Positions 1 to 64,000 of a stretch of DNA of 64,000 nt are shown here, piece after piece. This DNA is from Tremella fuciformis. Taxonomy: Eukaryota; Basidiomycota; Tremellomycetes; Tremellales; Tremellaceae. The stretch covers positions 1,520,972-1,584,971 of the forward strand of contig CP136497.1 of NCBI GenBank assembly GCA_032768795.1, given 5' to 3'. Every line of letters starts with the position of its first letter. Within the stretch, counting starts at the first letter, position 1. The translations under genes were made by a program, and so were the position numbers. The notes beneath the pieces are model-generated. The model was not told the DNA's origin, searched no databases, and saw only the letters and a program-made list of their open reading frames with translations.

Positions 1-2
1 AC

Positions 3-764
3 CTGAGGATCTTCTGCGACTACAAGCAGGACAACTGGGCTACTCTCCTCCAGCGAGCGGCGTTCGCGTACAACAACTCAATGCATTCGGCAATCATGAT
101 GACGCCGTTTGAAGCAAATTTCGGCTACGCCCCAAGGTGGGCAGAATCCATCGTCGTCGATGGAGAGGCTCGAGAGATCCCATCAGTCGTCGAGAAGTTT
201 GCTTCGCTCGAGGAGGTGCACGCGTTGTGCAAGAAGAACATCGAGCTCGCCAATGAAGCATACGCTAGAGGGTATAATGCCAAGCATCAGGAGGCCCCCG
301 AGATGAAGGTAGGGGACCAAGTGATGCTGTCGATGGAAAACATACAAACTCGACGACCCTCGAAGAAGCTCGACTTGAAATGGTGTGGACCCTACAGGAT
401 CATCGCAAAGGCGGGCAGCGCGTACAAGCTTGAGCTGCCCGACACAATGAAGGTCAATCCAGTCTTTTCGGTGGACCGACTCAAGGTATTCGAGCCACCG
501 ACGCTCCCAGGACAAACATACGATCCGCCAGGGCCTGTGGAAGTCGACGAGGAAGGGGAATCATTCGAGGTGAAGAGGATCATCGACTCGAGGAAAAGGA
601 GAGGGCGATTGGAGTACAAGGTGGAGTGGCTCGGGTATGAGGGAACGGATGAGGCGACGACATGGGAACCGGCAGGGAACATTGATGGAGCCTGGGCGAG
701 CATTGAGAAGTTCCACAAGGAGAACCCGGAGAAACCAGGAGGCCAAGCAGCAACCAGGGCCTAA
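3..764 (+). CDS. Ty3/gypsy pol, integrase C-terminus plus chromodomain (partial, cut by window edge)
   Basis: The frame is open from the window edge and shows the end of a Ty3/gypsy polyprotein. It begins after the integrase catalytic core, at the segment matching 'DNWA.LL..A.F.YNN' in the complete copy at 6952-11169. The basic linker before the last domain is preserved, and the protein ends in a chromodomain: the stretch containing RLEYKVEWLGYEGTDEATTW has the aromatic residues expected to bind methylated histone tails. Chromodomain-bearing integrases (chromoviruses) use it to target heterochromatin. The protein is clearly related to, but not the same as, the pol of the complete element. Everything upstream (gag, protease, RT, RNase H) lies outside the window, so intactness cannot be judged. 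Stop codon at 762-764. Confidence 0.9.
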   Translation: MRIFCDYKQDNWATLLQRAAFAYNNSMHSAIMMTPFEANFGYAPRWAESIVVDGEAREIPSVVEKFASLEEVHALCKKNIELANEAYARGYNAKHQEAPEMKVGDQVMLSMENIQTRRPSKKLDLKWCGPYRIIAKAGSAYKLELPDTMKVNPVFSVDRLKVFEPPTLPGQTYDPPGPVEVDEEGESFEVKRIIDSRKRRGRLEYKVEWLGYEGTDEATTWEPAGNIDGAWASIEKFHKENPEKPGGQAATRA

Positions 765-887
765 GTGAAGCAGCGACAGAGCATAGGCTGAGAAGCAGTG
801 AGCGGTGAGAGACATACATGCGGCAAGATACAAGAGTCAAGACGGCAAAAGCAAGAAGCAAGAAGTAAGAGACAAGACAAGCTACGG

Positions 888-2481
888 TCAAGATGTTCCC
901 TCGAGAAACTCCCCAAGTGTCAACTCGTCGAAGTTAACACCCAAGTCACCTGCGATGTCTCGCGCCCGTGAGATAAAGTAGGTACGCATCGGTGCTTGAG
1001 TCTCTCGGCGAGCGAAGTGACTCAATTGAAATAACTCTTGCCACCGGCGGTCTGGGGCAGAGGTCGAGGTCATTGGAGCGGGTGGTGGTGGTGTTGGCGG
1101 CGGTAGCTGCATCATGGGAGGGGGTGGAGACCAGTGAGAAGTCCTTGATGGTCCGGCTTGAGGTACAGGATCGAGTCCGCCATCCCCTAGCCAACCCGTG
1201 CCAGCGTCATCCATCGGTTCCGGAGCAGGGGGAGGGAGCGGGCTCAGCCTACTCGTCGAGGTAGGATGCCCCGAGCGGAGCCTCTTGTGTGACAACGGTG
1301 ACGAAATGGGCGAGGACGAAGAGCGAGCCCGACGTTTCTCTCTTCCCTTTCCCTTCCCTTTCTTCCCAGAAGCCTTGACCGTGCCCGCTAGGTCGATGTT
1401 GGCGAGGCCAGCAGCCAAGGTCGTCGACGTGGACCGGGCTGCAGCGAGTCGGCCGGAGCGTCGGGCGCCGGGCGTGACGGGCGAGGGAGACGTGCCGCGG
1501 GCGAAGGACACCTGACGGCGCCGTGCCGATGACGAGGGGCCAGGAGTTACCGTGCCGAACGAGCAGGCCAGGGTGCCGCACGTTAGGCACTTCACTTTCT
1601 TGCCTTCCTCGACGATGCGACACGGGAGGTCGTCGGTGACACACGCCTCACATCGCTCATCCCCTTCTAGAACCCGGATCGGCCGTGAACCCGCTTGTTG
1701 CTGAATGTCAGAGGATACCAAGTAGCTGACAATACTCACCCGGGCCCATGTCAGAGATCTGTTGTATCCCCGTTGTCCTCGGTCGGGGTAGTGGGAGCCT
1801 ACTGATCAGTTTGGGCGAAACTTGCAGACTTTACTTACCAAAGAACGAACGGTCCAATGGCTCTGACTCCGGGACCGGCAGTCCCCATCCCTTCTTCACA
1901 TAGTATGCCTCCTCGGAGGCATTTCGCGGGTCAAATCGCCGGCTAGGAGAAATCTCCTCCTCGGACAAGCTCGACGATGCCGGAGTGTCGGGCGCTAGCT
2001 CGTCCACATCAGCCTCTACATCCAACTCCTCCTCCCCCTCTTCCTGTGGGACAGCCGCGGCAGGCGCATCGCTGAGTAGCTCCGCAGCTTGTTCGTCGGG
2101 CGGTGGGATGGCTCCGACGGCGGGGAGTGGAACAGCCTCGTCGACTGTTGGGATGTCGGCAGTCGAGGCGGCTTGCGTGGGGGATGGGAAGGGGGTGCCT
2201 TCGGGTTGGGCGGTGCCGGCACGAGATGGGGATGGGTTGGACATCGAGTCGACACTGACAGTCTCAAATCGAGAATCGGTTTCTGTGCAGAGTGTTACTG
2301 ACCCGTCTGAGTCAGAAGATGCCTCGTCTATAGTTGCCGTAGGGGTTGTAGGAGAAGGATAGGACAGCGCGTTGTCTAGAGAACTGCTGTCGAAGAGGAT
2401 GTAGGGAGATGGAGGGGGCGAGCTTGTGGTGAAGGTGGATGCGTCGAGTGTTCTTGGTCTCGAGAGGTGTAGCCAGGGCAT
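888..2481 (-). CDS. Antisense Cys-cluster protein carried by the left Ty3 element
   Basis: Three exons give one frame: 2481-1839, 1801-1740 and 1700-888 (minus strand; introns of 37 nt GTAAGT...ATCAG and 39 nt GTGAGT...TTCAG). They encode about 505 aa. The N-terminal 200 residues are Ser/Pro/Glu-rich and acidic. The middle holds a cysteine cluster CX2CX6CX10CX2CX4C (beginning CEACVTDDLPC, ending CLTCGTLAC). A basic, Ser-rich, NLS-like region (KGKGKGREKRRARS) follows, then a Pro-rich linker and a short helical C-terminus (RTYFISRARDIAGDLG...). The gene lies antisense between pol and the 3' LTR. The complete Ty3 at 4424-13044 has a homologous gene at the same place. The Cys spacing suggests zinc binding, and nuclear or nucleic-acid binding is an inference. 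Function unknown; I do not recognise a named family. Confidence 0.7.
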
Positions 2482-2827
2482 AAGGCGTGAGTTGAGGTTG
2501 ATGGTGGGGATGAGAGCGCTGACGCCCTCTCCCCCCTCTGTTTATGTCGTTTTCGAGCACCCCGCGACATGGCGACGCCCTCGAGCATCACGAGGCTACC
2601 TCGACGACGGATTGGCAGTCCTTTCACCGTTTCCTTGACGACCGCTCGACGACTTGTCGCCAGAGTTTCGCTCCCGGTACAAGCGACGTCATTCGACTGC
2701 TATCTCGACTCATGGATCGGCAATGCGGGTGTGCTCGACGAGGACGAGGACGAGGACGAGGATGAAGGCTGGAGTGGATGGAGATAGCGCGTGTCTCGCA
2801 GGAGCTCGACTTCAAAGGTGGGCAGAG
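2482..2827. other. Non-coding spacer between antisense gene and LTR
   Basis: The stretch contains the presumed promoter of the antisense gene and, at about 2741-2766, a GAGGAC hexamer tract. It ends in the purine-rich tract that primes plus-strand synthesis, immediately before the LTR at 2828. No other gene seen. Confidence 0.5.
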
Positions 2828-3262
2828 TGTCACGACGGCCACGCCCTCGACGACCTACGCACGTGACCAACACCTCTCACGTGAGCGACACGTGACCTAC
2901 CTCGGGCTGGAGAACCTCGACGAGGGAGTAGACGTTGAATGAACGCGCGACGGCGGGAAGCAGGCGCAGAGTCATATAGGATGCCCCGGGCGCCCGTCGT
3001 AGTTCTTCAGCACTCTCTGATTGAGTCTCATGGATCACCATTGACGATCTCACTCTCTCCGTGGCACGCAGCGTGGCTGAGTCGCACTCACGCTGTATCC
3101 TCGACGACCTTGTTACCTCGACGACCTTGTAACCTCGACGAGGATCCAACCTCGACGAGGATCCTACCTCGACATCCTCGTTTCTACCCCTTTATCCTTT
3201 ATTCTTGACTCTGATATTGTGCGAGAGGGCCTCTGCCAACGGGAGAGCGCAGCATCGTGACA
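2828..3262 (+). repeat. 3' LTR of the left Ty3 element (435 bp)
   Basis: It starts TGTCACGAC and ends TCGTGACA, giving the inverted TG...CA ends of an LTR. The first bases match the LTR of the complete Ty3 element. The interior contains three copies of a short CTCGACGAGGATC-type motif near 3130-3170. Confidence 0.8.
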
Positions 3263-3588
3263 CGGAGATAGCGAAGCAGCAAGTCGACGGGTTACTCGGT
3301 CGCGCACGCAACGTGATTGAGATCTTAAAAGATCGATCGAATCACACCGAGGACGAGAGCATGCTCATGAAAGAGGACAACAAGAAACTTGAAGCGCGAC
3401 TGAAGGAGACCGAGGCACAGCTTCTTGCTCTGCATCAAGAACACTCAGAGATTCCTGTCGCTGTTCAGACTGAGCTTGCATCTCTGCGGGCGCGTTGCCA
3501 GCACTATGTCGAGAAGTATGAGAGCGGCGGAGATGAGGTGACTGCTCAGGAGGCTGGGCCCTCCACAGCAGCGGTGCAAATTGTGTAG
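3263..3588 (+). pseudogene. C-terminal remnant of a coiled-coil protein gene, cut by Ty3 insertion
   Basis: Immediately after the LTR the plus-strand frame encodes about 108 residues rich in Lys, Glu, Leu and Gln with heptad-like spacing (EDNKKLEARLKETEAQLLAL), i.e. a coiled coil, ending ...AAVQIV and a stop at 3586-3588. The upstream part of the gene must lie beyond the left edge, on the far side of the Ty3 insertion. It faces the MULE-protease gene tail to tail, 223 bp apart. It could be a second gene of the same DNA transposon, but I see no domain that proves this. Confidence 0.6.
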
Positions 3589-4418
3589 CGCATGTGTCTA
3601 TCCATGTTTGATTTGGAGCTGTACATATCGCGATCGCCAACCTGTATACACATAGACTCCGTTCTCGATTCGTTATGTCTAGATCGCATCTGTATATAGT
3701 CATGTATCACGCGATCGCTCTGAATAAATCATAGATAGGGAGTGCGATCAGGAGTCGAACCAGCCCACTGCTTCACATGGCTCCTACCTATCTACACAGT
3801 CTCGCTACTCCTCAACAAGCTCTCCATATGTCCTGCCTAACCTCGAAGATGCACTCTTTGAGTGTGGCCCGTTCTTGTTCGCCTGACCAGCTCGACCTGC
3901 CCTCTGCCCAGAGCACAGCCATGCAGTGCACCCAAAGTGCTCTCCTTAGATTGACTCCCTCGGAAGGCGCTAGTCCCAGGCGACGATTCTGCTCTGAATC
4001 ATCCAGATTTTGTCGACAAGGCTTGAGACCTTGAGCTAAACAGACGGCGGCTGTTGCGGCCAGTGGCCCGCAATTGTAGGAATCCTCTTGCTCGAACCAG
4101 CCGATCGCTTCGCGCCAAGTCGATGTGTTAGGGCAGATAATCCAACCTCGATTGGTATCCTCGTCCACCAGACAGCGCTGAAGCTCCCATTCGAGACGTC
4201 GATCGAGTTGATCGCGCCAGAGAGAGTATAAGTGCGGATGATCCAATGCGCCCCCTTTCCCGTCGTAGAACACCAAGAGGCGTTGCTCGCCAAAGATCGC
4301 CAATGTGCAAAAATGCAAGTTCGGCGCCGCGCTGATAGGAATGAAAGTAACTTTCTTCCTCCAAGCTGCCGTCGGTCCTAGCACTTCCAAGGGGTAGCGA
4401 TTCTGTGCGATCGCCAGT

Positions 4419-4423
4419 CGACC
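4419..4423 (+). repeat. Target-site duplication CGACC, left copy (partner 13045-13049)
   Basis: The 5 bases before the left LTR (CGACC) equal the 5 bases after the right LTR at 13045-13049. Removing one copy and the element restores the MULE-USP-ULP1 reading frame (...PMG|RLAIAQ...). This proves the boundaries of the insertion. Confidence 0.95.
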
Positions 4424-4936
4424 TGTCACGACGACCGCCGTCTCTGTCCAGGGCCCGGCGGGCACGTACTCCAAACGGTCGGCGTGGGGGTCGTTGACGT
4501 CGATAGGTATGAGCGAGTTGGGCGAGGAGCTCGGCGAGGGACTCGCTGAGCTCGGGGAGGTGAGCGAGGGGCTCGGCGAGGGACTCGCTGAGCTCAAGGA
4601 GGTGAACGGGTTGAGCGAGGGGTGCGGCGAGGGACTCGCTGAACTCGGCGAGCGGGAAGGTGAACTCGACGAGCGCGAGCGAGTTGAGGGAGGTAGACGG
4701 GGAACTCGGCGGGGGACTCGGTGTCACTGGCAAGCCAAGCGACGGGACGGAGCAGGCAGTCTACGTGTCTGCAGAGAACAACAATTGGGAGAAGACTACG
4801 GAACGTATCGCGCGCCCAGTCTTCCTAAGTATCCGTCGTCCCTCGGTGAGCTCGGCGAGTGATGCGTTGAATCAACGAGTCCGAGCTCCGTCTCCCCACG
4901 TGGCTTCCATGTGCTCTCCCTACGTCCGTCGTGACA
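4424..4936 (-). repeat. 3' LTR of the complete Ty3 element
   Basis: 513 bp, TGTCACGAC...GTCGTGACA, same orientation as the copy at 12532-13044. I count three substitutions, all within the first 60 bp. Internally it is made of imperfect GAGCTCGGCGAGGGACTCGCT-type repeats. Confidence 0.95.
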
Positions 4937-5197
4937 CTCTGCCCAACCTTACGATCGAGCTCCTGCGAGATAGTCGTGGTTGTGGAAGTCGGCGGCGGAG
5001 TCGGCGAGGTCGACGAGGGACTCGGCGAGGGGCTCGGTGAGGGACTCGGCGAGACGGTCAGCGAGGTCCTTTCAGGTACGATGTTGATGCGGCGAGGCGC
5101 GCTAGTTGCTGGGCAACCAAACACACGGCCGAGGACAAGTGGACAGAGGACTCAGCTTTTCCATTCTCCGTTATCTCATCACTCGGCCAGCAACAAC

Positions 5198-6860
5198 ATG
5201 GCCCCAACAACACCAGCGGCAACGCGCAAGGCGAGCGCGGCGAGACGACGAGCCCAGGCGGAGGGGCAGACCAGTGAGTCGGCGCGCGCAGCGCGCCGAG
5301 CGAGCGAACTGGTGGCTGACGCGAAGGGTGGGGCGGGCGGTTCGTCGTGCCGTCGAGGGTAGCCCTGGTTGTGCAGGGCCAGGGGGCGGAGCGAGGGGGG
5401 GAAGGGGGGCGAGAGGAGCAGCCGGCGCGACGTGAGTGGCCGAGAAGAGGGAGATGCAGAGCTGACGGGAAGGATTCGACGGCACCCAGCGGACTTTCGG
5501 TCGCGGGCGCGGCACTCGTCGAGAGCGCTCGGCAAGCGACGAGCTCGAGATCGAAGAGCTCGGCGAGGAGGAGGTTGCCGGGGAGGTGATGAGGGGAGTG
5601 GTGGACGGGGAGGAGGAGGAGGAGGAGGGGGAGGAGGAGGAGGAGGAGGAGGAGGGCGATGGCGGCAGCTCGCCGCTGACGCAGCTCGAGCAGGAGGACG
5701 AGGAGATGGAGGTGGACGGGGGCGGCGCGGAGAGGCTCGAGCTCGAGCCTGCCCTGCCGGTGGACGAAGGAGAGGGCGAGCGGATGGGGCGGCGCCGGCG
5801 TAAGCCACAGCGGCACTATCAAGAAGAGATGAGACTGACGGGCAGGAATCGAACGAACCGATAGCGTGTTCGACGCCGAGGCAAGCTGGCGGGCCGGAGC
5901 CACCGCCTACCTCAACCCCTTCGACCGACCCGACTCGGAGGCCCCAATGTGCGACGTAGTTTACTCCGTCGTGCATGACTTACCCTTGGGCGAGCGCCTA
6001 CCCACGCCGCCGCGCACACGACCCAGTCGCCGACCGCAAGGAGAGGCAAGCGGCTCGCGCGGCGAAGTGAGCGAGGTCAGGGAGGTCAGCGGGGCCGACG
6101 ACGTCGACATGGAGGCGGAGGAGGCGGCTGAGGCCGCGCTGCAGGCGGCGGCCGAGAGGATGGAGGCCTCCATGGAGGCACTGCAGGCGGCGATGGGCTG
6201 GAAGGGCAAGGGGAGGGAGGAGGGGGAGAGGAGGGGAGAGGGGGAGGGGGCGCGGAGACCGACACCGCGAGCGGCGCCGCGGACGCCTGCGGCGGCCGCG
6301 ACACCTTCCCGGAGACCGGCAGCGCCTCCAGCGACCCCGCGACGAGCCGGGCGGCACGAGAATCGGACGCCAGCGAAGATCCTCGTTAGTACCCGTCACA
6401 ACCAGCGGTAGATACTTATCAGCAGGACCACCACAAGGACGCGGTAGACGCCGAGCGGCCGTGTCGTTGGTGTAGACAAGAGGGACGCCGCTGCCTCGTC
6501 CCGCCGGGCACAATAGGCCGAAAGTGCTTCACCTGCACAACCGGCCGCTGTACTCTGAAGGATGGGGAGGCGCCGTCCAGCTCGCCGACCGCCGAGCGGA
6601 CGCCACTGCGCGGCGACCCCCCGGCGACACCTCGGCGCGACGCGCCCGCGACACCTCAGCGGTCTGCGGAACGCCACATCGGTCCAGGCGACTTTGCAGC
6701 CGCCCAGGGCCTCGCGGCGCTCGCGCGCAGCCCGGACAACCCCCGACTGCGTCAGTACGCCGTAAATGAGCTGCGGCGCATGCTTGGGGAGGATCTGAGC
6801 GAGTGGGGTCTTGACGACCTCAGCGAGGGACCGGCCCCCGGTGGGTCGGGAGGACGATAG
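5198..6860 (+). CDS. Antisense Cys-cluster protein carried by the complete Ty3 element
   Basis: The gene is on the strand opposite to gag-pol, between pol and the 3' LTR. A consistent model is 5198-5273, 5473-5799, 5846-6384, 6423-6860 (about 459 aa). The 46 nt and 38 nt introns (GTAAGC...GGCAG; GTTAGT...ATCAG) are well supported by frame changes; the first, 199 nt, is tentative. The start at 5198 lies in ACAACATGG. Features: an acidic poly-Glu tract, a segment with FDAEASWRAGATAY, an Ala/Arg-rich basic region, and the cluster CX2CX6CX10CX2CX4C (CRWCRQEGRRC...CFTCTTGRC). A helical C-terminus (LRQYAVNELRRMLGEDLSEWGLDDL) follows; stop at 6858-6860. Cys spacing and C-terminus match the gene at 888-2481 although the linkers differ, so the fold is conserved between the two elements. 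Function unknown; a regulator or nucleic-acid binder acting for the element is plausible. Confidence 0.7.
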
Positions 6861-6951
6861 GAGAGGGGAAGGGGTGTTCATAGTCGTTGATTATAGAGTG
6901 CTCTGTGCATCATTTTCGTGAACGCATTATTCAGGCAGGAATACGCAGTAT

Positions 6952-9900
6952 TCATACCGCTCGGCGAGCGCCTCGCCGAGGCTTCGGCGCACTTGATGGC
7001 TTCTCTGGGTGAGCGGCGTGGAAGTCCGCGACGAGTTCGGCGGCCGACTCGCTCACATGAGCTAACGGCTCCCAAGTCGCGTGCTCATCCGTGAGCTCAA
7101 AGCCCAACCATTCAACGAGGTACTCAAGGCGTCCACGGCGTATTCGAGAATCCAGGATCGCCGCAACCTCCCAGCTCTCTCCCAGCTCGCTGTCCACTTC
7201 CACCGGGTCGGGAGGCTCGTACGACTGACCGGGCAAGGTGGGCTGTTGGAAGGGTTTCAGGAGGTTGACGTGGAAGACGTCGTGGCACTTCATGGAGGGA
7301 GGGAGAGCGAGGCGATACGTTACCGGGTTGACCTGCTCGATGATCTCGAACGGTCCACCGAACTTGAGGTCCAGCTTCTTCATCGGTCGCCGAGTCTCGA
7401 TGTTCTTCAGCGAGAGGAGCACCGAGTCACCGATCTTGAAGCTGGGCGGCGACGAGTGCTTAGCATCGTAGTGCCTCGCATAGTCGCGGTTCGCCGCCTC
7501 GATGTTAGCCCGGCAGAGCTCATGCAGATCACTCAGCTCCGTTGCCTTCCGCAGTCCCAGTCGTTCACCGGCATCCGCACCCTCCTTCTCCGAGTTCTCC
7601 GAGTTCACCAAGTCCTCCGTCCACCTCGGCGAGTACCCAAAGTTTGCTACAAACGGTGACATCTCGATGGCCGAGTGCTTCCAGTTGTTGTACGAGAACG
7701 ATGCGCACGGCAAAAGCTTAGCCCAATTGTCTTGCTGATAGGTCGAGAAGACCCGGAGGTACTGCTCGAGAACTTGATTTACCCGCTCAGTTTGCCCATC
7801 AGTCTGCGGATGGAAGGCCGTGGACAAGGACAGCTTAATACCCAAGGCCTTGCACAGGTTGGCCCACAGCTTACTGGTGAACTTGGAACCTCGGTCAGAG
7901 ACGATGGATTGCGGGAGCCCGTGTTGACAGACCACGTGATCAATGATCAACTCGGCGAGTCCCGCCGAGTTGAGCCGAGTGGTCGTCGGAATGAAAATCG
8001 CCCACTTCGTTAGTCTGTCAACAACCACCAGAATCGAGTCAAAACCGTTAGAGACCGGCAGGGGCTCGATAAAGTCCATGGAGATGGATGCCCAGGGCCT
8101 CTCAGCTATCTCCAGCGGCTGGAGGAAGCCGTGAGCCCGGTGACGGTCGGTCTTGGTCCGCTGACATACTGCGCATGCGCGGACGAAGGCCTCCACGTCG
8201 CGCCGGAGGCCAAGCCACGCGTAGTCGCGCTTCACCAACTCGAGAGTCTTCGTAACGCCCGGGTGTCCTGCGAGGATAGCTTCGTGCCGCCTCTTTAGAA
8301 TCTGCACCCGTTCCGGCCCCGGTTCCACGTACAGTCGTCCGTCGACTCGCAGCCTTCCCTCGGGGTCACGCTGCAAGAGCGCTTCCCCAGAGAAGCCGAG
8401 CCTTCGGCAAAATCCCAACAGGACGGGGTGAGTCGAGGAGAGAGTAGGCGCGTCAGAGGTTAACTCAGCCAGGACCGGGGACAACTCGGCGACCTCAACG
8501 CGTTCCTCGCCGACCTCTTCCTCCTCCTCCTCCTCGACACCGATCTCGCCGAGTGTTGCTGCACGGAGGAGATGGCGTAGGGAGGACGAGACCGTGGAGG
8601 AAGAGTCGGCGGTGGGGAGTGCCTGGATGAAGTTCTGCGGCTGCTGCATCAATGGCCCTGGGAGATACGCCGAGTCCCGGGAGAGCGCATCGGGAAGTTC
8701 GCCCTCCTTACCAGGGCGATACACGATCTTGTAATCGAACCCAGCTAAGATCTCAACCCATCTAGCCTGGCGAGGGTTCAGCTGCCGCGGTTCCATCCAG
8801 TAAGTAAGATTCAAGTGGTCAGTGATGACCGTAGAATGAACCTGGGACAACAGATGCCGTTTACGTCGGAAGGCGTGAACGATAGCCAGGAACTCCTTCT
8901 CAGTCACCGTGTAGTTCAACTCGGCGCCTTTGAACGAGCCCGACTCAATGGCCACGGGGTGCTCCTCGTTCGCCGAGTTGACTTGCGAGATGACGAAGCC
9001 CCAGCCATAGGCCGATGCGTCAGTCTGCACAATCGTCGGCAACTCCGGGTTGAAGAAAGCGAGCACCGGAGCCTGGCTCAGTTTCTCCTTCAGCGCCTGG
9101 AACGCCTGTTCCTGCTCCTCATCCCAATGGAAACCGACCGACGCTTTCGTCAGATGGTGTAGCGGCCCGGCGACTTTAGCGAAGTGGGGAACGAATCGCC
9201 GATAATAGCTCGCCATTCCCAGGAAGCGCCGCACCTCATGGAGATCCTTGGGCCTCGAAGCCTCTTGGACCCCTTGGACGTAGCCCGGATCAGCCGCCAC
9301 GCCGTCTTTGGAGATCAAGAACCCCAGGAACTTCACGGATCTCTGCTCAAACCGGCACTTACTCGCCTTCAGGAACAAAGAGGTTCCTCGCACTCGCTCC
9401 AGAACTAGCCGAGTGACTCGGCGAAGCTCCTCGAGTGTCTTGGCGTGGACGATGATGTCGTCGATGTATACCGTGACCCACTGCCTGAGATCACTGAACA
9501 GCTCATTCAGGAAGTGCTGAAAGACGGCCGGTGCGTTTCGCAGCCCATCACGCACGACCAGCGACTCGTACATGCCAAACGGCGTGCGGAAGGCGGTGAG
9601 GCTCTCAAATCCTTCGGCGAGCCTGAGCAACTGGTACGCCGAGACCAGGTCAAAGCAGGAGAACCACTCGGAGCCACCAAGGTCAGAGATGACTTGAGAA
9701 ATCAACGGAACGGGGTAAGCATCAGGAACGGTGGCGCTGTTCAGATGTCGGTAATCCACCACCATTCGCCAGTTCACGCCGTCAGTCTTACGCACGCAGA
9801 AAGTCGGCGAGCCGTACGGCGAGTTGCTAGGCCGGATCCGGCCCGCGGCTTCTTCTCGCTCGAGGATTTGCCTCATAGCCTCCTTCTGATCTTGGGCGAC

Positions 9901-11169
9901 CTCATAGAGCGGGGCAAGCTTGAGCGAGCTGCCCTCCTTCAGCTCGATCTTCATGTCATAAGCTCGGTGCGGTGCAAGAGTCTCGACGCCCTTCCTGGGG
10001 TGGAAGACGTCGAGGAACTCCAGGTACTGGTCAGGAACGCTGGCGGCAATCAGCTGAATCTCGGCCTCAGAGAGTTCGGCGGGCGGTTCGAAAGAGGGCC
10101 ATGAGCTGAGCTCATCCAACTGGTCGAACCTCAGCGAGCTCGGCGAGTCTGTGGCTACCGCGCACAGTTTCAGCTCTTCAGCCACCGCAACGAATGGCCA
10201 GCGGCAGGGAAGAGTCACGGGGATGGAGTTTGAGCGAGAGAACGCGCGTTTCTTTGTTCCCATCCGCCTCTTTCTAACTCGCCTCTTCCCCGGCTGCTGC
10301 TTCCTCAGCGAGGGCTCGGCGCTTGGCGACCGTCCTGCTCGATCATCCTTGGTCGACAAGCAGGGGGAAGGCAAGGTGTTGGGCAGCTCAGGATCAACGG
10401 ACTCGGTAGGGACAGCGGGGCAAGGGGAAGAGCAGGGCTCAGGATCAACGGGCACAGGGGACTCGGCGGACGCAGCGGATGTAGGGAACTCGATAGACTC
10501 GGCGACTTCAGGGGACACGGTGGACTCGGTGGGTTCAGGGGACACGGTGGAGCTCGGCGGCGGAGAGAGAGAGAGAGATGAAGGGATTGACTCGGCGACA
10601 TTGGAAGTGGGAACGGGCTCTGCCCAACCTTGCGAGGGTGCTCCCGTGACAGTTCCCTCGCCGAAGTCGATTACAACTCGGCGAGTTCGCAGCCACGGGT
10701 AGCCCAACACTGCATCAGCTCCATTCAAGCGCGTGAGCTCGAACCTTGCTGTGCCAGCATACTGGCCCACCTCGACTCGCTCGCGAGAGAAGTGAGTCAG
10801 CGGGCCATCAGACGACTCTACTCCGTCAAACAAGGTGAGTCCGACGGGCTTGTCGTACGCATTGAGGGCAATGCGGTGTCGCTCGGCGAACGACTTGGCG
10901 AGGAAGTTAGCGGAGGCTCCTGAATCCAGGAGGATCTTCGCGGGATGCCCGCTGATGCGACCTGCGACAACAGCGTGCGTGGGGTTGTCTAGGAGCCTCT
11001 CAGAGGCTGCCCAACCTTGTGGGGAATCAGTGTGAGTCACGGGTATACGGGTATCATCGATCTGGGATGAAGGAGAACGGGAACAGTCAGAGATTACGGT
11101 CGCGGCGAGTCGATGCGGAAAGGGATGATGCTCGCCGAGCTGTTGTCCACCATCCCTCAGGCTTTTGGG
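6952..11169 (-). CDS. Ty3/gypsy pol polyprotein with chromodomain, expressed by -1 frameshift
   Basis: The frame runs from the slippery site at 11169-11163 to the stop at 6952. It has no ATG near its beginning (the codon at 11040 is GTG), so expression as a Gag-Pol fusion is expected. Order: aspartic protease (LLDSGASANF); reverse transcriptase (YIDDII in place of the usual YVDD); RNase H (TDASAYGWGF); an acidic poly-Glu spacer; integrase HHCC zinc finger (H...H...CAVCQ); the DDE core (MDFIEPLP, VSDRGSKF, HPQTDGQTERVNQ); and a C-terminal chromodomain (RLEYLVEWLGFELTDEHATW). Length about 1,400 aa with no stop or frameshift. The C-terminus is close to the partial pol at 3-764 but the two differ at many residues. 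Confidence 0.93.
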   Translation of the reverse strand, partial: PKSLRDGGQQLGEHHPFPHRLAATVISDCSRSPSSQIDDTRIPVTHTDSPQGWAASERLLDNPTHAVVAGRISGHPAKILLDSGASANFLAKSFAERHRIALNAYDKPVGLTLFDGVESSDGPLTHFSRERVEVGQYAGTARFELTRLNGADAVLGYPWLRTRRVVIDFGEGTVTGAPSQGWAEPVPTSNVAESIPSSLSLSPPPSSTVSPEPTESTVSPEVAESIEFPTSAASAESPVPVDPEPCSSPCPAVPTESVDPELPNTLPSPCLSTKDDRAGRSPSAEPSLRKQQPGKRRVRKRRMGTKKRAFSRSNSIPVTLPCRWPFVAVAEELKLCAVATDSPSSLRFDQLDELSSWPSFEPPAELSEAEIQLIAASVPDQYLEFLDVFHPRKGVETLAPHRAYDMKIELKEGSSLKLAPLYEVAQDQKEAMRQILEREEAAGRIRPSNSPYGSPTFCVRKTDGVNWRMVVDYRHLNSATVPDAYPVPLISQVISDLGGSEWFSCFDLVSAYQLLRLAEGFESLTAFRTPFGMYESLVVRDGLRNAPAVFQHFLNELFSDLRQWVTVYIDDIIVHAKTLEELRRVTRLVLERVRGTSLFLKASKCRFEQRSVKFLGFLISKDGVAADPGYVQGVQEASRPKDLHEVRRFLGMASYYRRFVPHFAKVAGPLHHLTKASVGFHWDEEQEQAFQALKEKLSQAPVLAFFNPELPTIVQTDASAYGWGFVISQVNSANEEHPVAIESGSFKGAELNYTVTEKEFLAIVHAFRRKRHLLSQVHSTVITDHLNLTYWMEPRQLNPRQARWVEILAGFDYKIVYRPGKEGELPDALSRDSAYLPGPLMQQPQNFIQALPTADSSSTVSSSLRHLLRAATLGEIGVEEEEEEEVGEERVEVAELSPVLAELTSDAPTLSSTHPVLLGFCRRLGFSGEALLQRDPEGRLRVDGRLYVEPGPERVQILKRRHEAILAGHPGVTKTLELVKRDYAWLGLRRDVEAFVRACAVCQRTKTDRHRAHGFLQPLEIAERPWASISMDFIEPLPVSNGFDSILVVVDRLTKWAIFIPTTTRLNSAGLAELIIDHVVCQHGLPQSIVSDRGSKFTSKLWANLCKALGIKLSLSTAFHPQTDGQTERVNQVLEQYLRVFSTYQQDNWAKLLPCASFSYNNWKHSAIEMSPFVANFGYSPRWTEDLVNSENSEKEGADAGERLGLRKATELSDLHELCRANIEAANRDYARHYDAKHSSPPSFKIGDSVLLSLKNIETRRPMKKLDLKFGGPFEIIEQVNPVTYRLALPPSMKCHDVFHVNLLKPFQQPTLPGQSYEPPDPVEVDSELGESWEVAAILDSRIRRGRLEYLVEWLGFELTDEHATWEPLAHVSESAAELVADFHAAHPEKPSSAPKPRRGARRAV
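11122..11169 (-). promoter_or_regulatory. Programmed -1 ribosomal frameshift signal between gag and pol
   Basis: In gag frame the heptamer reads C CCA AAA (minus strand 11169-11163), a canonical XXXYYYZ slippery site two codons before the gag stop. After a 6 nt spacer, GGGATGGTG (11156-11148) can pair with CATCATCCC (11130-11122): nine pairs including one G-U, around a 17 nt loop that itself contains CTCG...CGAG. A -1 slip enters the open pol frame. Confidence 0.8.
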
Positions 11170-12422
11170 GCCTGTCCCTGGGCGGGAATCGGGGGCAGCG
11201 GCCTCGGCTTAGCGGTGGGGCAGTTAGCCAGCTGGTGGCCGGCCTGCCCGCACCGCAAGCAGAGCCCGCTGTGCAAACGGCGCTCCCTCTCGGCCTCCGT
11301 CAGAGACCCATCGGGGTTGCGCGTTGACTTCAGCAAGTCTGACCCAGAAGGGCCCGAACTCGCCGAGGACTCGCCGCGCTGCTCGCTGGGGCGAGCAGGC
11401 GGGAGCGACGCGCCCAAGCGCTCAGCCCATGGGCGTCGCGCTGGCGCTTCAGCCTTGGCATACTCCGGCTTGTGCTTTTCAGCCTTCGCCGCAGCAGCCT
11501 CCTCCAGCTTCCTCTCCTCCTCGCGATGACGGAGGCGATTGTCTAGAGGCACAATAAACTCGACGAGCTCGGTCAGCGAGTAGAACTCGCCGCGCTTAGC
11601 GATCTCGTCCTTAAGATGAGACTTGAGCCCATGGATGGCCCAGTCCACAATCGCGACCTGATCAGTGAAACCAGCAACCGCAACAAGCTCCCTGACCTTA
11701 GCGAAGTGCTCGGCAGCTGACTTGGTCTGCCGCAGCGCTCGAAGTTGTCGCTTTGCCGTACCCCGTTTGTCCGGGTCGCCGAAGGCGGACTTGAGGTACC
11801 TTTTGAACGCGTCCACCGTTGCGAGCTCGGCGGGTCGCGGCCGCATACCTACCATCGGCTCGACAGACTGAAGAGCCGGTCCCCGCAGGTACGAGATCAT
11901 GAACGAAACCATGATCTCCTCCGACTGGTACCTGCCCCCATGCAAACTGAACATCAGCTCGCACTGCAACAGGAACCCTTTCAGCTTGGCGGGATTCTCC
12001 CCAGAGAAGGTGTCAGGCTCCTTGACCTTCGGCTCCTTCGGCGCGCCGCTCGCTGAACTCGCCGGGCTGAACGAGGGAGCTCGCCCTCTTGGGCGGAGGA
12101 ACTCTTCTTCCTCCTGAAGCTCGAGGCGGGCTTCCTCAAAGGCTTCGCGGCGGATATTCCACCGCTCGAGCTCTTTCAAGAAGAGCGCCATGCTCGCCGC
12201 ATCACTGATGTCGGCGGGAGGTGTAGGCATTGGGCCCAAGCCTCGGCGAGCTCGCCGAGACTCTGACGCCCTGGGAGTGTCAGGCGGGGTAGCCCCGCCT
12301 TCTTCCTCCCTAGTCACGGTCACGGCAGGGGGAATGGGTGGTGCAGGAGGCTCCTCCTCGGGCTCATTGAGCCTGGGGGATCTCCTGGGTAGACGAGAGG
12401 ATTCAGGTGCGGAAGGAAACAT
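11157..12422 (-). CDS. Ty3/gypsy Gag
   Basis: 421 aa from ATG 12422. The N-terminal 120 residues are Pro/Glu-rich. A retrotransposon Gag capsid-type region follows (FSGENPAKLKGFLLQCELMF, then ...DPDKRGTAKRQLRALRQ), with a charged linker. Near the C-terminus lies a CCHC zinc knuckle, CLRCGQAGHQLANC, for RNA packaging. The reading frame ends at 11157 two codons after the slippery heptamer. It lies 110 bp downstream of the 5' LTR on the element's sense strand. Confidence 0.9.
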   Translation of the reverse strand: MFPSAPESSRLPRRSPRLNEPEEEPPAPPIPPAVTVTREEEGGATPPDTPRASESRRARRGLGPMPTPPADISDAASMALFLKELERWNIRREAFEEARLELQEEEEFLRPRGRAPSFSPASSASGAPKEPKVKEPDTFSGENPAKLKGFLLQCELMFSLHGGRYQSEEIMVSFMISYLRGPALQSVEPMVGMRPRPAELATVDAFKRYLKSAFGDPDKRGTAKRQLRALRQTKSAAEHFAKVRELVAVAGFTDQVAIVDWAIHGLKSHLKDEIAKRGEFYSLTELVEFIVPLDNRLRHREEERKLEEAAAAKAEKHKPEYAKAEAPARRPWAERLGASLPPARPSEQRGESSASSGPSGSDLLKSTRNPDGSLTEAERERRLHSGLCLRCGQAGHQLANCPTAKPRPLPPIPAQGQAPKA

Positions 12423-12513
12423 GATGAGGAGGGCTCAGAGAGGGAGAGAGAGGCCTCGACGAGATGAACGAGGAGAAACAGGACTCAGCGGTCTGGGTAC
12501 GTGTCCGACGGTA

Positions 12514-12529
12514 GTAGTCTTCTCCCAAT
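12514..12529 (-). promoter_or_regulatory. Self-priming primer-binding site (pairs with 12892-12907 in the LTR)
   Basis: Two bases inside the 5' LTR edge, the element's sense strand reads ATTGGGAGAAGACTAC. Its exact 16 nt reverse complement lies inside the LTR at 12892-12907, and also in the other LTR. If transcripts start there (137 nt into the LTR), their 5' end can fold back onto this site and prime reverse transcription, as established for Tf1 and related chromoviruses. No tRNA 3' end is needed. Confidence 0.7.
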
Positions 12530-12531
12530 AC

Positions 12532-13044
12532 TGTCACGACGACCGCCTTCTCTGTCCAGGGCTCGGCGGGCACGTACTCCGAACGGTCGGCGTGGGGGTC
12601 GTTGACGTCGATAGGTATGAGCGAGTTGGGCGAGGAGCTCGGCGAGGGACTCGCTGAGCTCGGGGAGGTGAGCGAGGGGCTCGGCGAGGGACTCGCTGAG
12701 CTCAAGGAGGTGAACGGGTTGAGCGAGGGGTGCGGCGAGGGACTCGCTGAACTCGGCGAGCGGGAAGGTGAACTCGACGAGCGCGAGCGAGTTGAGGGAG
12801 GTAGACGGGGAACTCGGCGGGGGACTCGGTGTCACTGGCAAGCCAAGCGACGGGACGGAGCAGGCAGTCTACGTGTCTGCAGAGAACAACAATTGGGAGA
12901 AGACTACGGAACGTATCGCGCGCCCAGTCTTCCTAAGTATCCGTCGTCCCTCGGTGAGCTCGGCGAGTGATGCGTTGAATCAACGAGTCCGAGCTCCGTC
13001 TCCCCACGTGGCTTCCATGTGCTCTCCCTACGTCCGTCGTGACA
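12532..13044 (-). repeat. 5' LTR of the complete Ty3 element
   Basis: 513 bp, TGTCACGAC...GTCGTGACA. On the element's sense strand U3 would be about 137 nt and R+U5 about 376 nt, if transcription starts at 12907 as the self-priming site implies. Confidence 0.95.
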
Positions 13045-16000
13045 CGACCCATCGGGCGATCGATTAGGTCTGCCATGGCGTGTTCGCCCCGCCACGCAGG
13101 GGATCGCAGAGATGCGGAGATCGCTACATCGACGCTTTGACACAGATCGCTAATCAGCCAATTGGTCCACCACCTTGTCTGTTCCGAGAAATATCTCATG
13201 GTGTCATCTGTGTCCATTCCGAAGGTCCGTCCGAACGTTGTCATTCCCGCGATCACGTTTCCCGACTTGCGCTGTCGCTCCAATTCGCTTCGACCTACTG
13301 CGAACAAATCGAAGGTAACATCGGGCAAGACCGGCACAATGGAGACGAGGGGTCGCACGTCTGCCCAAACTATCTTCTGGTAGCGGACCAACGCCTCTGC
13401 CTCAAGAGCGTGTTGTTCTTCAAGTTTTACGGCTAGCACGGCATAATCAAACTCCACCAGTGGCGGGGCGTTTGTTTTGACCAACACAACCTCGGGCGAT
13501 TCTGACACTTTGTTGAGGGACCTGGACACCGCCTGGGACCGTTGTTTTACCCTCTTCGACCGAGCAGCCGCGCCAGCCATCAGGCTAGGAGATGGCGGTG
13601 GGGGTACGACACGTTCGCTGAGGCCTTTTGGGTGTGAGAGTGCAGTTCTTGCCATAGCTGCTTGTTGCAGGTTTCGATTCGAGATCGCGGCGACTATGGG
13701 ATTGATCTTGTCCTCTGCTGGCTTGACTGTTGACAAGGACGAAACCGCGATTCGTGGTACGGCTCGTTCGTAGACAAGGTAAATTGGTAGGAACGGTCCT
13801 CTAAAGGCGTCTTGCACGCCACTGAGCCTGGTCGCTCTATGATCGCTGAGTCTCCACCAATTTCCCTCGTGCCGCAAGATCAGACAATAATGCCCCGCAC
13901 TCGTGTCCACGCCCGATCGAACAATCACGTACGATAAACTATATCGTACATTTGAGGTCGCTCCCGAATTCGAGTAGAAGAGTGGAATGTCAACCTCATG
14001 TTCGATCGTGAAAGATAGCGATCGCTGAGCCTCGTCGGTCTCGAAGGCCTTCATTGGATATTGAGGATGAATTGCGAACAGATCGCCAAGCTGCGAATAG
14101 GCGATCACGGACTTCAGAAGATCATGGTGCCCGCAGCTCCCACAAGCCAAGGCAAGTGGCGGGAGGGCGTGTACACCCTCAATGGAGTGGCGCACGAGAC
14201 CAGTCACACTGCGATCGAACAGTGAATCGTTCGCCGGGTACGCGGTCTGGCTGATGCCATGAATACTGGTGCAGTCCTGTGATGGCAGATGAGATTCGCA
14301 TGCCCGACACTGGAAGCGAACTGCAGAAACGTGCTCAAATGCCAGCCGATAGCTGTGATCGCCGACCAAGGTATCCATGTGTTGGACTAGTTTTTCGAGA
14401 AACTCAACTGGATCGTGTTGGTTTGACGAGTGGTCATCGATCAGATCGGCATCTGATCATCAGACTTGAGCCGTGACGGCTTCGAATAACTCACTCATGA
14501 GACGTTCTTGAAGGCCCATGAGTGTTACAGCTGCACCGTTCTGGATCGCCTCTCTTGCTTGCAAAATGTACGGGAAAACGGCACCGGCTGGATTTTCCGT
14601 CTGAAGAAGTTTTGCGCGATTCGCGGAGTCCAGGCTATCGAGCGCCGCCAGACGCGACCACATTCCCAGGATACACAGGGCAAAGCAGTCCGTTGATGGA
14701 TTCAAGAATCCCGTGGGAGGCAATTGTGGGGTCAATTTTCCCGGTCGCGGAGTCAAGCTTGATCGCTGTGCCTTCTGGTGGGTTGGAAGCTTGTGGGTTC
14801 GCGATATGACGTGAGGAGCAGGACCAGATACTCGAGACGCTTCACCGGACCCCTTTTCTGCATGATCGCTCGCCCGAGCGCCAATTCCCCGGGAGACAGA
14901 TTGGGCCAGGTCTTCCGCCTGGTCGCTGATCGCGATCACGGGTTTATGGGGTACCTCAGTTGTTGCAAAGGGCTTGAGCAGCTGAGTCGAAGGTTGATGT
15001 CGTCTTGCGATCGGCCCAACAGACCACGATCCATCGAGATCGGTCTCAAGCAGTCCATTCTCGGCGTTTGTGTATGTCCAATCAAAGTTGCCCAGAACCT
15101 CGTCAATCTCTCGCTTTGTCTCAGCGCCCAAGACGAACGCAGAGTCATCCCCAGTCCCCTTACCCGCCTGTCCGGCCAATGAGCGCATGTAGCGTTGTAT
15201 CTTGGCGGAGGAATTGAAGGACTTCTGCTCGTAGGTGGTAATGTCATTTGCCGTTTCGAATGCGGCCATTGCCCAGAGATGTTCGCAGCGTTTTCCGGTT
15301 TGTTCGAATGCAGTGCAAGAGCAAAATTGTCGGGCATCGCACTCAGAGTTGCCGTTCGCACCTTGGAGGGGTGCTTCCGAGGCGATCCACCATCCGCAGT
15401 ACTGAATCTCTTTACCCGTATCTCCAGCGATCGAGAAGACCGGGTTCGCGCGCCCTCGGTATGCCAATGGAACCTCATTTTGGTCAAGGCGAAGGACGCG
15501 ATCGGCCTCCCAAGCATTGAATCCGGCGAACAGTTGTCGAACAAGCTTCGGATCAGGTCGCGATCGTTCCAGCCAGTTATGTCTATAAAAGGGGAAGTAG
15601 ATCTGAAGCAAAACCATGATGAGGCGGTCGATTCTGTAGATCAGTCGCGGCGCACCAGGCTGAAATTTTACGCACGGTTTGTTCATCCTGCACAGCAGGA
15701 ACACGGCGTCGAACGTCTTGAATAAAGCCTCCGCATAGTTGTTCGTTGACCACGGCCCGTCTCTGGTGATGTGCCCCGGCATTCCATAGTCCACGGCATG
15801 ATCCCTCCAGTGATCGCTAAACCACGTTCGCAGCAAATAGGAGGAGATGAACTCCCAAAAAGCTTCTCCTTGCCGGCCACCGCCCACCACGCCGCGCATA
15901 TCATTTTCGAAGTCTTTCCAGTATTGGTCCCATTGCGATCGATAGGGACATCTTTGGAGTCGGCGAATGAGGCGGAGAGCGGTCTCTGTATGGGTGTCGG

Positions 16001-18032
16001 AGATGGGGGTCGGCCCAAAATGCCCTCGCAACACTGCCCTGCAAGACTGCATCAGGTGAAACTGGCAAACTCTGATGCAACAGCCTGGGAATACTGTCAA
16101 GATCGCTCGCCGCTCGGCCCCGCTCGCATCGATCATGAACATGGCGGGCTTGAAGCCCTCCTGTACAATTGCGCGGCAGTTGTTCATAAGGTCTTCGTGG
16201 AACTGCGGAAGGCAAATTGGTTTGCGTTCGCCGTTTGCGATCGCCTTTGCTAGCTTGACAATTGCCTCCTTCAAGACACGCAGGAATGCCGTGTAATCCT
16301 CACCTCTGATCCGAGTATGCACGTTCGCCGCGACTAGATGGTCAATTGACGTGCTTGACTGTTCGCATAGGACTTGCCTGGGGTCATCCGGTGAGTGTCT
16401 CCCAACGTAGACACCATTGTCAATGGAGCCTTGAGGGAGTTCTTGTTCTTATGCGACGTGTCTAGAAACAGTCCCCGAACCGGGCCGTGAAGGATCGCGG
16501 CTTCCAAAGCATGCTGAGGAGCAATGATACACGAGAAGTCATCATCGAGGCTCTGAGGCATCGCGGCCCGTCCCTCAATCTCAGCAAATCGCAAGCTGCA
16601 AGTAAGCATCAGGTTCATTATGGAGAGACTCACTGAATGATATCACTGTGATGGATTTCCTGTAGCATGGCGATCGCGGCAACAGGGTCCGCGTGCAGCC
16701 TCTGGCGACGCAATGCGGTGCGAACAGAGGACTCATACACGCGACTCGAGGCAGGCAGGCGGTGGGGTGCTTCTCGCTGCAGAAACTGCAGATGCTCATC
16801 GGCCTCTATCATGTTCGATTGGAACCCTGAAACTGTCAACTGGTTCGCTTGCCATGAGAAATCAAACGCACGTATTCGCAGCTGAGTCGGCGTTGTTCCG
16901 ATTTGACTCGCCAGTCGTTGTAGAAGATTGCGAACGTAACCCGAAACTCGCAGACAGGAGAGTGACCATGGTCTCCGGTGACATGTCGGTAAGGTGATCC
17001 GACAAACACCTCTCTGGACGTCTCGTACTGTCATTCGCACCTTCGATCAGCTGATCGCCCCGTCTTCTTGCTGATCGCTTACCACCAACACCTGCCCGCA
17101 TTGCTCGTTCGACTCCGCAGTTTGCAATGGACTCGCAAGACGACGCCTCTTCCTGTGTCGATCCTCCTCATGAGAGGTCCCCACTCTCCGCTCGTCCACT
17201 TCATCAGTCGTCACGGGGATCATGCGATTGAAGAACTGCCTTGCTTTCACATAGGTGACAAACTCCTCAGTTCCGATCGAGCGCGATTGGGCTTTCTCGC
17301 CAGGGCAAGCCTCGTCACAGGCTCGCGAACACTTGAATATCGACCGCCAGACAAGCCGATCTGGCTCTAATCCTGTGCTATTAGGTATGGAGAGATGGAA
17401 TCGCCTTGATCGAATGTCTGCCGGAATGTATCCAGGAGGATCTATCGGTCGCACCTCGACACAAGCCGAGTATGTTTGCTGATAGATCTCCCAATCGTGT
17501 TCCTGCAAGCTTAGGCAATTGTTGACCATTATTAGAGCTGATGACCCACGAGAGCGTCGAAGACCTTGGGAAGATCCAAGAGAGCTACTTCCTGCTCGAA
17601 ATAGGAAGGTGTCTCATGCAGACGATCGTACAGGGAGACATGAAGCGCGTGTAGCTTGCGATCGAGCCCGGGGATGTCGACCAGGGGCTGTGTCACATAC
17701 ATGACTCGCTCACAAGCTGGCGCAAGCTTATCGATCAGAGCCCGAGTCCTTCTACCAGCTGATCGCGCTGAACATGGTGACCAAGGCGCGTCCGACTGCT
17801 GTGTCGCATGCGACCGATAGGAAGGTGGGACGCTGGAACCCTCAGAATGCTGGCTCGGAGTGACAGCTGCTGCTACGGGAGGGGTCGCCGGAGGAGGGTC
17901 AAAGAGCTCATTGGGCCTCTTTCTTGGCCCGTTAACATAGGCCTTCCGGGGACGCCCTGGGCCTCGACGAGGTGCTTGTGGCACGACACCGCCTGCGATC
18001 GCCAGGGCTATAGGCTTCTTGTCGTGAGTCAT

Positions 18033-18595
18033 TATGCGCGAGAGGTGTGAGCATGAACATAACACTGCATCTGTACTTTGTTTGTGTCTATGTCTAGGTT
18101 CGCCCTCAATCCTGCTCTGAGTCAAAGTCAGGGTTCAGCGTTGAATGATAGATGGTGACTCAAGTCGGTGCGATCAGGGTTGAAAATTTTTTGGGGCCAG
18201 CGAACAGCCAGATGAGTGCTTCTGACGTACTCTGAGAGGACTAGCTGCAGTGCAGAGAGCCAATCGCTGCCATATAACAAGAGTTGCGGGCTAGATGTAT
18301 GCGATCAGGGGACTGATGCACGGACTTGAGGGGTAAATGAGGAGCCCCACTGAAAGAAGTTGCGGGATAAATGGAGGAAATTGCCGGAAAAATTATACAC
18401 GCCTTTTGTGGCACCACCCCTCCTGGCTGGCCCCACCCTGGCCCCACATAACTCCACGTCCCACCTCCGCTTCCCGCTTGTAGGCGGCAACGCGGGGAAG
18501 CGAGGCTGCTTGCATTGAAATGCATATAGTCTACGCGTTCCAGTCCCCTGTTTCCTATTGCCAAGATTCTCATTGGCGCAGAAATAAGACTCACG
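18033..18595. other. Intergenic region between MULE gene and MFS exporter
   Basis: Divergent promoter region. It contains two TGCGATCAGGG-type motifs (about 18169 and 18300; a related GTGCGATCAGGAG lies at 3743 in the same orientation) and a C-rich stretch at 18412-18460. No gene and no convincing inverted-repeat end of the DNA transposon seen. Confidence 0.4.
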
Positions 18596-20763
18596 ATGGC
18601 CAGCAAGGAGCTAGAAAGACCTCTCACTCCCCTGGAAGGCAACGGCAGCGAAAAAGGAACCACACCGATGCACTTCGAAGATGGTCGAGAGGAAACAGCC
18701 GTGGCTCAACACCCAGACAGCAACACGGCAGGTGATCTGACCTATCTGGATGACGACGAAGAGCCAGAGTTCCATGCTAGGACTTTCATCGCGCTCGCTG
18801 CCCTGTTTTTGTTGAACCTCGTCCAGGTCTTTGCTCTAACTGGGCCGCCAGCCATTGTAAGCTTGGCTCCTCGGTGCGATCACCTGCAAGAGCTGAGACG
18901 CGCCTAGCTCGAATACATTGGCGACGACCTGAATGGAACCGCCAATCAGACATGGGTGCCCAATGCCCTGTCGCTAGTGCAGGCCGTTTTCGGTCCTCTC
19001 ATTGTGAGTGGAGTGCCCTGTCGATTGGCCGAAGTAACCCCAGTCCTTCGCATCGGACACCTTCCAAGCACGTAAAGTCATCCTCGTCGGCACGTGCACT
19101 GTCTCTTTCGTGGGAGCTGCCATAGCGCCAAACGCCACTACGATATACCGGGTCATTGGGGCACAGATCATGATCGGCGTCGGGTTCGCGGCGGTTCCAC
19201 TTGCCTATGCTATCCCCTCGGAGGTGAGCTGCTTAGCCTACAGGAAGTTCTAGATGCTTATGTGACAGATCCTGCCTCGACGGTGGAGACCAGGTTGGTC
19301 AAGCGTGACCAGGTACCAGCACAAACTGACAGCTTTACAGTCACGCAGTCCGGGATGAATGTCGCCGCTTCTGTCGGAGCTATCATCAGCCCGATGTAGG
19401 TGTTTCTGGTCGATGGAGTCCCCCCTTGCTAAAGATAAAGCATCGGAGGCGCCCTTACCAGACACAACGCACACACCGGTTGGAGGAATTACTTCTGGAT
19501 TCAAATGGCGTTGTGGGGACTCACGATTGCTGGACTCGTGGTTGGCTACCGTCCACCTAAACGCCACACCGAGCTCGACCATCTGGGTATTGCTCAGAAG
19601 ATCGGCCGTCTTGACCTGCCTGGGATGGCGTTGGTGGGTCATTTGGGCCGCAAGCTCCACGGAAAGAGTGCTGATAGCAGCTCACAACCGGATTGACTCT
19701 CCTTCTGACCGGTCTGAGTCTTGGGGGCAATCCATGGGCCTGGCAGAACGTCCGGGTGCTCACCACCCTAATCATCGGCATCGTTATCCTCATAGCCTTC
19801 GGAGTATACGAGTGGAAGGGGACTCGGACCGGCATCCTTCACCATGAACTATTCGCTCACCGCGCCTTCCCGGTGTGCGTGGCATTGATCTTCATCGAAG
19901 CGATCCTCCTATTCACCATCATTGTCTTCTACCCTGCTTTGTGAGTGCTATGGATCACCGTACCAGGTACGGCTACTTACTCATGCAGAACATCGGCGTT
20001 GTTCGAGACGGATCCCCTGTTGGGAGGTCTGCGTACCACGCCTTTCTGGTTCTGCGCCGGAGGTAGCACTGTTGTCTACGGCTACTGGAGCACCAAGACC
20101 CGTAACATTCGTCTCCCTCTTATGGCTGGATTCGCCTTGTTCACCGCGGGAATCAGTGAGTCGTCTCTCTTCCCGCCGCCCCTTCTGGTATCAAGCTAAC
20201 ACAGCACAGTCGGAATGGCCACTGTACAGCCGGACCAGTCCACGCGTGCGGTAGTGTTCGACGGTCTCGCCGGTCTGGGTTTCGGATGCCCGTTGATCCT
20301 CATCATTGCGGGTGTCCAGCTGGCGACCCCTCACCATCTCATCGCCACCGCCACAGCTGTCGTCACCTCCAGTCGCGCTGTTGGCGCGGCCACCTTCACC
20401 GCCATCTACGGCGCAGCATTGGGCAGCCGAACTTCAGTCAAGCTCCCCAGCTACGTCGCAGATGCCGCGATCAAAGGCGGTCTTCCGGCTTCATCCGTCA
20501 AAGCCTTTGTCGCGGCAATCTTGACCAAGGATGTGGCGGCTTTACCCAGCATACCTGGTGTCACCCCGGCAATCATTGCTGGGGGAATCGCCGCCGTTCG
20601 CCAAGCTTTGGCGGATAGCTTCCGTGTAATCTTCATCATCGCGCCTCCGTTTGGCGTCCTTGCTGTCATTCTGTGCTGGTTCATCGGCGACATGTCGAGC
20701 TTGATGACTTACAGAGTGGAAGCTCCTGTCGAGCAGCTGCGCGCAAGGCGGAGAGCGTTGTAG
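18596..20763 (+). CDS. MFS multidrug/TRI12-like efflux transporter
   Basis: Multi-exon gene starting at ATG 18596 (CACGATGGC context). After a hydrophilic N-terminus of about 60 residues (ending DDDEEPEFHART), transmembrane segments follow. Exons carry TWVPNALSLVQAVFGPLI, ARKVILVGTCTVSFVGAAIA, IGVGFAAVPLAYAIPSE, WIQMALWGLTIAGLVVGYRP, GVYEWKGTRTGILHHELF, DPLLGGLRTTPFW and ATATAVVTSSRAVGAATF. This series is characteristic of the fungal TRI12 / siderophore-toxin efflux branch of the major facilitator superfamily, usually 14 TM proteins of about 600 aa in the plasma membrane. Introns begin GTAAGC, GTGAGT and similar and contain the in-frame stops seen between exons. The C-terminus is a charged tail ending at 20763. 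Substrate unknown. Confidence 0.85.
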
Positions 20764-20965
20764 TCTGGAAGGAAGAAGAGAGGGTTGCATGCATATCCTA
20801 CGTTATGCCTGAACCAGCCGTAGTCCCCTTTTCCATTCGGCACTACGTGAAAAATACTGGTCGTTGTGCCTGGCAGCATCTATCGTAGAAGGCGAAGGGC
20901 AAATTGAGGCCTCTCTTTCTCACGGTAGGTTCATGGATGATAAGTCATGCATTGCAATGTTGAGC

Positions 20966-22820
20966 TCAGGCTGAGACATTGGGTCCCACTATGAAAGGCG
21001 CATCCGTCTTGGCTCGGATCTCTTCTAACGATGATCCGGGCATAACCTCCGTGAGCGTCATGAGACCCTTCTCTCTGTCTATGTCGAAAACAGCCTTGAG
21101 ACAGATTCAGTATCATGTCCAGACTCTTTTCGTAGGACACGTACGAGATCCGTGATGACCTGACTGACGCAGCCGGCGCCAGTGAGGGGCAGACTACACT
21201 GGGCGACGATTTTCGACTTGCCGTGCTTGTCGCAGTGATCGGTCACTACCATGATCTTCGTCTGATCCGGTGACGACACGAGATCCATCGCTCCTCCCAT
21301 GCCTATGGGGATCAGCAGTTACTAGGGGTCTTTAGACACTCTGCTGACCCTTGACGAGCTTGCCCGGAATGATCCAGTTGGCCAAATCGCCGCTCGAGCT
21401 GACTTCCATCGCCTATGGGCATCAGCGGCTGCAACATTCCGGGAGTAGTACAGACCCCCAGGACCGACACGTCGATGTGTCCGCCTCTGATCATGCCGAA
21501 CGACTCGACAGAGTCAAATGTCGAAGCCCCGGGCAATAGTGTCACTGTCCGATCAATTTCAAGAGCAGGATAATTTCGCCCAATCACTCACCTGTCTCTT
21601 TCCCGGCATTGATGATGTCCGCATCGACTTCGTCTTTCGTTGGTAAAGGTCCTGTGCCCAGTATCCCATTCTCGCTTTGCAGCCATATATGACGGCCGGG
21701 CGGCAAGAAAGACGGGATGAGAGTCGGCATCCCTATTCCCAAGTTGACGTGGAAGCCGTCTTGCAGCTCCATGGCCGCTCTCTTGACTATGCGTTCCCTC
21801 TTAGCCTTGCTGCTGCCGCTGCCAAGAGCAGCATCGTCGGCTGCACCATCATCCGCCCGCAAGGTCAGGAACTCGATTTGGGGCTCGGTGGTGCTTTGGA
21901 CGATGCGGTCGACGTAGATCCCGGGAAGATGAATCTGATTCGGGTCTAGAGCTCCGACTGGTACGATCTCTTCTGCCTGTACGATCAGCTATGCAAACGC
22001 ACGAAATGATCTCCAGCTCTACCTCAATGATCGTGACCTTGGCGGCCCGAGCCATTGCGCTAGAGAAGTTGTTTGCGGTGTATCGAAAGACAGCATTGCC
22101 CGCTTCGTCCACCTTCCAAGCTCGGATCAAGGCGATGTCCCCTTTGATAGCTTCTTCCAACAGGTATTCCTTGCCGCCGAAGGTACGGACCTCTCTCGGA
22201 GAAGGGAATTCGGCAGGCTGGCGGGTTAGCCCCGTGCTAAGAGGTAATCGCCGAGCTTGCCTTTCCTGACTCGTCATGTCGAATGGGCACCGTCGCGAGC
22301 TGAACGGGTGTACCATAGCCAGTCGGCGTGTAGAAACCGGGTATGCCAGCTCCGCCTGCTCGAATCCTCTCGGCCAAAGTGCCTTGCGGCGTAAGCTCGA
22401 TATCGATCTTGCCTGTAAAGTACAGTTGCTCCAGTAGCTTGTGCCTTCGGGTCAGCCACCTGCCATGTGGACCCAGGAGGAGGAGCCTCACGTTCCTATA
22501 TAGCTCATGATGACCTTTGATATCTTGCCAGAGGGGAGAAGAGTTGTCAAACCGCCTTCACGATTACCGGCGCCGGCATTGTTACTGACTGCAGTCAAAT
22601 TTCGAACGTCGTCTCGTTTAGCCAAGGCATTGATGAGGGTGTTTGGAACACCACACAGACCAAATCCTCCCGCAAGGATCGTGTCGCCAGACTTTATCAC
22701 CTGGACGGCCTCGGTGACCGACGGATACACTTTCGAAAGCCACCGTTTCCCGAATGCTCGCTGTATAGTTGGCAGCCTGACGACGCGGGCAGAGCGGCAC
22801 ACGGTGTCTTTGGTGATCAT
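20966..22820 (-). CDS. Succinyl-CoA:3-ketoacid CoA transferase (SCOT)
   Basis: Start ATG 22820; the first 30 residues are basic and Ser/Arg-rich, compatible with a mitochondrial presequence. The alpha half follows: [35 protein letters not shown], then [16 protein letters not shown] and [11 protein letters not shown]. The beta half has [19 protein letters not shown] and the catalytic-Glu motif [11 protein letters not shown]. The end ([51 protein letters not shown]) closes at 20966. At least six short introns (46-56 nt) explain the frame breaks. SCOT moves CoA from succinyl-CoA to acetoacetate or related 3-oxoacids. It is full length, and both halves are fused as in eukaryotic mitochondrial enzymes. 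A role as 3-oxoadipate CoA transferase cannot be excluded. Confidence 0.9.
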
Positions 22821-23114
22821 GGCTTTTGGTCAAGCACTGTGTGGACTCTCGAGCGATCCTCGTGTAAGGCAATGTGATGAATGCATGACTTTCAGGTTGC
22901 CTCCAAGCTAGCCAACCGAAATTCACCTCAAGACGCGCCCCGCAATCTCGGTCATCGCACGGGTCCCACACTGGGGCGAATGTGGGTCTTGTGGGTCCAC
23001 CGGCCGACGCATCGGCTCTCCCGGGATAGCTTCTGGCCGCCTCCGTTACGAAGCATCCGTACGTGACGTGGCCATTCATAATAGTGCTGCATCAAAGCTC
23101 TTTAAACTACCGGA

Positions 23115-23873
23115 CTATCCGGTCAACTCATTTATGCCGACCCAGGAGAAAACCTCTTTGTTTACGTGGTCGAGACTTTCGGGTCTGTCATCGCCTGGGA
23201 GGTCGTGGTTGACGATGGCGCCTCTCGCCTGCATCGTCCACGCAAGCATGCGATAGCTCGGTCTGAGCGTCTCGAGCTGCGCTATCAGCCATACAAGACC
23301 CGAATCGTGGGAGCTGACTGACCGAGTTTGGGTCAATCGTAAGCTCCACTCCTGGTAAGGCCGGCTTGATGTCGTCCTTGAGGTATACGCAATCCAAGGA
23401 GCGTACCTTCCATTTCCCATTCTCTACCGTTGTAGTGTACAGCATACGAGCATGGCTCTGCACATCCACGAGGACTGCGTGTTTGGCGTCATCTTGGATG
23501 GTCGAACGGCTCGTGATGACCGCGCCCAGTATCACCGCACCTCTGGTCTCGTCTGCGTTGACCCAGACAGCAGGCGGCTGAAGGTCGTGTAGCACTTGGT
23601 TACCGGGCAAGGCGGACAAGCGTTTGGACCCTTCCACGAACCCTTTGGCATCGCCCTGCAGGTCAGGAAACAGGTCACACCACACCATGGCGCCTCACCT
23701 GATACCAGCTGATCCGTATTTGTGCGTGTGCGCTGTACGACTGTTATCAGGTCAGACCTCAGCAAAGCGATGAGCGAGTGAAAGCGTACAGCTTGCAACA
23801 GGTCCCATAGCTTCATGTCCCGGGCAAGACGTTCCTTCAGCACCAGTTGTATGTTCTCAATGACCGCTCCCAT
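23115..23873 (-). CDS. SnoaL/NTF2-like domain protein
   Basis: Start chosen at ATG 23873, since the frame upstream begins only with TTG. Exons read ERLARDMKLWDLLQ, an intron, GSKRLSALPGNQVLHDLQ, then VQSHARMLYTTTVENGKWKVRSLDCVYLKDDIKPALPG. After another intron comes PSYRMLAWTMQARGAIVNHD with LPGDDRPE, ending at 23115. This is the NTF2-like cone fold (SnoaL-like family), typically small (about 230 aa) cytosolic proteins acting on hydrophobic substrates or as isomerase-like enzymes. It is divergent from the epimerase-type gene at 24261, with which it shares a 390 bp promoter; the two may be co-regulated. Substrate unknown. Confidence 0.7.
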
Positions 23874-24260
23874 TGCTGGGTGAAAGGGTAACGAGAGGCT
23901 CCGCAATGCTCTTCAGATTGACTGGCCCCTTATAAATGCTAGACGACCATCTTTAAGAGGTGGCAGCGCACGCTGCAACACGCCCCACAGCCTCGGGGAT
24001 CTTGGTCCCACCTGATGAGACCCATTGCACAAGCACTTTTTCGCGAATCTACGGTAGACTCTCGGGCGAGCGCGAACTCCAACAGTCCCTCTGACTAAGC
24101 CACCTCCTTCACGTGATATCACAGTGCACGACGTCATTTCGGACCGATCTCCCTTCGTCTTTGGGTCACAGCAACAGCATTGCCTCTCACCATTCACGCA
24201 GCATATCCTCCAGATCCTAGTCGAGAGGGCGGAAATATCGAGGACCGAATATCTCCCAGC
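23874..24260. promoter_or_regulatory. Divergent promoter region of the SnoaL-like and epimerase genes
   Basis: 387 bp. A CTTATAAAT/ATTTATAAG element lies at about 23930-23938, some 60 bp upstream of the SnoaL-like ATG. No further gene seen. Confidence 0.4.
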
Positions 24261-25241
24261 ATGAAGCGTATCGTAGTCATCGGAGGCAGCGGCCATGTGG
24301 GCTCATACCTTATCCCTCGACTGGTCGAACGCGGCTACCATGTCATCAATGTGAGCCGAGGTCTGGCGTCGGCATATCGTCCACATAAGGCATGGGACCA
24401 TGTGGAACAGCACACTATTGATCGCAAAACGTCAGAATCGGATGGCAAGTTCGGCTCGCTCATCTTGGATCTCAAACCGGATATTGTCGTGGACATGATA
24501 GCATTCGAGCCCTATAGCGTTACGCATCTAGTCGAGGCTTTGAAAGGCAAAATCGAACACTACTTGTTCTGCAGCACCATATGGGTCTATGGGCACCTCA
24601 CGGCTGTGCCATCCACCGAAAGCGACCCGACACTCCCCATCGATGACTACGGAAGGAAGAAGAAGGAAATCGAGGCGTACCTCATGGGAATGGCAAGGCG
24701 AGAGGGGTTTCCAGCCACGAGTTTTCGCCCTGGGCACATCGTCGGTGAGGGCTGGGCTCCCGTCAATCCTCAAGGGAACCTCAACTTGGAGGTCTTCGAG
24801 AAGATTGCGAGGGGCGAGCAGCTGGCATTACCCAATATCGGCCTGGAGATGCTGCATCATGTTCACGCCGACGATGTCGCGTTGTGGGTCATGTGCGCCC
24901 TCGACAACCGAGCAGCTACCATTGGGGAGTGCTTCAACACCGTATCCTCGCAGTCATTGACAATGCGAGGCTACGCGGAAGCCATGTACCGTTACTTTGG
25001 CAAGGAACCTCGGTTGTCGTACGCACCGCTGGAGGAGTGGAAGCGAGGCTTGGCGGAGAACGACGCGCAGACGACGACAAGTCATGTCACTCACAGTCCG
25101 TGTGCCTCCATCGAGAAGAGCAGGAAGAGATTAGGGTACAGCCCACGTTACACCAGTCTGGAGGGCGTGCAGGAGTCGGTCAGGGCGCTGGTCGCTATGG
25201 GAAAACTGTCAATCCCCGATTATCAGGCCAAGACAATGTGA
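24261..25241 (+). CDS. NAD(P)-dependent epimerase/dehydratase-type SDR
   Basis: 326 aa, single exon. Start at ATG 24261 places the Rossmann motif GGSGHVGSY at residues 7-15, where extended SDRs have it. Other marks are VVDMIAF (end of beta-4), the Ser-containing FCSTIWVYG strand, and the catalytic YGRKKKE (YXXXK). A downstream substrate-binding part has SFRPGHIVGEGW and HVHADDVALWV. The family interconverts or dehydrates nucleotide sugars or reduces hydroxy compounds; the residues do not decide which. The C-terminal SRKRLGYSPRYTSLEG matches the usual 'LGY.P..S.EEG' end of epimerases. It is head-to-head with the SnoaL-like gene. Confidence 0.85.
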   Translation: MKRIVVIGGSGHVGSYLIPRLVERGYHVINVSRGLASAYRPHKAWDHVEQHTIDRKTSESDGKFGSLILDLKPDIVVDMIAFEPYSVTHLVEALKGKIEHYLFCSTIWVYGHLTAVPSTESDPTLPIDDYGRKKKEIEAYLMGMARREGFPATSFRPGHIVGEGWAPVNPQGNLNLEVFEKIARGEQLALPNIGLEMLHHVHADDVALWVMCALDNRAATIGECFNTVSSQSLTMRGYAEAMYRYFGKEPRLSYAPLEEWKRGLAENDAQTTTSHVTHSPCASIEKSRKRLGYSPRYTSLEGVQESVRALVAMGKLSIPDYQAKTM

Positions 25242-25553
25242 ACAGCCGGCGTATGCGATCTGAGCGCTTACTCTTGCTCAACATTATTGTCCCTCTTTAG
25301 ACCAGGTTAAAAGCATCCTTGTACCGCCATATTTCTCACAGGCACAAGGACGAAGCGTCGACATGCAGCGATCAATTTGTTGCGCCAAGGAGGGATCCAT
25401 TCGCGCCCGACGAGGCCTGTGACGTTTCGGTGTCATGCACATACCGTCAGGACGTAACGATCGATCGAGACCTCCGCGCACCCCCCAATTCTCATTTATA
25501 CACTCCCAGCCGCCTTCACCTTCGTATTAGGCCGCTCAACCGAATTGATATCA
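25242..25553. other. Intergenic promoter region of the SMP-30-like gene
   Basis: 312 bp between two plus-strand genes. ATTTATAC at about 25495 may serve as a TATA-like element for the gene at 25554. No gene seen. Confidence 0.35.
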
Positions 25554-27001
25554 ATGATGATACCAGCCCCTCTTACGATAATTGCTCTGGCAGGACTCGC
25601 TGCGATAGCGACTGCGAACAACTTGCCTGCCACAAATCTTTTCAAGGCCCTTCCAAAGGGCTATAACCCCAGCGAATGGGTACATATCGATACAAGGGCC
25701 TTTGCATACAACCCCGGCTCCTTCAACCGGAGTGGTAAGCCGCTTCTTGACAAATTCCTTCACTATGAGCTGCTCACCGCCAGTCTGGTCGGCTGTGTGG
25801 GACGGCACTGCGTCGGACCCTACTTTTGCAATAGCGTGAGTCTTACTAGCTGCACGCCCCGAGGATGTTCGCTAACAAGCAGCTTCCGGAAGATGGCAAG
25901 CAGCAAATTCATCGCCTATGACGAGCGCTTCTTCGATCTGGCCGGACCAAATGCCAGCATCAAGCAGATCGCTGTGTTGCCGCAAATGATCCACGAAGCC
26001 CCCAGCTGGATTCCCGAGACGAATCAGCTCTTATTCACCGAATGGGGACCAATCAATGGCACCACCTTTGCCCAGCATCCTTGGCAGTGGCTGATGGACC
26101 TCGACGAGGGCAAAAACTACACTAAATACAACGTCACCTTTGACCCACCGGCCCAGAATCTCCATGGCTCAATGTACTTTGACGGCAAGATTTACGGTTG
26201 TACCGACGGTGGAAATGGCACCTATGCGAGTATCATCGAGATCGATCCGATCAAGCGCACGACCAAGTATCTGATGAACAATTGGTATGGACATCCAATG
26301 GCCGGGTTCAACGAGATATTTGTCGATCTCAATGGGAACTTCTGGTGCGCACAACTGTGGTAGGAGTCCGTCCGGGCGTGCTGACTCTGGCAGGGTGTCG
26401 GACGCGCAGTCTGCATATGTGAGTGTTGAGCTCAAATATCGCAGACCCTGCCAGTGTTGGATTTGTGACAACGCAGACCGCGGGGATCACCCCATACGCG
26501 CCCGGGAATCCTCTCGGGACCTTTTTCGTTAACAGAACTAGTCTAGTGGTCAACCCGGTCGGCAATACCGAGCAGAAAGGCAATGGCATCGGTTCTTCTC
26601 CGGACGGCAAACACTTCTACGCTCTTGACACTGGTGCTTTTGAGGCTGGGGGCGTGCTCGACCCCCTCGGTCCGCGCACAATGACCAAATACGATATTGT
26701 GGAAGGAAACGCGCTTACCAACCCCCGGATTCTCGCCACGCCCATTTCGTACAGCTGGGACGGTATTCGAGCCTCTCGAAAGGGCTGGATTGTCGGCGCA
26801 GCTTCGGAAGGCGTGGATATTGTTGACCCCGTCTCTGGCGTCACCATTGGTACCTTTCACGTTGGGACCAATATCACTGCTGTCAATATCGCCTTCAGGC
26901 CTGGCGGATACATCTACGTCGTCGGCAAGGGTGGCGCATGGGAGATCAGAGTCCAAGAGGAGATGGCCTGGGAGGATAGCAGGTATACTGGACAATGGTA
27001 G
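25554..27001 (+). CDS. Secreted SMP-30/gluconolactonase-like beta-propeller
   Basis: Start at the ATGATG at 25554 (the upstream in-frame codon is TTG). Residues 1-21 form a clear signal peptide (MMIPAPLTIIALAGLAAIATA). The mature part has several N-glycosylation sequons (NRS, NAS, NGT, NYT, NVT). Strands follow the SMP-30/Gluconolactonase pattern: HEAPSWIPETNQLLFTEWG, NLHGSMYFDGKIYGCTDGG, GFNEIFVDLNGNFW, and after an intron GNGIGSSPDGKHFYALDTG and SWDGIRASRKGWIVGAASEG. Introns lie near 25833-25882 and 26360-26430. Known members are calcium-dependent lactonases. Here an extracellular lactone hydrolase is likely, substrate unknown. Ends at 27001 after a charged tail. Confidence 0.8.
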
Positions 27002-27491
27002 ATAGGAGCGCCCTGTTCATATCGCATGGGGGTTTGTTTGGAACGATGAGAGTGTATACATTTGGTAGTCCCGCAAATGCCAGGCCTCGCATGTAACTAT
27101 GCTTATTCAGTTCCATACAGTAACCAGGGCAGCCGCCTGTCCCGGCACAGGAGGACTCAGCCGGCCGCGTCAGGTCAGTAGAACCCCGCGAGGCGCACTC
27201 CATGACAGCTACTTCTTCTCATACATATCACACGACCCTGGGAGCGATCCGGTATCAGACGTGTACGAACCCCTTACCTCTAGCCGAGAAAGTTTAAGTG
27301 CTCGCTTGTTGGCGTAACAGTCAGCGTGCTCGCGTCAAAGGTATCGGGAAGAATCAGTCGAGGTAGACTGACGTTGTCCTGGACGCAGGCATCAGAACAT
27401 CGCTTGAGCAACCGGGAGACTGTCGCTGAACGCACGTGTGCAAGGTTGTACAAGTATCATCCGTCAAGAGGCTAGACCGTACAGTACCGCG
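27002..27491. other. Convergent intergenic region
   Basis: 490 bp between the 3' ends of the SMP-30-like gene and the MFS gene. No gene or RNA recognised. Confidence 0.4.
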
Positions 27492-29456
27492 TCAAATCAT
27501 GTATCGGAACGATTTGGCGTTCTCTCTGTCCGTGAGGTCAGAGAAGGCATCTGCGTGTGACGCCTGCTGGATATTGGCAGTATCGTACGCCTTCTGCCTC
27601 TCTCGGTTTCGCCTGACCAGTAAGACCCGCAGAACGACACACATGATACAGAAGAAGACTGCCTGTGAGCTCTGCTCAAAGCATACTTGTCCCGCGGGGT
27701 GCCCACTCACCATACAGCGCAATATGCGCGGCGAAGGCATTGTGGTAGCGTGGAGCATCGGATGCAACAAACACCTGGGGTCCGATGATCGCGCCCACAG
27801 CATAGAAGACAAACATGAGTGTTAACACCGTGGTCTTTTTCGATTGACCGGCGACGTTGCGGGTCACGATGGACCAGAGCAGATTTCCATTGGCAATGAC
27901 AAAGTTGGCCAGGTAGAAGGCGATCAGCAGGCCGGGGGCATTCTTGGTCGTCACGGCGACGCTGTCGAGGACGATCGTGCCGATCATTGCAATCACTGTG
28001 GGTAAGAGGTCCGTGAGATATGAACTCAGATCGACCTGCTCACGCATGAAGATGATGAGGACGATAATGGTCTGATTGGTTATCCGGGCTAGCCAGGCTG
28101 AACCAACAAAGACCAAGATGGACCACCCTCCCTGAGCGCAGTTGAGCAGCTGAGTCTGGTATGGTGTAAAACCGAGTCCTCGAACGATAATGTTGGCAAA
28201 AGTAGAGAGACCGTTGACGATGATGAAACTGGATATTTGTAGAAGAAGGTATACCCAGACCACCGGATCCTTGACGGCTGGTTCGTCAGGCCACGAGCTG
28301 CAATTGGGAAGAATGGCGGTCGCACCTTCCCAAAACTGAGGCCATTTGAATTGTCTCTGTTGGACACCTTGCTCGTTGACACGCAGTCGCTCGATGATCA
28401 ATGTCTTGTCGCGATCTGACCAGAACTTTGACTCGTCAGTCCGATAAGCGTGCAAGGCTAAGGCGCGTGGCTGACCTTGGCCGTCATCGGGGAGTCGGGC
28501 AGGAAGAGAAGGATGGCTATCCCCCAGAGAAACGTTGTCCCGCCAACGCACAGAAAGAGGGCTTGCCACGAGAAAAGTGGGCCTTCTTTGACGTGTAAAA
28601 AGCCGAAGGATAAGAGTCCGGCGACGATGAGCCTGTATGATCAGTACGATTCGGCCCTGAGGCAACGCACGCTTACTGTACGCCTTGTTGACAGTACCAG
28701 TACGATATGATTGTCGGATGTTCCGTCCGACGGTAGTACATCACGGTCAAGGTCATCAGGGCGGGCTGTACACCGCTGCGACACCTCAGACATGGAGGTG
28801 TATCCGAGGAGGATTGGGCGTACCTTTCGAACAGACCGAGGAAAAAGCGCACAGCCATGAGGGAGCTGAACGTCGTGCATGCCGCGTGAAGGCAGACGAT
28901 CCCACCCTGAGCTTTTGAGCACACAGGAGCGAATTTGACAAGACTGACACACCCAGCACGTCACCAGAGTACCCAGCAGCTTCGCCACCCGGACGCGCTG
29001 AATCAACTGATTGACCGGAAACTACCCGTCAGCACTGGCGCTCAACGCCGATGAGACCTTACCTCGCCAATCAGGATCCCAATGTACAAGATGGTCCCCA
29101 ATAAAGAGTAATCTTGACCCTTGAGGTTGGCATCCGTCTGAATACCCATCACCGACGACGACGCCAGAGTTCCCTTGTCCCCTGTCGGTCAGTTATTCTG
29201 TAGACCCGGGCGACCAAACGAACCACTGACATGTCTGCATGAAATACGTGACAATAAGGAAAGGTAAGATCCGCTTGTCCACCATACGCTTGACCCTCCT
29301 GTTGGTCTCCTCGTCGATGACCACGGTGGGGTCGAGATACTTGGCGGTCTCTGCATCTGCGGTCGTGAGAGCAGGTGGCAACGTGGAATCTGCATTCTCG
29401 ACATGACTCGCATTACGCTTCTCTGAGACTGGGGACTGAGTCTTGAAGAACGGCAT
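27492..29456 (-). CDS. MFS permease, anion:cation symporter (Dal5/allantoate-like) family
   Basis: Start ATG 29456. N-terminal cytosolic region (VDEETNRRVKRMVDKRILPF), then TM1 PFLIVTYFMQTCQWF. Later exons give LMAVRFFLGLFE, LTVMYYRRTEHPTIISYWYC, the central loop FWSDRDKTLIIERLRVNEQG, and C-terminal helices: VYLLLQISSFIIVNGLSTFAN, GFTPYQTQLLNCAQGGWS, GLLIAFYLANFVIANGNLLW and VFYAVGAIIGPQVF. The 'FF.RRE....Y' region and the 'S.NVAGQ.KK...' pattern are typical of fungal ACS-family transporters (allantoate, nicotinate, pantothenate and other organic anions). About 500 aa expected with several 45-55 nt introns. Plasma-membrane uptake likely; substrate not decided by sequence. Confidence 0.85.
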
Positions 29457-29972
29457 GGTGCGTCGATGATTGTCAAGTTAAGGGGCAAGAGATGGATCCC
29501 GATGCCAGCCAAGCACAATGTATACAGTCGATGACGAGGATTTCATCGCTGTAGTACGCAAGTCTCTCCTCGGCCCGGTTTGCCGACCTCCATCGTCGCC
29601 GAAGGAGCCGAGAGATGAACCGCTCCCCGTACATGAGACGCTTGATCAGCCGGAGCGCGACAGGTTGTTAAGCTGCCTCATCTGAGTACTGGTATGAGAG
29701 GCATGCAACAAACTGTGTACGACATTCGGAAAAGCAGTGAAATTCCGGCACTCCGGGGCTTAGACCCGCTGACGGGCAAACTGGGAGGTATCGAATGGGA
29801 AGTAGTGAAAGCGTGGATTGTGATGGTGGGCTCGACATGAAGGTGAGCCACTGAGAATCTCTATGGGAACAACGTGTGGGAGGCAAGCATAATGCCCGAG
29901 GGTCAAGAAATGATTAGAGGGTTCGAGCGTTTACATCCATGCAATCCTCCATGCACGTTCGGCACTAAAGGT
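29457..29972. other. Intergenic region upstream of the ACS permease
   Basis: 516 bp containing the 5' region of the permease at 29456 and the 3' region of the alpha-glucosidase. No gene recognised. Confidence 0.4.
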
Positions 29973-32626
<2,654 letters not shown>

Positions 32627-34719
32627 ATGGAAACCGAAATCTCGCCGCAGAACGACAAAGTTGTCGAGCAGCCCGTCATGGTCTCCGAGAAAGAGATCCT
32701 CGAAGATGCTCGAATCGCCACTTCAAAAGAACACGGGATGACATTGCGAGAAGGACTTCGGACGTACAAGAAGGCGATCGCATGGAGTGTATTGCTGTCC
32801 TCGGCGGTCATCATGGAGGGATATGACACCCTTCTGGTTGGTCCGCAAGGTGATCTTGCTGGCTCGAACTGATTTGAAGATTGGGTCTTACCTCGGTTTC
32901 GCCTCTTTCAATAACACCTTTGGGAATCAAGTAGTCGACGGAACACCCTCCATCACGGCGCCGTGGCAGAGTGCTGGTGAGTGAGCTTGAGATAGTAGGA
33001 ACCGGAGGAGCTCATCTCAGTGACTAATGGCGCTTACATTGGCGAGATATTGGGTCTCCAGGTCACGGGGTACCTCGTGAATTGGTATGGAAACAAGAAG
33101 GTCATGGGCGGCGCGACGGTGCTCATGATTGCGTTTGTACGCTCTTACCGCTTCTATTGCTCCTCACTCGTCTGACTGAAGATCTTCATCTCTTTCTTTG
33201 GCAAAAGCCTCGCTTCGCAGCTGGTCGGTCAGATCCTTTGCGGTATCCCATGGGGTGTGAGTGGATTTTCCGCTTCACGGACCGGGGGCTCAGCTCATGA
33301 TATCTCAGGTCTATCAGACAGTGACCACGGTGTATGCGTCTGAGGTGCTGCCCGTCAGCCTTCGGGGGTATCTGACCAGGTGATTAGCAACAGCTTTCGA
33401 TCTCAAACCCATAGGCATCTGGCCGGTGCTGACCTCTAGCTACGTGAACCTTTGCTGGGTCATTGGCCAATTCATCGCTTCCGGAGTGCTGGTCGGTGTC
33501 GAGTCTCGGGTGGATCAGTGGGGTTGGCGCATCCCCTTTGCTGTGCAATGGGTTTGGCCCCTTCCAATGTAAGCGATACTCGTGGATGCGGGTATGGTCT
33601 CTGTGCTGACAAAAAGCATATTTGTCTGTCTCTTCTGTCCCGAGTCCCCTACCTGGCGTACGCACAGTCTTTTCCGACTAGGCACTGGCTGACACACCCA
33701 GTCGTGGAGCATGGTCGTCTGAGAGAAGCCGAAGAAGCCGTGGCTCGTCTCCAGTCCTCATCGGCCGGCGAAGGAATTCCGACGCCCCAGGAAACCGTTG
33801 CTCTGCTCGCTCAGACAAACGCCATCGAAATGCGTTTGACGGCAGGTGCAGGATACCTCGAATGCTTCAAGGGGACCAACCTCCGCCGGACAGAGATCTC
33901 AGTGGGGACATGGGTGGTTCAGCAAATGTGTGGACCGGTTTTACAGACGTATGCGATTTACTTCTTCGAGCAGGCGGGACTCCCAGAGGATCAAGCCTTC
34001 AATCTGGGTCTGGGCCTCGTCAGTCTCTCGTTAGACGGGGCAGATGGGCGCAGGCTGATAAGAGGCAGTACGCTATCGCTTTCGTCGGAACGCTCTTGTC
34101 TTGGCCCATGATCCGATACTTCGGAAGGAGGACCATTTACCTAGGTGGTCTGGTCGGTATCCTGATCTCGCTGCTCATTGTCGGGTTCATCAGCCTTGGT
34201 TCCATCTCCAATCCATCCATCGGCTGGGCAATAGGCGCCTTCCTTTTGATCTTCACGTTCATCTATGACTCGACTATAGGGCCTGTGACGTGTGAGTTTG
34301 ATCCTTATTGGTCACTTCCCTGATTGATCACTTCAGATGTCATTGTGCCAGAAGCACCCAGTAGCCGATTGAGACACAAAACCACTGTCCTCGCCCGGAA
34401 CGCATACAATGTCACTTGTATTTGGACGGGTGTCATCACCCCTTATATGCTCAATTCGACCGCTTGGGATTGGGGGTAAGTCGAGTCTCTCTCGTTGGCT
34501 GGATATCATGCTGAAAGCACAAGTGCGAAGGCCGGGTTCTTCTGGGCGGGCTGCACGGCTGTCTGTCTCGTTTGGTTCTTCTTCCGTGTCCCCGAGACGA
34601 AGGGTCTCACGTTCGCTGAAATCGACGTGCTGTTCTCTGAAGGGGTGTCCGCTCGCAAGTTCAAGAGGACCGGTGTTGAAATCCAACATGCGGGTGCTTC
34701 ATACGACCAACGACTCTAG
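32627..34719 (+). CDS. MFS alpha-glucoside:H+ symporter (maltose permease type)
   Basis: ATG 32627 (CAGAATGG). N-terminal cytosolic tail, then MEGYDTLL / IGSYLGFASFNNTFG after an intron. Sugar-porter signatures are present: the N-half loop NWYGNKKVMGG, PESPTWLVEHGR, the C-half loop RYFGRRTIYLGG, and PETKGLTFAEIDVLF near the end. Exon 32790s-34710 pieces also give GTPSITAPWQSA, YASEVLPVSLRGYLTSYVNLCW and YVIVPEAPSSRLRHKTTVLA. These match the fungal alpha-glucoside (maltose/trehalose/sucrose) permeases rather than hexose transporters. About 540 aa in 12 TM helices; around ten short introns. It shares its promoter with the GH13 gene, so uptake plus intracellular hydrolysis of alpha-glucosides is the likely unit. 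Confidence 0.9.
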
Positions 34720-35741
34720 CGATCACGGACGATATGCGATGATATTTTTGTCCTTCGTCGATCCTAAATGGCAGTTGTTCACCCAGATGTGTTTGCTGAA
34801 AGATGGGATCTGGCCCACTTGAGGGGGTGTTAGGATATGGAAGGTGTAGCTTCTCGTTGTGCATTGCAGAATGAAATTTGATTTGCCCTTATGTTTGGGG
34901 TACGCGGGACGCCTGCTCGTTGTGTGCCTACTCTATAGAGACTGTAGTGCCCAGATAACGCCTCACATACGACGTTGATCGGATACCGAATGATTTAGGC
35001 GAAGCACAATCCGCCGATCACGGCGTTGATCCCACCGCGAAAGTTTGGCGAGGGATAAGGGGATATCAGAAAGCGTTTTGGGCTGGGCCCCAACTGTCGA
35101 CCAGACCCTCATTCCCGAGCGAGCCCGAGGCGGCCATACGACAAGCGGGATTCTGGTGTCAAAGACGAAGCCACACTCAGGCGAACTCAACGGTCACGAA
35201 GCGCACCGCATGCTTCAGGTTGGCGACTCCAGTGAGGGTACATGCATCTAGCCCTCCACTGACAGCTGTGACTTCCATGCGTAGAAGCTTGTAATAGGTG
35301 CGCTCAAACTCCACTTAGTTTCCCCCCAGATTGAGTGGTGCGGTGTTGGGGATGCCGTGGCGACCCGTCTGTCACGCATGACCCTGGTGCCCCTAGCTAC
35401 CACGTGAACTAACTCTACAGCCCCGCCGAGGTGCGCCCCCCGACTATTACCGCCGGCAGGATCTACTCACCGGGCCGTTCCTTGTAATGGTCAGGGTAGG
35501 CCCAGCCATCGCGCTCCAAGTGGGTCTGGGAGGCATGCGTGCTAACTGGGCGGAGGAGAGTGAGCGGTTGCAGGGACTCGTCGGCAGTTGTCGGCCGCAG
35601 GAGCCGGCGGCAGAGTGGGAGTACATGTGTACTGTACTTTTCTTTCCCACCCTTTCCTTGGCCCCGGGGTTGTTATAAATTTACGCTTTCTTCCCCTCGT
35701 CGCCCCACTTCTTGTCCAATTGCCCCAAATCTTCGGCCAAG
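34720..35741. other. Long intergenic region with TATA element
   Basis: About 1 kb between two plus-strand permease genes. TATAAAT at 35674-35680 lies 62-68 bp before the next ATG. The short frames present have no recognisable domain. I see no gene or RNA here. Confidence 0.45.
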
Positions 35742-37358
35742 ATGACAGGAGGGGACAACGCCATTCAGGCGGTCGTATCCAACGCCCTCACAGATGTTGA
35801 GCTCGCCAAGAAAGAAGCCAACAATGGTCATCTCGCCCACCGGGTTGCGGTTGAGAAGAATCTCAAGCGCAAGCTCGACTTGCGATGCGGGCTTTTCGTT
35901 CTCATATACATCTTGAATTACCTAGATCGCAACAACATTGGAGCAGCCAGACTGAAGCGAGTCCATTAAATGATGCGCGAGATGTGCTGACCTCAAGGGG
36001 ACTGCAGACAGATCTGAAGCTCAACGACACGCAATATGCCACATGTCTCTCCATTCGTGCGCTTCGTCCCGTTCCAGCCCCACCCCACGCACCCTCGAGT
36101 CTTGGGCTGACATGCAGTCTACGTTGGCTACATCCTCATGCAGATCCCCTCCAACATGATTGTCAATAAGATCTCTCGCCCGTCCATCTATATCGGCTGC
36201 GCGATGTTGATCTGGGGAATGATCTCCACCCTGTCCGGCGTCGTCACCTCGTTTGGCGGCATGGTCGCGACCCGTTTCTGCCTCGGGTTCGTGGAAGCGG
36301 CGTTCTTGCCCGGCGCGCTCCTGATCTTGAGCAAGTGGTACACACGACGAGAGTTGGCCACCCGCAACGCCATCCTCTTCGGCGGCAATCTCATCTCCAA
36401 CGCCTTCTCCTCACTTGTTGGCGCAGGCGTCTTGTCCAACATGCAAGGTGTACTTGGCCACGCCGCGTGGCGCTGGCTGTTTTTCATCGAAGGGGCCGCG
36501 ACCATGTTCGTCGCTCTCCTCGCCGCGGTCTTGCTTCCCGACCTCCCGACCAACTCGCGGTGGTTTTCCGAGGAGGAATTGGAAGTCGCTCGGTTGCGCA
36601 TGGTCGAGGACGTCGGCGAAGCCGATGTCGACTCGGAGCAAGATGGCGTCTTCTACGGCCTCATCTTGTGTTTCCGCGACCCACTGGTATACGTCATGAT
36701 GCTCACCTTGACCGCCTATGTTGTGGGCCTTTCCTTCAACGCTTTCTTCCCGAGTCTTACGGGGACTCTCGGTTTCTCCTACGTCCCGACGTTGCTCATG
36801 TCCGCACCACCTTGGGTCTTCGCGGTCATCGTGTCGCTCATCAACGCCTGGCATGCCGACCGGACGCAGGAGAAGTTTTGGCACATCGTCGGACCGATCC
36901 TCATGGGCTTGGTCGGCTTCATCATCTCCATGGCAACGCTCAACCACGGTGCTCGATACTTCGCGTTGTTCCTTCAAGCCGGCTCGTACGCCGGCTTCAT
37001 CATCTTCTACTCTTGGATCGGCTCCTCGTTTATTCGTCCTCCCGCCAAGCGCGCGGTCGCAATCGCCGCCATCAACGCCTTCTCCCAGCTCGGCAACATC
37101 GCTGGGTCGTACGTTTGGGCTTTGACTGAGAACGGCTACCGCAAATCATACGGCATTGTCACCGCCATGTTCGGGGTCACTATTGCTGGCTGTATCTGCA
37201 TCCGAGCTATTCTTATCAACAAGAATAAGAAGCTGGCGGCTGGTGAGACCGCTTGGGCAGTCAGGGCGGATGTCGCGCAAAAGACACATGGAACAGCACA
37301 CCTTGACACTGTCGAGGAGGCCCAGGCGGCACGACAGACTTTCAGGTACCTCATCTAG
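35742..37358 (+). CDS. MFS permease, ACS (vitamin/organic anion) family
   Basis: ATG 35742 in a favourable context (GCCAAGATGA) with TATAAAT 62-68 bp upstream. Exon 1 gives LDLRCGLFVLIYILNYLDRN, the TM1 'LNYLDR.N' hallmark of the ACS family. A short exon (LQTDLKLNDTQYATCLSI) follows, then one long exon from about 36120. It contains GYILMQIPSNMIVNKISRPS, FCLGFVEAAFLPGALLILSKWYTRREL (the 'F..EA.FFPG...LS.WY...E' motif), PDLPTNSRWFSEEE, and helices to 37250. The charged C-terminus ends ...RQTFRYLI. Relatives carry nicotinate, allantoate, pantothenate or biotin-like anions. Length about 485 aa. It is a different gene from the ACS permease at 27492-29456. Confidence 0.9.
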
Positions 37359-37718
37359 GCAGTCAAATGGGGGATGCGGAGTGAACATATAGCACACGCA
37401 GCAACAGACTTTGCATGACTAGCGCCCGCATCACATAGATACCCAATTGCCAGGCCGCCTTTTAAACTTCCGTGGCTTTCCATCCCGGGAAGGTATCCCG
37501 AGGATGGCCCAGACCATAAAATCCAGCGCCCCCAGCCGCCTTGACCCACCCGAGACGCGCTTGCACCGTTGGGGACAGCCTTTTGGCGGTAGAAAGCTGG
37601 GGATGAGCCCATGCAAAAGAACCGATACCGGCTCACAGGAACAGCAAGCATCTGATTCTCTTCGGCACGCAGGAAGTCTGCAAGTTAGGCACCGTGCAGC
37701 CCCTCCGGCGTCTCGGGA
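37359..37718. other. Intergenic region before the amino-acid permease
   Basis: 360 bp between two plus-strand transporter genes. No gene recognised; the short frames on both strands lack domains. Confidence 0.35.
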
Positions 37719-40040
37719 ATGCTGACCTTTGCAAGCGGAGAACCCGTACAATCGTCGAGTAGGAGTGGGATCATCGTGGGAGGCTGTCAATAACGTATAC
37801 TAAGTACAGGCTACCGTGCCGAGTTCAAGCGCGAATTCAATACTCTTAGCGTGGCGGCGGTATCGGTCTCGATGCTCGTTTCACTTCTTTCTGAAGCTTA
37901 TGACACTGACCTTTCAGGATCGCGATCTTCGTCGGTATCAACGGTAGTCTGTTCTCATCTCTTGGCTATAGCGGTAACGCGGGTAAGTGACAACGTTGTA
38001 GCCAACGGCCGAAGCTGACGCTCGGGGCTTGTTTATGCCTGGCCCGCGGCTTGTTTCTTCATCTTCCTCAACGTGCTGAGTATGGCCGAGTGAGCTGACC
38101 GGGACCTGATCTAAGCTACTATTGACTCTTCCAGGCTCGCCTCGTCGATGCCCACCGCTGGAGGGTTGTACTACGCTGCATTCAAGCTGGCTCCAGAAGG
38201 TTGGGGCCCTTTTGCCTCGTGGTGCACAGGATGGGCGAACCTCCTGGGACAGGCAACCACAGCGCCCACTGGGGTGCGTTGGACTGGCTTGCCTGTCTCT
38301 CCATATGGCTAACATATTGCAGAACTGGTTTGCAGCCTCCTTCATCGTAGCCGTAGGTAGCTCAAATTACACTGGACCGGCTGACCTTGCAAGGTAGTGG
38401 GAATCTTCCACCCTGACTGTGAGATTACCTGCATTGCGTGGAAACGGGATGTCGGCTAAATATGAAGACGTCTCAGCCTGGTGGAAGACGTATCTGGTCT
38501 ATGTCGGTATCATGACAACGCAGGCGACCGTGGCGATGACTCCGACTCGGCTCATTTCCTACATCAACACTTTCGGCGCGTGAGCCCATCCCAACTCCTC
38601 ACTGGAGAGGGAAAGCTTATCTTTAGTACCCTCCAGACCCTCCTATGCGTTGCGGCCATGGTTGCACTGCCTGCCGCGACAAAACTTCGCCCTCGATTCA
38701 ACTCCAACCCGGAGGTATGGGCGTCCTTGGTCAATGGCACCGGGTGGCCCGATGGGTTCGCGTTTTTAATGAGCTTCCTCTCCGCAATCTTCGTCCGTGA
38801 GTGAGGTCATACGAGAATGCTGCCGGTTTGACAGTCCAGTCGTCGGTTACGATGCTCCATTCCATCTTTCCGAGGGTGAGTGCCCAGAACATCCCGAACA
38901 ATAAAAGGAAGCTGCTCATCACAATCAGAGACCGCCAATGCACGTCAGTCCGTCTCGCGTGCTATCGTCTACAGTGCGGGTTTCTCGATGGTACTCGGAT
39001 GGCTACTATCCATTGTGCTCGCATGTGAGTCCATGGATTTCTTAGTGATAACCCAGATGATGATGCCAGATGTGATTCGCGATGCGAGTTCGACCTTGGG
39101 CACCGCCTCGGGCCAGCCAACTGCAGGTGACTGACTTTCCGCGCACATATCCCCGCAAGGGAAGCTGAAACGATGCAGCATATTTGCTTGCGCTTCTGCC
39201 CAAGTCTGGTGCCTACTTCTTCATCGTCGTGACCATCATCTGCATCTGGTTCAACGGTCTAGCTTGCATGACGTGGGTCATCTAGACTTGCAAGGGCAGA
39301 GCTGACTCCTGTAGCTCGTCCAGTCGAGTTGTCTTCGCCTACTCGCGGGACGGCGCGATCCCGCTCTCTCGCGTTTTTCGCGTACTCAACTCCACAACCC
39401 AGACTCCGGTACGCGCCGTATGGCTTGTGTGCCTATGGGGTTGCCTACTCGGCCTGTTGTCATTTGTGAATACTTCTTTCCAACGCAGGGCACTCCACAG
39501 TATTGCTGAGCACTTTAGGCCTCTCCGGTGGCGATCAATGCTGTGTTTGTGCATCATTTGTCGCTACACTAACTGGCAAGGGTTGACATCGCAGTCCATC
39601 GCGGCCATCTCCCAGTTTACGGCATTCAGCATGCCGGTCGGTATCAAGCTCTTCTTCGGCGGGCACGGTCGGTTCATTCCCGGCCCGTGGTCACTTGGCC
39701 GATGGTCCCGACCCATCAACGCGATCGCGTTCGCCTTCGCATGCTTCATCGTGCCTGTGCTTTGCTTCCCTGTACTCCCGAGCAGCAAAGGCCTCAATGC
39801 CCAAAACTTCAATTACACCTGCCTGATCTTGTATGTTTGAGACTGAACGCGAGCTCAAACTGACATGTTCCGCAGCGGTGGGGCAATGACCTTGTCGATC
39901 GCATGGTATGTTATCTCAGCGCACAAGCACTTCCGAGGTGTGTTCCTTATCAGAAAGTCATTCAGGAGACTGACACTCAAGGCCCTGTGGACAACACTCT
40001 CGACGGGCATCACGGCATCGTTGATCGCCCACGCGATTGA
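37719..40040 (+). CDS. Amino-acid/polyamine permease (APC superfamily, ACT type)
   Basis: The body is a typical fungal APC permease (GABA/choline/biotin-precursor branch). A splice joins to YRAEFKREFNTLSVAAVSVSM, then GINGSLFSSLGYSGNAG, GLVYAWPAACFFIFLNVLSM, ELASSMPTAGGLYYAAFKLA, WGPFASWCTGWANLLGQ, VVGYDAPFHLSE, ANARQSVSRAIVYSAGFSM, SSRVVFAYSRDGAIPLSRVF and NAIAFAFACFIVPVLCFPV. A last splice gives HFRGPVDNTLDG and the stop at 40038-40040. Start 37719 is tentative (51 nt intron with an ACTAA branch point). One junction near 37869-37918 does not keep frame with the nearest AG, so the first TM region may be damaged or use a splice I cannot see. Substrate unknown. Confidence 0.65.
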
Positions 40041-40383
40041 ACACGTCGATATCGAAATGCAACTTGCAGCTCCAGGTCTCGAATGAAGCGTAGGCGACGC
40101 ACTGGCGACGCACTGGCGAGGAGCGTTGAGATGGACATTAAGGCGGAGCGAGTGGGATGAGCGATGCCATAGTTTGTATACTTTGCGACTTTGCCATAGA
40201 AACGCAGCGGATGGAGGTGAATGCAATGTCCAGTGAACGGACAAAGCCGCACGCAGAACTCTCTACGGTCAACTGGGTTCTGTGTCCCCCAAGAGAGTAA
40301 AACTCGACGTCTCACAAGATGATCGACGTCCCAAGTATGAAGCGTCTTTGTCCGGTCTTACGCTTGGCTACAAAGAGGAGTTT
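40041..40383. other. Convergent intergenic region
   Basis: 343 bp between the ends of the amino-acid permease and the Zn2Cys6 regulator. It contains a short direct repeat (GCGACGCACTG twice, about 40094-40115). No gene seen. Confidence 0.35.
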
Positions 40384-42723
40384 CTACAGGAAGGCTACTT
40401 GACCGGTACCACGCTTGACCATATCCCTCCAAGTGACAAATTCTCCCGTCTCCTCAGTCTCCCTCCAGCACTGCTCGACCACCCGCGCACCCTCTTTGAG
40501 AGCACCTGATACTCCTGCGACTTTGAGCAGACGGTCGTGGCACACCTTGCGATCCTCGTCTGAAATCGCTACTGTGGCAGTGAGGAAGATGGGCAGGGGT
40601 AATGCGCCTCGCAGGAGTATTGGCAGACCCAACTCTATCATTGAATACAGCTTCAGGTTCTGGGCCAGGGCATCTTTGAGCGGTTTGTACAGCGGGCCCT
40701 TATGGAAAACCGAAATATAGATATGAATGTATGCTGTTTGCCGCCATATCTCTTGAACGGCGGCTGGCATGAGCGCGATGCGACAAAGCCCTCCCCAAGC
40801 AGAACTGCAGGACTCACCTCGTGCGGCATTCTGCGGCCCATCGCCCTTGCCTAAATCACCGAGGTCGATGGTGAAGTTGGCGATACGTTCGAGGATCTCA
40901 TCGGCCTTTTGTCGATGTATGAGGGGCAGCGGCTGGCCATATGGATGCATGCAGAAATCGAGAATGGAGCTGAGATGCGATATTTGTGAAAGGAGCACAG
41001 TGATGTCGTCGGGACAGCCGGTCATATACTGCAATGCTCAGTATATTGCCCACAGAAAATAAGTAGGCGCACCTCAAGTCCGCGCACGTCCTCCTGATCG
41101 GTCGCTGAACTTGTGGCTGGCCGTACGTTGATTTAAGTAAACGACGTGGGTACGGAACACGCAATCGACCGACACACGTCCGCTCAGACGACGTTTGCTG
41201 TAGGTGACTTAGCTAGGATGTTGCGCTGCTAGCTGAAAGGGGGTAGCGTACCCAATCCGTAGTTCTCGACACCCTTCACCGACGCCAGATTGATCTCAGA
41301 ACCTCGAGGATAAACTGTGAAGGCTACATCTTCTGCCCGGGACACCAGCTTCCCGTAGCTGAGGGCGCCATTGGTGAAGAACTGGTTATGTCAAGGCCTG
41401 TTCTGTGCTCAGATTCTGCACTGACCTCGTAAGTTGCCAGCTCAAGCAGGGCCGTGAGCTTGACCCAGAACGGAAGATCGGGTTTGGCGACCACCTCGTC
41501 CACGATAGCTCCCGCTCGCCGACGAATCTCATTCTGGCCTGTGTCGGTGAATGCAGCTCCAAGGCCTTCGCTGCCCAGCTCTGGATGACTGCGATTGAAA
41601 GCCGTTCCCGCCAGCTCTGCCGACGACCTCAGGGCCAGGGAGCACTCGTCCTGAGCATCCCATACTCTTCGAACGTGCTTCTCAAAAGCCGACAAGACCT
41701 CTGTCGGCTCAGCGAAAACCTGGTTTGTTATAACGGGAACGTACTTGCGCTTCCCCCAATCCAGGGCATCAGCGCTTGGATGTCTGCTGGTTCAGCTCGC
41801 TCCTATATGCATAGCAACGAGAGCTCACACATCTTCAGGCTGATAGGATTACCAGCAGGGGCCTCGGACGGGTGGACTTGTGCCCAGATGGCCTGGTCAA
41901 ATGTGTCCACGGGTCGACGGGGATCCTTATTCGCTCCGCCAGAGCCGGAGGATCCGCCCCACATGTCCAAAAACTCATTCATGAGAGCATCAAACTCGGG
42001 CATTGGATCTTGAAGATGCCCGTCTCCGTCAGACCGAGATGCAGTGCCAGCCGGGACACCGCCCAGATCGAGCAGATCCGAGATCGATTGTGCGAGGGGG
42101 AAGCTCATCTCAACGTTGGGCTCGAAAGCTGTGCCGTCGACCATAGGAGGGAGCGGATTGACCGTGGACGCGATACCATTGAGATTGAAATCTGCCAAGA
42201 CAGGAGTAACCTCAATTGGGGGGATCGAGGGCACTACAGCTGAAGGGGACGAGCGGAACGGGATTTGCGGTTCTGTCGGGTTTTCTACAAGGGCCAGCGG
42301 CGGAGTCCCTTCTGACGATGGCTGTCGTGCGTTGGCAATGGATACCGGGGATTGGAGATCACTTCTAGGACGTTTCTTCGGCTTTCGCACAGGGATTGAG
42401 GGCGGCGGCCATCTGGTGGGAGAGTCAGGTATGCGCATAGATGGAGGCTTGAATCGAATGCTCACATGCATTCGTGCCCGAGATCACTTTGCGGCGTCAG
42501 CTGTGACTGAGCGCTGTTGCGACTGAGCGTAGACTCACAGACATCGCTTGCATATGGGTTTCTCCTTGCCGCATCCCTTGCGATGGTACCGGCAGGTGAT
42601 ACACCCGTCCTTTGTCCTCTTCACTCCTGCCAATCAGGTCCATCCTTCTTCGGGTCAAGTCGAGGCCAACATACCTTTCGGCGGCTCGAGGGGAGAGGAG
42701 GCTCTGCCAACTTGGACGCTCAT
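40384..42723 (-). CDS. Zn2Cys6 fungal transcription factor (Fungal_trans_2 type)
   Basis: Start ATG 42723. After a 51 nt intron the binuclear cluster reads C-IT-C-RYHRKG-C-GKEKPI-C-KR-C, and a further splice supplies the sixth Cys (LDLGHEC). This is CX2CX6CX6CX2CX6C, preceded by basic KRTKDG. A basic stretch RKPKKRPRSD follows, then a long Pro/Ser-rich and acidic middle (41803-42400). The C-terminal helical domain is in exons at 41324-41695 and 40384-41034 (DDITVLLSQISHLSSILDF, IALMPAAVQEIWRQTAYIHI, RVVEQCWRETEETGEFVTW), the pattern of fungal-specific TF family PF11951. It regulates unknown targets; nearest genes are the amino-acid permease and the copper amine oxidase, a plausible amine-nitrogen regulon by position only. 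Confidence 0.8.
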
Positions 42724-42990
42724 CAGCACATCCGGGTCCAAAGACATAGAAGTCGAATAACAAACCGGTCGTCTACTGTTATCATTTGATGTCGTGATGC
42801 AGCTCTGGTAGGTTGAGCCTTCCGTTTACCCCCTCGGACCATCGGTAGTTCAGGGAATGTGACGACTCCATACTGTAGTATATGGAACGGCTAATAAATA
42901 TGTAGTTACGATAAAGGAATGCATCCAGATCTACATTTCCTAATGTACGGTCATCTCCCAGCAATCACCCGTAGAGCTCGAGATGAGGTT

Positions 42991-45900
42991 TCAAAGGCAA
43001 CAGCTCTTATTGCCGTTGACATGAGCCTGACCGTTGGTTCCCATCCTGCGATTGATCTTTGTACGCCCTTCTTCCTCAACGGCCGCACTCCCTTGCCCGT
43101 GCATGAATGATTCGTACGACTGAGACTTATTGAACTGTTGAACCGAGGCGGGAAGATCACCAGCAGGGTTCGAAGTGAAGAAGTCTGCGGGCTTCATGGA
43201 CAGGGTCATTGTCTCCACGGGCATGACGCTGCATATCAGCGCTCGTACCGTAATGCGAACTGGATCTAACGGGAAGTCCTCTACCCTCGCTACGTGAGTG
43301 AGGCCAAAATTGAACCAGAGTACTAGATCCTCGTTCCTGATGTTCGCTGGAGACTCAATCCATGACTTGAGGCCATCGTGAGTTCCTCGGCTCTGATTGG
43401 TGTACTTGCCCCCGGCGTATAGCTGGCCGTCCCGGTACTTGGTGACGTATAGGTGATGATCAGCAAAGTCTGCACGAATAAAGCAGGTCGAGTCTGGATG
43501 AGCCAGCATGGTCTGTGTGGGCGGAACATACTGGAGCTCAGCTGGATCAGTTCTCCGCTCCAGTCTCTGCTCTCACGACTTTGTAGCCAACCGGTTTACC
43601 TGATACCGGGTTGATTTTTGACTCGTTGATCACCTTGAATACTCTGCTTCTGTGGGGTGCAGCATCGGCCCATCCCTCCTTGTCGATGATTGTGCGCTCC
43701 GAGATGAATCCCGTCCCGTAGGGGTTTCGCTTTCTCTCCGCAGGCGTAGACCACGGCAGGGCTTTGACCTTTTATCAGCTAAAACGCTAAAGAATTGTGC
43801 AGAGCAGGTGCGCACCTCATCGTATACAAGCGTGTTTTCGTGCCCATCGATGGCCGGATCGACGCGCACCGAAAAGATATGCTGATGATGTGCAGCGAGG
43901 ACCCCGGGCGCGACCACGGTCCCGTATGGAGAAGACTTGCTGCGCCCTGTCAGTCACGTCTTCGGGCAAAGCCTTCACTGACTTGGCATCGATATGCTGG
44001 GTGCTCAAAATGCCGGTAGCTTGCAGCTCGAGGTGAACTGCGGCAGCCTGATCAAACTGCCAGCGTATCTGAGTGTTCAGCGAGGAGCATCCACCCCGAG
44101 TCCAGCGAGACTTACAACGTATTCGTAGTTGGCCACAGTGAGAGTGCTGCTCATAAGCGCCACCTCCAAGACTGTTAAACAAAAGTGACCGGCCAGTCGA
44201 GTGTCAAGGGCATTGATCGCCGTCTTGTAACACTCCCCCTCGAGAGATGCCCGTTGATACTCTCGGAACCCGGAAAGCCACGTGTTCAACACCGTGCGCC
44301 TCCCCCTGCAGGCGGCATCCATGCGGGTGTGAGGATCGAACCCGCGCCTGTAACCTGCGCCTTCGTCTGCCACGCCCAAAGCGGAGACTTGGGACTTTTA
44401 ATCTGTTAAACAAAAGTGACCGGCCAGTCGAGTGTCAAGGGCATTGATCGCCGTCTTGTAACACTCCCCCTCGAGAGATGCCCGTTGATACTCTCGGAAC
44501 CCGGAAAGCCACGTGTTCAACACCGTGCGCCTCCCCCTGCAGGCGGCATCCATGCGGGTGTGCGGATCGAACCCGCGCCTGTAACCTGCGCCTTCGTCTT
44601 CCACGCCCAAAGCGGAGACTTGTGTTACACAATGATGAGAGCTATGCATTCGTCCATCTCTGCAGTTCTCTACTTATGAGCTGTCGCTCTGCTCAAGCCA
44701 TCTACATAAGGTTACTCATTTGGCCGCAAGAGGCAATTCTGACCCTATGAGGCGTCCTCGGGGTCCTCGGGGCCTATTGTTCAACACTCCCCCTCGAAGT
44801 CTGCAGGCTGCAGGTGGCCGCAACAGGTCTGGCGGTTGTGCCAAGGACCTACCGGGCATCCCCAAGCCTGTTGATCTTCGCTCCAGGACGATAGAGGCCC
44901 GAGACCGCGCGTCGCGAGCGTCGCACGGTCCAGACCAACACTTCCTTCAGGCTGATGGGAAGGCGTCCGGCCGTTCTCCATCAATACCGACCCAAAATCG
45001 ATGATCTTGGTGTCTGCCGGTAGCCCTGATCCTCTTTGGGATCCTCTGGCTCCCCCTGCATGCATACAGTCTCTCACTCCCCGTGCGCATGCAGCGAAGC
45101 GTTGCTGATGTGCGAGCTGATGGGTTTGACTAGCGGCATTTCGGCGTTTTGGCTTGACCACGTGGTGTGGCAGACGATTGGGAGCGCGACTGACTTTGTC
45201 ATTCAACGTCTTCTCGCTACCGCCGACGTCTTCTAGATCGCTGATTGTGACTGCTAGGTGGACGAGAGCGCGCTCCCCGCCGGCGGGCGGACGGCCCAGG
45301 CCCAGAGCTTCAAAATGGCGGGCGTGCGCGGCAGCCGGAAGCGACTTGGTGAGGATGTCTGCCTTCTGGTCCGCAGAGCTGACGTACCGCAGGCTGACTT
45401 TGCCTGTGTCGACAAGTTCCCGGATCAAATGATGTTTTATGTCGATATGTTTGGTCCGGGAGTGAGTTGTGGGCTGCCCTGCGAGTCTGATGGACCCCTG
45501 GTTGTCGCAGGAGAGCGGCGTTGGCGATCTCTGCTCGAGTCCTAGCTCACAGAGCAGATTCCTGAGCCAAACCGCCTCCTTCGCGGCCTCGGCTACAGCG
45601 ATGTATTCGGCCTCAACCGTCGATGTCGAGACCGTGGCTTGTCTGCGGGACGACCAGGTGATCGGCGAACCCCTGAACTCCATCAACCAGCCTGTGGTTG
45701 ACCGCCGAGTGTCCTTGCAACCTGCCCAGTCCGAATCTACCCAACCCTGCAGCTCGCCGTCGCTGCCGCCCAGCCTGAGCCCAACAGTCCGTGTGTGGGC
45801 TAGGTAGGTCAGGACGCCTTGTGCGAGATCCCAGTGCTGACGGGTAGGTGTTGCGAGTGCCCTGGAGAGGTATGAGGCCGCGAACATGACATCCGGACGC

Positions 45901-48900
45901 GTGCAGCCCGCTAGCCATAAGAGACATCCGACAAGCTCTTGATAAGGCGTTAAGGCTGTCGACGCGTCCTCTGCATCGATCTTGGCGTCCTGCGGCAACG
46001 GTGTTGATCTGGTGCGTCGCCGAGCGTGCTCTGGGAACCTCTCGAGCACTCTGTCGACATATGCGGGCTGACTCAGCCAGATCGTCCGTCTAGCCTTGTC
46101 CTGCGATACCTTCATCCCGAGCACTGTTCCGACGTCGCCTATGACGGTGATCGTCCACTCAGCCTTGAGAGCGGTCCACAGGGCGTCGATCTCCCCCTGT
46201 GACGATGCGGCAATCACGATATCGTCGACATAGACCAGAACAAGCACCGTTCGGCCTTGAGACTGTCGCACATACAGTCCCCAGTCACCATTCGTCCTCT
46301 CAAAGCCTTGTCGACGTAGGACTCGTCCTAGCTCCTCCCACCAGTTCCTCGCTGACTGCTTTAGTCCGTATAAACTCTTCAGGAGCAGCAGAGCGTCGCA
46401 GCCCTGCCTCCGCCGCATCCCGTCGGGATAACGGATGTAGACTTCGGTGTCGATAGGACTGTTCAAGTAGGCGCCCTCGACATCGGCCTGCGCGACGATC
46501 ATGCGGTCGGCTGCAGCGATTGCCAGCAACAGTCTCAGAGATCCAAGACGGCCTACCGGCGCAAACGTCTCTTCAAAGTCGACGCCCGGCACCTGCGAGA
46601 AGCCCTGTGCGACGAGCCGAGCCTTGTGTTTGATGACATTGCCATCCGCATCGGTTTTGACCTTGAATACCCAACGCGAACCGACTGCTCTGCGATCTGC
46701 AGGCAACTTTACCTCGCGCCACGTCCCCTTACTCTCAATGTTCGAGATCTCTTTCTCCATGGCGGCGATCCATTCTGCTCTGTCGCCGCTAGCCATCGCC
46801 TCGGCCAGGTTTCTGGGATCCACAGGCATTACGGGGCCGTCGGCTGCATTGGCGGAGAGGAAGGCGAAAGGGCTGTGCAGCCGCTCAACGATCGCACCGA
46901 ACTTTGGTGGCGGTCTCTTGTCTCGGATCGGCCGCCCGGCTTCATTCGTGGCCACGGGTTGCGGCAGAGGTGTCGCCGCGACGGGTACATACGTCCAGCG
47001 CTCGGCAACGGGAATTCTGGATCGATTGGTGGCTACAGGAAGACGGGACGGACGGGGGACCCGAGGCTGCTCGGGTGTGTTGGAAACGGCAACTGCGGGA
47101 TCGTTGATTGTGAGCTCTTCCTCTGAGATCTCCACCCCAGCGACATTTTTCTGAGCTTGCCCCGACTCCGGCTGATCGCCAGATACCTCCAGATCCTCTC
47201 TATTCTCATCCTGGCCTGAATGACTGGCGATCTTGCCTCCCATCGATCCAACAGGAATGAGCTCTGCTTGGTCGCTTTGGGTCACGTGACCAAATTCGGC
47301 CTCATCGTCCTTCGACATCTCGAGCACTTTGACGTCTCTTCGATGGGCAATCTCACCCGTGGCGTCAAGCTGCACGGTCCAGCCGCTCTGGGTCTCACTC
47401 TGACCGAGTATCCGACACGCCTCGCCGCGCTCTTGCGTGAAAGACGCCTTACGGCGGATCTGAGACGGGATCTGCGCATGGCATCTCTGCCCGAATCGTA
47501 GGACGGACTCTAGGCCTCTCTCACGCCCTGTAAGCGCGCTCCAGGCCGATAAGCCCGTCCGTGCTGATACAGACAGCTTCATGATGATCACGGCTGCGTA
47601 TCGAGCCGCAAAAGACCAATAGGCGTGCGGTAGACGGCTGTCGGCCAGCATCGCGGCTGTCATGTCTTTGATGGTGCGTATCGTTCGTTCAGCCGCCCCG
47701 TTGAGCTCGGGCGTGTAGCGCGGGGTCATGTAATGCTGTATCCCGGCTGACTGATAGAAGGCGCGGGCCTCCAGGCTGTCGAACTCGCCTCCGCCGTCGC
47801 TGCGGATGACCCGGACGCGATCTCCAAGTTGTCGCTCGATTTTGGCTATAAACTGCTGCAAGGCGTTGAATGCCTCGGACTTGCGACCTATCGGGACCAC
47901 GCCCAGGATCTTGCTCGAGCGCTCGATAGCTACGAGCATGTTCTCACACCCGTCGACAGACGTCTCAAATGGCCCGGTAATGTCGACATCAACGCCGACA
48001 CCGTCGCCGCCGCCTTTGAGCAGCGGGGCGTCACCAGCCTTCGGCGGCCTGGTGATCTTAGTGCGGGCGCATACCTCACATGCAGCGGTAACGAATGGGT
48101 CGTCTTTATAGGCTCGCCAGGGCTCGGTGAGTAGGTCTTTCCTACCCAGCTCTTTGAGCCGCTCGACGCCTATATGACCTAGACGCTGATGTTCAGCTTC
48201 TAGCGGCGAGCGCGTGTCGACGGCAGTTGTGAGCAGAATCGTCGGTCGTGTCGTCCCGAGCCGGACGGTCCAAAGCGATCCTCTCTTCCGCAGAGCTAGC
48301 CTTTCCTGCCGTCGCTCGAGCGTCCCGCCGTCGCCCTTAAGATCGGCCCGCCAGCCCCATCGCAGCAGCCTTGACAGGGAGCAGAGGCTGATTCGAGCTG
48401 TCGGGACGTGGTAGACGTCTCGGAGCGTGAGGCGTTGCCCAGACGACAGGACAAGATCTATCTCGCCTACCTCAACAGCCTGCATTGTGGCTGTGTCGTT
48501 TGCTAGCCCAAAGACTCGAGGCTTGTCAAGCCGACGGACACGCTTTAGGATCGACCTGTGCGGTGTCAAGTGGTCGGTAGCTCCGCTGTCAAGGACCCAG
48601 ACGGGCTCGACGGCCTCTGACTCGACCTGCAGAGTGTCTGCGGTGAACAGAGCATCATTACTAGACTCTGCAGACCCGTTCTCGAACCACGGGTCATCGA
48701 GCTGGTCGGGAAAGACGATGCGATCGTCGCTGTCGTCATCGAGCTCGGCCCATTCGGTGGCGGCAACGGTGAGGCCTGCCCACGGATCCATGTCAACTTC
48801 CAGGGCTGCAGCGAGCAGTCCCGAGTCGGCTTTAGGAGGAATCGTGATCCTCTTATCGGCTGCGGCGACGTCCTGGCGATCTTGGACGCCCTTACGTTCG

Positions 48901-51900
48901 CCTCGGCCGCCTCTCTGCCGAGCAGGGCGTCCGCCGCGGCCCTGCAGGCCACCGCGCTGCAGCTCTGCGGCCTTCTTGCGACAATCACGCTCCCAATGGC
49001 CCTTCTTGCCACAATGACGACATTCGTCATTGGTCTTGTCTCTCTCGAACCGAGGGCGGCGGTCGACAGCCATCGCGAGCGGTTTGCCGCCTCCATTACC
49101 TTGCCGTTGAGGCGGCCTTGCCCGCCGTCGCGCGATCTCGGTAGTGTATTTTGAGAGCACGACGGCCCAGGACTGCTTGTCCTTGGCAATGGGGGCCAAT
49201 TCAGCCCTTACGATGTTGAAAGCGGGGTCCAGGATCGTGGCGAGGAACCTCTGAGCGCGCTCGGTGTCGCTCAGGACGATCCCGACGCGCTTGCCGTCCG
49301 AAATCGCCTTGGAAAACGTCTCTACATGAGCGCTCATTTCGTCCGCAGAGGCGTCGCCTCTGAGATCGAGCGTCCACAGGCGGGCGTGCACGATCCTCTG
49401 ATTCTCGAGCAGATCGGCCTCGTGCATCTTGTCGCAATACAGCCACATATCGGCTGCAGCAAGCAGGTCTTCAATGTCGAGCCGAACGGCCTCCGAAACC
49501 GTCCCCTTCAACATTGCCTGCGCCCTGCTCTCTCGGGCTTGCCACCTCTCCCAGTCCTTCTTATCCTCGCTTGTCATGGCCCCACCGATATCCGAGCCTG
49601 TCGGCATGACGGAACCAGCTCGAGTGCGGCGCTCGGTGGCTGCGACGCGCCCTGGCTCGAGATCGAGGCCCAAGGCTGCATTCCAGCAGTCTCCGAGCTG
49701 CAGAGCGACTTCTACGGCCGCCCGCCATGGGGCGTATGATGCAGGATCATGCGAGAGCTTTGGGATCGCGTCAATGTTGACTCTGGTGGCAGACATCGCG
49801 ATAATGGTAGGTAAAGGTGGTCTGTGCGCACGCGGGGGTGCTGATTTTGATAGATATGACGGCACGGTGTGCGTCAGCGGAACGATACCTCGCTGGGGAC
49901 GACTTTCGCGATAGAGCGCCTGTTACTAGGCCCGACGCTCTCCCTGTGTGCTTACGAGGTGTTCTCGTTCTTCCTCTAGCCTTCTCTGACGGCTAGGAAC
50001 TGCTCTCGAGCGTCCGCGACGGTAGACGGCGACGGCTCGGTTTGTGGCGGTGTCTAGAGCGTCTGCGGCGGCGGCGACGGCTCGATAGACAGCCCGTATG
50101 CTCTCTGTAGTCTCGGGCTGAGACTTGGGACTTTTAATCTGTTACACAATGATGAGAGCTATGCATTCGTCCATCTCTGCAGTTCTCTACTTATGAGCTG
50201 TCGCTCTGCTCAAGCCATCTACATAAGGTTACTCATTTGGCCGCAAGAGGCAATTCTGACCCTATGAGGCGTCCTCGGGGTCCTCGGGGCCTATTGTTCA
50301 ACAAAGACAGCCCTTTCATTGGTCGGGCTCACGTCTGGAGCACAAGGATGCGGCTACGGGCGGTCACCCCATGATTTGTCCGATAATGGGTATGCTTCCA
50401 CATCAGGCCATTGTCTTGTTCATGCAGACAGCTGCAAATGAGCCGACACTCGCGCTCTGGGTGGTTTGGCTTGCATGACATTCTCTTGCAGGACAGGGAT
50501 ACCGTCGCGAGTGATGCCGAAACCGTCATAATACTTTCTGGTAGCATTAGCATCCTTACGCAGTCGCCGATGACAGATCTACATTAGACCCAGACAGTCG
50601 CAACCAAGCTTCAACGAGTTGGCTGTCATACCTGCGCCGTTGTCCCCAAGGTCCTTCAGATGAGTTTCTGACGCTGTTACATCCGGTGTAGAAAGCGCAC
50701 GAAAGCCTGCTTGCGGTGTAGCGGTGGACGAGGATCACCATAGGGTACGGTCATATCGGATAAGCTGAGGCGATAGAAGATTTGGCGGCCTTTGAACGAG
50801 ATGTCATGCAGTGTAAGACCTTCTCGGTGGTTGAAACCAATGCTGAACTTCCAGTCTTGCCATCGGATTTGGTACCCGTCCAGCTCGAACGAAGGACCTT
50901 CAGGTCTCCCCACGTCAGCTTCCAGGCATGTCGGCTGCAACTGGATCAACGCACTGCTGCACGAGCAAGGGCTTGATCGGGCGTGTCTTCTGGCCCTTGC
51001 GCAGGGCCGGATCGTACTCGCTGGGCCGAAGATGGTCTGTGCATTTCAACGGGTCGTAGGTGTAGTTCATCCCGTCCGCTTCGCTACCCGTGTAGACCTT
51101 GTCAATGCGAGTGACCTGCATAGTCGCTACATCGATCACTGGCACAATTGGGAGGGGGAAGGCGTAATGGTTGGAATTTGGGTCGTTGGTTGCGGGATCG
51201 CGCTGATGAGATTAGCACGATCTCGACAAGTGATAGAAGCCAACCATATAGACAAGGAAATGCATCATGCGGTTCTGAGCGTCGGGAGTGTCTGCGCCGT
51301 AGATCCACTGTGAGTCGTAAGTCAGGACCAGTATACTGTGTAATCAACGTACGGGATCGGCAACGACTAGACCTGGTGAGCTGCGAGACCGTCACGATTC
51401 AAGTAGCCTCACCTACGGCCCGTTCCGGTAGCCTGAACTTGCTCAGCTCGTCAAGAAAAAGCTTTGAGGCGTATAGAGCCTTCTCGCACTCCTCTACTTC
51501 TGCACTGGCGCTTCAGCTTCGGTGTTGGAGGTCACAAGGAGACCCACTAGTCGACCGACACATGCTGATCGGCGTCCAGTTGATGCCATCGCTCGATTTG
51601 GCCTGTGACCAAGTTGACGAAGATCTCTGCGCCGTTGTGCGGCTTGATCAGGTTGACCACAAGGACCTCCGCGCGACGCTCAGGCTCCTTAGGAAGGTAT
51701 TCGCCGTTGCGCTCGGCATCCAGATAGGGGAGAAGCTCTTCTTTCAGAGGCTCCAGCAGCCATACGGCCTTGAAAGCGATTCGCTCGTGAGGCCTTTTCT
51801 GACGAACAATATCCACTACGCGCACAATCTGCTTGTGTCAGCTAGGTGCTGCGGAAGCGTTTGACCGGTACGAGCGTTCGACAGCTCAGGGATGGGATTA

Positions 51901-52010
51901 CAAAGAACGGTGTTTTGGAGCTCACCTCGTCTCGCGACAGCGGGCTAAAATTTAGTTGCGTTCTAAGTGTGGTCCTGAAGTGCTTACTCTAGAGGGTGGG
52001 GCGACGACAT
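42991..52010 (-). CDS. Copper amine oxidase with a retroelement composite inside an intron
   Basis: Start ATG 52010: exon joining gives MSSPHPLDPLSRDE then IVRVVDIVRQKRPHERIAFK, the usual opening of fungal copper amine oxidases. N2/N3 domain exons follow (AEVLVVNLIKPHNGAEIFVN; HYAFPLPIVPVIDV in the correct frame). The catalytic domain has GPSFELDGYQIRWQDWKFSI, LSLSDMTVPYGDPRPPLHRK, DLGDNGAGMTANSLKLGCDC and HEQDNGLMWKHTHYR. The topaquinone site TVANYEY, PGVLAAHHQHIFSVRVDPAI and TCFIRADFADHHLYVTKYRD come last; stop at 42991. Copper His residues and the TPQ Tyr are in place. It oxidises primary amines to aldehyde, H2O2 and ammonia. The intron before the TPQ exon, 50 nt in its original form, now holds a 6.1 kb retroelement composite (44173-50303), so expression depends on splicing a very long intron. 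Confidence 0.88.
44173..44403 (-). repeat. TRIM-like mini-retroelement unit 1
   Basis: Layout on the plus strand: 60 bp terminal segment (44173-44232, TGTTAAAC...GTAACA), then CTCCCCCTCGAG (polypurine tract on the minus strand), about 150 bp without coding capacity, and GAGACTTGGGACTTTTAATC. That last sequence is the same primer site as in the copia element, and it precedes the next TGTTAAAC. LTR, PPT and PBS without genes is the definition of a terminal-repeat retrotransposon in miniature. The short frames across it are not genes. Confidence 0.65.
44404..44622 (-). repeat. TRIM-like unit 2, truncated at its primer site
   Basis: Almost identical to unit 1 (a few substitutions, e.g. GTGAGG to GTGCGG). 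It stops at GAGACTTG and passes directly into the copia LTR at 44623, lacking the last 12 bases (GGACTTTTAATC) of unit 1. Confidence 0.7.
44623..44786 (-). repeat. 3' LTR of the Ty1/copia element (164 bp)
   Basis: TGTTACAC...GTTCAACA. It appears identical to 50140-50303, indicating recent transposition. It is followed at 44787 by CTCCCCCTCGAAG, the polypurine tract on the element's strand. Confidence 0.92.
44781..49796 (-). CDS. Ty1/copia Gag-Pol polyprotein, intact
   Basis: Single ORF; ATG 49796 chosen because it opens MSATRVNIDAIPKLSHDPAS, the normal Gag N-terminus (an upstream ATG at 49865 adds 23 residues). Order: Gag; zinc knuckle CRHCGKKGHWERDC; protease WVLDSGATDHLT; Gag-pre-integrase finger (HQRLGHIG...CEVCARTK); integrase DDE (DVDITGPF, IRSDGGGEFDS, TPELNGAAERTIRTI); reverse transcriptase (SRWVFKVKTDADG, VLVYVDDIVIAA). 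RNase H follows (GWVDSDWAGCKDTRRS, VEAEYIAVAEAAKEA, KADILTKSLP). This protease-integrase-RT order defines copia. About 150 residues beyond RNase H have no recognised domain, and the stop lies just inside the 3' LTR. No stops or shifts: probably competent. Confidence 0.93.
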   Translation of the reverse strand: MSATRVNIDAIPKLSHDPASYAPWRAAVEVALQLGDCWNAALGLDLEPGRVAATERRTRAGSVMPTGSDIGGAMTSEDKKDWERWQARESRAQAMLKGTVSEAVRLDIEDLLAAADMWLYCDKMHEADLLENQRIVHARLWTLDLRGDASADEMSAHVETFSKAISDGKRVGIVLSDTERAQRFLATILDPAFNIVRAELAPIAKDKQSWAVVLSKYTTEIARRRARPPQRQGNGGGKPLAMAVDRRPRFERDKTNDECRHCGKKGHWERDCRKKAAELQRGGLQGRGGRPARQRGGRGERKGVQDRQDVAAADKRITIPPKADSGLLAAALEVDMDPWAGLTVAATEWAELDDDSDDRIVFPDQLDDPWFENGSAESSNDALFTADTLQVESEAVEPVWVLDSGATDHLTPHRSILKRVRRLDKPRVFGLANDTATMQAVEVGEIDLVLSSGQRLTLRDVYHVPTARISLCSLSRLLRWGWRADLKGDGGTLERRQERLALRKRGSLWTVRLGTTRPTILLTTAVDTRSPLEAEHQRLGHIGVERLKELGRKDLLTEPWRAYKDDPFVTAACEVCARTKITRPPKAGDAPLLKGGGDGVGVDVDITGPFETSVDGCENMLVAIERSSKILGVVPIGRKSEAFNALQQFIAKIERQLGDRVRVIRSDGGGEFDSLEARAFYQSAGIQHYMTPRYTPELNGAAERTIRTIKDMTAAMLADSRLPHAYWSFAARYAAVIIMKLSVSARTGLSAWSALTGRERGLESVLRFGQRCHAQIPSQIRRKASFTQERGEACRILGQSETQSGWTVQLDATGEIAHRRDVKVLEMSKDDEAEFGHVTQSDQAELIPVGSMGGKIASHSGQDENREDLEVSGDQPESGQAQKNVAGVEISEEELTINDPAVAVSNTPEQPRVPRPSRLPVATNRSRIPVAERWTYVPVAATPLPQPVATNEAGRPIRDKRPPPKFGAIVERLHSPFAFLSANAADGPVMPVDPRNLAEAMASGDRAEWIAAMEKEISNIESKGTWREVKLPADRRAVGSRWVFKVKTDADGNVIKHKARLVAQGFSQVPGVDFEETFAPVGRLGSLRLLLAIAAADRMIVAQADVEGAYLNSPIDTEVYIRYPDGMRRRQGCDALLLLKSLYGLKQSARNWWEELGRVLRRQGFERTNGDWGLYVRQSQGRTVLVLVYVDDIVIAASSQGEIDALWTALKAEWTITVIGDVGTVLGMKVSQDKARRTIWLSQPAYVDRVLERFPEHARRRTRSTPLPQDAKIDAEDASTALTPYQELVGCLLWLAGCTRPDVMFAASYLSRALATPTRQHWDLAQGVLTYLAHTRTVGLRLGGSDGELQGWVDSDWAGCKDTRRSTTGWLMEFRGSPITWSSRRQATVSTSTVEAEYIAVAEAAKEAVWLRNLLCELGLEQRSPTPLSCDNQGSIRLAGQPTTHSRTKHIDIKHHLIRELVDTGKVSLRYVSSADQKADILTKSLPAAAHARHFEALGLGRPPAGGERALVHLAVTISDLEDVGGSEKTLNDKVSRAPNRLPHHVVKPKRRNAASQTHQLAHQQRFAACARGVRDCMHAGGARGSQRGSGLPADTKIIDFGSVLMENGRTPSHQPEGSVGLDRATLATRGLGPLSSWSEDQQAWGCPVGPWHNRQTCCGHLQPADFEGEC
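50122..50139 (-). promoter_or_regulatory. Copia primer-binding site, probably for a half tRNA-Lys(UUU)
   Basis: Next to the 5' LTR the sense strand starts GATTAAAAGTCCCAAGTC. Its complement, GACTTGGGACTTTTAATC, looks like a tRNA anticodon arm with loop CTTTTAA (anticodon TTT, Lys). Copia elements of Drosophila use a 5' half of a tRNA cut in the anticodon arm; the same mode is inferred here. The same sequence ends TRIM unit 1. Confidence 0.5.
50140..50303 (-). repeat. 5' LTR of the Ty1/copia element (164 bp)
   Basis: TGTTACAC...GTTCAACA, same as 44623-44786. The base after it begins AAGAC, the right copy of the duplication that flanks the whole composite. Confidence 0.92.
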
Positions 52011-52446
52011 GATCTGTGACGTGAGGGGTATGTCCTTCAAGCTGACGAATGGCGGAAGCTTTGTCGGGGAATGTATGGTTTGGAGTCCGGAGCAGCAGCC
52101 CACCGCATCTTGTAGCGGTGTCCTCGACTCACTGCTATGAGCAGCAGTCAAGGCGATCGCTTGATGGCGATCGTCCTATGCCTGCGTACCCAATGGAACA
52201 CGCACTTCCTTGGGGCCATGAAGAACGAGGATTCAATCCTGGTCGCTAATGCCTGATCGCTTAAAGCCGATCGCCTGCAGCCGATCGAGAACTCCCCATA
52301 CAGTCGACTATTGGCGCCTCGTCTATCTACCACTATGACCCTGTTGGAGCCCGCCGAGTTCTGCGATGGACAGTGTTATCTCATTGCCGGACCACGTCCG
52401 CGCCTCCCCTTCTTCCCCCGCCTCGTCCCCTCTACCCCCCTAAACA
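52011..52446. promoter_or_regulatory. Divergent promoter of amine oxidase and SDR with GATCG cluster
   Basis: 436 bp between divergent start codons. It contains GCGATCGC at 52153-52160, GGCGATCG at 52166-52173, CTGATCGC near 52254, CCGATCGCC near 52267 and CCGATCG at 52281. Five related cores in 135 bp suggest regulatory sites (inference). No gene seen. Confidence 0.4.
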
Positions 52447-53614
52447 ATGCCAGACTCTTGTCTCGCCGGCAAATATGCTGTCGTCACGGGTAGGCCCCTC
52501 CTCAGCGGATTGAATTCGTATGATATCGTTGGGCTGATGTCTTCAGGTGCATCCCGGGGCATCGGGGCAGCAATAGCCCTCGAGCTCGCCAGTCGAGGAG
52601 CCAATGTGCTGGTGCACTACTCGTCGAGCTCTGGGCCTGCTGAAGCAATAGCAGCACAGATCAGAGCGATGGGTCGCAAAGCCGGCACCGTTTGCGCGGA
52701 GCTCGCCAACAAGGAGTGCGGAAGAGTCATTATGAGCGCAGCAGCGGAGTGGTCAGGGGGCAAGATCGATATTCTGGTGTTGTGTGCCGCGGTATCATGG
52801 GTCAACTTCGTCAAGGACCTGACCCTGGAGAACATCGATCGCGACTACTCGTGAGTCTCGTTTCGCAGCATACTTCCCGCAAATCCCGACGCACGCTTAG
52901 CTCAATGAGCACATCGCTGACATCCAGAGCACAGATGGACATCAACGTGCGAAGTGTCGTACTCTGCGTGAACGCAGCCTTGCCCTACCTTGCTCGTCCG
53001 TCCCGTATCGTTCTTCTGAGCTCCATCTCGGCGCGAGGGTAAATCCGTCAGGTCTCTTCGATGAACAAGAGCGGCTGACGCGTCTCACAGGGGGTATGAG
53101 ACCGAAACAATATACGGTTGATAGCCTTCCCCGTCCATCAGCATCACCAGCTGACCACATAGGAGCATCTAAGGCCTGCCTCGAACACTTTGCAAGGGTG
53201 TGGAGCAAGGAACTCGGCAAGTCACACGGCACAACCGTTAACTGCGTCAACCCGGGACCGGTCGACACTGAGATGTGAGCAGCTCTCACGAAATCTGCTG
53301 CAAGCTGAGAAGACAGGTGGCGGACTGACGCACCCCTATACAAGGAGCTGGGCATTCATCCGGATTTCGAGAAGGAGTGAGTGGATAACTACTATCCGTC
53401 ACTATCTCAACCACCGGGAGCTGTCTCTGCCTGCCTGTCTAAGAATTTTGGCCGCATCTGGACAGCCCAAGACCTGACAACCAGTGTACCCGTCGAGGGG
53501 CGCATCGGTCAGCCGAGCGACATTGCTTGCATCGTGGCGTTCCTGTCATCTGACGACTCAGGATGGGTTTCTGGCTCTGTCGTCTCTGCGAGTGGGGGCC
53601 AATTGGTGTTTTAG
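52447..53614 (+). CDS. Classical short-chain dehydrogenase/reductase
   Basis: ATG 52447 opens with KYAVVTG; an intron (GTAGGC...TTCAG) leads to [20 protein letters not shown], giving the TGXXXGXG cofactor site. The region [12 protein letters not shown] stands where NNAG is usual. [12 protein letters not shown] holds the catalytic Ser. Two short introns join GYETETIY to [19 protein letters not shown], so the catalytic YGASK (YXXXK) is created by splicing. [12 protein letters not shown] and [20 protein letters not shown] with [14 protein letters not shown] complete the fold. About 265 aa expected. It is divergent from the copper amine oxidase and could act on the aldehyde product, but no evidence beyond position supports that. 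Confidence 0.85.
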
Positions 53615-53926
53615 CTGTAGCCTTCCACAATGCAACAGAACAACATCGAGTATTTCGTCTTTGATGGTCCACCCTTCGGCGGCGGACCGCTCTTAGCGGC
53701 GTCCAGAGGGCAACCAGACCGGGGTGGTCTTACACGTTCACAGGAGCAGAATCTCACCGCGGTCTGTCATGCCTTCGACCGTGACAATTAGGGAGCCCTG
53801 GGCCTTCTAGATAGTGAGTAGGACTTAATCACACGGGATGCATTCAAAAGACTTTCAAACGAATTGGAACAGATATCAGCAGGTCGTCCATATGGCGACG
53901 TCAAGACCATCTGAAGAGCACCGCCC
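53615..53926. other. Convergent intergenic region
   Basis: 312 bp between two gene ends. Nothing recognised. Confidence 0.35.
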
Positions 53927-55150
53927 TCAGGCTACCCCGTTGAGATATCCGCTATGCAAGGATGCCGCACTTGGCGAGGAGAACAATTCATCCAGTCTCG
54001 CTCTGGCCAGGGTCTGCCGGAACTGCCCATGCAATGTGGGATCCCCGGCATCGTGCATCGTGTCGGTCATCCAGGCGCTGAACTCCTGGTAGCGAAGTAA
54101 GTGCGGGAGGACAGATTGGGAGTAGCCTTCGAGGTCTGTCGTATCGCCCTTGTGTATGGCTTTATTCAGAGCCTGGGCAAGGATATCCACGTCGTGCAGC
54201 GCGAGGTTCATCCCTTTTGCACCTGCTCATTAGAGGCCGAGAACACGGATACCCAATTGCTCACCTGTCGGCGGGACGAGATGAGCAACATCTCCCGCGA
54301 GGAACAGATTGTTGAATTGCATCGGGTAGAAGAGCACAGATTTCAGGGGGACAAATTCCTTGTTGAGCACCGGGGCGCTCTCAATCGTTTCATCGTGCAG
54401 CCTCATTCGCAGCTCGTCGAAGATGCGTTGATCGGGCCAGTCTGCGGCCCCATCGCTCAGTGAGCACTGCAGGTAGAACCGACTTCGGGTCGGACCTCGC
54501 GGTATCTGAGCGACGAAGCCTTTGTCGGATACGCCCATGATTGGGTGTTGCTTCGTCGGCACTTCTATCAGGGCGGCTAGCCATGCATACCCGTAGTCGT
54601 ATGACTGAGAGGAGATGGCGTCCTGCGGGATCGATGCTCGACTTGTTCCACGACTACCATCGCACCCGACAACATAGCGACAGGTAAGTCGATGGGAGCT
54701 GCCGCCTTGGATGTAAGAGACGACTGGAAGTTTGTCAACGTCGTTCTCGATGACGATGTCGCTTGTGCCGAAGCGAACATCGCCATTGTTGACATCGATA
54801 TTCAGCTTCAAAAGACTCGCAACTAGCATCTGCTGAGTGCAGAAGCGACTTGCGGTGCCGTTTGCGGTCTCAGCAGTGAAGACGCGACTTTGACCGTTGA
54901 CACGGTACTCAATAGCAGTAGCTACTGGACCACCGAGAAGAGTGTCGGCCAGTCCCCATCTTGCGAACATCTGTACCCTACCCCCGTCGACGACGCCGGC
55001 ACGCTGTCGCGTCTCGATATACTCCCTTGGATGCCTCTCGACGATCGTGTAGGAAATCCGGGACTCGTGTAGGAAAGCGGCCAACGTTAGACCGGCGATT
55101 CCGGCGCCAATAATCACCACTGCAGTGTCGACTTGCTCAGCAGCAGCCAT
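53927..55150 (-). CDS. FAD monooxygenase, 4-hydroxybenzoate 3-hydroxylase (PobA-like)
   Basis: Start chosen at ATG 55150, since the frame upstream has only GTG at 55195. Residues 8-30: VDTAVVIIGAGIAGLTLAAF, the FAD dinucleotide fold. Then RAGVVDGGRVQMFARWGLAD (PHBH-like 'R.AGVLE.....L...G'), YVVGCDGSRGTSRASIP (DG motif) and FLAGDVAHLVPPTG. A 44 nt intron (GTGAGC...GAGCAG) leads to AKGMNLALHDVDILAQAL, the GD...P..G.G.N...D signature that binds the FAD ribityl chain. The C-terminus YSQSVLPHLLRYQEFSAWMT matches PobA proteins. About 390 aa, as usual for the family. It would hydroxylate 4-hydroxybenzoate or a similar phenol using NAD(P)H. A Zn2Cys6 regulator is divergent from it, 185 bp away. Confidence 0.88.
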
Positions 55151-55335
55151 GTTGTGGATTGCTGGATGAGCGCTGTCGGCAGTGTAGGTCAGCACGCATT
55201 CTTGATTCCTCAGCTGGCTTTCTTATACAACGACATGCACTGAATCAGCGCATTCCCCGAGGCAGAAATCCGTGGAGCCCGCGGACGTCCGAGGGATACA
55301 CTTGGCCACCAAGCGTTACGTAAAGTCTCATCTCC

Positions 55336-57869
55336 ATGGGGAACAGCGTGATTCCCGAGTTTGAATCACCAAACAGCTCAACGACAGGTGTTTTGCGTGG
55401 AAGGTATTGCGAAATGATTCATCCGACTCCCGAGGCCTCGTCAAGCGAGCTAGCACCCGATGGGGAACGTCAAAATAAGAAGAAGAGGACTCGCCCGACT
55501 GTACGTTTTCTTTCCCCTTCGACAGAGGTACTGCTCAGGTCTGGCAACAGATCTCCTGCCTTAACTGGTAAGCTTTCCCCATCCTCCAAGCACCACGAAT
55601 TCTCAGACGCAGTCAGAAACGCAAGATTCGGTGCGACAAGGCTCGACCTTGTGCAATCTGCGTTTCCCGAAACGAAGGAAGCCTCTGTCAATATGTGGAT
55701 GACATCGATGGGCCAGCAAATAGGGCTCCTCTATCTCAAGAGCAGACCGTCAATCTTGAGCGTAGGGTCGAGTGGCTCGAATCCATGATGACTGGCCAAC
55801 TATCCGGCCTTTCTGCACTGGCAGAGGCGACAACAGCTGCGCCGGCAGTGCCGAGAATCGCCAACAGGCCGATGCAAGATCAAGCGTCTTCGGCCACGGG
55901 AGTAGACGTGGTGACACCTGAATACAACATGGTGTCCACCAATCTAGCCATTCTGGCCTCTGTCACCCGCGACCAGGCTCTGGGAAGCGGTGTTCAGCCT
56001 CCTCACCTAGGCCTGGAAAGCTCAGAGGCGGCAGTCAAAGGGGGAAAGTGGCCAGATATTCGCTTGAAGTCCCAAAGCAGCACGCGACACAGACGCGACA
56101 TCACTGACGTTGTTATTTCAATGCCCGATTCTCTCGCCTGCAAAAATCTCATCGACCTATTTTTCAAGGAGATTCAATGCTGTCGTCAGTATTGTCTTAG
56201 CGTTGAACGCTCCACTAACTGCAGGCTATTTCTTGCATGAAGGTGTTTTCAGGCAGGAATGGGCTCAATTCGAGAGTCTCAGACAAGCGGATTCTACCGC
56301 AAGTGTGGATCCTGCCTGGCTCTCGATCGCACTAGCCGTCTTGTCGTGCGTACATTAGCTTTTGATGAGTGAGTTCTGGTGAGCGTCGCTCATGTAGCGT
56401 AGGCGTTCTTCAATTTTTGCGTTGAGCAGCACTAGCTCATCCCTGACACCCGTTCGGCTGTCGCACGACCTCGTGAGCGGCCTGTGTGAGGCTCTTGAGT
56501 TGAGCTTCACTCTGGCGCAATGGATGTTCAAGCCTCAATTCCGCATTCTCCAAGCGCTGCTTATTGCAATGCCATTCGAGTAAGCCCAGTGTCACAGTCG
56601 AATCGGACCTGACTGCTAGCCTCGCAGGCTCCTACTCCGGATTTGTTGCTGGATCCGGCACGGATTGGCGCAGATGCATGTGGTTCGACGCCGCTGCAGG
56701 CATTGCCAAGGGCCTCAAGCTACATGATTTCACTGAGTTGCACAGAGAACATCCGCTACTTCGAGATCCGGCGATTCCCAACACATACAACATGTACGCT
56801 CAAGAGATTCCTCGGCGAGCATTCGCGTCTCTCCTTATGTTGGACACATTCTCCACTTATACGACATCCCTCACCGAACGACCATTCCACCCCCTGCTCT
56901 TCCCAGATGGGTCGTATACCACGCCATGTCCGCAAAACTTTCCAGAGGACTCTTTGCTCGGAGAACAGCCGGATCTCATGGAAGTCAGCGAGTTATCGCC
57001 ATTCATTTGGGAATTGCATTTATTTCGCATGTGCCGTCATATGAGGCGCATTGGCGATATGGCGGGTTTCGCCCAGTCGCGACTCCTTGAAACGGTAGAG
57101 CGGTATGACGCTGAGTTGCATCTCGATCATCAGGACTTCGAGCGAATCAAGGTGGAAAACGAGCTTTCAGAGAGTCAAACTGTGTTCTGGCTCCTCACGA
57201 ATTCGTCATTTCTCGCTCGGAAGATCAGTCTACATCGCCCTTTTCTCACCGAAAGCAAAGCACAGACCTCGTCCTCCAGTCTGCGTACTACAATCGCTGC
57301 CCAACAACTGCTTAAAACTCATCGACGACTGGTCGCTTCGTCGTACGGACGAGAGACATACTGCAGATCGCCATGGCTCTTCGCGCATCACTTCTCCGCC
57401 GATGCAGTGCTATTTATACAAGCGGCTCTATCACCTCACGATAGACAACAGCTCATCGCTATATTGATGAGCGGCAGGGCGGTGTTTGCAACATGCTCGA
57501 CTACAACACAATCCTCGGCGATCTTGCGGCATTCGATAATAATCTGCGATATAATGATTCAGGTTAGCGGGAACATCCTTGATTCAAAGCCAGAACTAAA
57601 TGTCGTAGACGCTGAGCGAGCTTGATGACATGACGTGCCCGGCCGAGCAGATGCTGCGCGAGATCCTTGATCAGGCTTTGTGCACATGGAATAAGGGGAG
57701 AAGTTCGCAGTCTAATTCGGGCGATAGTCGTGGCGCATCGACCAATACGAACGAGGAGTCTGTGGCTGGCGACCAGGCCCAGTCATCCTTTGATGGAGCG
57801 TTTTTTGGGGAAGCTGTAACAGACTTTTTACCAGACTTCAATTGGGAGGATTTGTTGAACGGCTTCTAG
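55336..57869 (+). CDS. Zn2Cys6 transcription factor with fungal-specific TF domain
   Basis: ATG 55336; the N-terminus is short and Ser-rich with basic NKKKRTRP. Two short introns then assemble the binuclear cluster C-LN-C-QKRKIR-C-DKARP-C-AI-C-VSRNEGSL-C (CX2CX6CX5CX2CX8C), followed by a coiled linker LSQEQTVNLERRVEWLESMM. The middle homology domain (PF04082 type) has NLIDLFFKEIQ, WLSIALAVLS, RRCMWFDAAAGIAKGLKLHD and RRAFASLLMLDTFSTYTTSL. The C-terminus is acidic, ending FLPDFNWEDLLNGF, a typical activation segment. A splice near 57600 removes a stop. About 760 aa. Divergent transcription from the PobA-like gene suggests it controls aromatic catabolism. Confidence 0.85.
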
Positions 57870-58172
57870 GTTGGACCTATTTCCGTCTACTTCAGCTATG
57901 GCAGCTGTTCGCGAGACGGAGCGAGAGAGGGAGAGAGTAAGTGAAGGGAGACTTCCATACACAACACGATTGCAAAATTGCTGCAGAACGGCGTGGGCTC
58001 GACGAGCGTTAAGTATCCTACGGCGCATCGTATCGTTTCTTCAAGTCTATTACGACTCAAACCCGGCAGCTATGAGGTCCGGGAACGCTCAGATGGCGGT
58101 ACTATGAATGTGGCAAGCGTCCCCGTTCATGTAGAACTCAGCACCTCCACTACACCTTCAGCCGTTGGTGCA
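57870..58172. other. Convergent intergenic region
   Basis: 303 bp with a GAGCGAGAGAGGGAGAGAG purine run at about 57919. No gene seen. Confidence 0.35.
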
Positions 58173-59390
58173 TCACGGTTTGGTATCGTTCCTCAACCGA
58201 AGAAGTCCCTTTATCAAGTCCTCCTTCTGCCAGCGATCTGCTAACGCCTGTTCTAGCATGTCAAGCTCGGTTTGCGGTGCCATGCCGCCGGGTATTGGGT
58301 GTCTCTTGTCCAGGTTGCACGGGAAAGGGTATCCTTCCGCTATCGCAGTCGTGATGGCTTTCACGCGGTGACTGGCGCTCCCTTCTTGGTCGTACAACGT
58401 CCTGATCTCATCCCAACAGGCCTCGATGATGGCAATCGTGTCCACAGAATCCATGGCGCGTCCGAATGCGCTGCTCATCTGGAATAAAGCCAGTCTGCGA
58501 TCGGAAGTGCTCTCATTGAGGCCCGCTGCGTGGAAGACAGCAGGATTGAAAAAGATGGCATCACCCACACCGAGCGGCAGGTGTACAAAGTGCTCGGCGA
58601 AGTATTGCTGATACTCCTCCCATTGATATGCCAGAAACCCGTCCTCGAACAATTGACTATAAGGGAGAAATCGGGTCGGTCCCGACTCAAGAGTTATTTT
58701 CGAATGCGCCATGGCGCCTTGGAGAGTGAGAAGCTGACTGGCTTTGTGCATGCCTCGCGGGAATTGAGCCCTGATTGCCGGTGTTTGAAACCCAAGGTGG
58801 TAGTCGCGATGAGCTGTCTGCGGCTTGCACCCTTGGCGTAAGATGTTGTGCTGTGCCGTCATCTGATATAAGGGTCCCAACCAAGCCTGGCAGACGAGCG
58901 CTAGCCAAGGATTTGAATAGTATCGCACAAATGAAGTTGGACTTCGGACCGCGTGCTTCTGGAAGGCATTCCACACCCAAGAGTTGCTTCCTCTGGCTGT
59001 CGTGAAGTGGCTATGCACAACGGTGTCGGAGGCCTCGGAAGCCACGATCTCGTCCACTACGTTATTGACGGAGTCAATCAAGTCTGTGTCGCTCTCGAGA
59101 TGTCTGATGACGAGCAAGCCGGGTCCGTCAAGTAAAGCGTGGTACCATTCGTCCTGAATCTCCTCGAGACGGGCAGAGCTGGCGTCGGAGAATGCAGGAG
59201 TTTGGAGGTCGTAGAGGGGAATCTTTGACTGGACATCTGTCGCAAGGGGGAATTGGCTGTGATCAAAGGGCTGCTCGCAAATGCGGACAAGATCTTCTAA
59301 ACGAGGATGATGTTGCACGAGTCGGGATCGCGCCGGTGACTTGACCCCATTCGGGATAACAGCATCATGAAGAGCCTCACGGGCATCCAT
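58173..59390 (-). CDS. Phytanoyl-CoA dioxygenase (PhyH)-type Fe(II)/2-oxoglutarate enzyme
   Basis: 405 aa in a single exon from ATG 59390, unusual here where most genes have introns. The iron-binding facial triad is visible: the HXD in PQTAHRDYHLGFQTP and the distal His in FFNPAVFHAAGLN. It is followed by the Arg of SDRRLALFQMSSAFG, expected to hold 2-oxoglutarate. The N-terminal region (IQDEWYHALLDGPGLLVIR) matches the PhyH start. The C-terminus is charged (WQKEDLIKGLLRLRND) with no peroxisomal SKL. The family hydroxylates lipids, amino acids or secondary metabolites; the substrate is unknown. It shares a 226 bp promoter with the divergent SDR at 59617. Confidence 0.85.
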   Translation of the reverse strand: MDAREALHDAVIPNGVKSPARSRLVQHHPRLEDLVRICEQPFDHSQFPLATDVQSKIPLYDLQTPAFSDASSARLEEIQDEWYHALLDGPGLLVIRHLESDTDLIDSVNNVVDEIVASEASDTVVHSHFTTARGSNSWVWNAFQKHAVRSPTSFVRYYSNPWLALVCQAWLGPLYQMTAQHNILRQGCKPQTAHRDYHLGFQTPAIRAQFPRGMHKASQLLTLQGAMAHSKITLESGPTRFLPYSQLFEDGFLAYQWEEYQQYFAEHFVHLPLGVGDAIFFNPAVFHAAGLNESTSDRRLALFQMSSAFGRAMDSVDTIAIIEACWDEIRTLYDQEGSASHRVKAITTAIAEGYPFPCNLDKRHPIPGGMAPQTELDMLEQALADRWQKEDLIKGLLRLRNDTKP

Positions 59391-59616
59391 GTTCGATCAA
59401 TTGGAACTTAGATGCTGGTCGTAGATGAACGCAAAGGTGGAGAAACGAAAAGCTGATGGTAACGAATCGGTGTCCGATGGAACGTTGTGATCGCTGCTGA
59501 CGTCAACGTCGATGACGACGGCACAAGGTACTCTCGTACGTCATCTTGAAGCCGCGGTCATGCATCTACTTTCATTGATGCTCTAGTGTAATGAGTCAGT
59601 ATCTAACAAACCTGTC

Positions 59617-60510
59617 ATGTCTTCGAACGCGCGAGTTGGCGTGGTGACTGGCGCGAATAAAGGGATCGGCTTCGCCATCGTCCGTCAGGCGGCCTTGAAG
59701 TATAGAGGATCTCCCCTTAACAACAACGGACCTTTGTTGATCTATCTCACGGCACGAAGCGAAGCCCGAGGTCGGAAAGCCCTTGAATCGATACACGCCG
59801 ATCCTCAGCTCAAGTCCGCTGGCGTTCTCTGCAGAGATGGTGGTCTCGTGGACATTCGCTATTTCAATCTCGACATTGACGATCCTCACTCGATCTCTCG
59901 ATTTATCCAACACCTGAACGAGTCGCATCCGAACGGGATTGACTTTATCATCAACAACGCCGGGATCGCCGCCAGTTTCTTCGGCCCTGGAGCAGTCCCT
60001 TCGGAAATTGTCGAGCCTGTCATGCACTGCAACTATTATGGAACGCTGGCGGTCACACAACAGGTGTTGCCTCATATTCGCGATGGCGGACGACTTGTCA
60101 ACATCGCCAGCTTGGCGGGACAGTTGAACGAACAGTATTCCTCCACCATCAAGGATCGCTTCCTCGACGCTCACGATCTCGAACAGATTACGCGACTGAT
60201 GGATGACTACACATCCGCAGTGCAACGTGACGACTACCACGGGAGCTGGCCGTCTAGAGCGTACGAAGTGAGCAAAGCGGGGCTGATCGGAGCGACACGG
60301 ATCATAGCTCGACAAACTGAGAGAAACGGTGCCAAGATACTCGTCAATTCATGCTGCCCTGGTTACATCACGACAGACATGAACAACGGGGCTGGGGAAG
60401 AAAGTCCTGATGATGGCGCGCAAACACCTCTACTGTTGGCGATGGGCGACATTGGAGGCAAGACGGGGGAGTTCTGGTTCCATGAGCAGATTGTCGGATG
60501 GGAGGTATAA
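59617..60510 (+). CDS. Carbonyl-reductase-type SDR
   Basis: 297 aa, single exon, ATG 59617. Residues 7-17 VGVVTGANKGIG form the NADPH-binding TGXXXGIG. FIINNAGIA is the NNAG strand, RLVNIASLAG carries the catalytic Ser, and AYEVSKAGL gives the YXXXK pair. A roughly 40-residue insertion before it (DRFLDAHDLEQITRLMDDYT) is the helix typical of the monomeric carbonyl reductase (CBR1) branch. NSCCPGYITTDMN follows the active site. The C-terminus (GGKTGEFWFHEQIVGWEV) also matches CBR-like enzymes. It reduces aldehydes, ketones or quinones. Last complete gene before the subtelomere; divergent from PhyH, possibly co-regulated. Confidence 0.88.
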   Translation: MSSNARVGVVTGANKGIGFAIVRQAALKYRGSPLNNNGPLLIYLTARSEARGRKALESIHADPQLKSAGVLCRDGGLVDIRYFNLDIDDPHSISRFIQHLNESHPNGIDFIINNAGIAASFFGPGAVPSEIVEPVMHCNYYGTLAVTQQVLPHIRDGGRLVNIASLAGQLNEQYSSTIKDRFLDAHDLEQITRLMDDYTSAVQRDDYHGSWPSRAYEVSKAGLIGATRIIARQTERNGAKILVNSCCPGYITTDMNNGAGEESPDDGAQTPLLLAMGDIGGKTGEFWFHEQIVGWEV

Positions 60511-60615
60511 TACGCCCTTCATCTCGCCTGGTCTTGTCGTCTTTGCATTTCCGCACTATGTCAGTATGCAATTGACAGCCACATTTGGCATGTACATATA
60601 TATGCAACATACAAA

Positions 60616-60875
60616 TCACTGCACAAGCACCTCGTCGCCATTGCCACCTGCATCTACGACTCGCTCGAATGGTAGCGCCAGACTACAAGCCGCGGTGCCA
60701 ACGAGCACCCCGGCGGCCACATAGACCGGTAGAGACGGTGAGAGATTGAGCAGGAAACCAGCAGTGACGGGTGCAAAGATGCTTGTGCTGCCGAAGTATC
60801 AGTCATGGACGAAGAGAATGGGCTCAGAACCAACAATCTAGAGATCGCAGCCGAAGTGCCGCATGCCGTACCTCT
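60616..60875 (-). pseudogene. C-terminal remnant of an MFS transporter gene, cut at the subtelomere border
   Basis: The minus-strand exon 60793-60616 encodes SIFAPVTAGFLLNLSPSLPV and a following hydrophobic helix (YVAAGVLVGTAACSLALPF), then a short tail and stop. This is the usual last transmembrane helix of an MFS permease. It is preceded by an intron that could start GTACGG at 60870. The sequence then changes to subtelomeric DNA exactly at GGGTTA (60876). All upstream exons are missing. Confidence 0.6.
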
Positions 60876-61092
60876 GGGTTACAGGCAGGTCCTGGGGGGG
60901 GGACTTTCTCGCGCATCGAGATTTTTTGAAATTTTTTTTTGGATTCAAAAAGTTCGACAAAAGAGCTATTCGTAAATGTAATGATCTTCCCGATCGGGTA
61001 AAAACTGACGGATTTACGGGCATCCAAAGTTGGCTGGGTATTTGACTTTGGTTGGCTGTGACGCGGTCAGTAATTGGAATATTGAGTTGATT
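60876..61092 (+). repeat. 217 bp subtelomeric block, internal copy
   Basis: Starts GGGTTACAGGC and ends GAGTTGATT. It is identical by eye, including a G9 run and T9 run, to 63544-63760 inside the telomeric tract. No coding capacity. Confidence 0.95.
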
Positions 61093-62836
61093 GTCGAAGT
61101 AAGTAGCCTAATATGGTCCCAAATATATCTGGGATGACTCTCGCATGCATCCCTGACTTCATGTAAAACGGTCCAAGGGGGGACCCTTGGAGCTCATATG
61201 GCCCAAGGGGGGACCCTTGGAGTTTGCTGGTTGTGAGTGAAATTATTTTTGTGATGTGAAGGGTGCTACTATACTCTATTTGACGAGCTGATTAAGAATC
61301 TCTAACCCATTCCCGGATCGGAGCGAAACTGGCGGAGTTAATCCCTCCGAAAGACCAGTACGTCTGCCCAAGGGGGGACCCTTGTAGCTTTTTCCGGTGC
61401 TGGATAAAATTATTCTGCAAGTCTAATGGTTGGTACTATACTCAGTTTGACGAGCTGATTCCAAATCTCTCACTCGTTTTCCGATCGGAGCAAAACTGGC
61501 CGAGCTATCCCCACCCGTAACCCAGCTCGACTGCCCAAGGGGGGACCCTTGTAGCTTTTTCCGGTGCTGGATAAAATTATTCTGCAAGTCTAATGGTTGG
61601 TACTATACTCAGTTTGACGAGCTGATTCCAAATCTCTCACTCGTTTTCCAATCGGAGCAAAACTGGCCGAGCTAACCCCACCCGTAACCCAGCTCGACTG
61701 CCCAAGGGGGGACCCTTGTAGCTTTTTCCGGTGCTGGATAAATTTATTCTGCAAGTCTAAAGGTTGGTACTATACACTATTTGACGAGCTGATCAAGAAT
61801 CTCTAACCCATTACCAGATCAGAGCAGAACTGGCGGAGTTAATCCCTCCGAAAGACCAGTACGTCTGCCCAAGGGGGGACCATTGCAGCTTTTTCCGGCG
61901 CTGGATAAATTTATTCTGCGAGTCTAATGGTCGGCACTATACACTATTTGACAAGCTGATTAAGAATCTCTAACCCATTTACTGATCGGAGCAAAAGTGG
62001 CGGAGCTATGTGCCACTTAGCATGTATTATGTGTAACCCAATATAGGCAAGTAAAACTCAGCAGACCTTCACCCCTCTGGTTTGACACAGTGGTTAGTGT
62101 CATTTCGGCCCGCTGTAGGGTGCTGTCTGCCCTAATTTGGCTGTGACTAGGTTCGATTCCTGGTTGGGGTACACTTTTTGGATCTTATGTCTGTCAAATG
62201 GCTTATTGACTTTTGCCCCCCTTGATGACTGTCTTCTTCGATTGTAATGCTTACTACTATACTCAGTTTGGCGAGCTGATTCTGAATCTCTCACCCGTTT
62301 TCCGATCGGAGCAGAACTGGCGGAGCTACCCCCTCCCGTAACCGAGCACACCTGCGCAAGGGGGGACCCTTGCAGCTTTTTCCGGCGCTGGATAAATTTA
62401 TTCTGCAAGTCTAATGGTTGGTACTATACTCTATTCAAAGAGCTGATTCTGAATCTCTCACCCGTTTTCTGAACGGAGCGAAACTGGCCGAGCTATCCCC
62501 ACACGTAACCAAGCTTGACTGCCCAAGGGGGGACCCTTGGAGCTTTTTCCGCAGCTGGATAAAATTATTTGGCAAGTCTAATGCCCATTAGCATACACAA
62601 TTTGACGAGCTGATTCCAAATCTCTCACTTGTTTTCTAATTGGAGCAAAACTGGCGGAGCTATCCCCACCCGTAACCCGGCACAACTGCCCAAGGGGGGA
62701 CCCTTGGAGCTTTTTCCGCAGTTGGATAAATTTATTTCGCAAGTCTAATGCCCATTACTATACACAGTTTGACAAGCTGGTTCCGAATCTCTGACTCATT
62801 TCTCACTTACTTGAGAACTGAGAGAGTCAAATGCAT
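61093..62836 (+). repeat. Subtelomeric satellite, ~167 bp period with dyad CCAAGGGGGGACCCTTGG
   Basis: The dyad core recurs at 61173, 61203, 61378, 61535, 61702, 61869, 62356, 62523 and 62690. Most spacings are 157-175 and four are exactly 167. Each full unit also carries AGCTTTTTCCG, CTGGATAAA(A/T)TTATT, GTACTATAC, TTTGACGAGCTGATT and GAGCAAAACTGGC. Units 61535 and 61702 are nearly identical; the others are diverged. The array is broken at about 62015-62240 by a tRNA-like unit. Confidence 0.85.
62071..62171 (+). ncRNA. tRNA-like Pol III unit inside the satellite
   Basis: A D-arm/A-box-like GACACAGTGGTTAGTGTC, a perfect B box GGTTCGATTCC with a T stem (CTAGG/CCTGG), five pairs at the acceptor ends (ACCCC/GGGGT), and a TTTTT terminator at 62175-62179. 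At about 101 nt it is too long for a plain tRNA, and I cannot form a clean anticodon arm. It could be an intron-containing tRNA, a tRNA pseudogene or a SINE head. Confidence 0.4.
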
Positions 62837-63490
62837 CTATCTACCAAACAACTCATCTGCAGTTACTAAGTTCTCATAATGCTCACTTGCTAAGTAAAGG
62901 CCAATACTATCCTCACCTTCTCCTATCTCATACCACTGATGGCTGCCATCATTATGCCGCTTGTAGACTCTGATCTTGACATTGTATGCCCCACTCAAGG
63001 CCTTAAGCATCAAGTCGTCACCCCATGTCCCCGCCTTGCCCATACGCCTGAGGTATGCACCCATTGACTCGCTTTGACTCTCTAGAAATGGGAAGAAGTC
63101 ATCTTGGAACTTCCGAGCATAAGCCACTGCTGCCCGCCTTGCTCCGAGATGTGTCAAGCGTGGTATTCCAAGTGCTTTGACTATTGCGGCGAACATGCAA
63201 TTACCATCTCCCTTGATCCAGTTCGTACGGTAGAATACCGGCTGACCGTCAAGTCGAGTAAGCTGATTACGACTTGGCAATTCGAATCGTCCTTGGACAA
63301 ATGGCTGAGTCGCTTCCTGCTGGGTTGAGACTTGAGGTAATGCTGCCGGCTCCGAATAGCCTACTTCGGCTCGTGGTACTATGCCATCGGTGACAAGCTG
63401 GGCAAACCATCGCATAGCTTGGCTCCGGTTGATTTTGTGCCGACAATGCTTATTGCCACATCGAAGAGCCATATACTCCTTGTTGTTCAT
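62837..63490 (-). CDS. OTU-type cysteine protease (deubiquitinase), probably 5'-truncated by the telomere
   Basis: 217 aa from ATG 63490. Catalytic segment WIKGDGNCMFAAIVKALG (DGNC, nucleophile Cys), then TWGDDLMLKALSGAYNVKIR and the His-containing end IGLYLASEHYENLVT, the OTU triad. The N-terminal 30 residues have CGNKHCRH, a possible half zinc finger, and a basic KINRSQAMRW. The frame stays open upstream of the ATG as far as the first telomeric repeat, 22 bp away, so the original start and promoter were probably lost at the chromosome end. The gene points away from the telomere and has no intron. Likely cleaves ubiquitin chains; biological role unknown. Confidence 0.8.
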   Translation of the reverse strand: MNNKEYMALRCGNKHCRHKINRSQAMRWFAQLVTDGIVPRAEVGYSEPAALPQVSTQQEATQPFVQGRFELPSRNQLTRLDGQPVFYRTNWIKGDGNCMFAAIVKALGIPRLTHLGARRAAVAYARKFQDDFFPFLESQSESMGAYLRRMGKAGTWGDDLMLKALSGAYNVKIRVYKRHNDGSHQWYEIGEGEDSIGLYLASEHYENLVTADELFGR

Positions 63491-63512
63491 TTGATATCGG
63501 TGAGATGAATCG

Positions 63513-63549
63513 TAGGGTTAGGGGTTAGGGGTTAGGGGTTAGGGGGTTA
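63513..63549 (+). repeat. Proximal degenerate telomeric repeats
   Basis: TAGGG, then three TTAGGGG and one TTAGGGGG, then TTA merging into the 217 bp block. Repeat length grows towards the chromosome end. Confidence 0.9.
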
Positions 63550-63760
63550 CAGGCAGGTCCTGGGGGGGGGACTTTCTCGCGCATCGAGATTTTTTGAAAT
63601 TTTTTTTTGGATTCAAAAAGTTCGACAAAAGAGCTATTCGTAAATGTAATGATCTTCCCGATCGGGTAAAAACTGACGGATTTACGGGCATCCAAAGTTG
63701 GCTGGGTATTTGACTTTGGTTGGCTGTGACGCGGTCAGTAATTGGAATATTGAGTTGATT
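63544..63760 (+). repeat. 217 bp subtelomeric block, copy embedded in the telomere
   Basis: Identical to 60876-61092 and in the same orientation. The left join uses GGGTTA shared with the telomeric repeat; the right end passes directly into TTAGGGGG repeats. Confidence 0.95.
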
Positions 63761-64000
63761 GGGGGTTAGGGGGTTAGGGGGTTAGGGGGTTAGGGGGTTA
63801 GGGGGTTAGGGGGTTAGGGGGTTAGGGGGTTAGGGGGTTAGGGGGTTAGGGGGTTAGGGGGTTAGGGGGTTAGGGGGTTAGGGGGTTAGGGGGTTAGGGG
63901 GTTAGGGGGTTAGGGGGTTAGGGGGTTAGGGGGTTAGGGGGTTAGGGGGTTAGGGGGTTAGGGGGTTAGGGGGTTAGGGGGTTAGGGGGTTAGGGGGTTA
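63761..64000 (+). repeat. Terminal telomere, 30 x TTAGGGGG
   Basis: 240 bp of perfect 8-base repeats up to the window edge, G-rich strand reading outward. The same repeat type is known from Cryptococcus. Confidence 0.98.

Follow-up and report, generated by a model that had tools for sequence, protein, structure and literature searches.

Antisense genes with putative introns and a six-cysteine cluster in Ty3 chromoviruses of Tremella fuciformis

The locus described here, a window of 64,000 nucleotides (the whole stretch of DNA that was analysed) from the basidiomycete Tremella fuciformis, raises the question of whether Ty3 retrotransposons can carry a gene of their own on the strand opposite to gag-pol and, if so, how such a gene keeps its introns and what its product might do. 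LTR retrotransposons have long been known to carry antisense accessory genes, but no function is known for them, according to the portions available of two accounts (PMC7264820; PMC11963269).

Two elements and the genes opposite gag-pol

Each of the two Ty3 elements in the window carries a gene that runs counter to gag-pol and sits in the interval separating pol from the 3′ LTR, as the first-pass annotation of this DNA had proposed, and the LTRs of both were located. Both are chromoviruses, with a chromodomain at the C-terminus of the integrase. Element 1, assigned to family A, shows the chromodomain-bearing end of pol, followed by the antisense gene (2481-888, −) and then the LTR:

3-764, +: 3′ end of element 1 pol, integrase C-terminus and chromodomain (~564-719; Pfam SH3_Tf2-1, 5.3e-14; Chromo, PF00385, 6.9e-12)
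1839-2481, −: gene A exon 1, with the start codon at 2481 and encoding the acidic, Ser/Pro-rich N-terminal part (open frame; joined model of 504 aa)
1799-1838, −: gene A putative intron 1, 40 nt, GTAAGT..CTGATCAGTAG (splice sites kept in copies; frame shift if retained)
1740-1798, −: gene A exon 2 (joined model; alignment of A and C proteins)
1701-1739, −: gene A putative intron 2, 39 nt, GTGAGT..CTGACATTCAG (in frame and without stops, so that retention adds only 13 aa)
888-1700, −: gene A exon 3, Cys cluster, basic stretch, Pro-rich linker, C-terminal helical module and stop (dN/dS)
1563-1652, −: gene A Cys cluster, CEACVTDDLPCRIVEEGKKVKCLTCGTLAC (pattern search)
2828-3262, +: element 1 3′ LTR, 435 bp, TGTCACGACGG...CATCGTGACA (identical partner upstream)

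The first intron had been placed at 1839-1801 in the first-pass annotation, a position now corrected to 1838-1799, and a second one was added at 1739-1701. The gene A start codon lies ~350 nt from the 3′ LTR, and the 5′ LTR was found outside the window, 7.6 kb upstream (C8:1516174-1516607), with 100% identity to the 434 bases of the 3′ LTR searched. Visual inspection showed at least 12 family-A copies, element 1 included, to be enclosed by a pair of LTRs, and in at least five family-A copies both LTRs of the pair are 100% identical to the query LTR, which indicates that recent insertions carry the antisense gene.

Element 2, assigned to family B, has gag and pol on the − strand and its antisense gene at 5198-6860 (+), and a 5-bp target duplication (GGTCG) was read from its flanks:

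12532-13044, −: element 2 5′ LTR (3 mismatches against the 3′ LTR)
11160-12434, −: element 2 gag (PF03732, 3.7e-06; zinc knuckle PF00098 weak at 0.021, below the cut-off)
6952-11208, −: element 2 pol, 1418 aa, protease, RT, RNase H, integrase and chromodomain (Pfam; PF00385, 2.5e-10)
5198-5273, +: gene B exon 1, the least certain exon (joined frame open)
5274-5472, +: gene B putative intron 1, 199 nt, uncertain (frame-consistent GT..AG)
5473-5799, +: gene B exon 2, very acidic (dN/dS against L017 and L018)
5800-5845, +: gene B putative intron 2, 46 nt, GTAAGC..CTGACGGGCAG (joined model)
5846-6384, +: gene B exon 3 (open frame in the joined model)
6385-6422, +: gene B putative intron 3, 38 nt, GTTAGT..TTATCAG (donor GTCAGT in L017 and GTAAGT in L019)
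6423-6860, +: gene B exon 4, Cys cluster, C-terminal helices and stop (dN/dS; AlphaFold2 helices)
6462-6551, +: gene B Cys cluster, CRWCRQEGRRCLVPPGTIGRKCFTCTTGRC (pattern search)
4424-4936, −: element 2 3′ LTR (paired with 12532-13044)

The gene B start codon lies ~260 nt from the 3′ LTR. The introns at 5800-5845 and 6385-6422, both proposed earlier, were retained in the model, and the additional one at 5274-5472 is less certain. A GT at 5432 was also considered as a gene B donor and was dropped, AT replacing GT in two B-family loci (L011 and L019).

Distribution and origin across families

Five Ty3 families of this genome (A to E) share homologous antisense genes. A sixth family, F, carries a similar antisense gene, and comparison with those of A-E did not reveal homology (hhalign probability 0.4, covering the second half of the F cluster only). 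Within families A-D, the gene is present behind 71 of 73 pol ends and thus in most copies, and 74 of 79 gene copies are found immediately downstream of a pol end or pol fragment and on the opposite strand. Most homologues here therefore sit in elements instead of standing free as host genes; a majority of free-standing ones would have spoken against the earlier proposal. The remaining five copies are fragments (short, weak, or interrupted by stops) with no pol found beside them; the A, B, and C pol ends gave no match to four of these with 1.5-kb flanks, and the fifth (C10:735325) is itself a weak match (E 3.5e-4). Two family-C copies have their nearest chromodomain, among the matches listed, on their own strand (3.0 and 3.7 kb off), and each of them also pairs with its own antisense pol end. 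All 22 gene matches in family E and all 19 in family F are antisense downstream of pol, these counts starting from gene matches, whereas A-D were also counted from pol ends. No intact free-standing copy was found among the 79 A-D copies, nor was a free-standing host gene family.

The five families A-E form one integrase clade (support 98/95), and the profile built from A-D gives a match to the E cluster (hhalign probability 86, E 5e-6). The single clade points to one probable acquisition of the gene, in the A-E ancestor, and to inheritance with pol since then. A protein search with the full A protein (residues 190-300) gave no match at E ≤ 0.01 among 52 candidates, and the A-E profile recovered, among the best 7993 candidates scored, one protein (P0001) that is 99% identical to family C and comes from a 3.9-kb contig. 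These protein searches returned no homologue from another fungus, which divergence below the five-residue word limit may explain. A control search with the element 2 pol retrieved 2229 proteins, and the best 120 include those of Kwoniella shandongensis (60% identity) and Tremellales sp. Uapishka_1 (62% identity); fungi are thus represented among the proteins searched, and the lack of antisense-gene matches may reflect divergence.

Other multi-copy chromodomain families of the same genome, represented by one or two copies each, showed no six-Cys antisense frame within ~2.5 kb downstream of pol, in a pattern search that an intron-split cluster would escape. This result bears on the idea that the protein acts after transcription, tethering or guiding the integration complex to chromatin together with the integrase chromodomain. 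The gene-bearing families do have such a C-terminal chromodomain, and the basic stretches and helical C-terminus of the protein could bind partners. However, the chromodomain families whose one or two copies showed no antisense frame indicate that such a protein is not generally needed, and an antisense transcript made after integration would be an odd source of a particle component; we consider this role unlikely.

Cysteine cluster, introns, and selection

In the proteins of genes A and B, the N-terminal half is acidic and basic stretches lie close to the Cys cluster. Divergence is strong in the N-terminal parts, and the conserved modules are the cluster and the C-terminal helical part. A search of all six frames of the window found CX2CX6CX10CX2CX4C at two places, genes A and B, and the pattern arose in 0 of 40 dinucleotide shuffles (a loose six-Cys pattern occurred in 2 of 40). 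The first-pass annotation had taken this spacing to be kept, which holds for both window genes but not for the other families, since in A-E the gap between the third and fourth cysteines varies from 8 to 11 and the last gap from 3 to 5. The six cysteines themselves are kept across A-E, except in decayed copies (one cysteine is lost in L055, and L054 has a stop at one cysteine). In family F, the last gap is 7 and the cluster is split by a putative intron. The antisense proteins gave no significant Pfam, PDB-sequence, or fold match, and AlphaFold2 predicted one helix and a hairpin for the 51-residue cluster (mean pLDDT 68), again without a fold match.

Splicing of the antisense genes is supported comparatively. 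When the spliced proteins of A and C are aligned, two introns fall at identical positions but differ in length (intron 1 is 40 nt in A and 39 nt in C, and intron 2 is 39 nt in A and 47 nt in C), and retention would break the frame in three of these four. In addition, the splice sites of gene A intron 1 are kept in copies with an exon-3 dS of up to ~1.07. This evidence agrees with the earlier suggestion that introns persist through reverse transcription because the genomic RNA contains the gene in antisense.

Judging by codon substitutions, divergent copies are under purifying selection in the antisense frame. The dN/dS values of their Cys-bearing exons range from 0.06 to 0.37 (0.15-0.37 for A and B, and 0.06-0.16 for E) and are not near 1, and the same exons show a third-position excess in the antisense frame, as expected from the earlier claim that the conserved cluster and helical C-terminus reflect selection on the protein. 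For example, gene A exon 3 gives 0.29 against L051, 0.19 against L054, and 0.17 against L055, and the last 27 codons of gene A exon 1 give 0.10-0.15. Similarly, gene B exon 4 gives 0.29 against L017, 0.37 against L018, and 0.15 against L019. Gene B exon 2 gives 0.18 against L017, 0.87 against L018 on 8 changes only, and 0.52 against L019, a meaningless value since exon 2 of L019 is not delimitable. Near-identical young B copies give no purifying signal, with ratios of 0.5-1.8 on just 4-7 changes.

The antisense frame is stop-free in 10 of 11 sequences (L054 has one stop), and stops interrupt its two shifted frames, as well as the mirror frame of the gag-pol strand, in all 11, with 1-8 in the mirror frame; in the window copy of B, one further gag-pol-strand frame is also stop-free over exon 4. 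It is highly improbable that the gene is a zinc-cluster gene taken from the host and carried passively, or that an antisense frame arose by chance as the mirror of a sense gene. Zinc-cluster proteins are numerous in fungi, and antisense frames may look open by chance, but five families share the gene in line with the pol phylogeny, none of the 79 copies is both intact and free-standing, and the dN/dS values contradict both passive carriage and chance. Chance open frames were rejected on the stops in the mirror and shifted frames and on the absence of the strict pattern from the shuffles.

Selection at the amino acid level also bears on whether the antisense transcript matters by itself, through double-stranded RNA or interference with gag-pol transcription, rather than through a protein. 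The layout is convergent with gag-pol, and such a role has been proposed for plant antisense ORFs in the text available of one study (PMC7264820), but the low dN/dS values, the six cysteines, and the frame kept across introns argue against it, and we regard it as decidedly unlikely.

Possible role and comparison with known systems

The reading that we prefer, at about even chances, is that these elements possess a genuine third gene, accessory to gag and pol, antisense and interrupted by introns, whose product would act in trans as a nuclear regulator. An RNA polymerase II antisense transcript would start in or next to the 3′ LTR and then be spliced, and since the genomic RNA could not splice antisense introns, the protein would be made only from integrated DNA. 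The product would be a nuclear protein that starts with an acidic part, has basic stretches close to six cysteines predicted to bind zinc, and ends in a helical module. It would most likely influence how far its own family is transcribed or silenced, much as HTLV-1 HBZ does for its virus, either restraining the output of the 5′ LTR or opposing silencing. The same composition would suit a protein directed at the host, as an anti-silencing factor or through host genes rather than its own promoter, and the retention of the gene behind nearly all A-D pol ends would agree with this; we hold this proposal to be unlikely. Beyond the trans-acting nuclear regulator, we tentatively suggest, as a possible but doubtful extension, that a multi-intron regulatory gene acquired once and long ago, and viable only in antisense, serves as a switch at the provirus stage of the integrated copy, as HBZ does in deltaretroviruses, and that a second fungal Ty3 lineage (F, and perhaps also the family with a 1217-aa pol ORF) independently evolved its own Cys-rich equivalent.

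The cluster resembles Zn(II)2Cys6 (PF00172) in its six cysteines, its opening CX2CX6C, and a CX2C in its second half. Zn(II)2Cys6 has the spacing CX2CX6CX5-12CX2CX6-8C, with a last gap of ~6-8, whereas the last gap in A-E is 3-5. PF00172 gave no match up to E 1 in the Cys exons of A and B, and none up to E 10 in seven members of families A-E, HMMER filters dropping most matches above ~0.1. The two-helix binuclear zinc fold of that family is neither favoured nor disfavoured by the AlphaFold2 model of the cluster, with its one helix and hairpin at mean pLDDT 68. Classical DNA-binding Cys clusters have basic residues between the second and third cysteines, where gene A has the non-basic VTDDLP.

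Five related families, near-identical copies in some of them, a conserved cluster, and clear selection make antisense-gene function directly testable here, and the small introns would be strand-specific tags of expression. The arrangement also shows how a gene with introns could persist in a retroelement despite reverse transcription, an option closed to a gene on the sense strand. No Cys-cluster antisense gene was found described for basidiomycete Ty3 elements in titles and abstract openings, subscription literature being mostly outside that scope, and the portions available of three further papers describe none of this type (PMC5408684; PMC7175516; PMC2864245).

A close likeness in layout is with the aORF-3R of plant Ty3 elements (Grande gene23, RIRE2, and Retand with TRP28), antisense ORFs between pol and the 3′ LTR that are kept in most copies and are suspected to encode nuclear or DNA-binding proteins, according to the available parts of the two accounts (PMC7264820; PMC11963269). 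The fungal genes share this place and strand and their retention in most copies. The plant proteins are TRP28, SMC-like, or unknown ones, with no such Cys cluster described in those parts, and the word "intron" is absent from both texts, in contrast to the introns predicted here (PMC7264820; PMC11963269). Retand is also a non-chromovirus, whereas the present elements are fungal chromoviruses. Similarly, Boty-like Ty3 elements of Botrytis cinerea combine a chromodomain-bearing gag-pol with an additional antisense gene, brtn, in the excerpts available (PMC7264820; PMC8365987; PMC4227169); compared by description alone, they are likewise fungal chromodomain elements with an antisense gene, but in an ascomycete host.

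HBZ of HTLV-1 is expressed antisense from the 3′ LTR, spliced, equipped with an N-terminal activation domain, and active in the nucleus on 5′ LTR transcription, as outlined in the sections available (PMC10186651). Those sections mention a bZIP domain and no Cys cluster (PMC10186651), whereas the fungal gene has the six-Cys cluster, and a scan that covered the first and third exons of A and the fourth of B found no bZIP domain. The likeness of HBZ, and of APH-2 to APH-4, to the fungal gene is thus an analogy of layout, with no sequence relation claimed.

The two elements of the window and their antisense genes

The T. fuciformis genome spans 28.1 Mb in 11 contigs, and the window lies at the end of contig C8. 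It carries two Ty3 chromoviruses, elements 1 and 2, with the following features.

Window start: element 1 pol, inside which the window starts; chromodomain in the pol end
2481-888, minus strand: antisense gene A, downstream of the element 1 pol end (exons 2481-1839, 1798-1740, 1700-888; 504 aa)
2828-3262: LTR of element 1, 435 bp
4424-4936, minus strand: 3' LTR of element 2
5198-6860, plus strand: antisense gene B, opposite to element 2 (exons 5198-5273, 5473-5799, 5846-6384, 6423-6860; 459 aa; the first intron is the least certain part of the model)
Between the 5' LTR and gene B, minus strand: element 2 gag, then pol with chromodomain
12532-13044, minus strand: 5' LTR of element 2

Element 1 is judged to be ∼8 kb long and young because a 434-base LTR query has a 100% identical partner at C8:1516174-1516607. 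Element 2 is complete within the window on the minus strand, with an LTR pair differing at three positions and GGTCG flanking both ends. Both elements have a gene behind pol and opposite to gag-pol, as the first-pass annotation had claimed. The strict six-cysteine pattern CX2CX6CX10CX2CX4C occurs in the window only in genes A and B, and in none of 40 shuffles. In both proteins the N-terminal half is acidic and basic stretches lie close to the cluster (in A mostly behind it); a C-terminal helical module is predicted for B and aligns across families A-D. The host site of element 2 (3812-4420, 12933-16448) looks like a MULE-type DNA transposon: the ORF at 14460-16448 (minus strand) has MULE and SWIM matches, both below cut-off, the ORF after it has a ubiquitin hydrolase domain (PF00443), and a SYNCGPLA motif beyond the element, without Pfam match, is reminiscent of Ulp1 proteases. 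A Ty1/copia polyprotein of 1713 aa occupies 44781-49922 in a single open frame (RVT_2, 2.9e-61).

Families and origin of the gene

Searches of the same genome gave 64 matches from the A exon and 22 from the B exon, which became 79 copies after merging of seven rows that were extra pieces of the same copies; by score and length these were assigned to families A (27; the family of element 1), B (15; the family of element 2), C (32), and D (5). In 71 of the 79, an A-D type pol end is followed directly by the gene in the opposite orientation. Within 2.6 kb of the unpaired copies, no A-D pol end on the same strand was seen. Three more copies are antisense to pol as judged from a chromodomain close by (C10:753273) or from a fragment of pol at the locus (L055, L022), giving 74/79. 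Of 73 A-D pol ends taken from the 150 matches listed, 71 have the gene, the two without it being C10:33710, which has a stop, and C11:313372, which is partial. Family E (pol ORF of 1508 aa) and family F (long ORF of 1832-1886 aa, probably a fused gag-pol) have it antisense downstream of pol in 22/22 and 19/19 gene hits, with pol placed by integrase in two of these 41, where the chromodomain was not among the matches listed. Within this genome, homologues thus accompany pol in antisense and are not mainly free-standing, in agreement with the first-pass annotation. At least 12 LTR pairs were seen by eye to enclose a family-A gene among the matches listed. At least five family-A copies (C8, C6, two on C4, C3) have LTR pairs of which both members match the query LTR at 100% identity, a sign that they inserted very recently. 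A public assembly has, on a contig of 3.9 kb, a 214-aa protein (P0001) with 99% identity to the family-C exon, and a family-C element is therefore probably present in another sequencing data set.

Ten further Ty3 families (L063-L068, L070-L074; one copy each, two for one family) were inspected over ∼2.5 kb downstream of pol, and none has a loose six-cysteine pattern in one antisense frame, a search that intron-split clusters would escape. Five of them (L064-L068, with L074 as second copy of the L066 family) share an RLRGLR[P/L] tail, and L063 is similar without it. The family F cluster was spotted by eye, being split by a putative intron. Family F (L069, G000:C6:2263800-2266351) is a different Ty3 lineage with its own antisense multi-exon gene, with the cluster ECNACEKAGKPC...CFVPASYAYLSCVRCHSQHGVSC, the second half of which occurs in 19 copies at 96-100% identity. 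In a family with a 1217-aa pol ORF, L073 (G000:C1:1950900-1954400) has a gene-like antisense stretch; by eye, its cysteine arrangement differs (CAAC..CVC..CLGCMLKSKHC) and its C-terminal PGLARNAILEIYR resembles that of family D.

An integrase tree of 16 rows, which includes part of the families without the gene, groups A-E (support 98/95), with A+C (99/96) and B+D (91/91) inside; E and F sit on long branches, that of F outside the A-E group. Compared with the A-D profile by hhalign, the E cluster gives a match of probability 86 (E-value 5e-6) that includes CSF at the last cysteine; individual pieces of F and L073 give none. On the plainest reading, the gene would have been gained once before the A-E split and then inherited with pol, and the family F gene would be either very old or independent.

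Constraint and introns

Nei-Gojobori dN/dS in the antisense frame is 0.29, 0.19, and 0.17 for gene A exon 3 (vs L051, L054, and L055; dS 0.23-1.07) and 0.29, 0.37, and 0.15 for gene B exon 4 (vs L017, L018, and L019), compared with 0.12, 0.06, and 0.13 (A) and 0.06, 0.01, and 0.12 (B) for pol pieces of the same copies. The last exon of family E gives 0.16, 0.08, and 0.06, the gene A exon-1 tail (27 codons) 0.14, 0.10, and 0.15, and gene B exon 2 0.18 vs L017 and, on eight changes, 0.87 vs L018; near-identical B copies have too few changes for dN/dS to decide. The antisense protein thus evolves faster than pol yet is clearly constrained. The first-pass proposal of selection on the protein is thus upheld in the Cys-bearing exons (A, 0.17-0.29; B, 0.15-0.37). 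The antisense frame is stop-free in 10 of 11 sequences and has one stop in the other, whereas each of the 11 is interrupted by stops in both shifted frames of the gene strand and in the mirror frame of the gag-pol strand. Exon 4 of B as it stands in the window also reads open in one additional frame of the gag-pol strand. A protein-coding antisense gene very probably exists, and action by the antisense RNA alone is an improbable explanation.

Support for the introns is comparative. The first-pass annotation had an intron of gene A at 1839-1801; the intron stands, but the exon model places it at 1838-1799 (minus strand) and implies a second at 1739-1701. Donor and acceptor sites of both introns persist in family A copies at exon-3 dS values of up to ∼1.07, with intron bodies that vary. 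Introns 1 and 2 measure 40 and 39 nt in A and 39 and 47 nt in C; C intron 1 holds an in-frame stop, and A intron 2 is the only one of the four whose retention would leave the reading frame open. With introns removed, the A and C proteins align across both junctions (LDRSFFG/SHYPDRGQRGYNRSLTWAR/QQAGSRPIRVLEGDERC vs LDRAFFG/PFYPTFGRGSNRTLPWAL/AQAKGRPLRTLNGRQRC), despite only ∼66% identity of their pol ends. Donors of B intron 3 vary across copies (GTTAGT, GTCAGT, GTAAGT), and one family E copy has a 1-base insertion inside a stretch that, by eye, looks like an intron starting with a GC donor. Gene A intron 2 (1739-1701, 39 nt) is stop-free and would add 13 residues if retained. Four copies show good conservation of its sequence, possibly a mark of regulated retention.

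Possible function and known relatives

At the level of sequence comparison, a selected antisense gene accompanying pol is demonstrated. Its transcription would start near the 3' LTR, and the transcript would be spliced in the cell to encode a nuclear, putatively zinc-binding protein acting on expression or silencing of its own element. A regulator of this kind, controlling transcription or silencing within its own family, has about an even chance of being the right description; an anti-host factor is unlikely, and guidance of integration slightly more so.

Pfam gave no significant match for the protein, PDB sequences none of note, and a fold search with low-confidence predicted models no match. 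Membership in the Zn(II)2Cys6 family was rejected for lack of a profile match and the deviating spacing of the last cysteines, but the protein may work in a Zn(II)2Cys6-like mode. By place and strand, the gene belongs with the antisense accessory ORFs of Ty3 elements, which are described from plants (PMC7264820, PMC11963269) and from Botrytis Boty (PMC7264820, PMC8365987, PMC4227169). The nearest analogy of known function is HBZ, described as an antisense, spliced, 3' LTR-driven gene whose nuclear product has an N-terminal activation domain and acts on the 5' LTR (PMC10186651).
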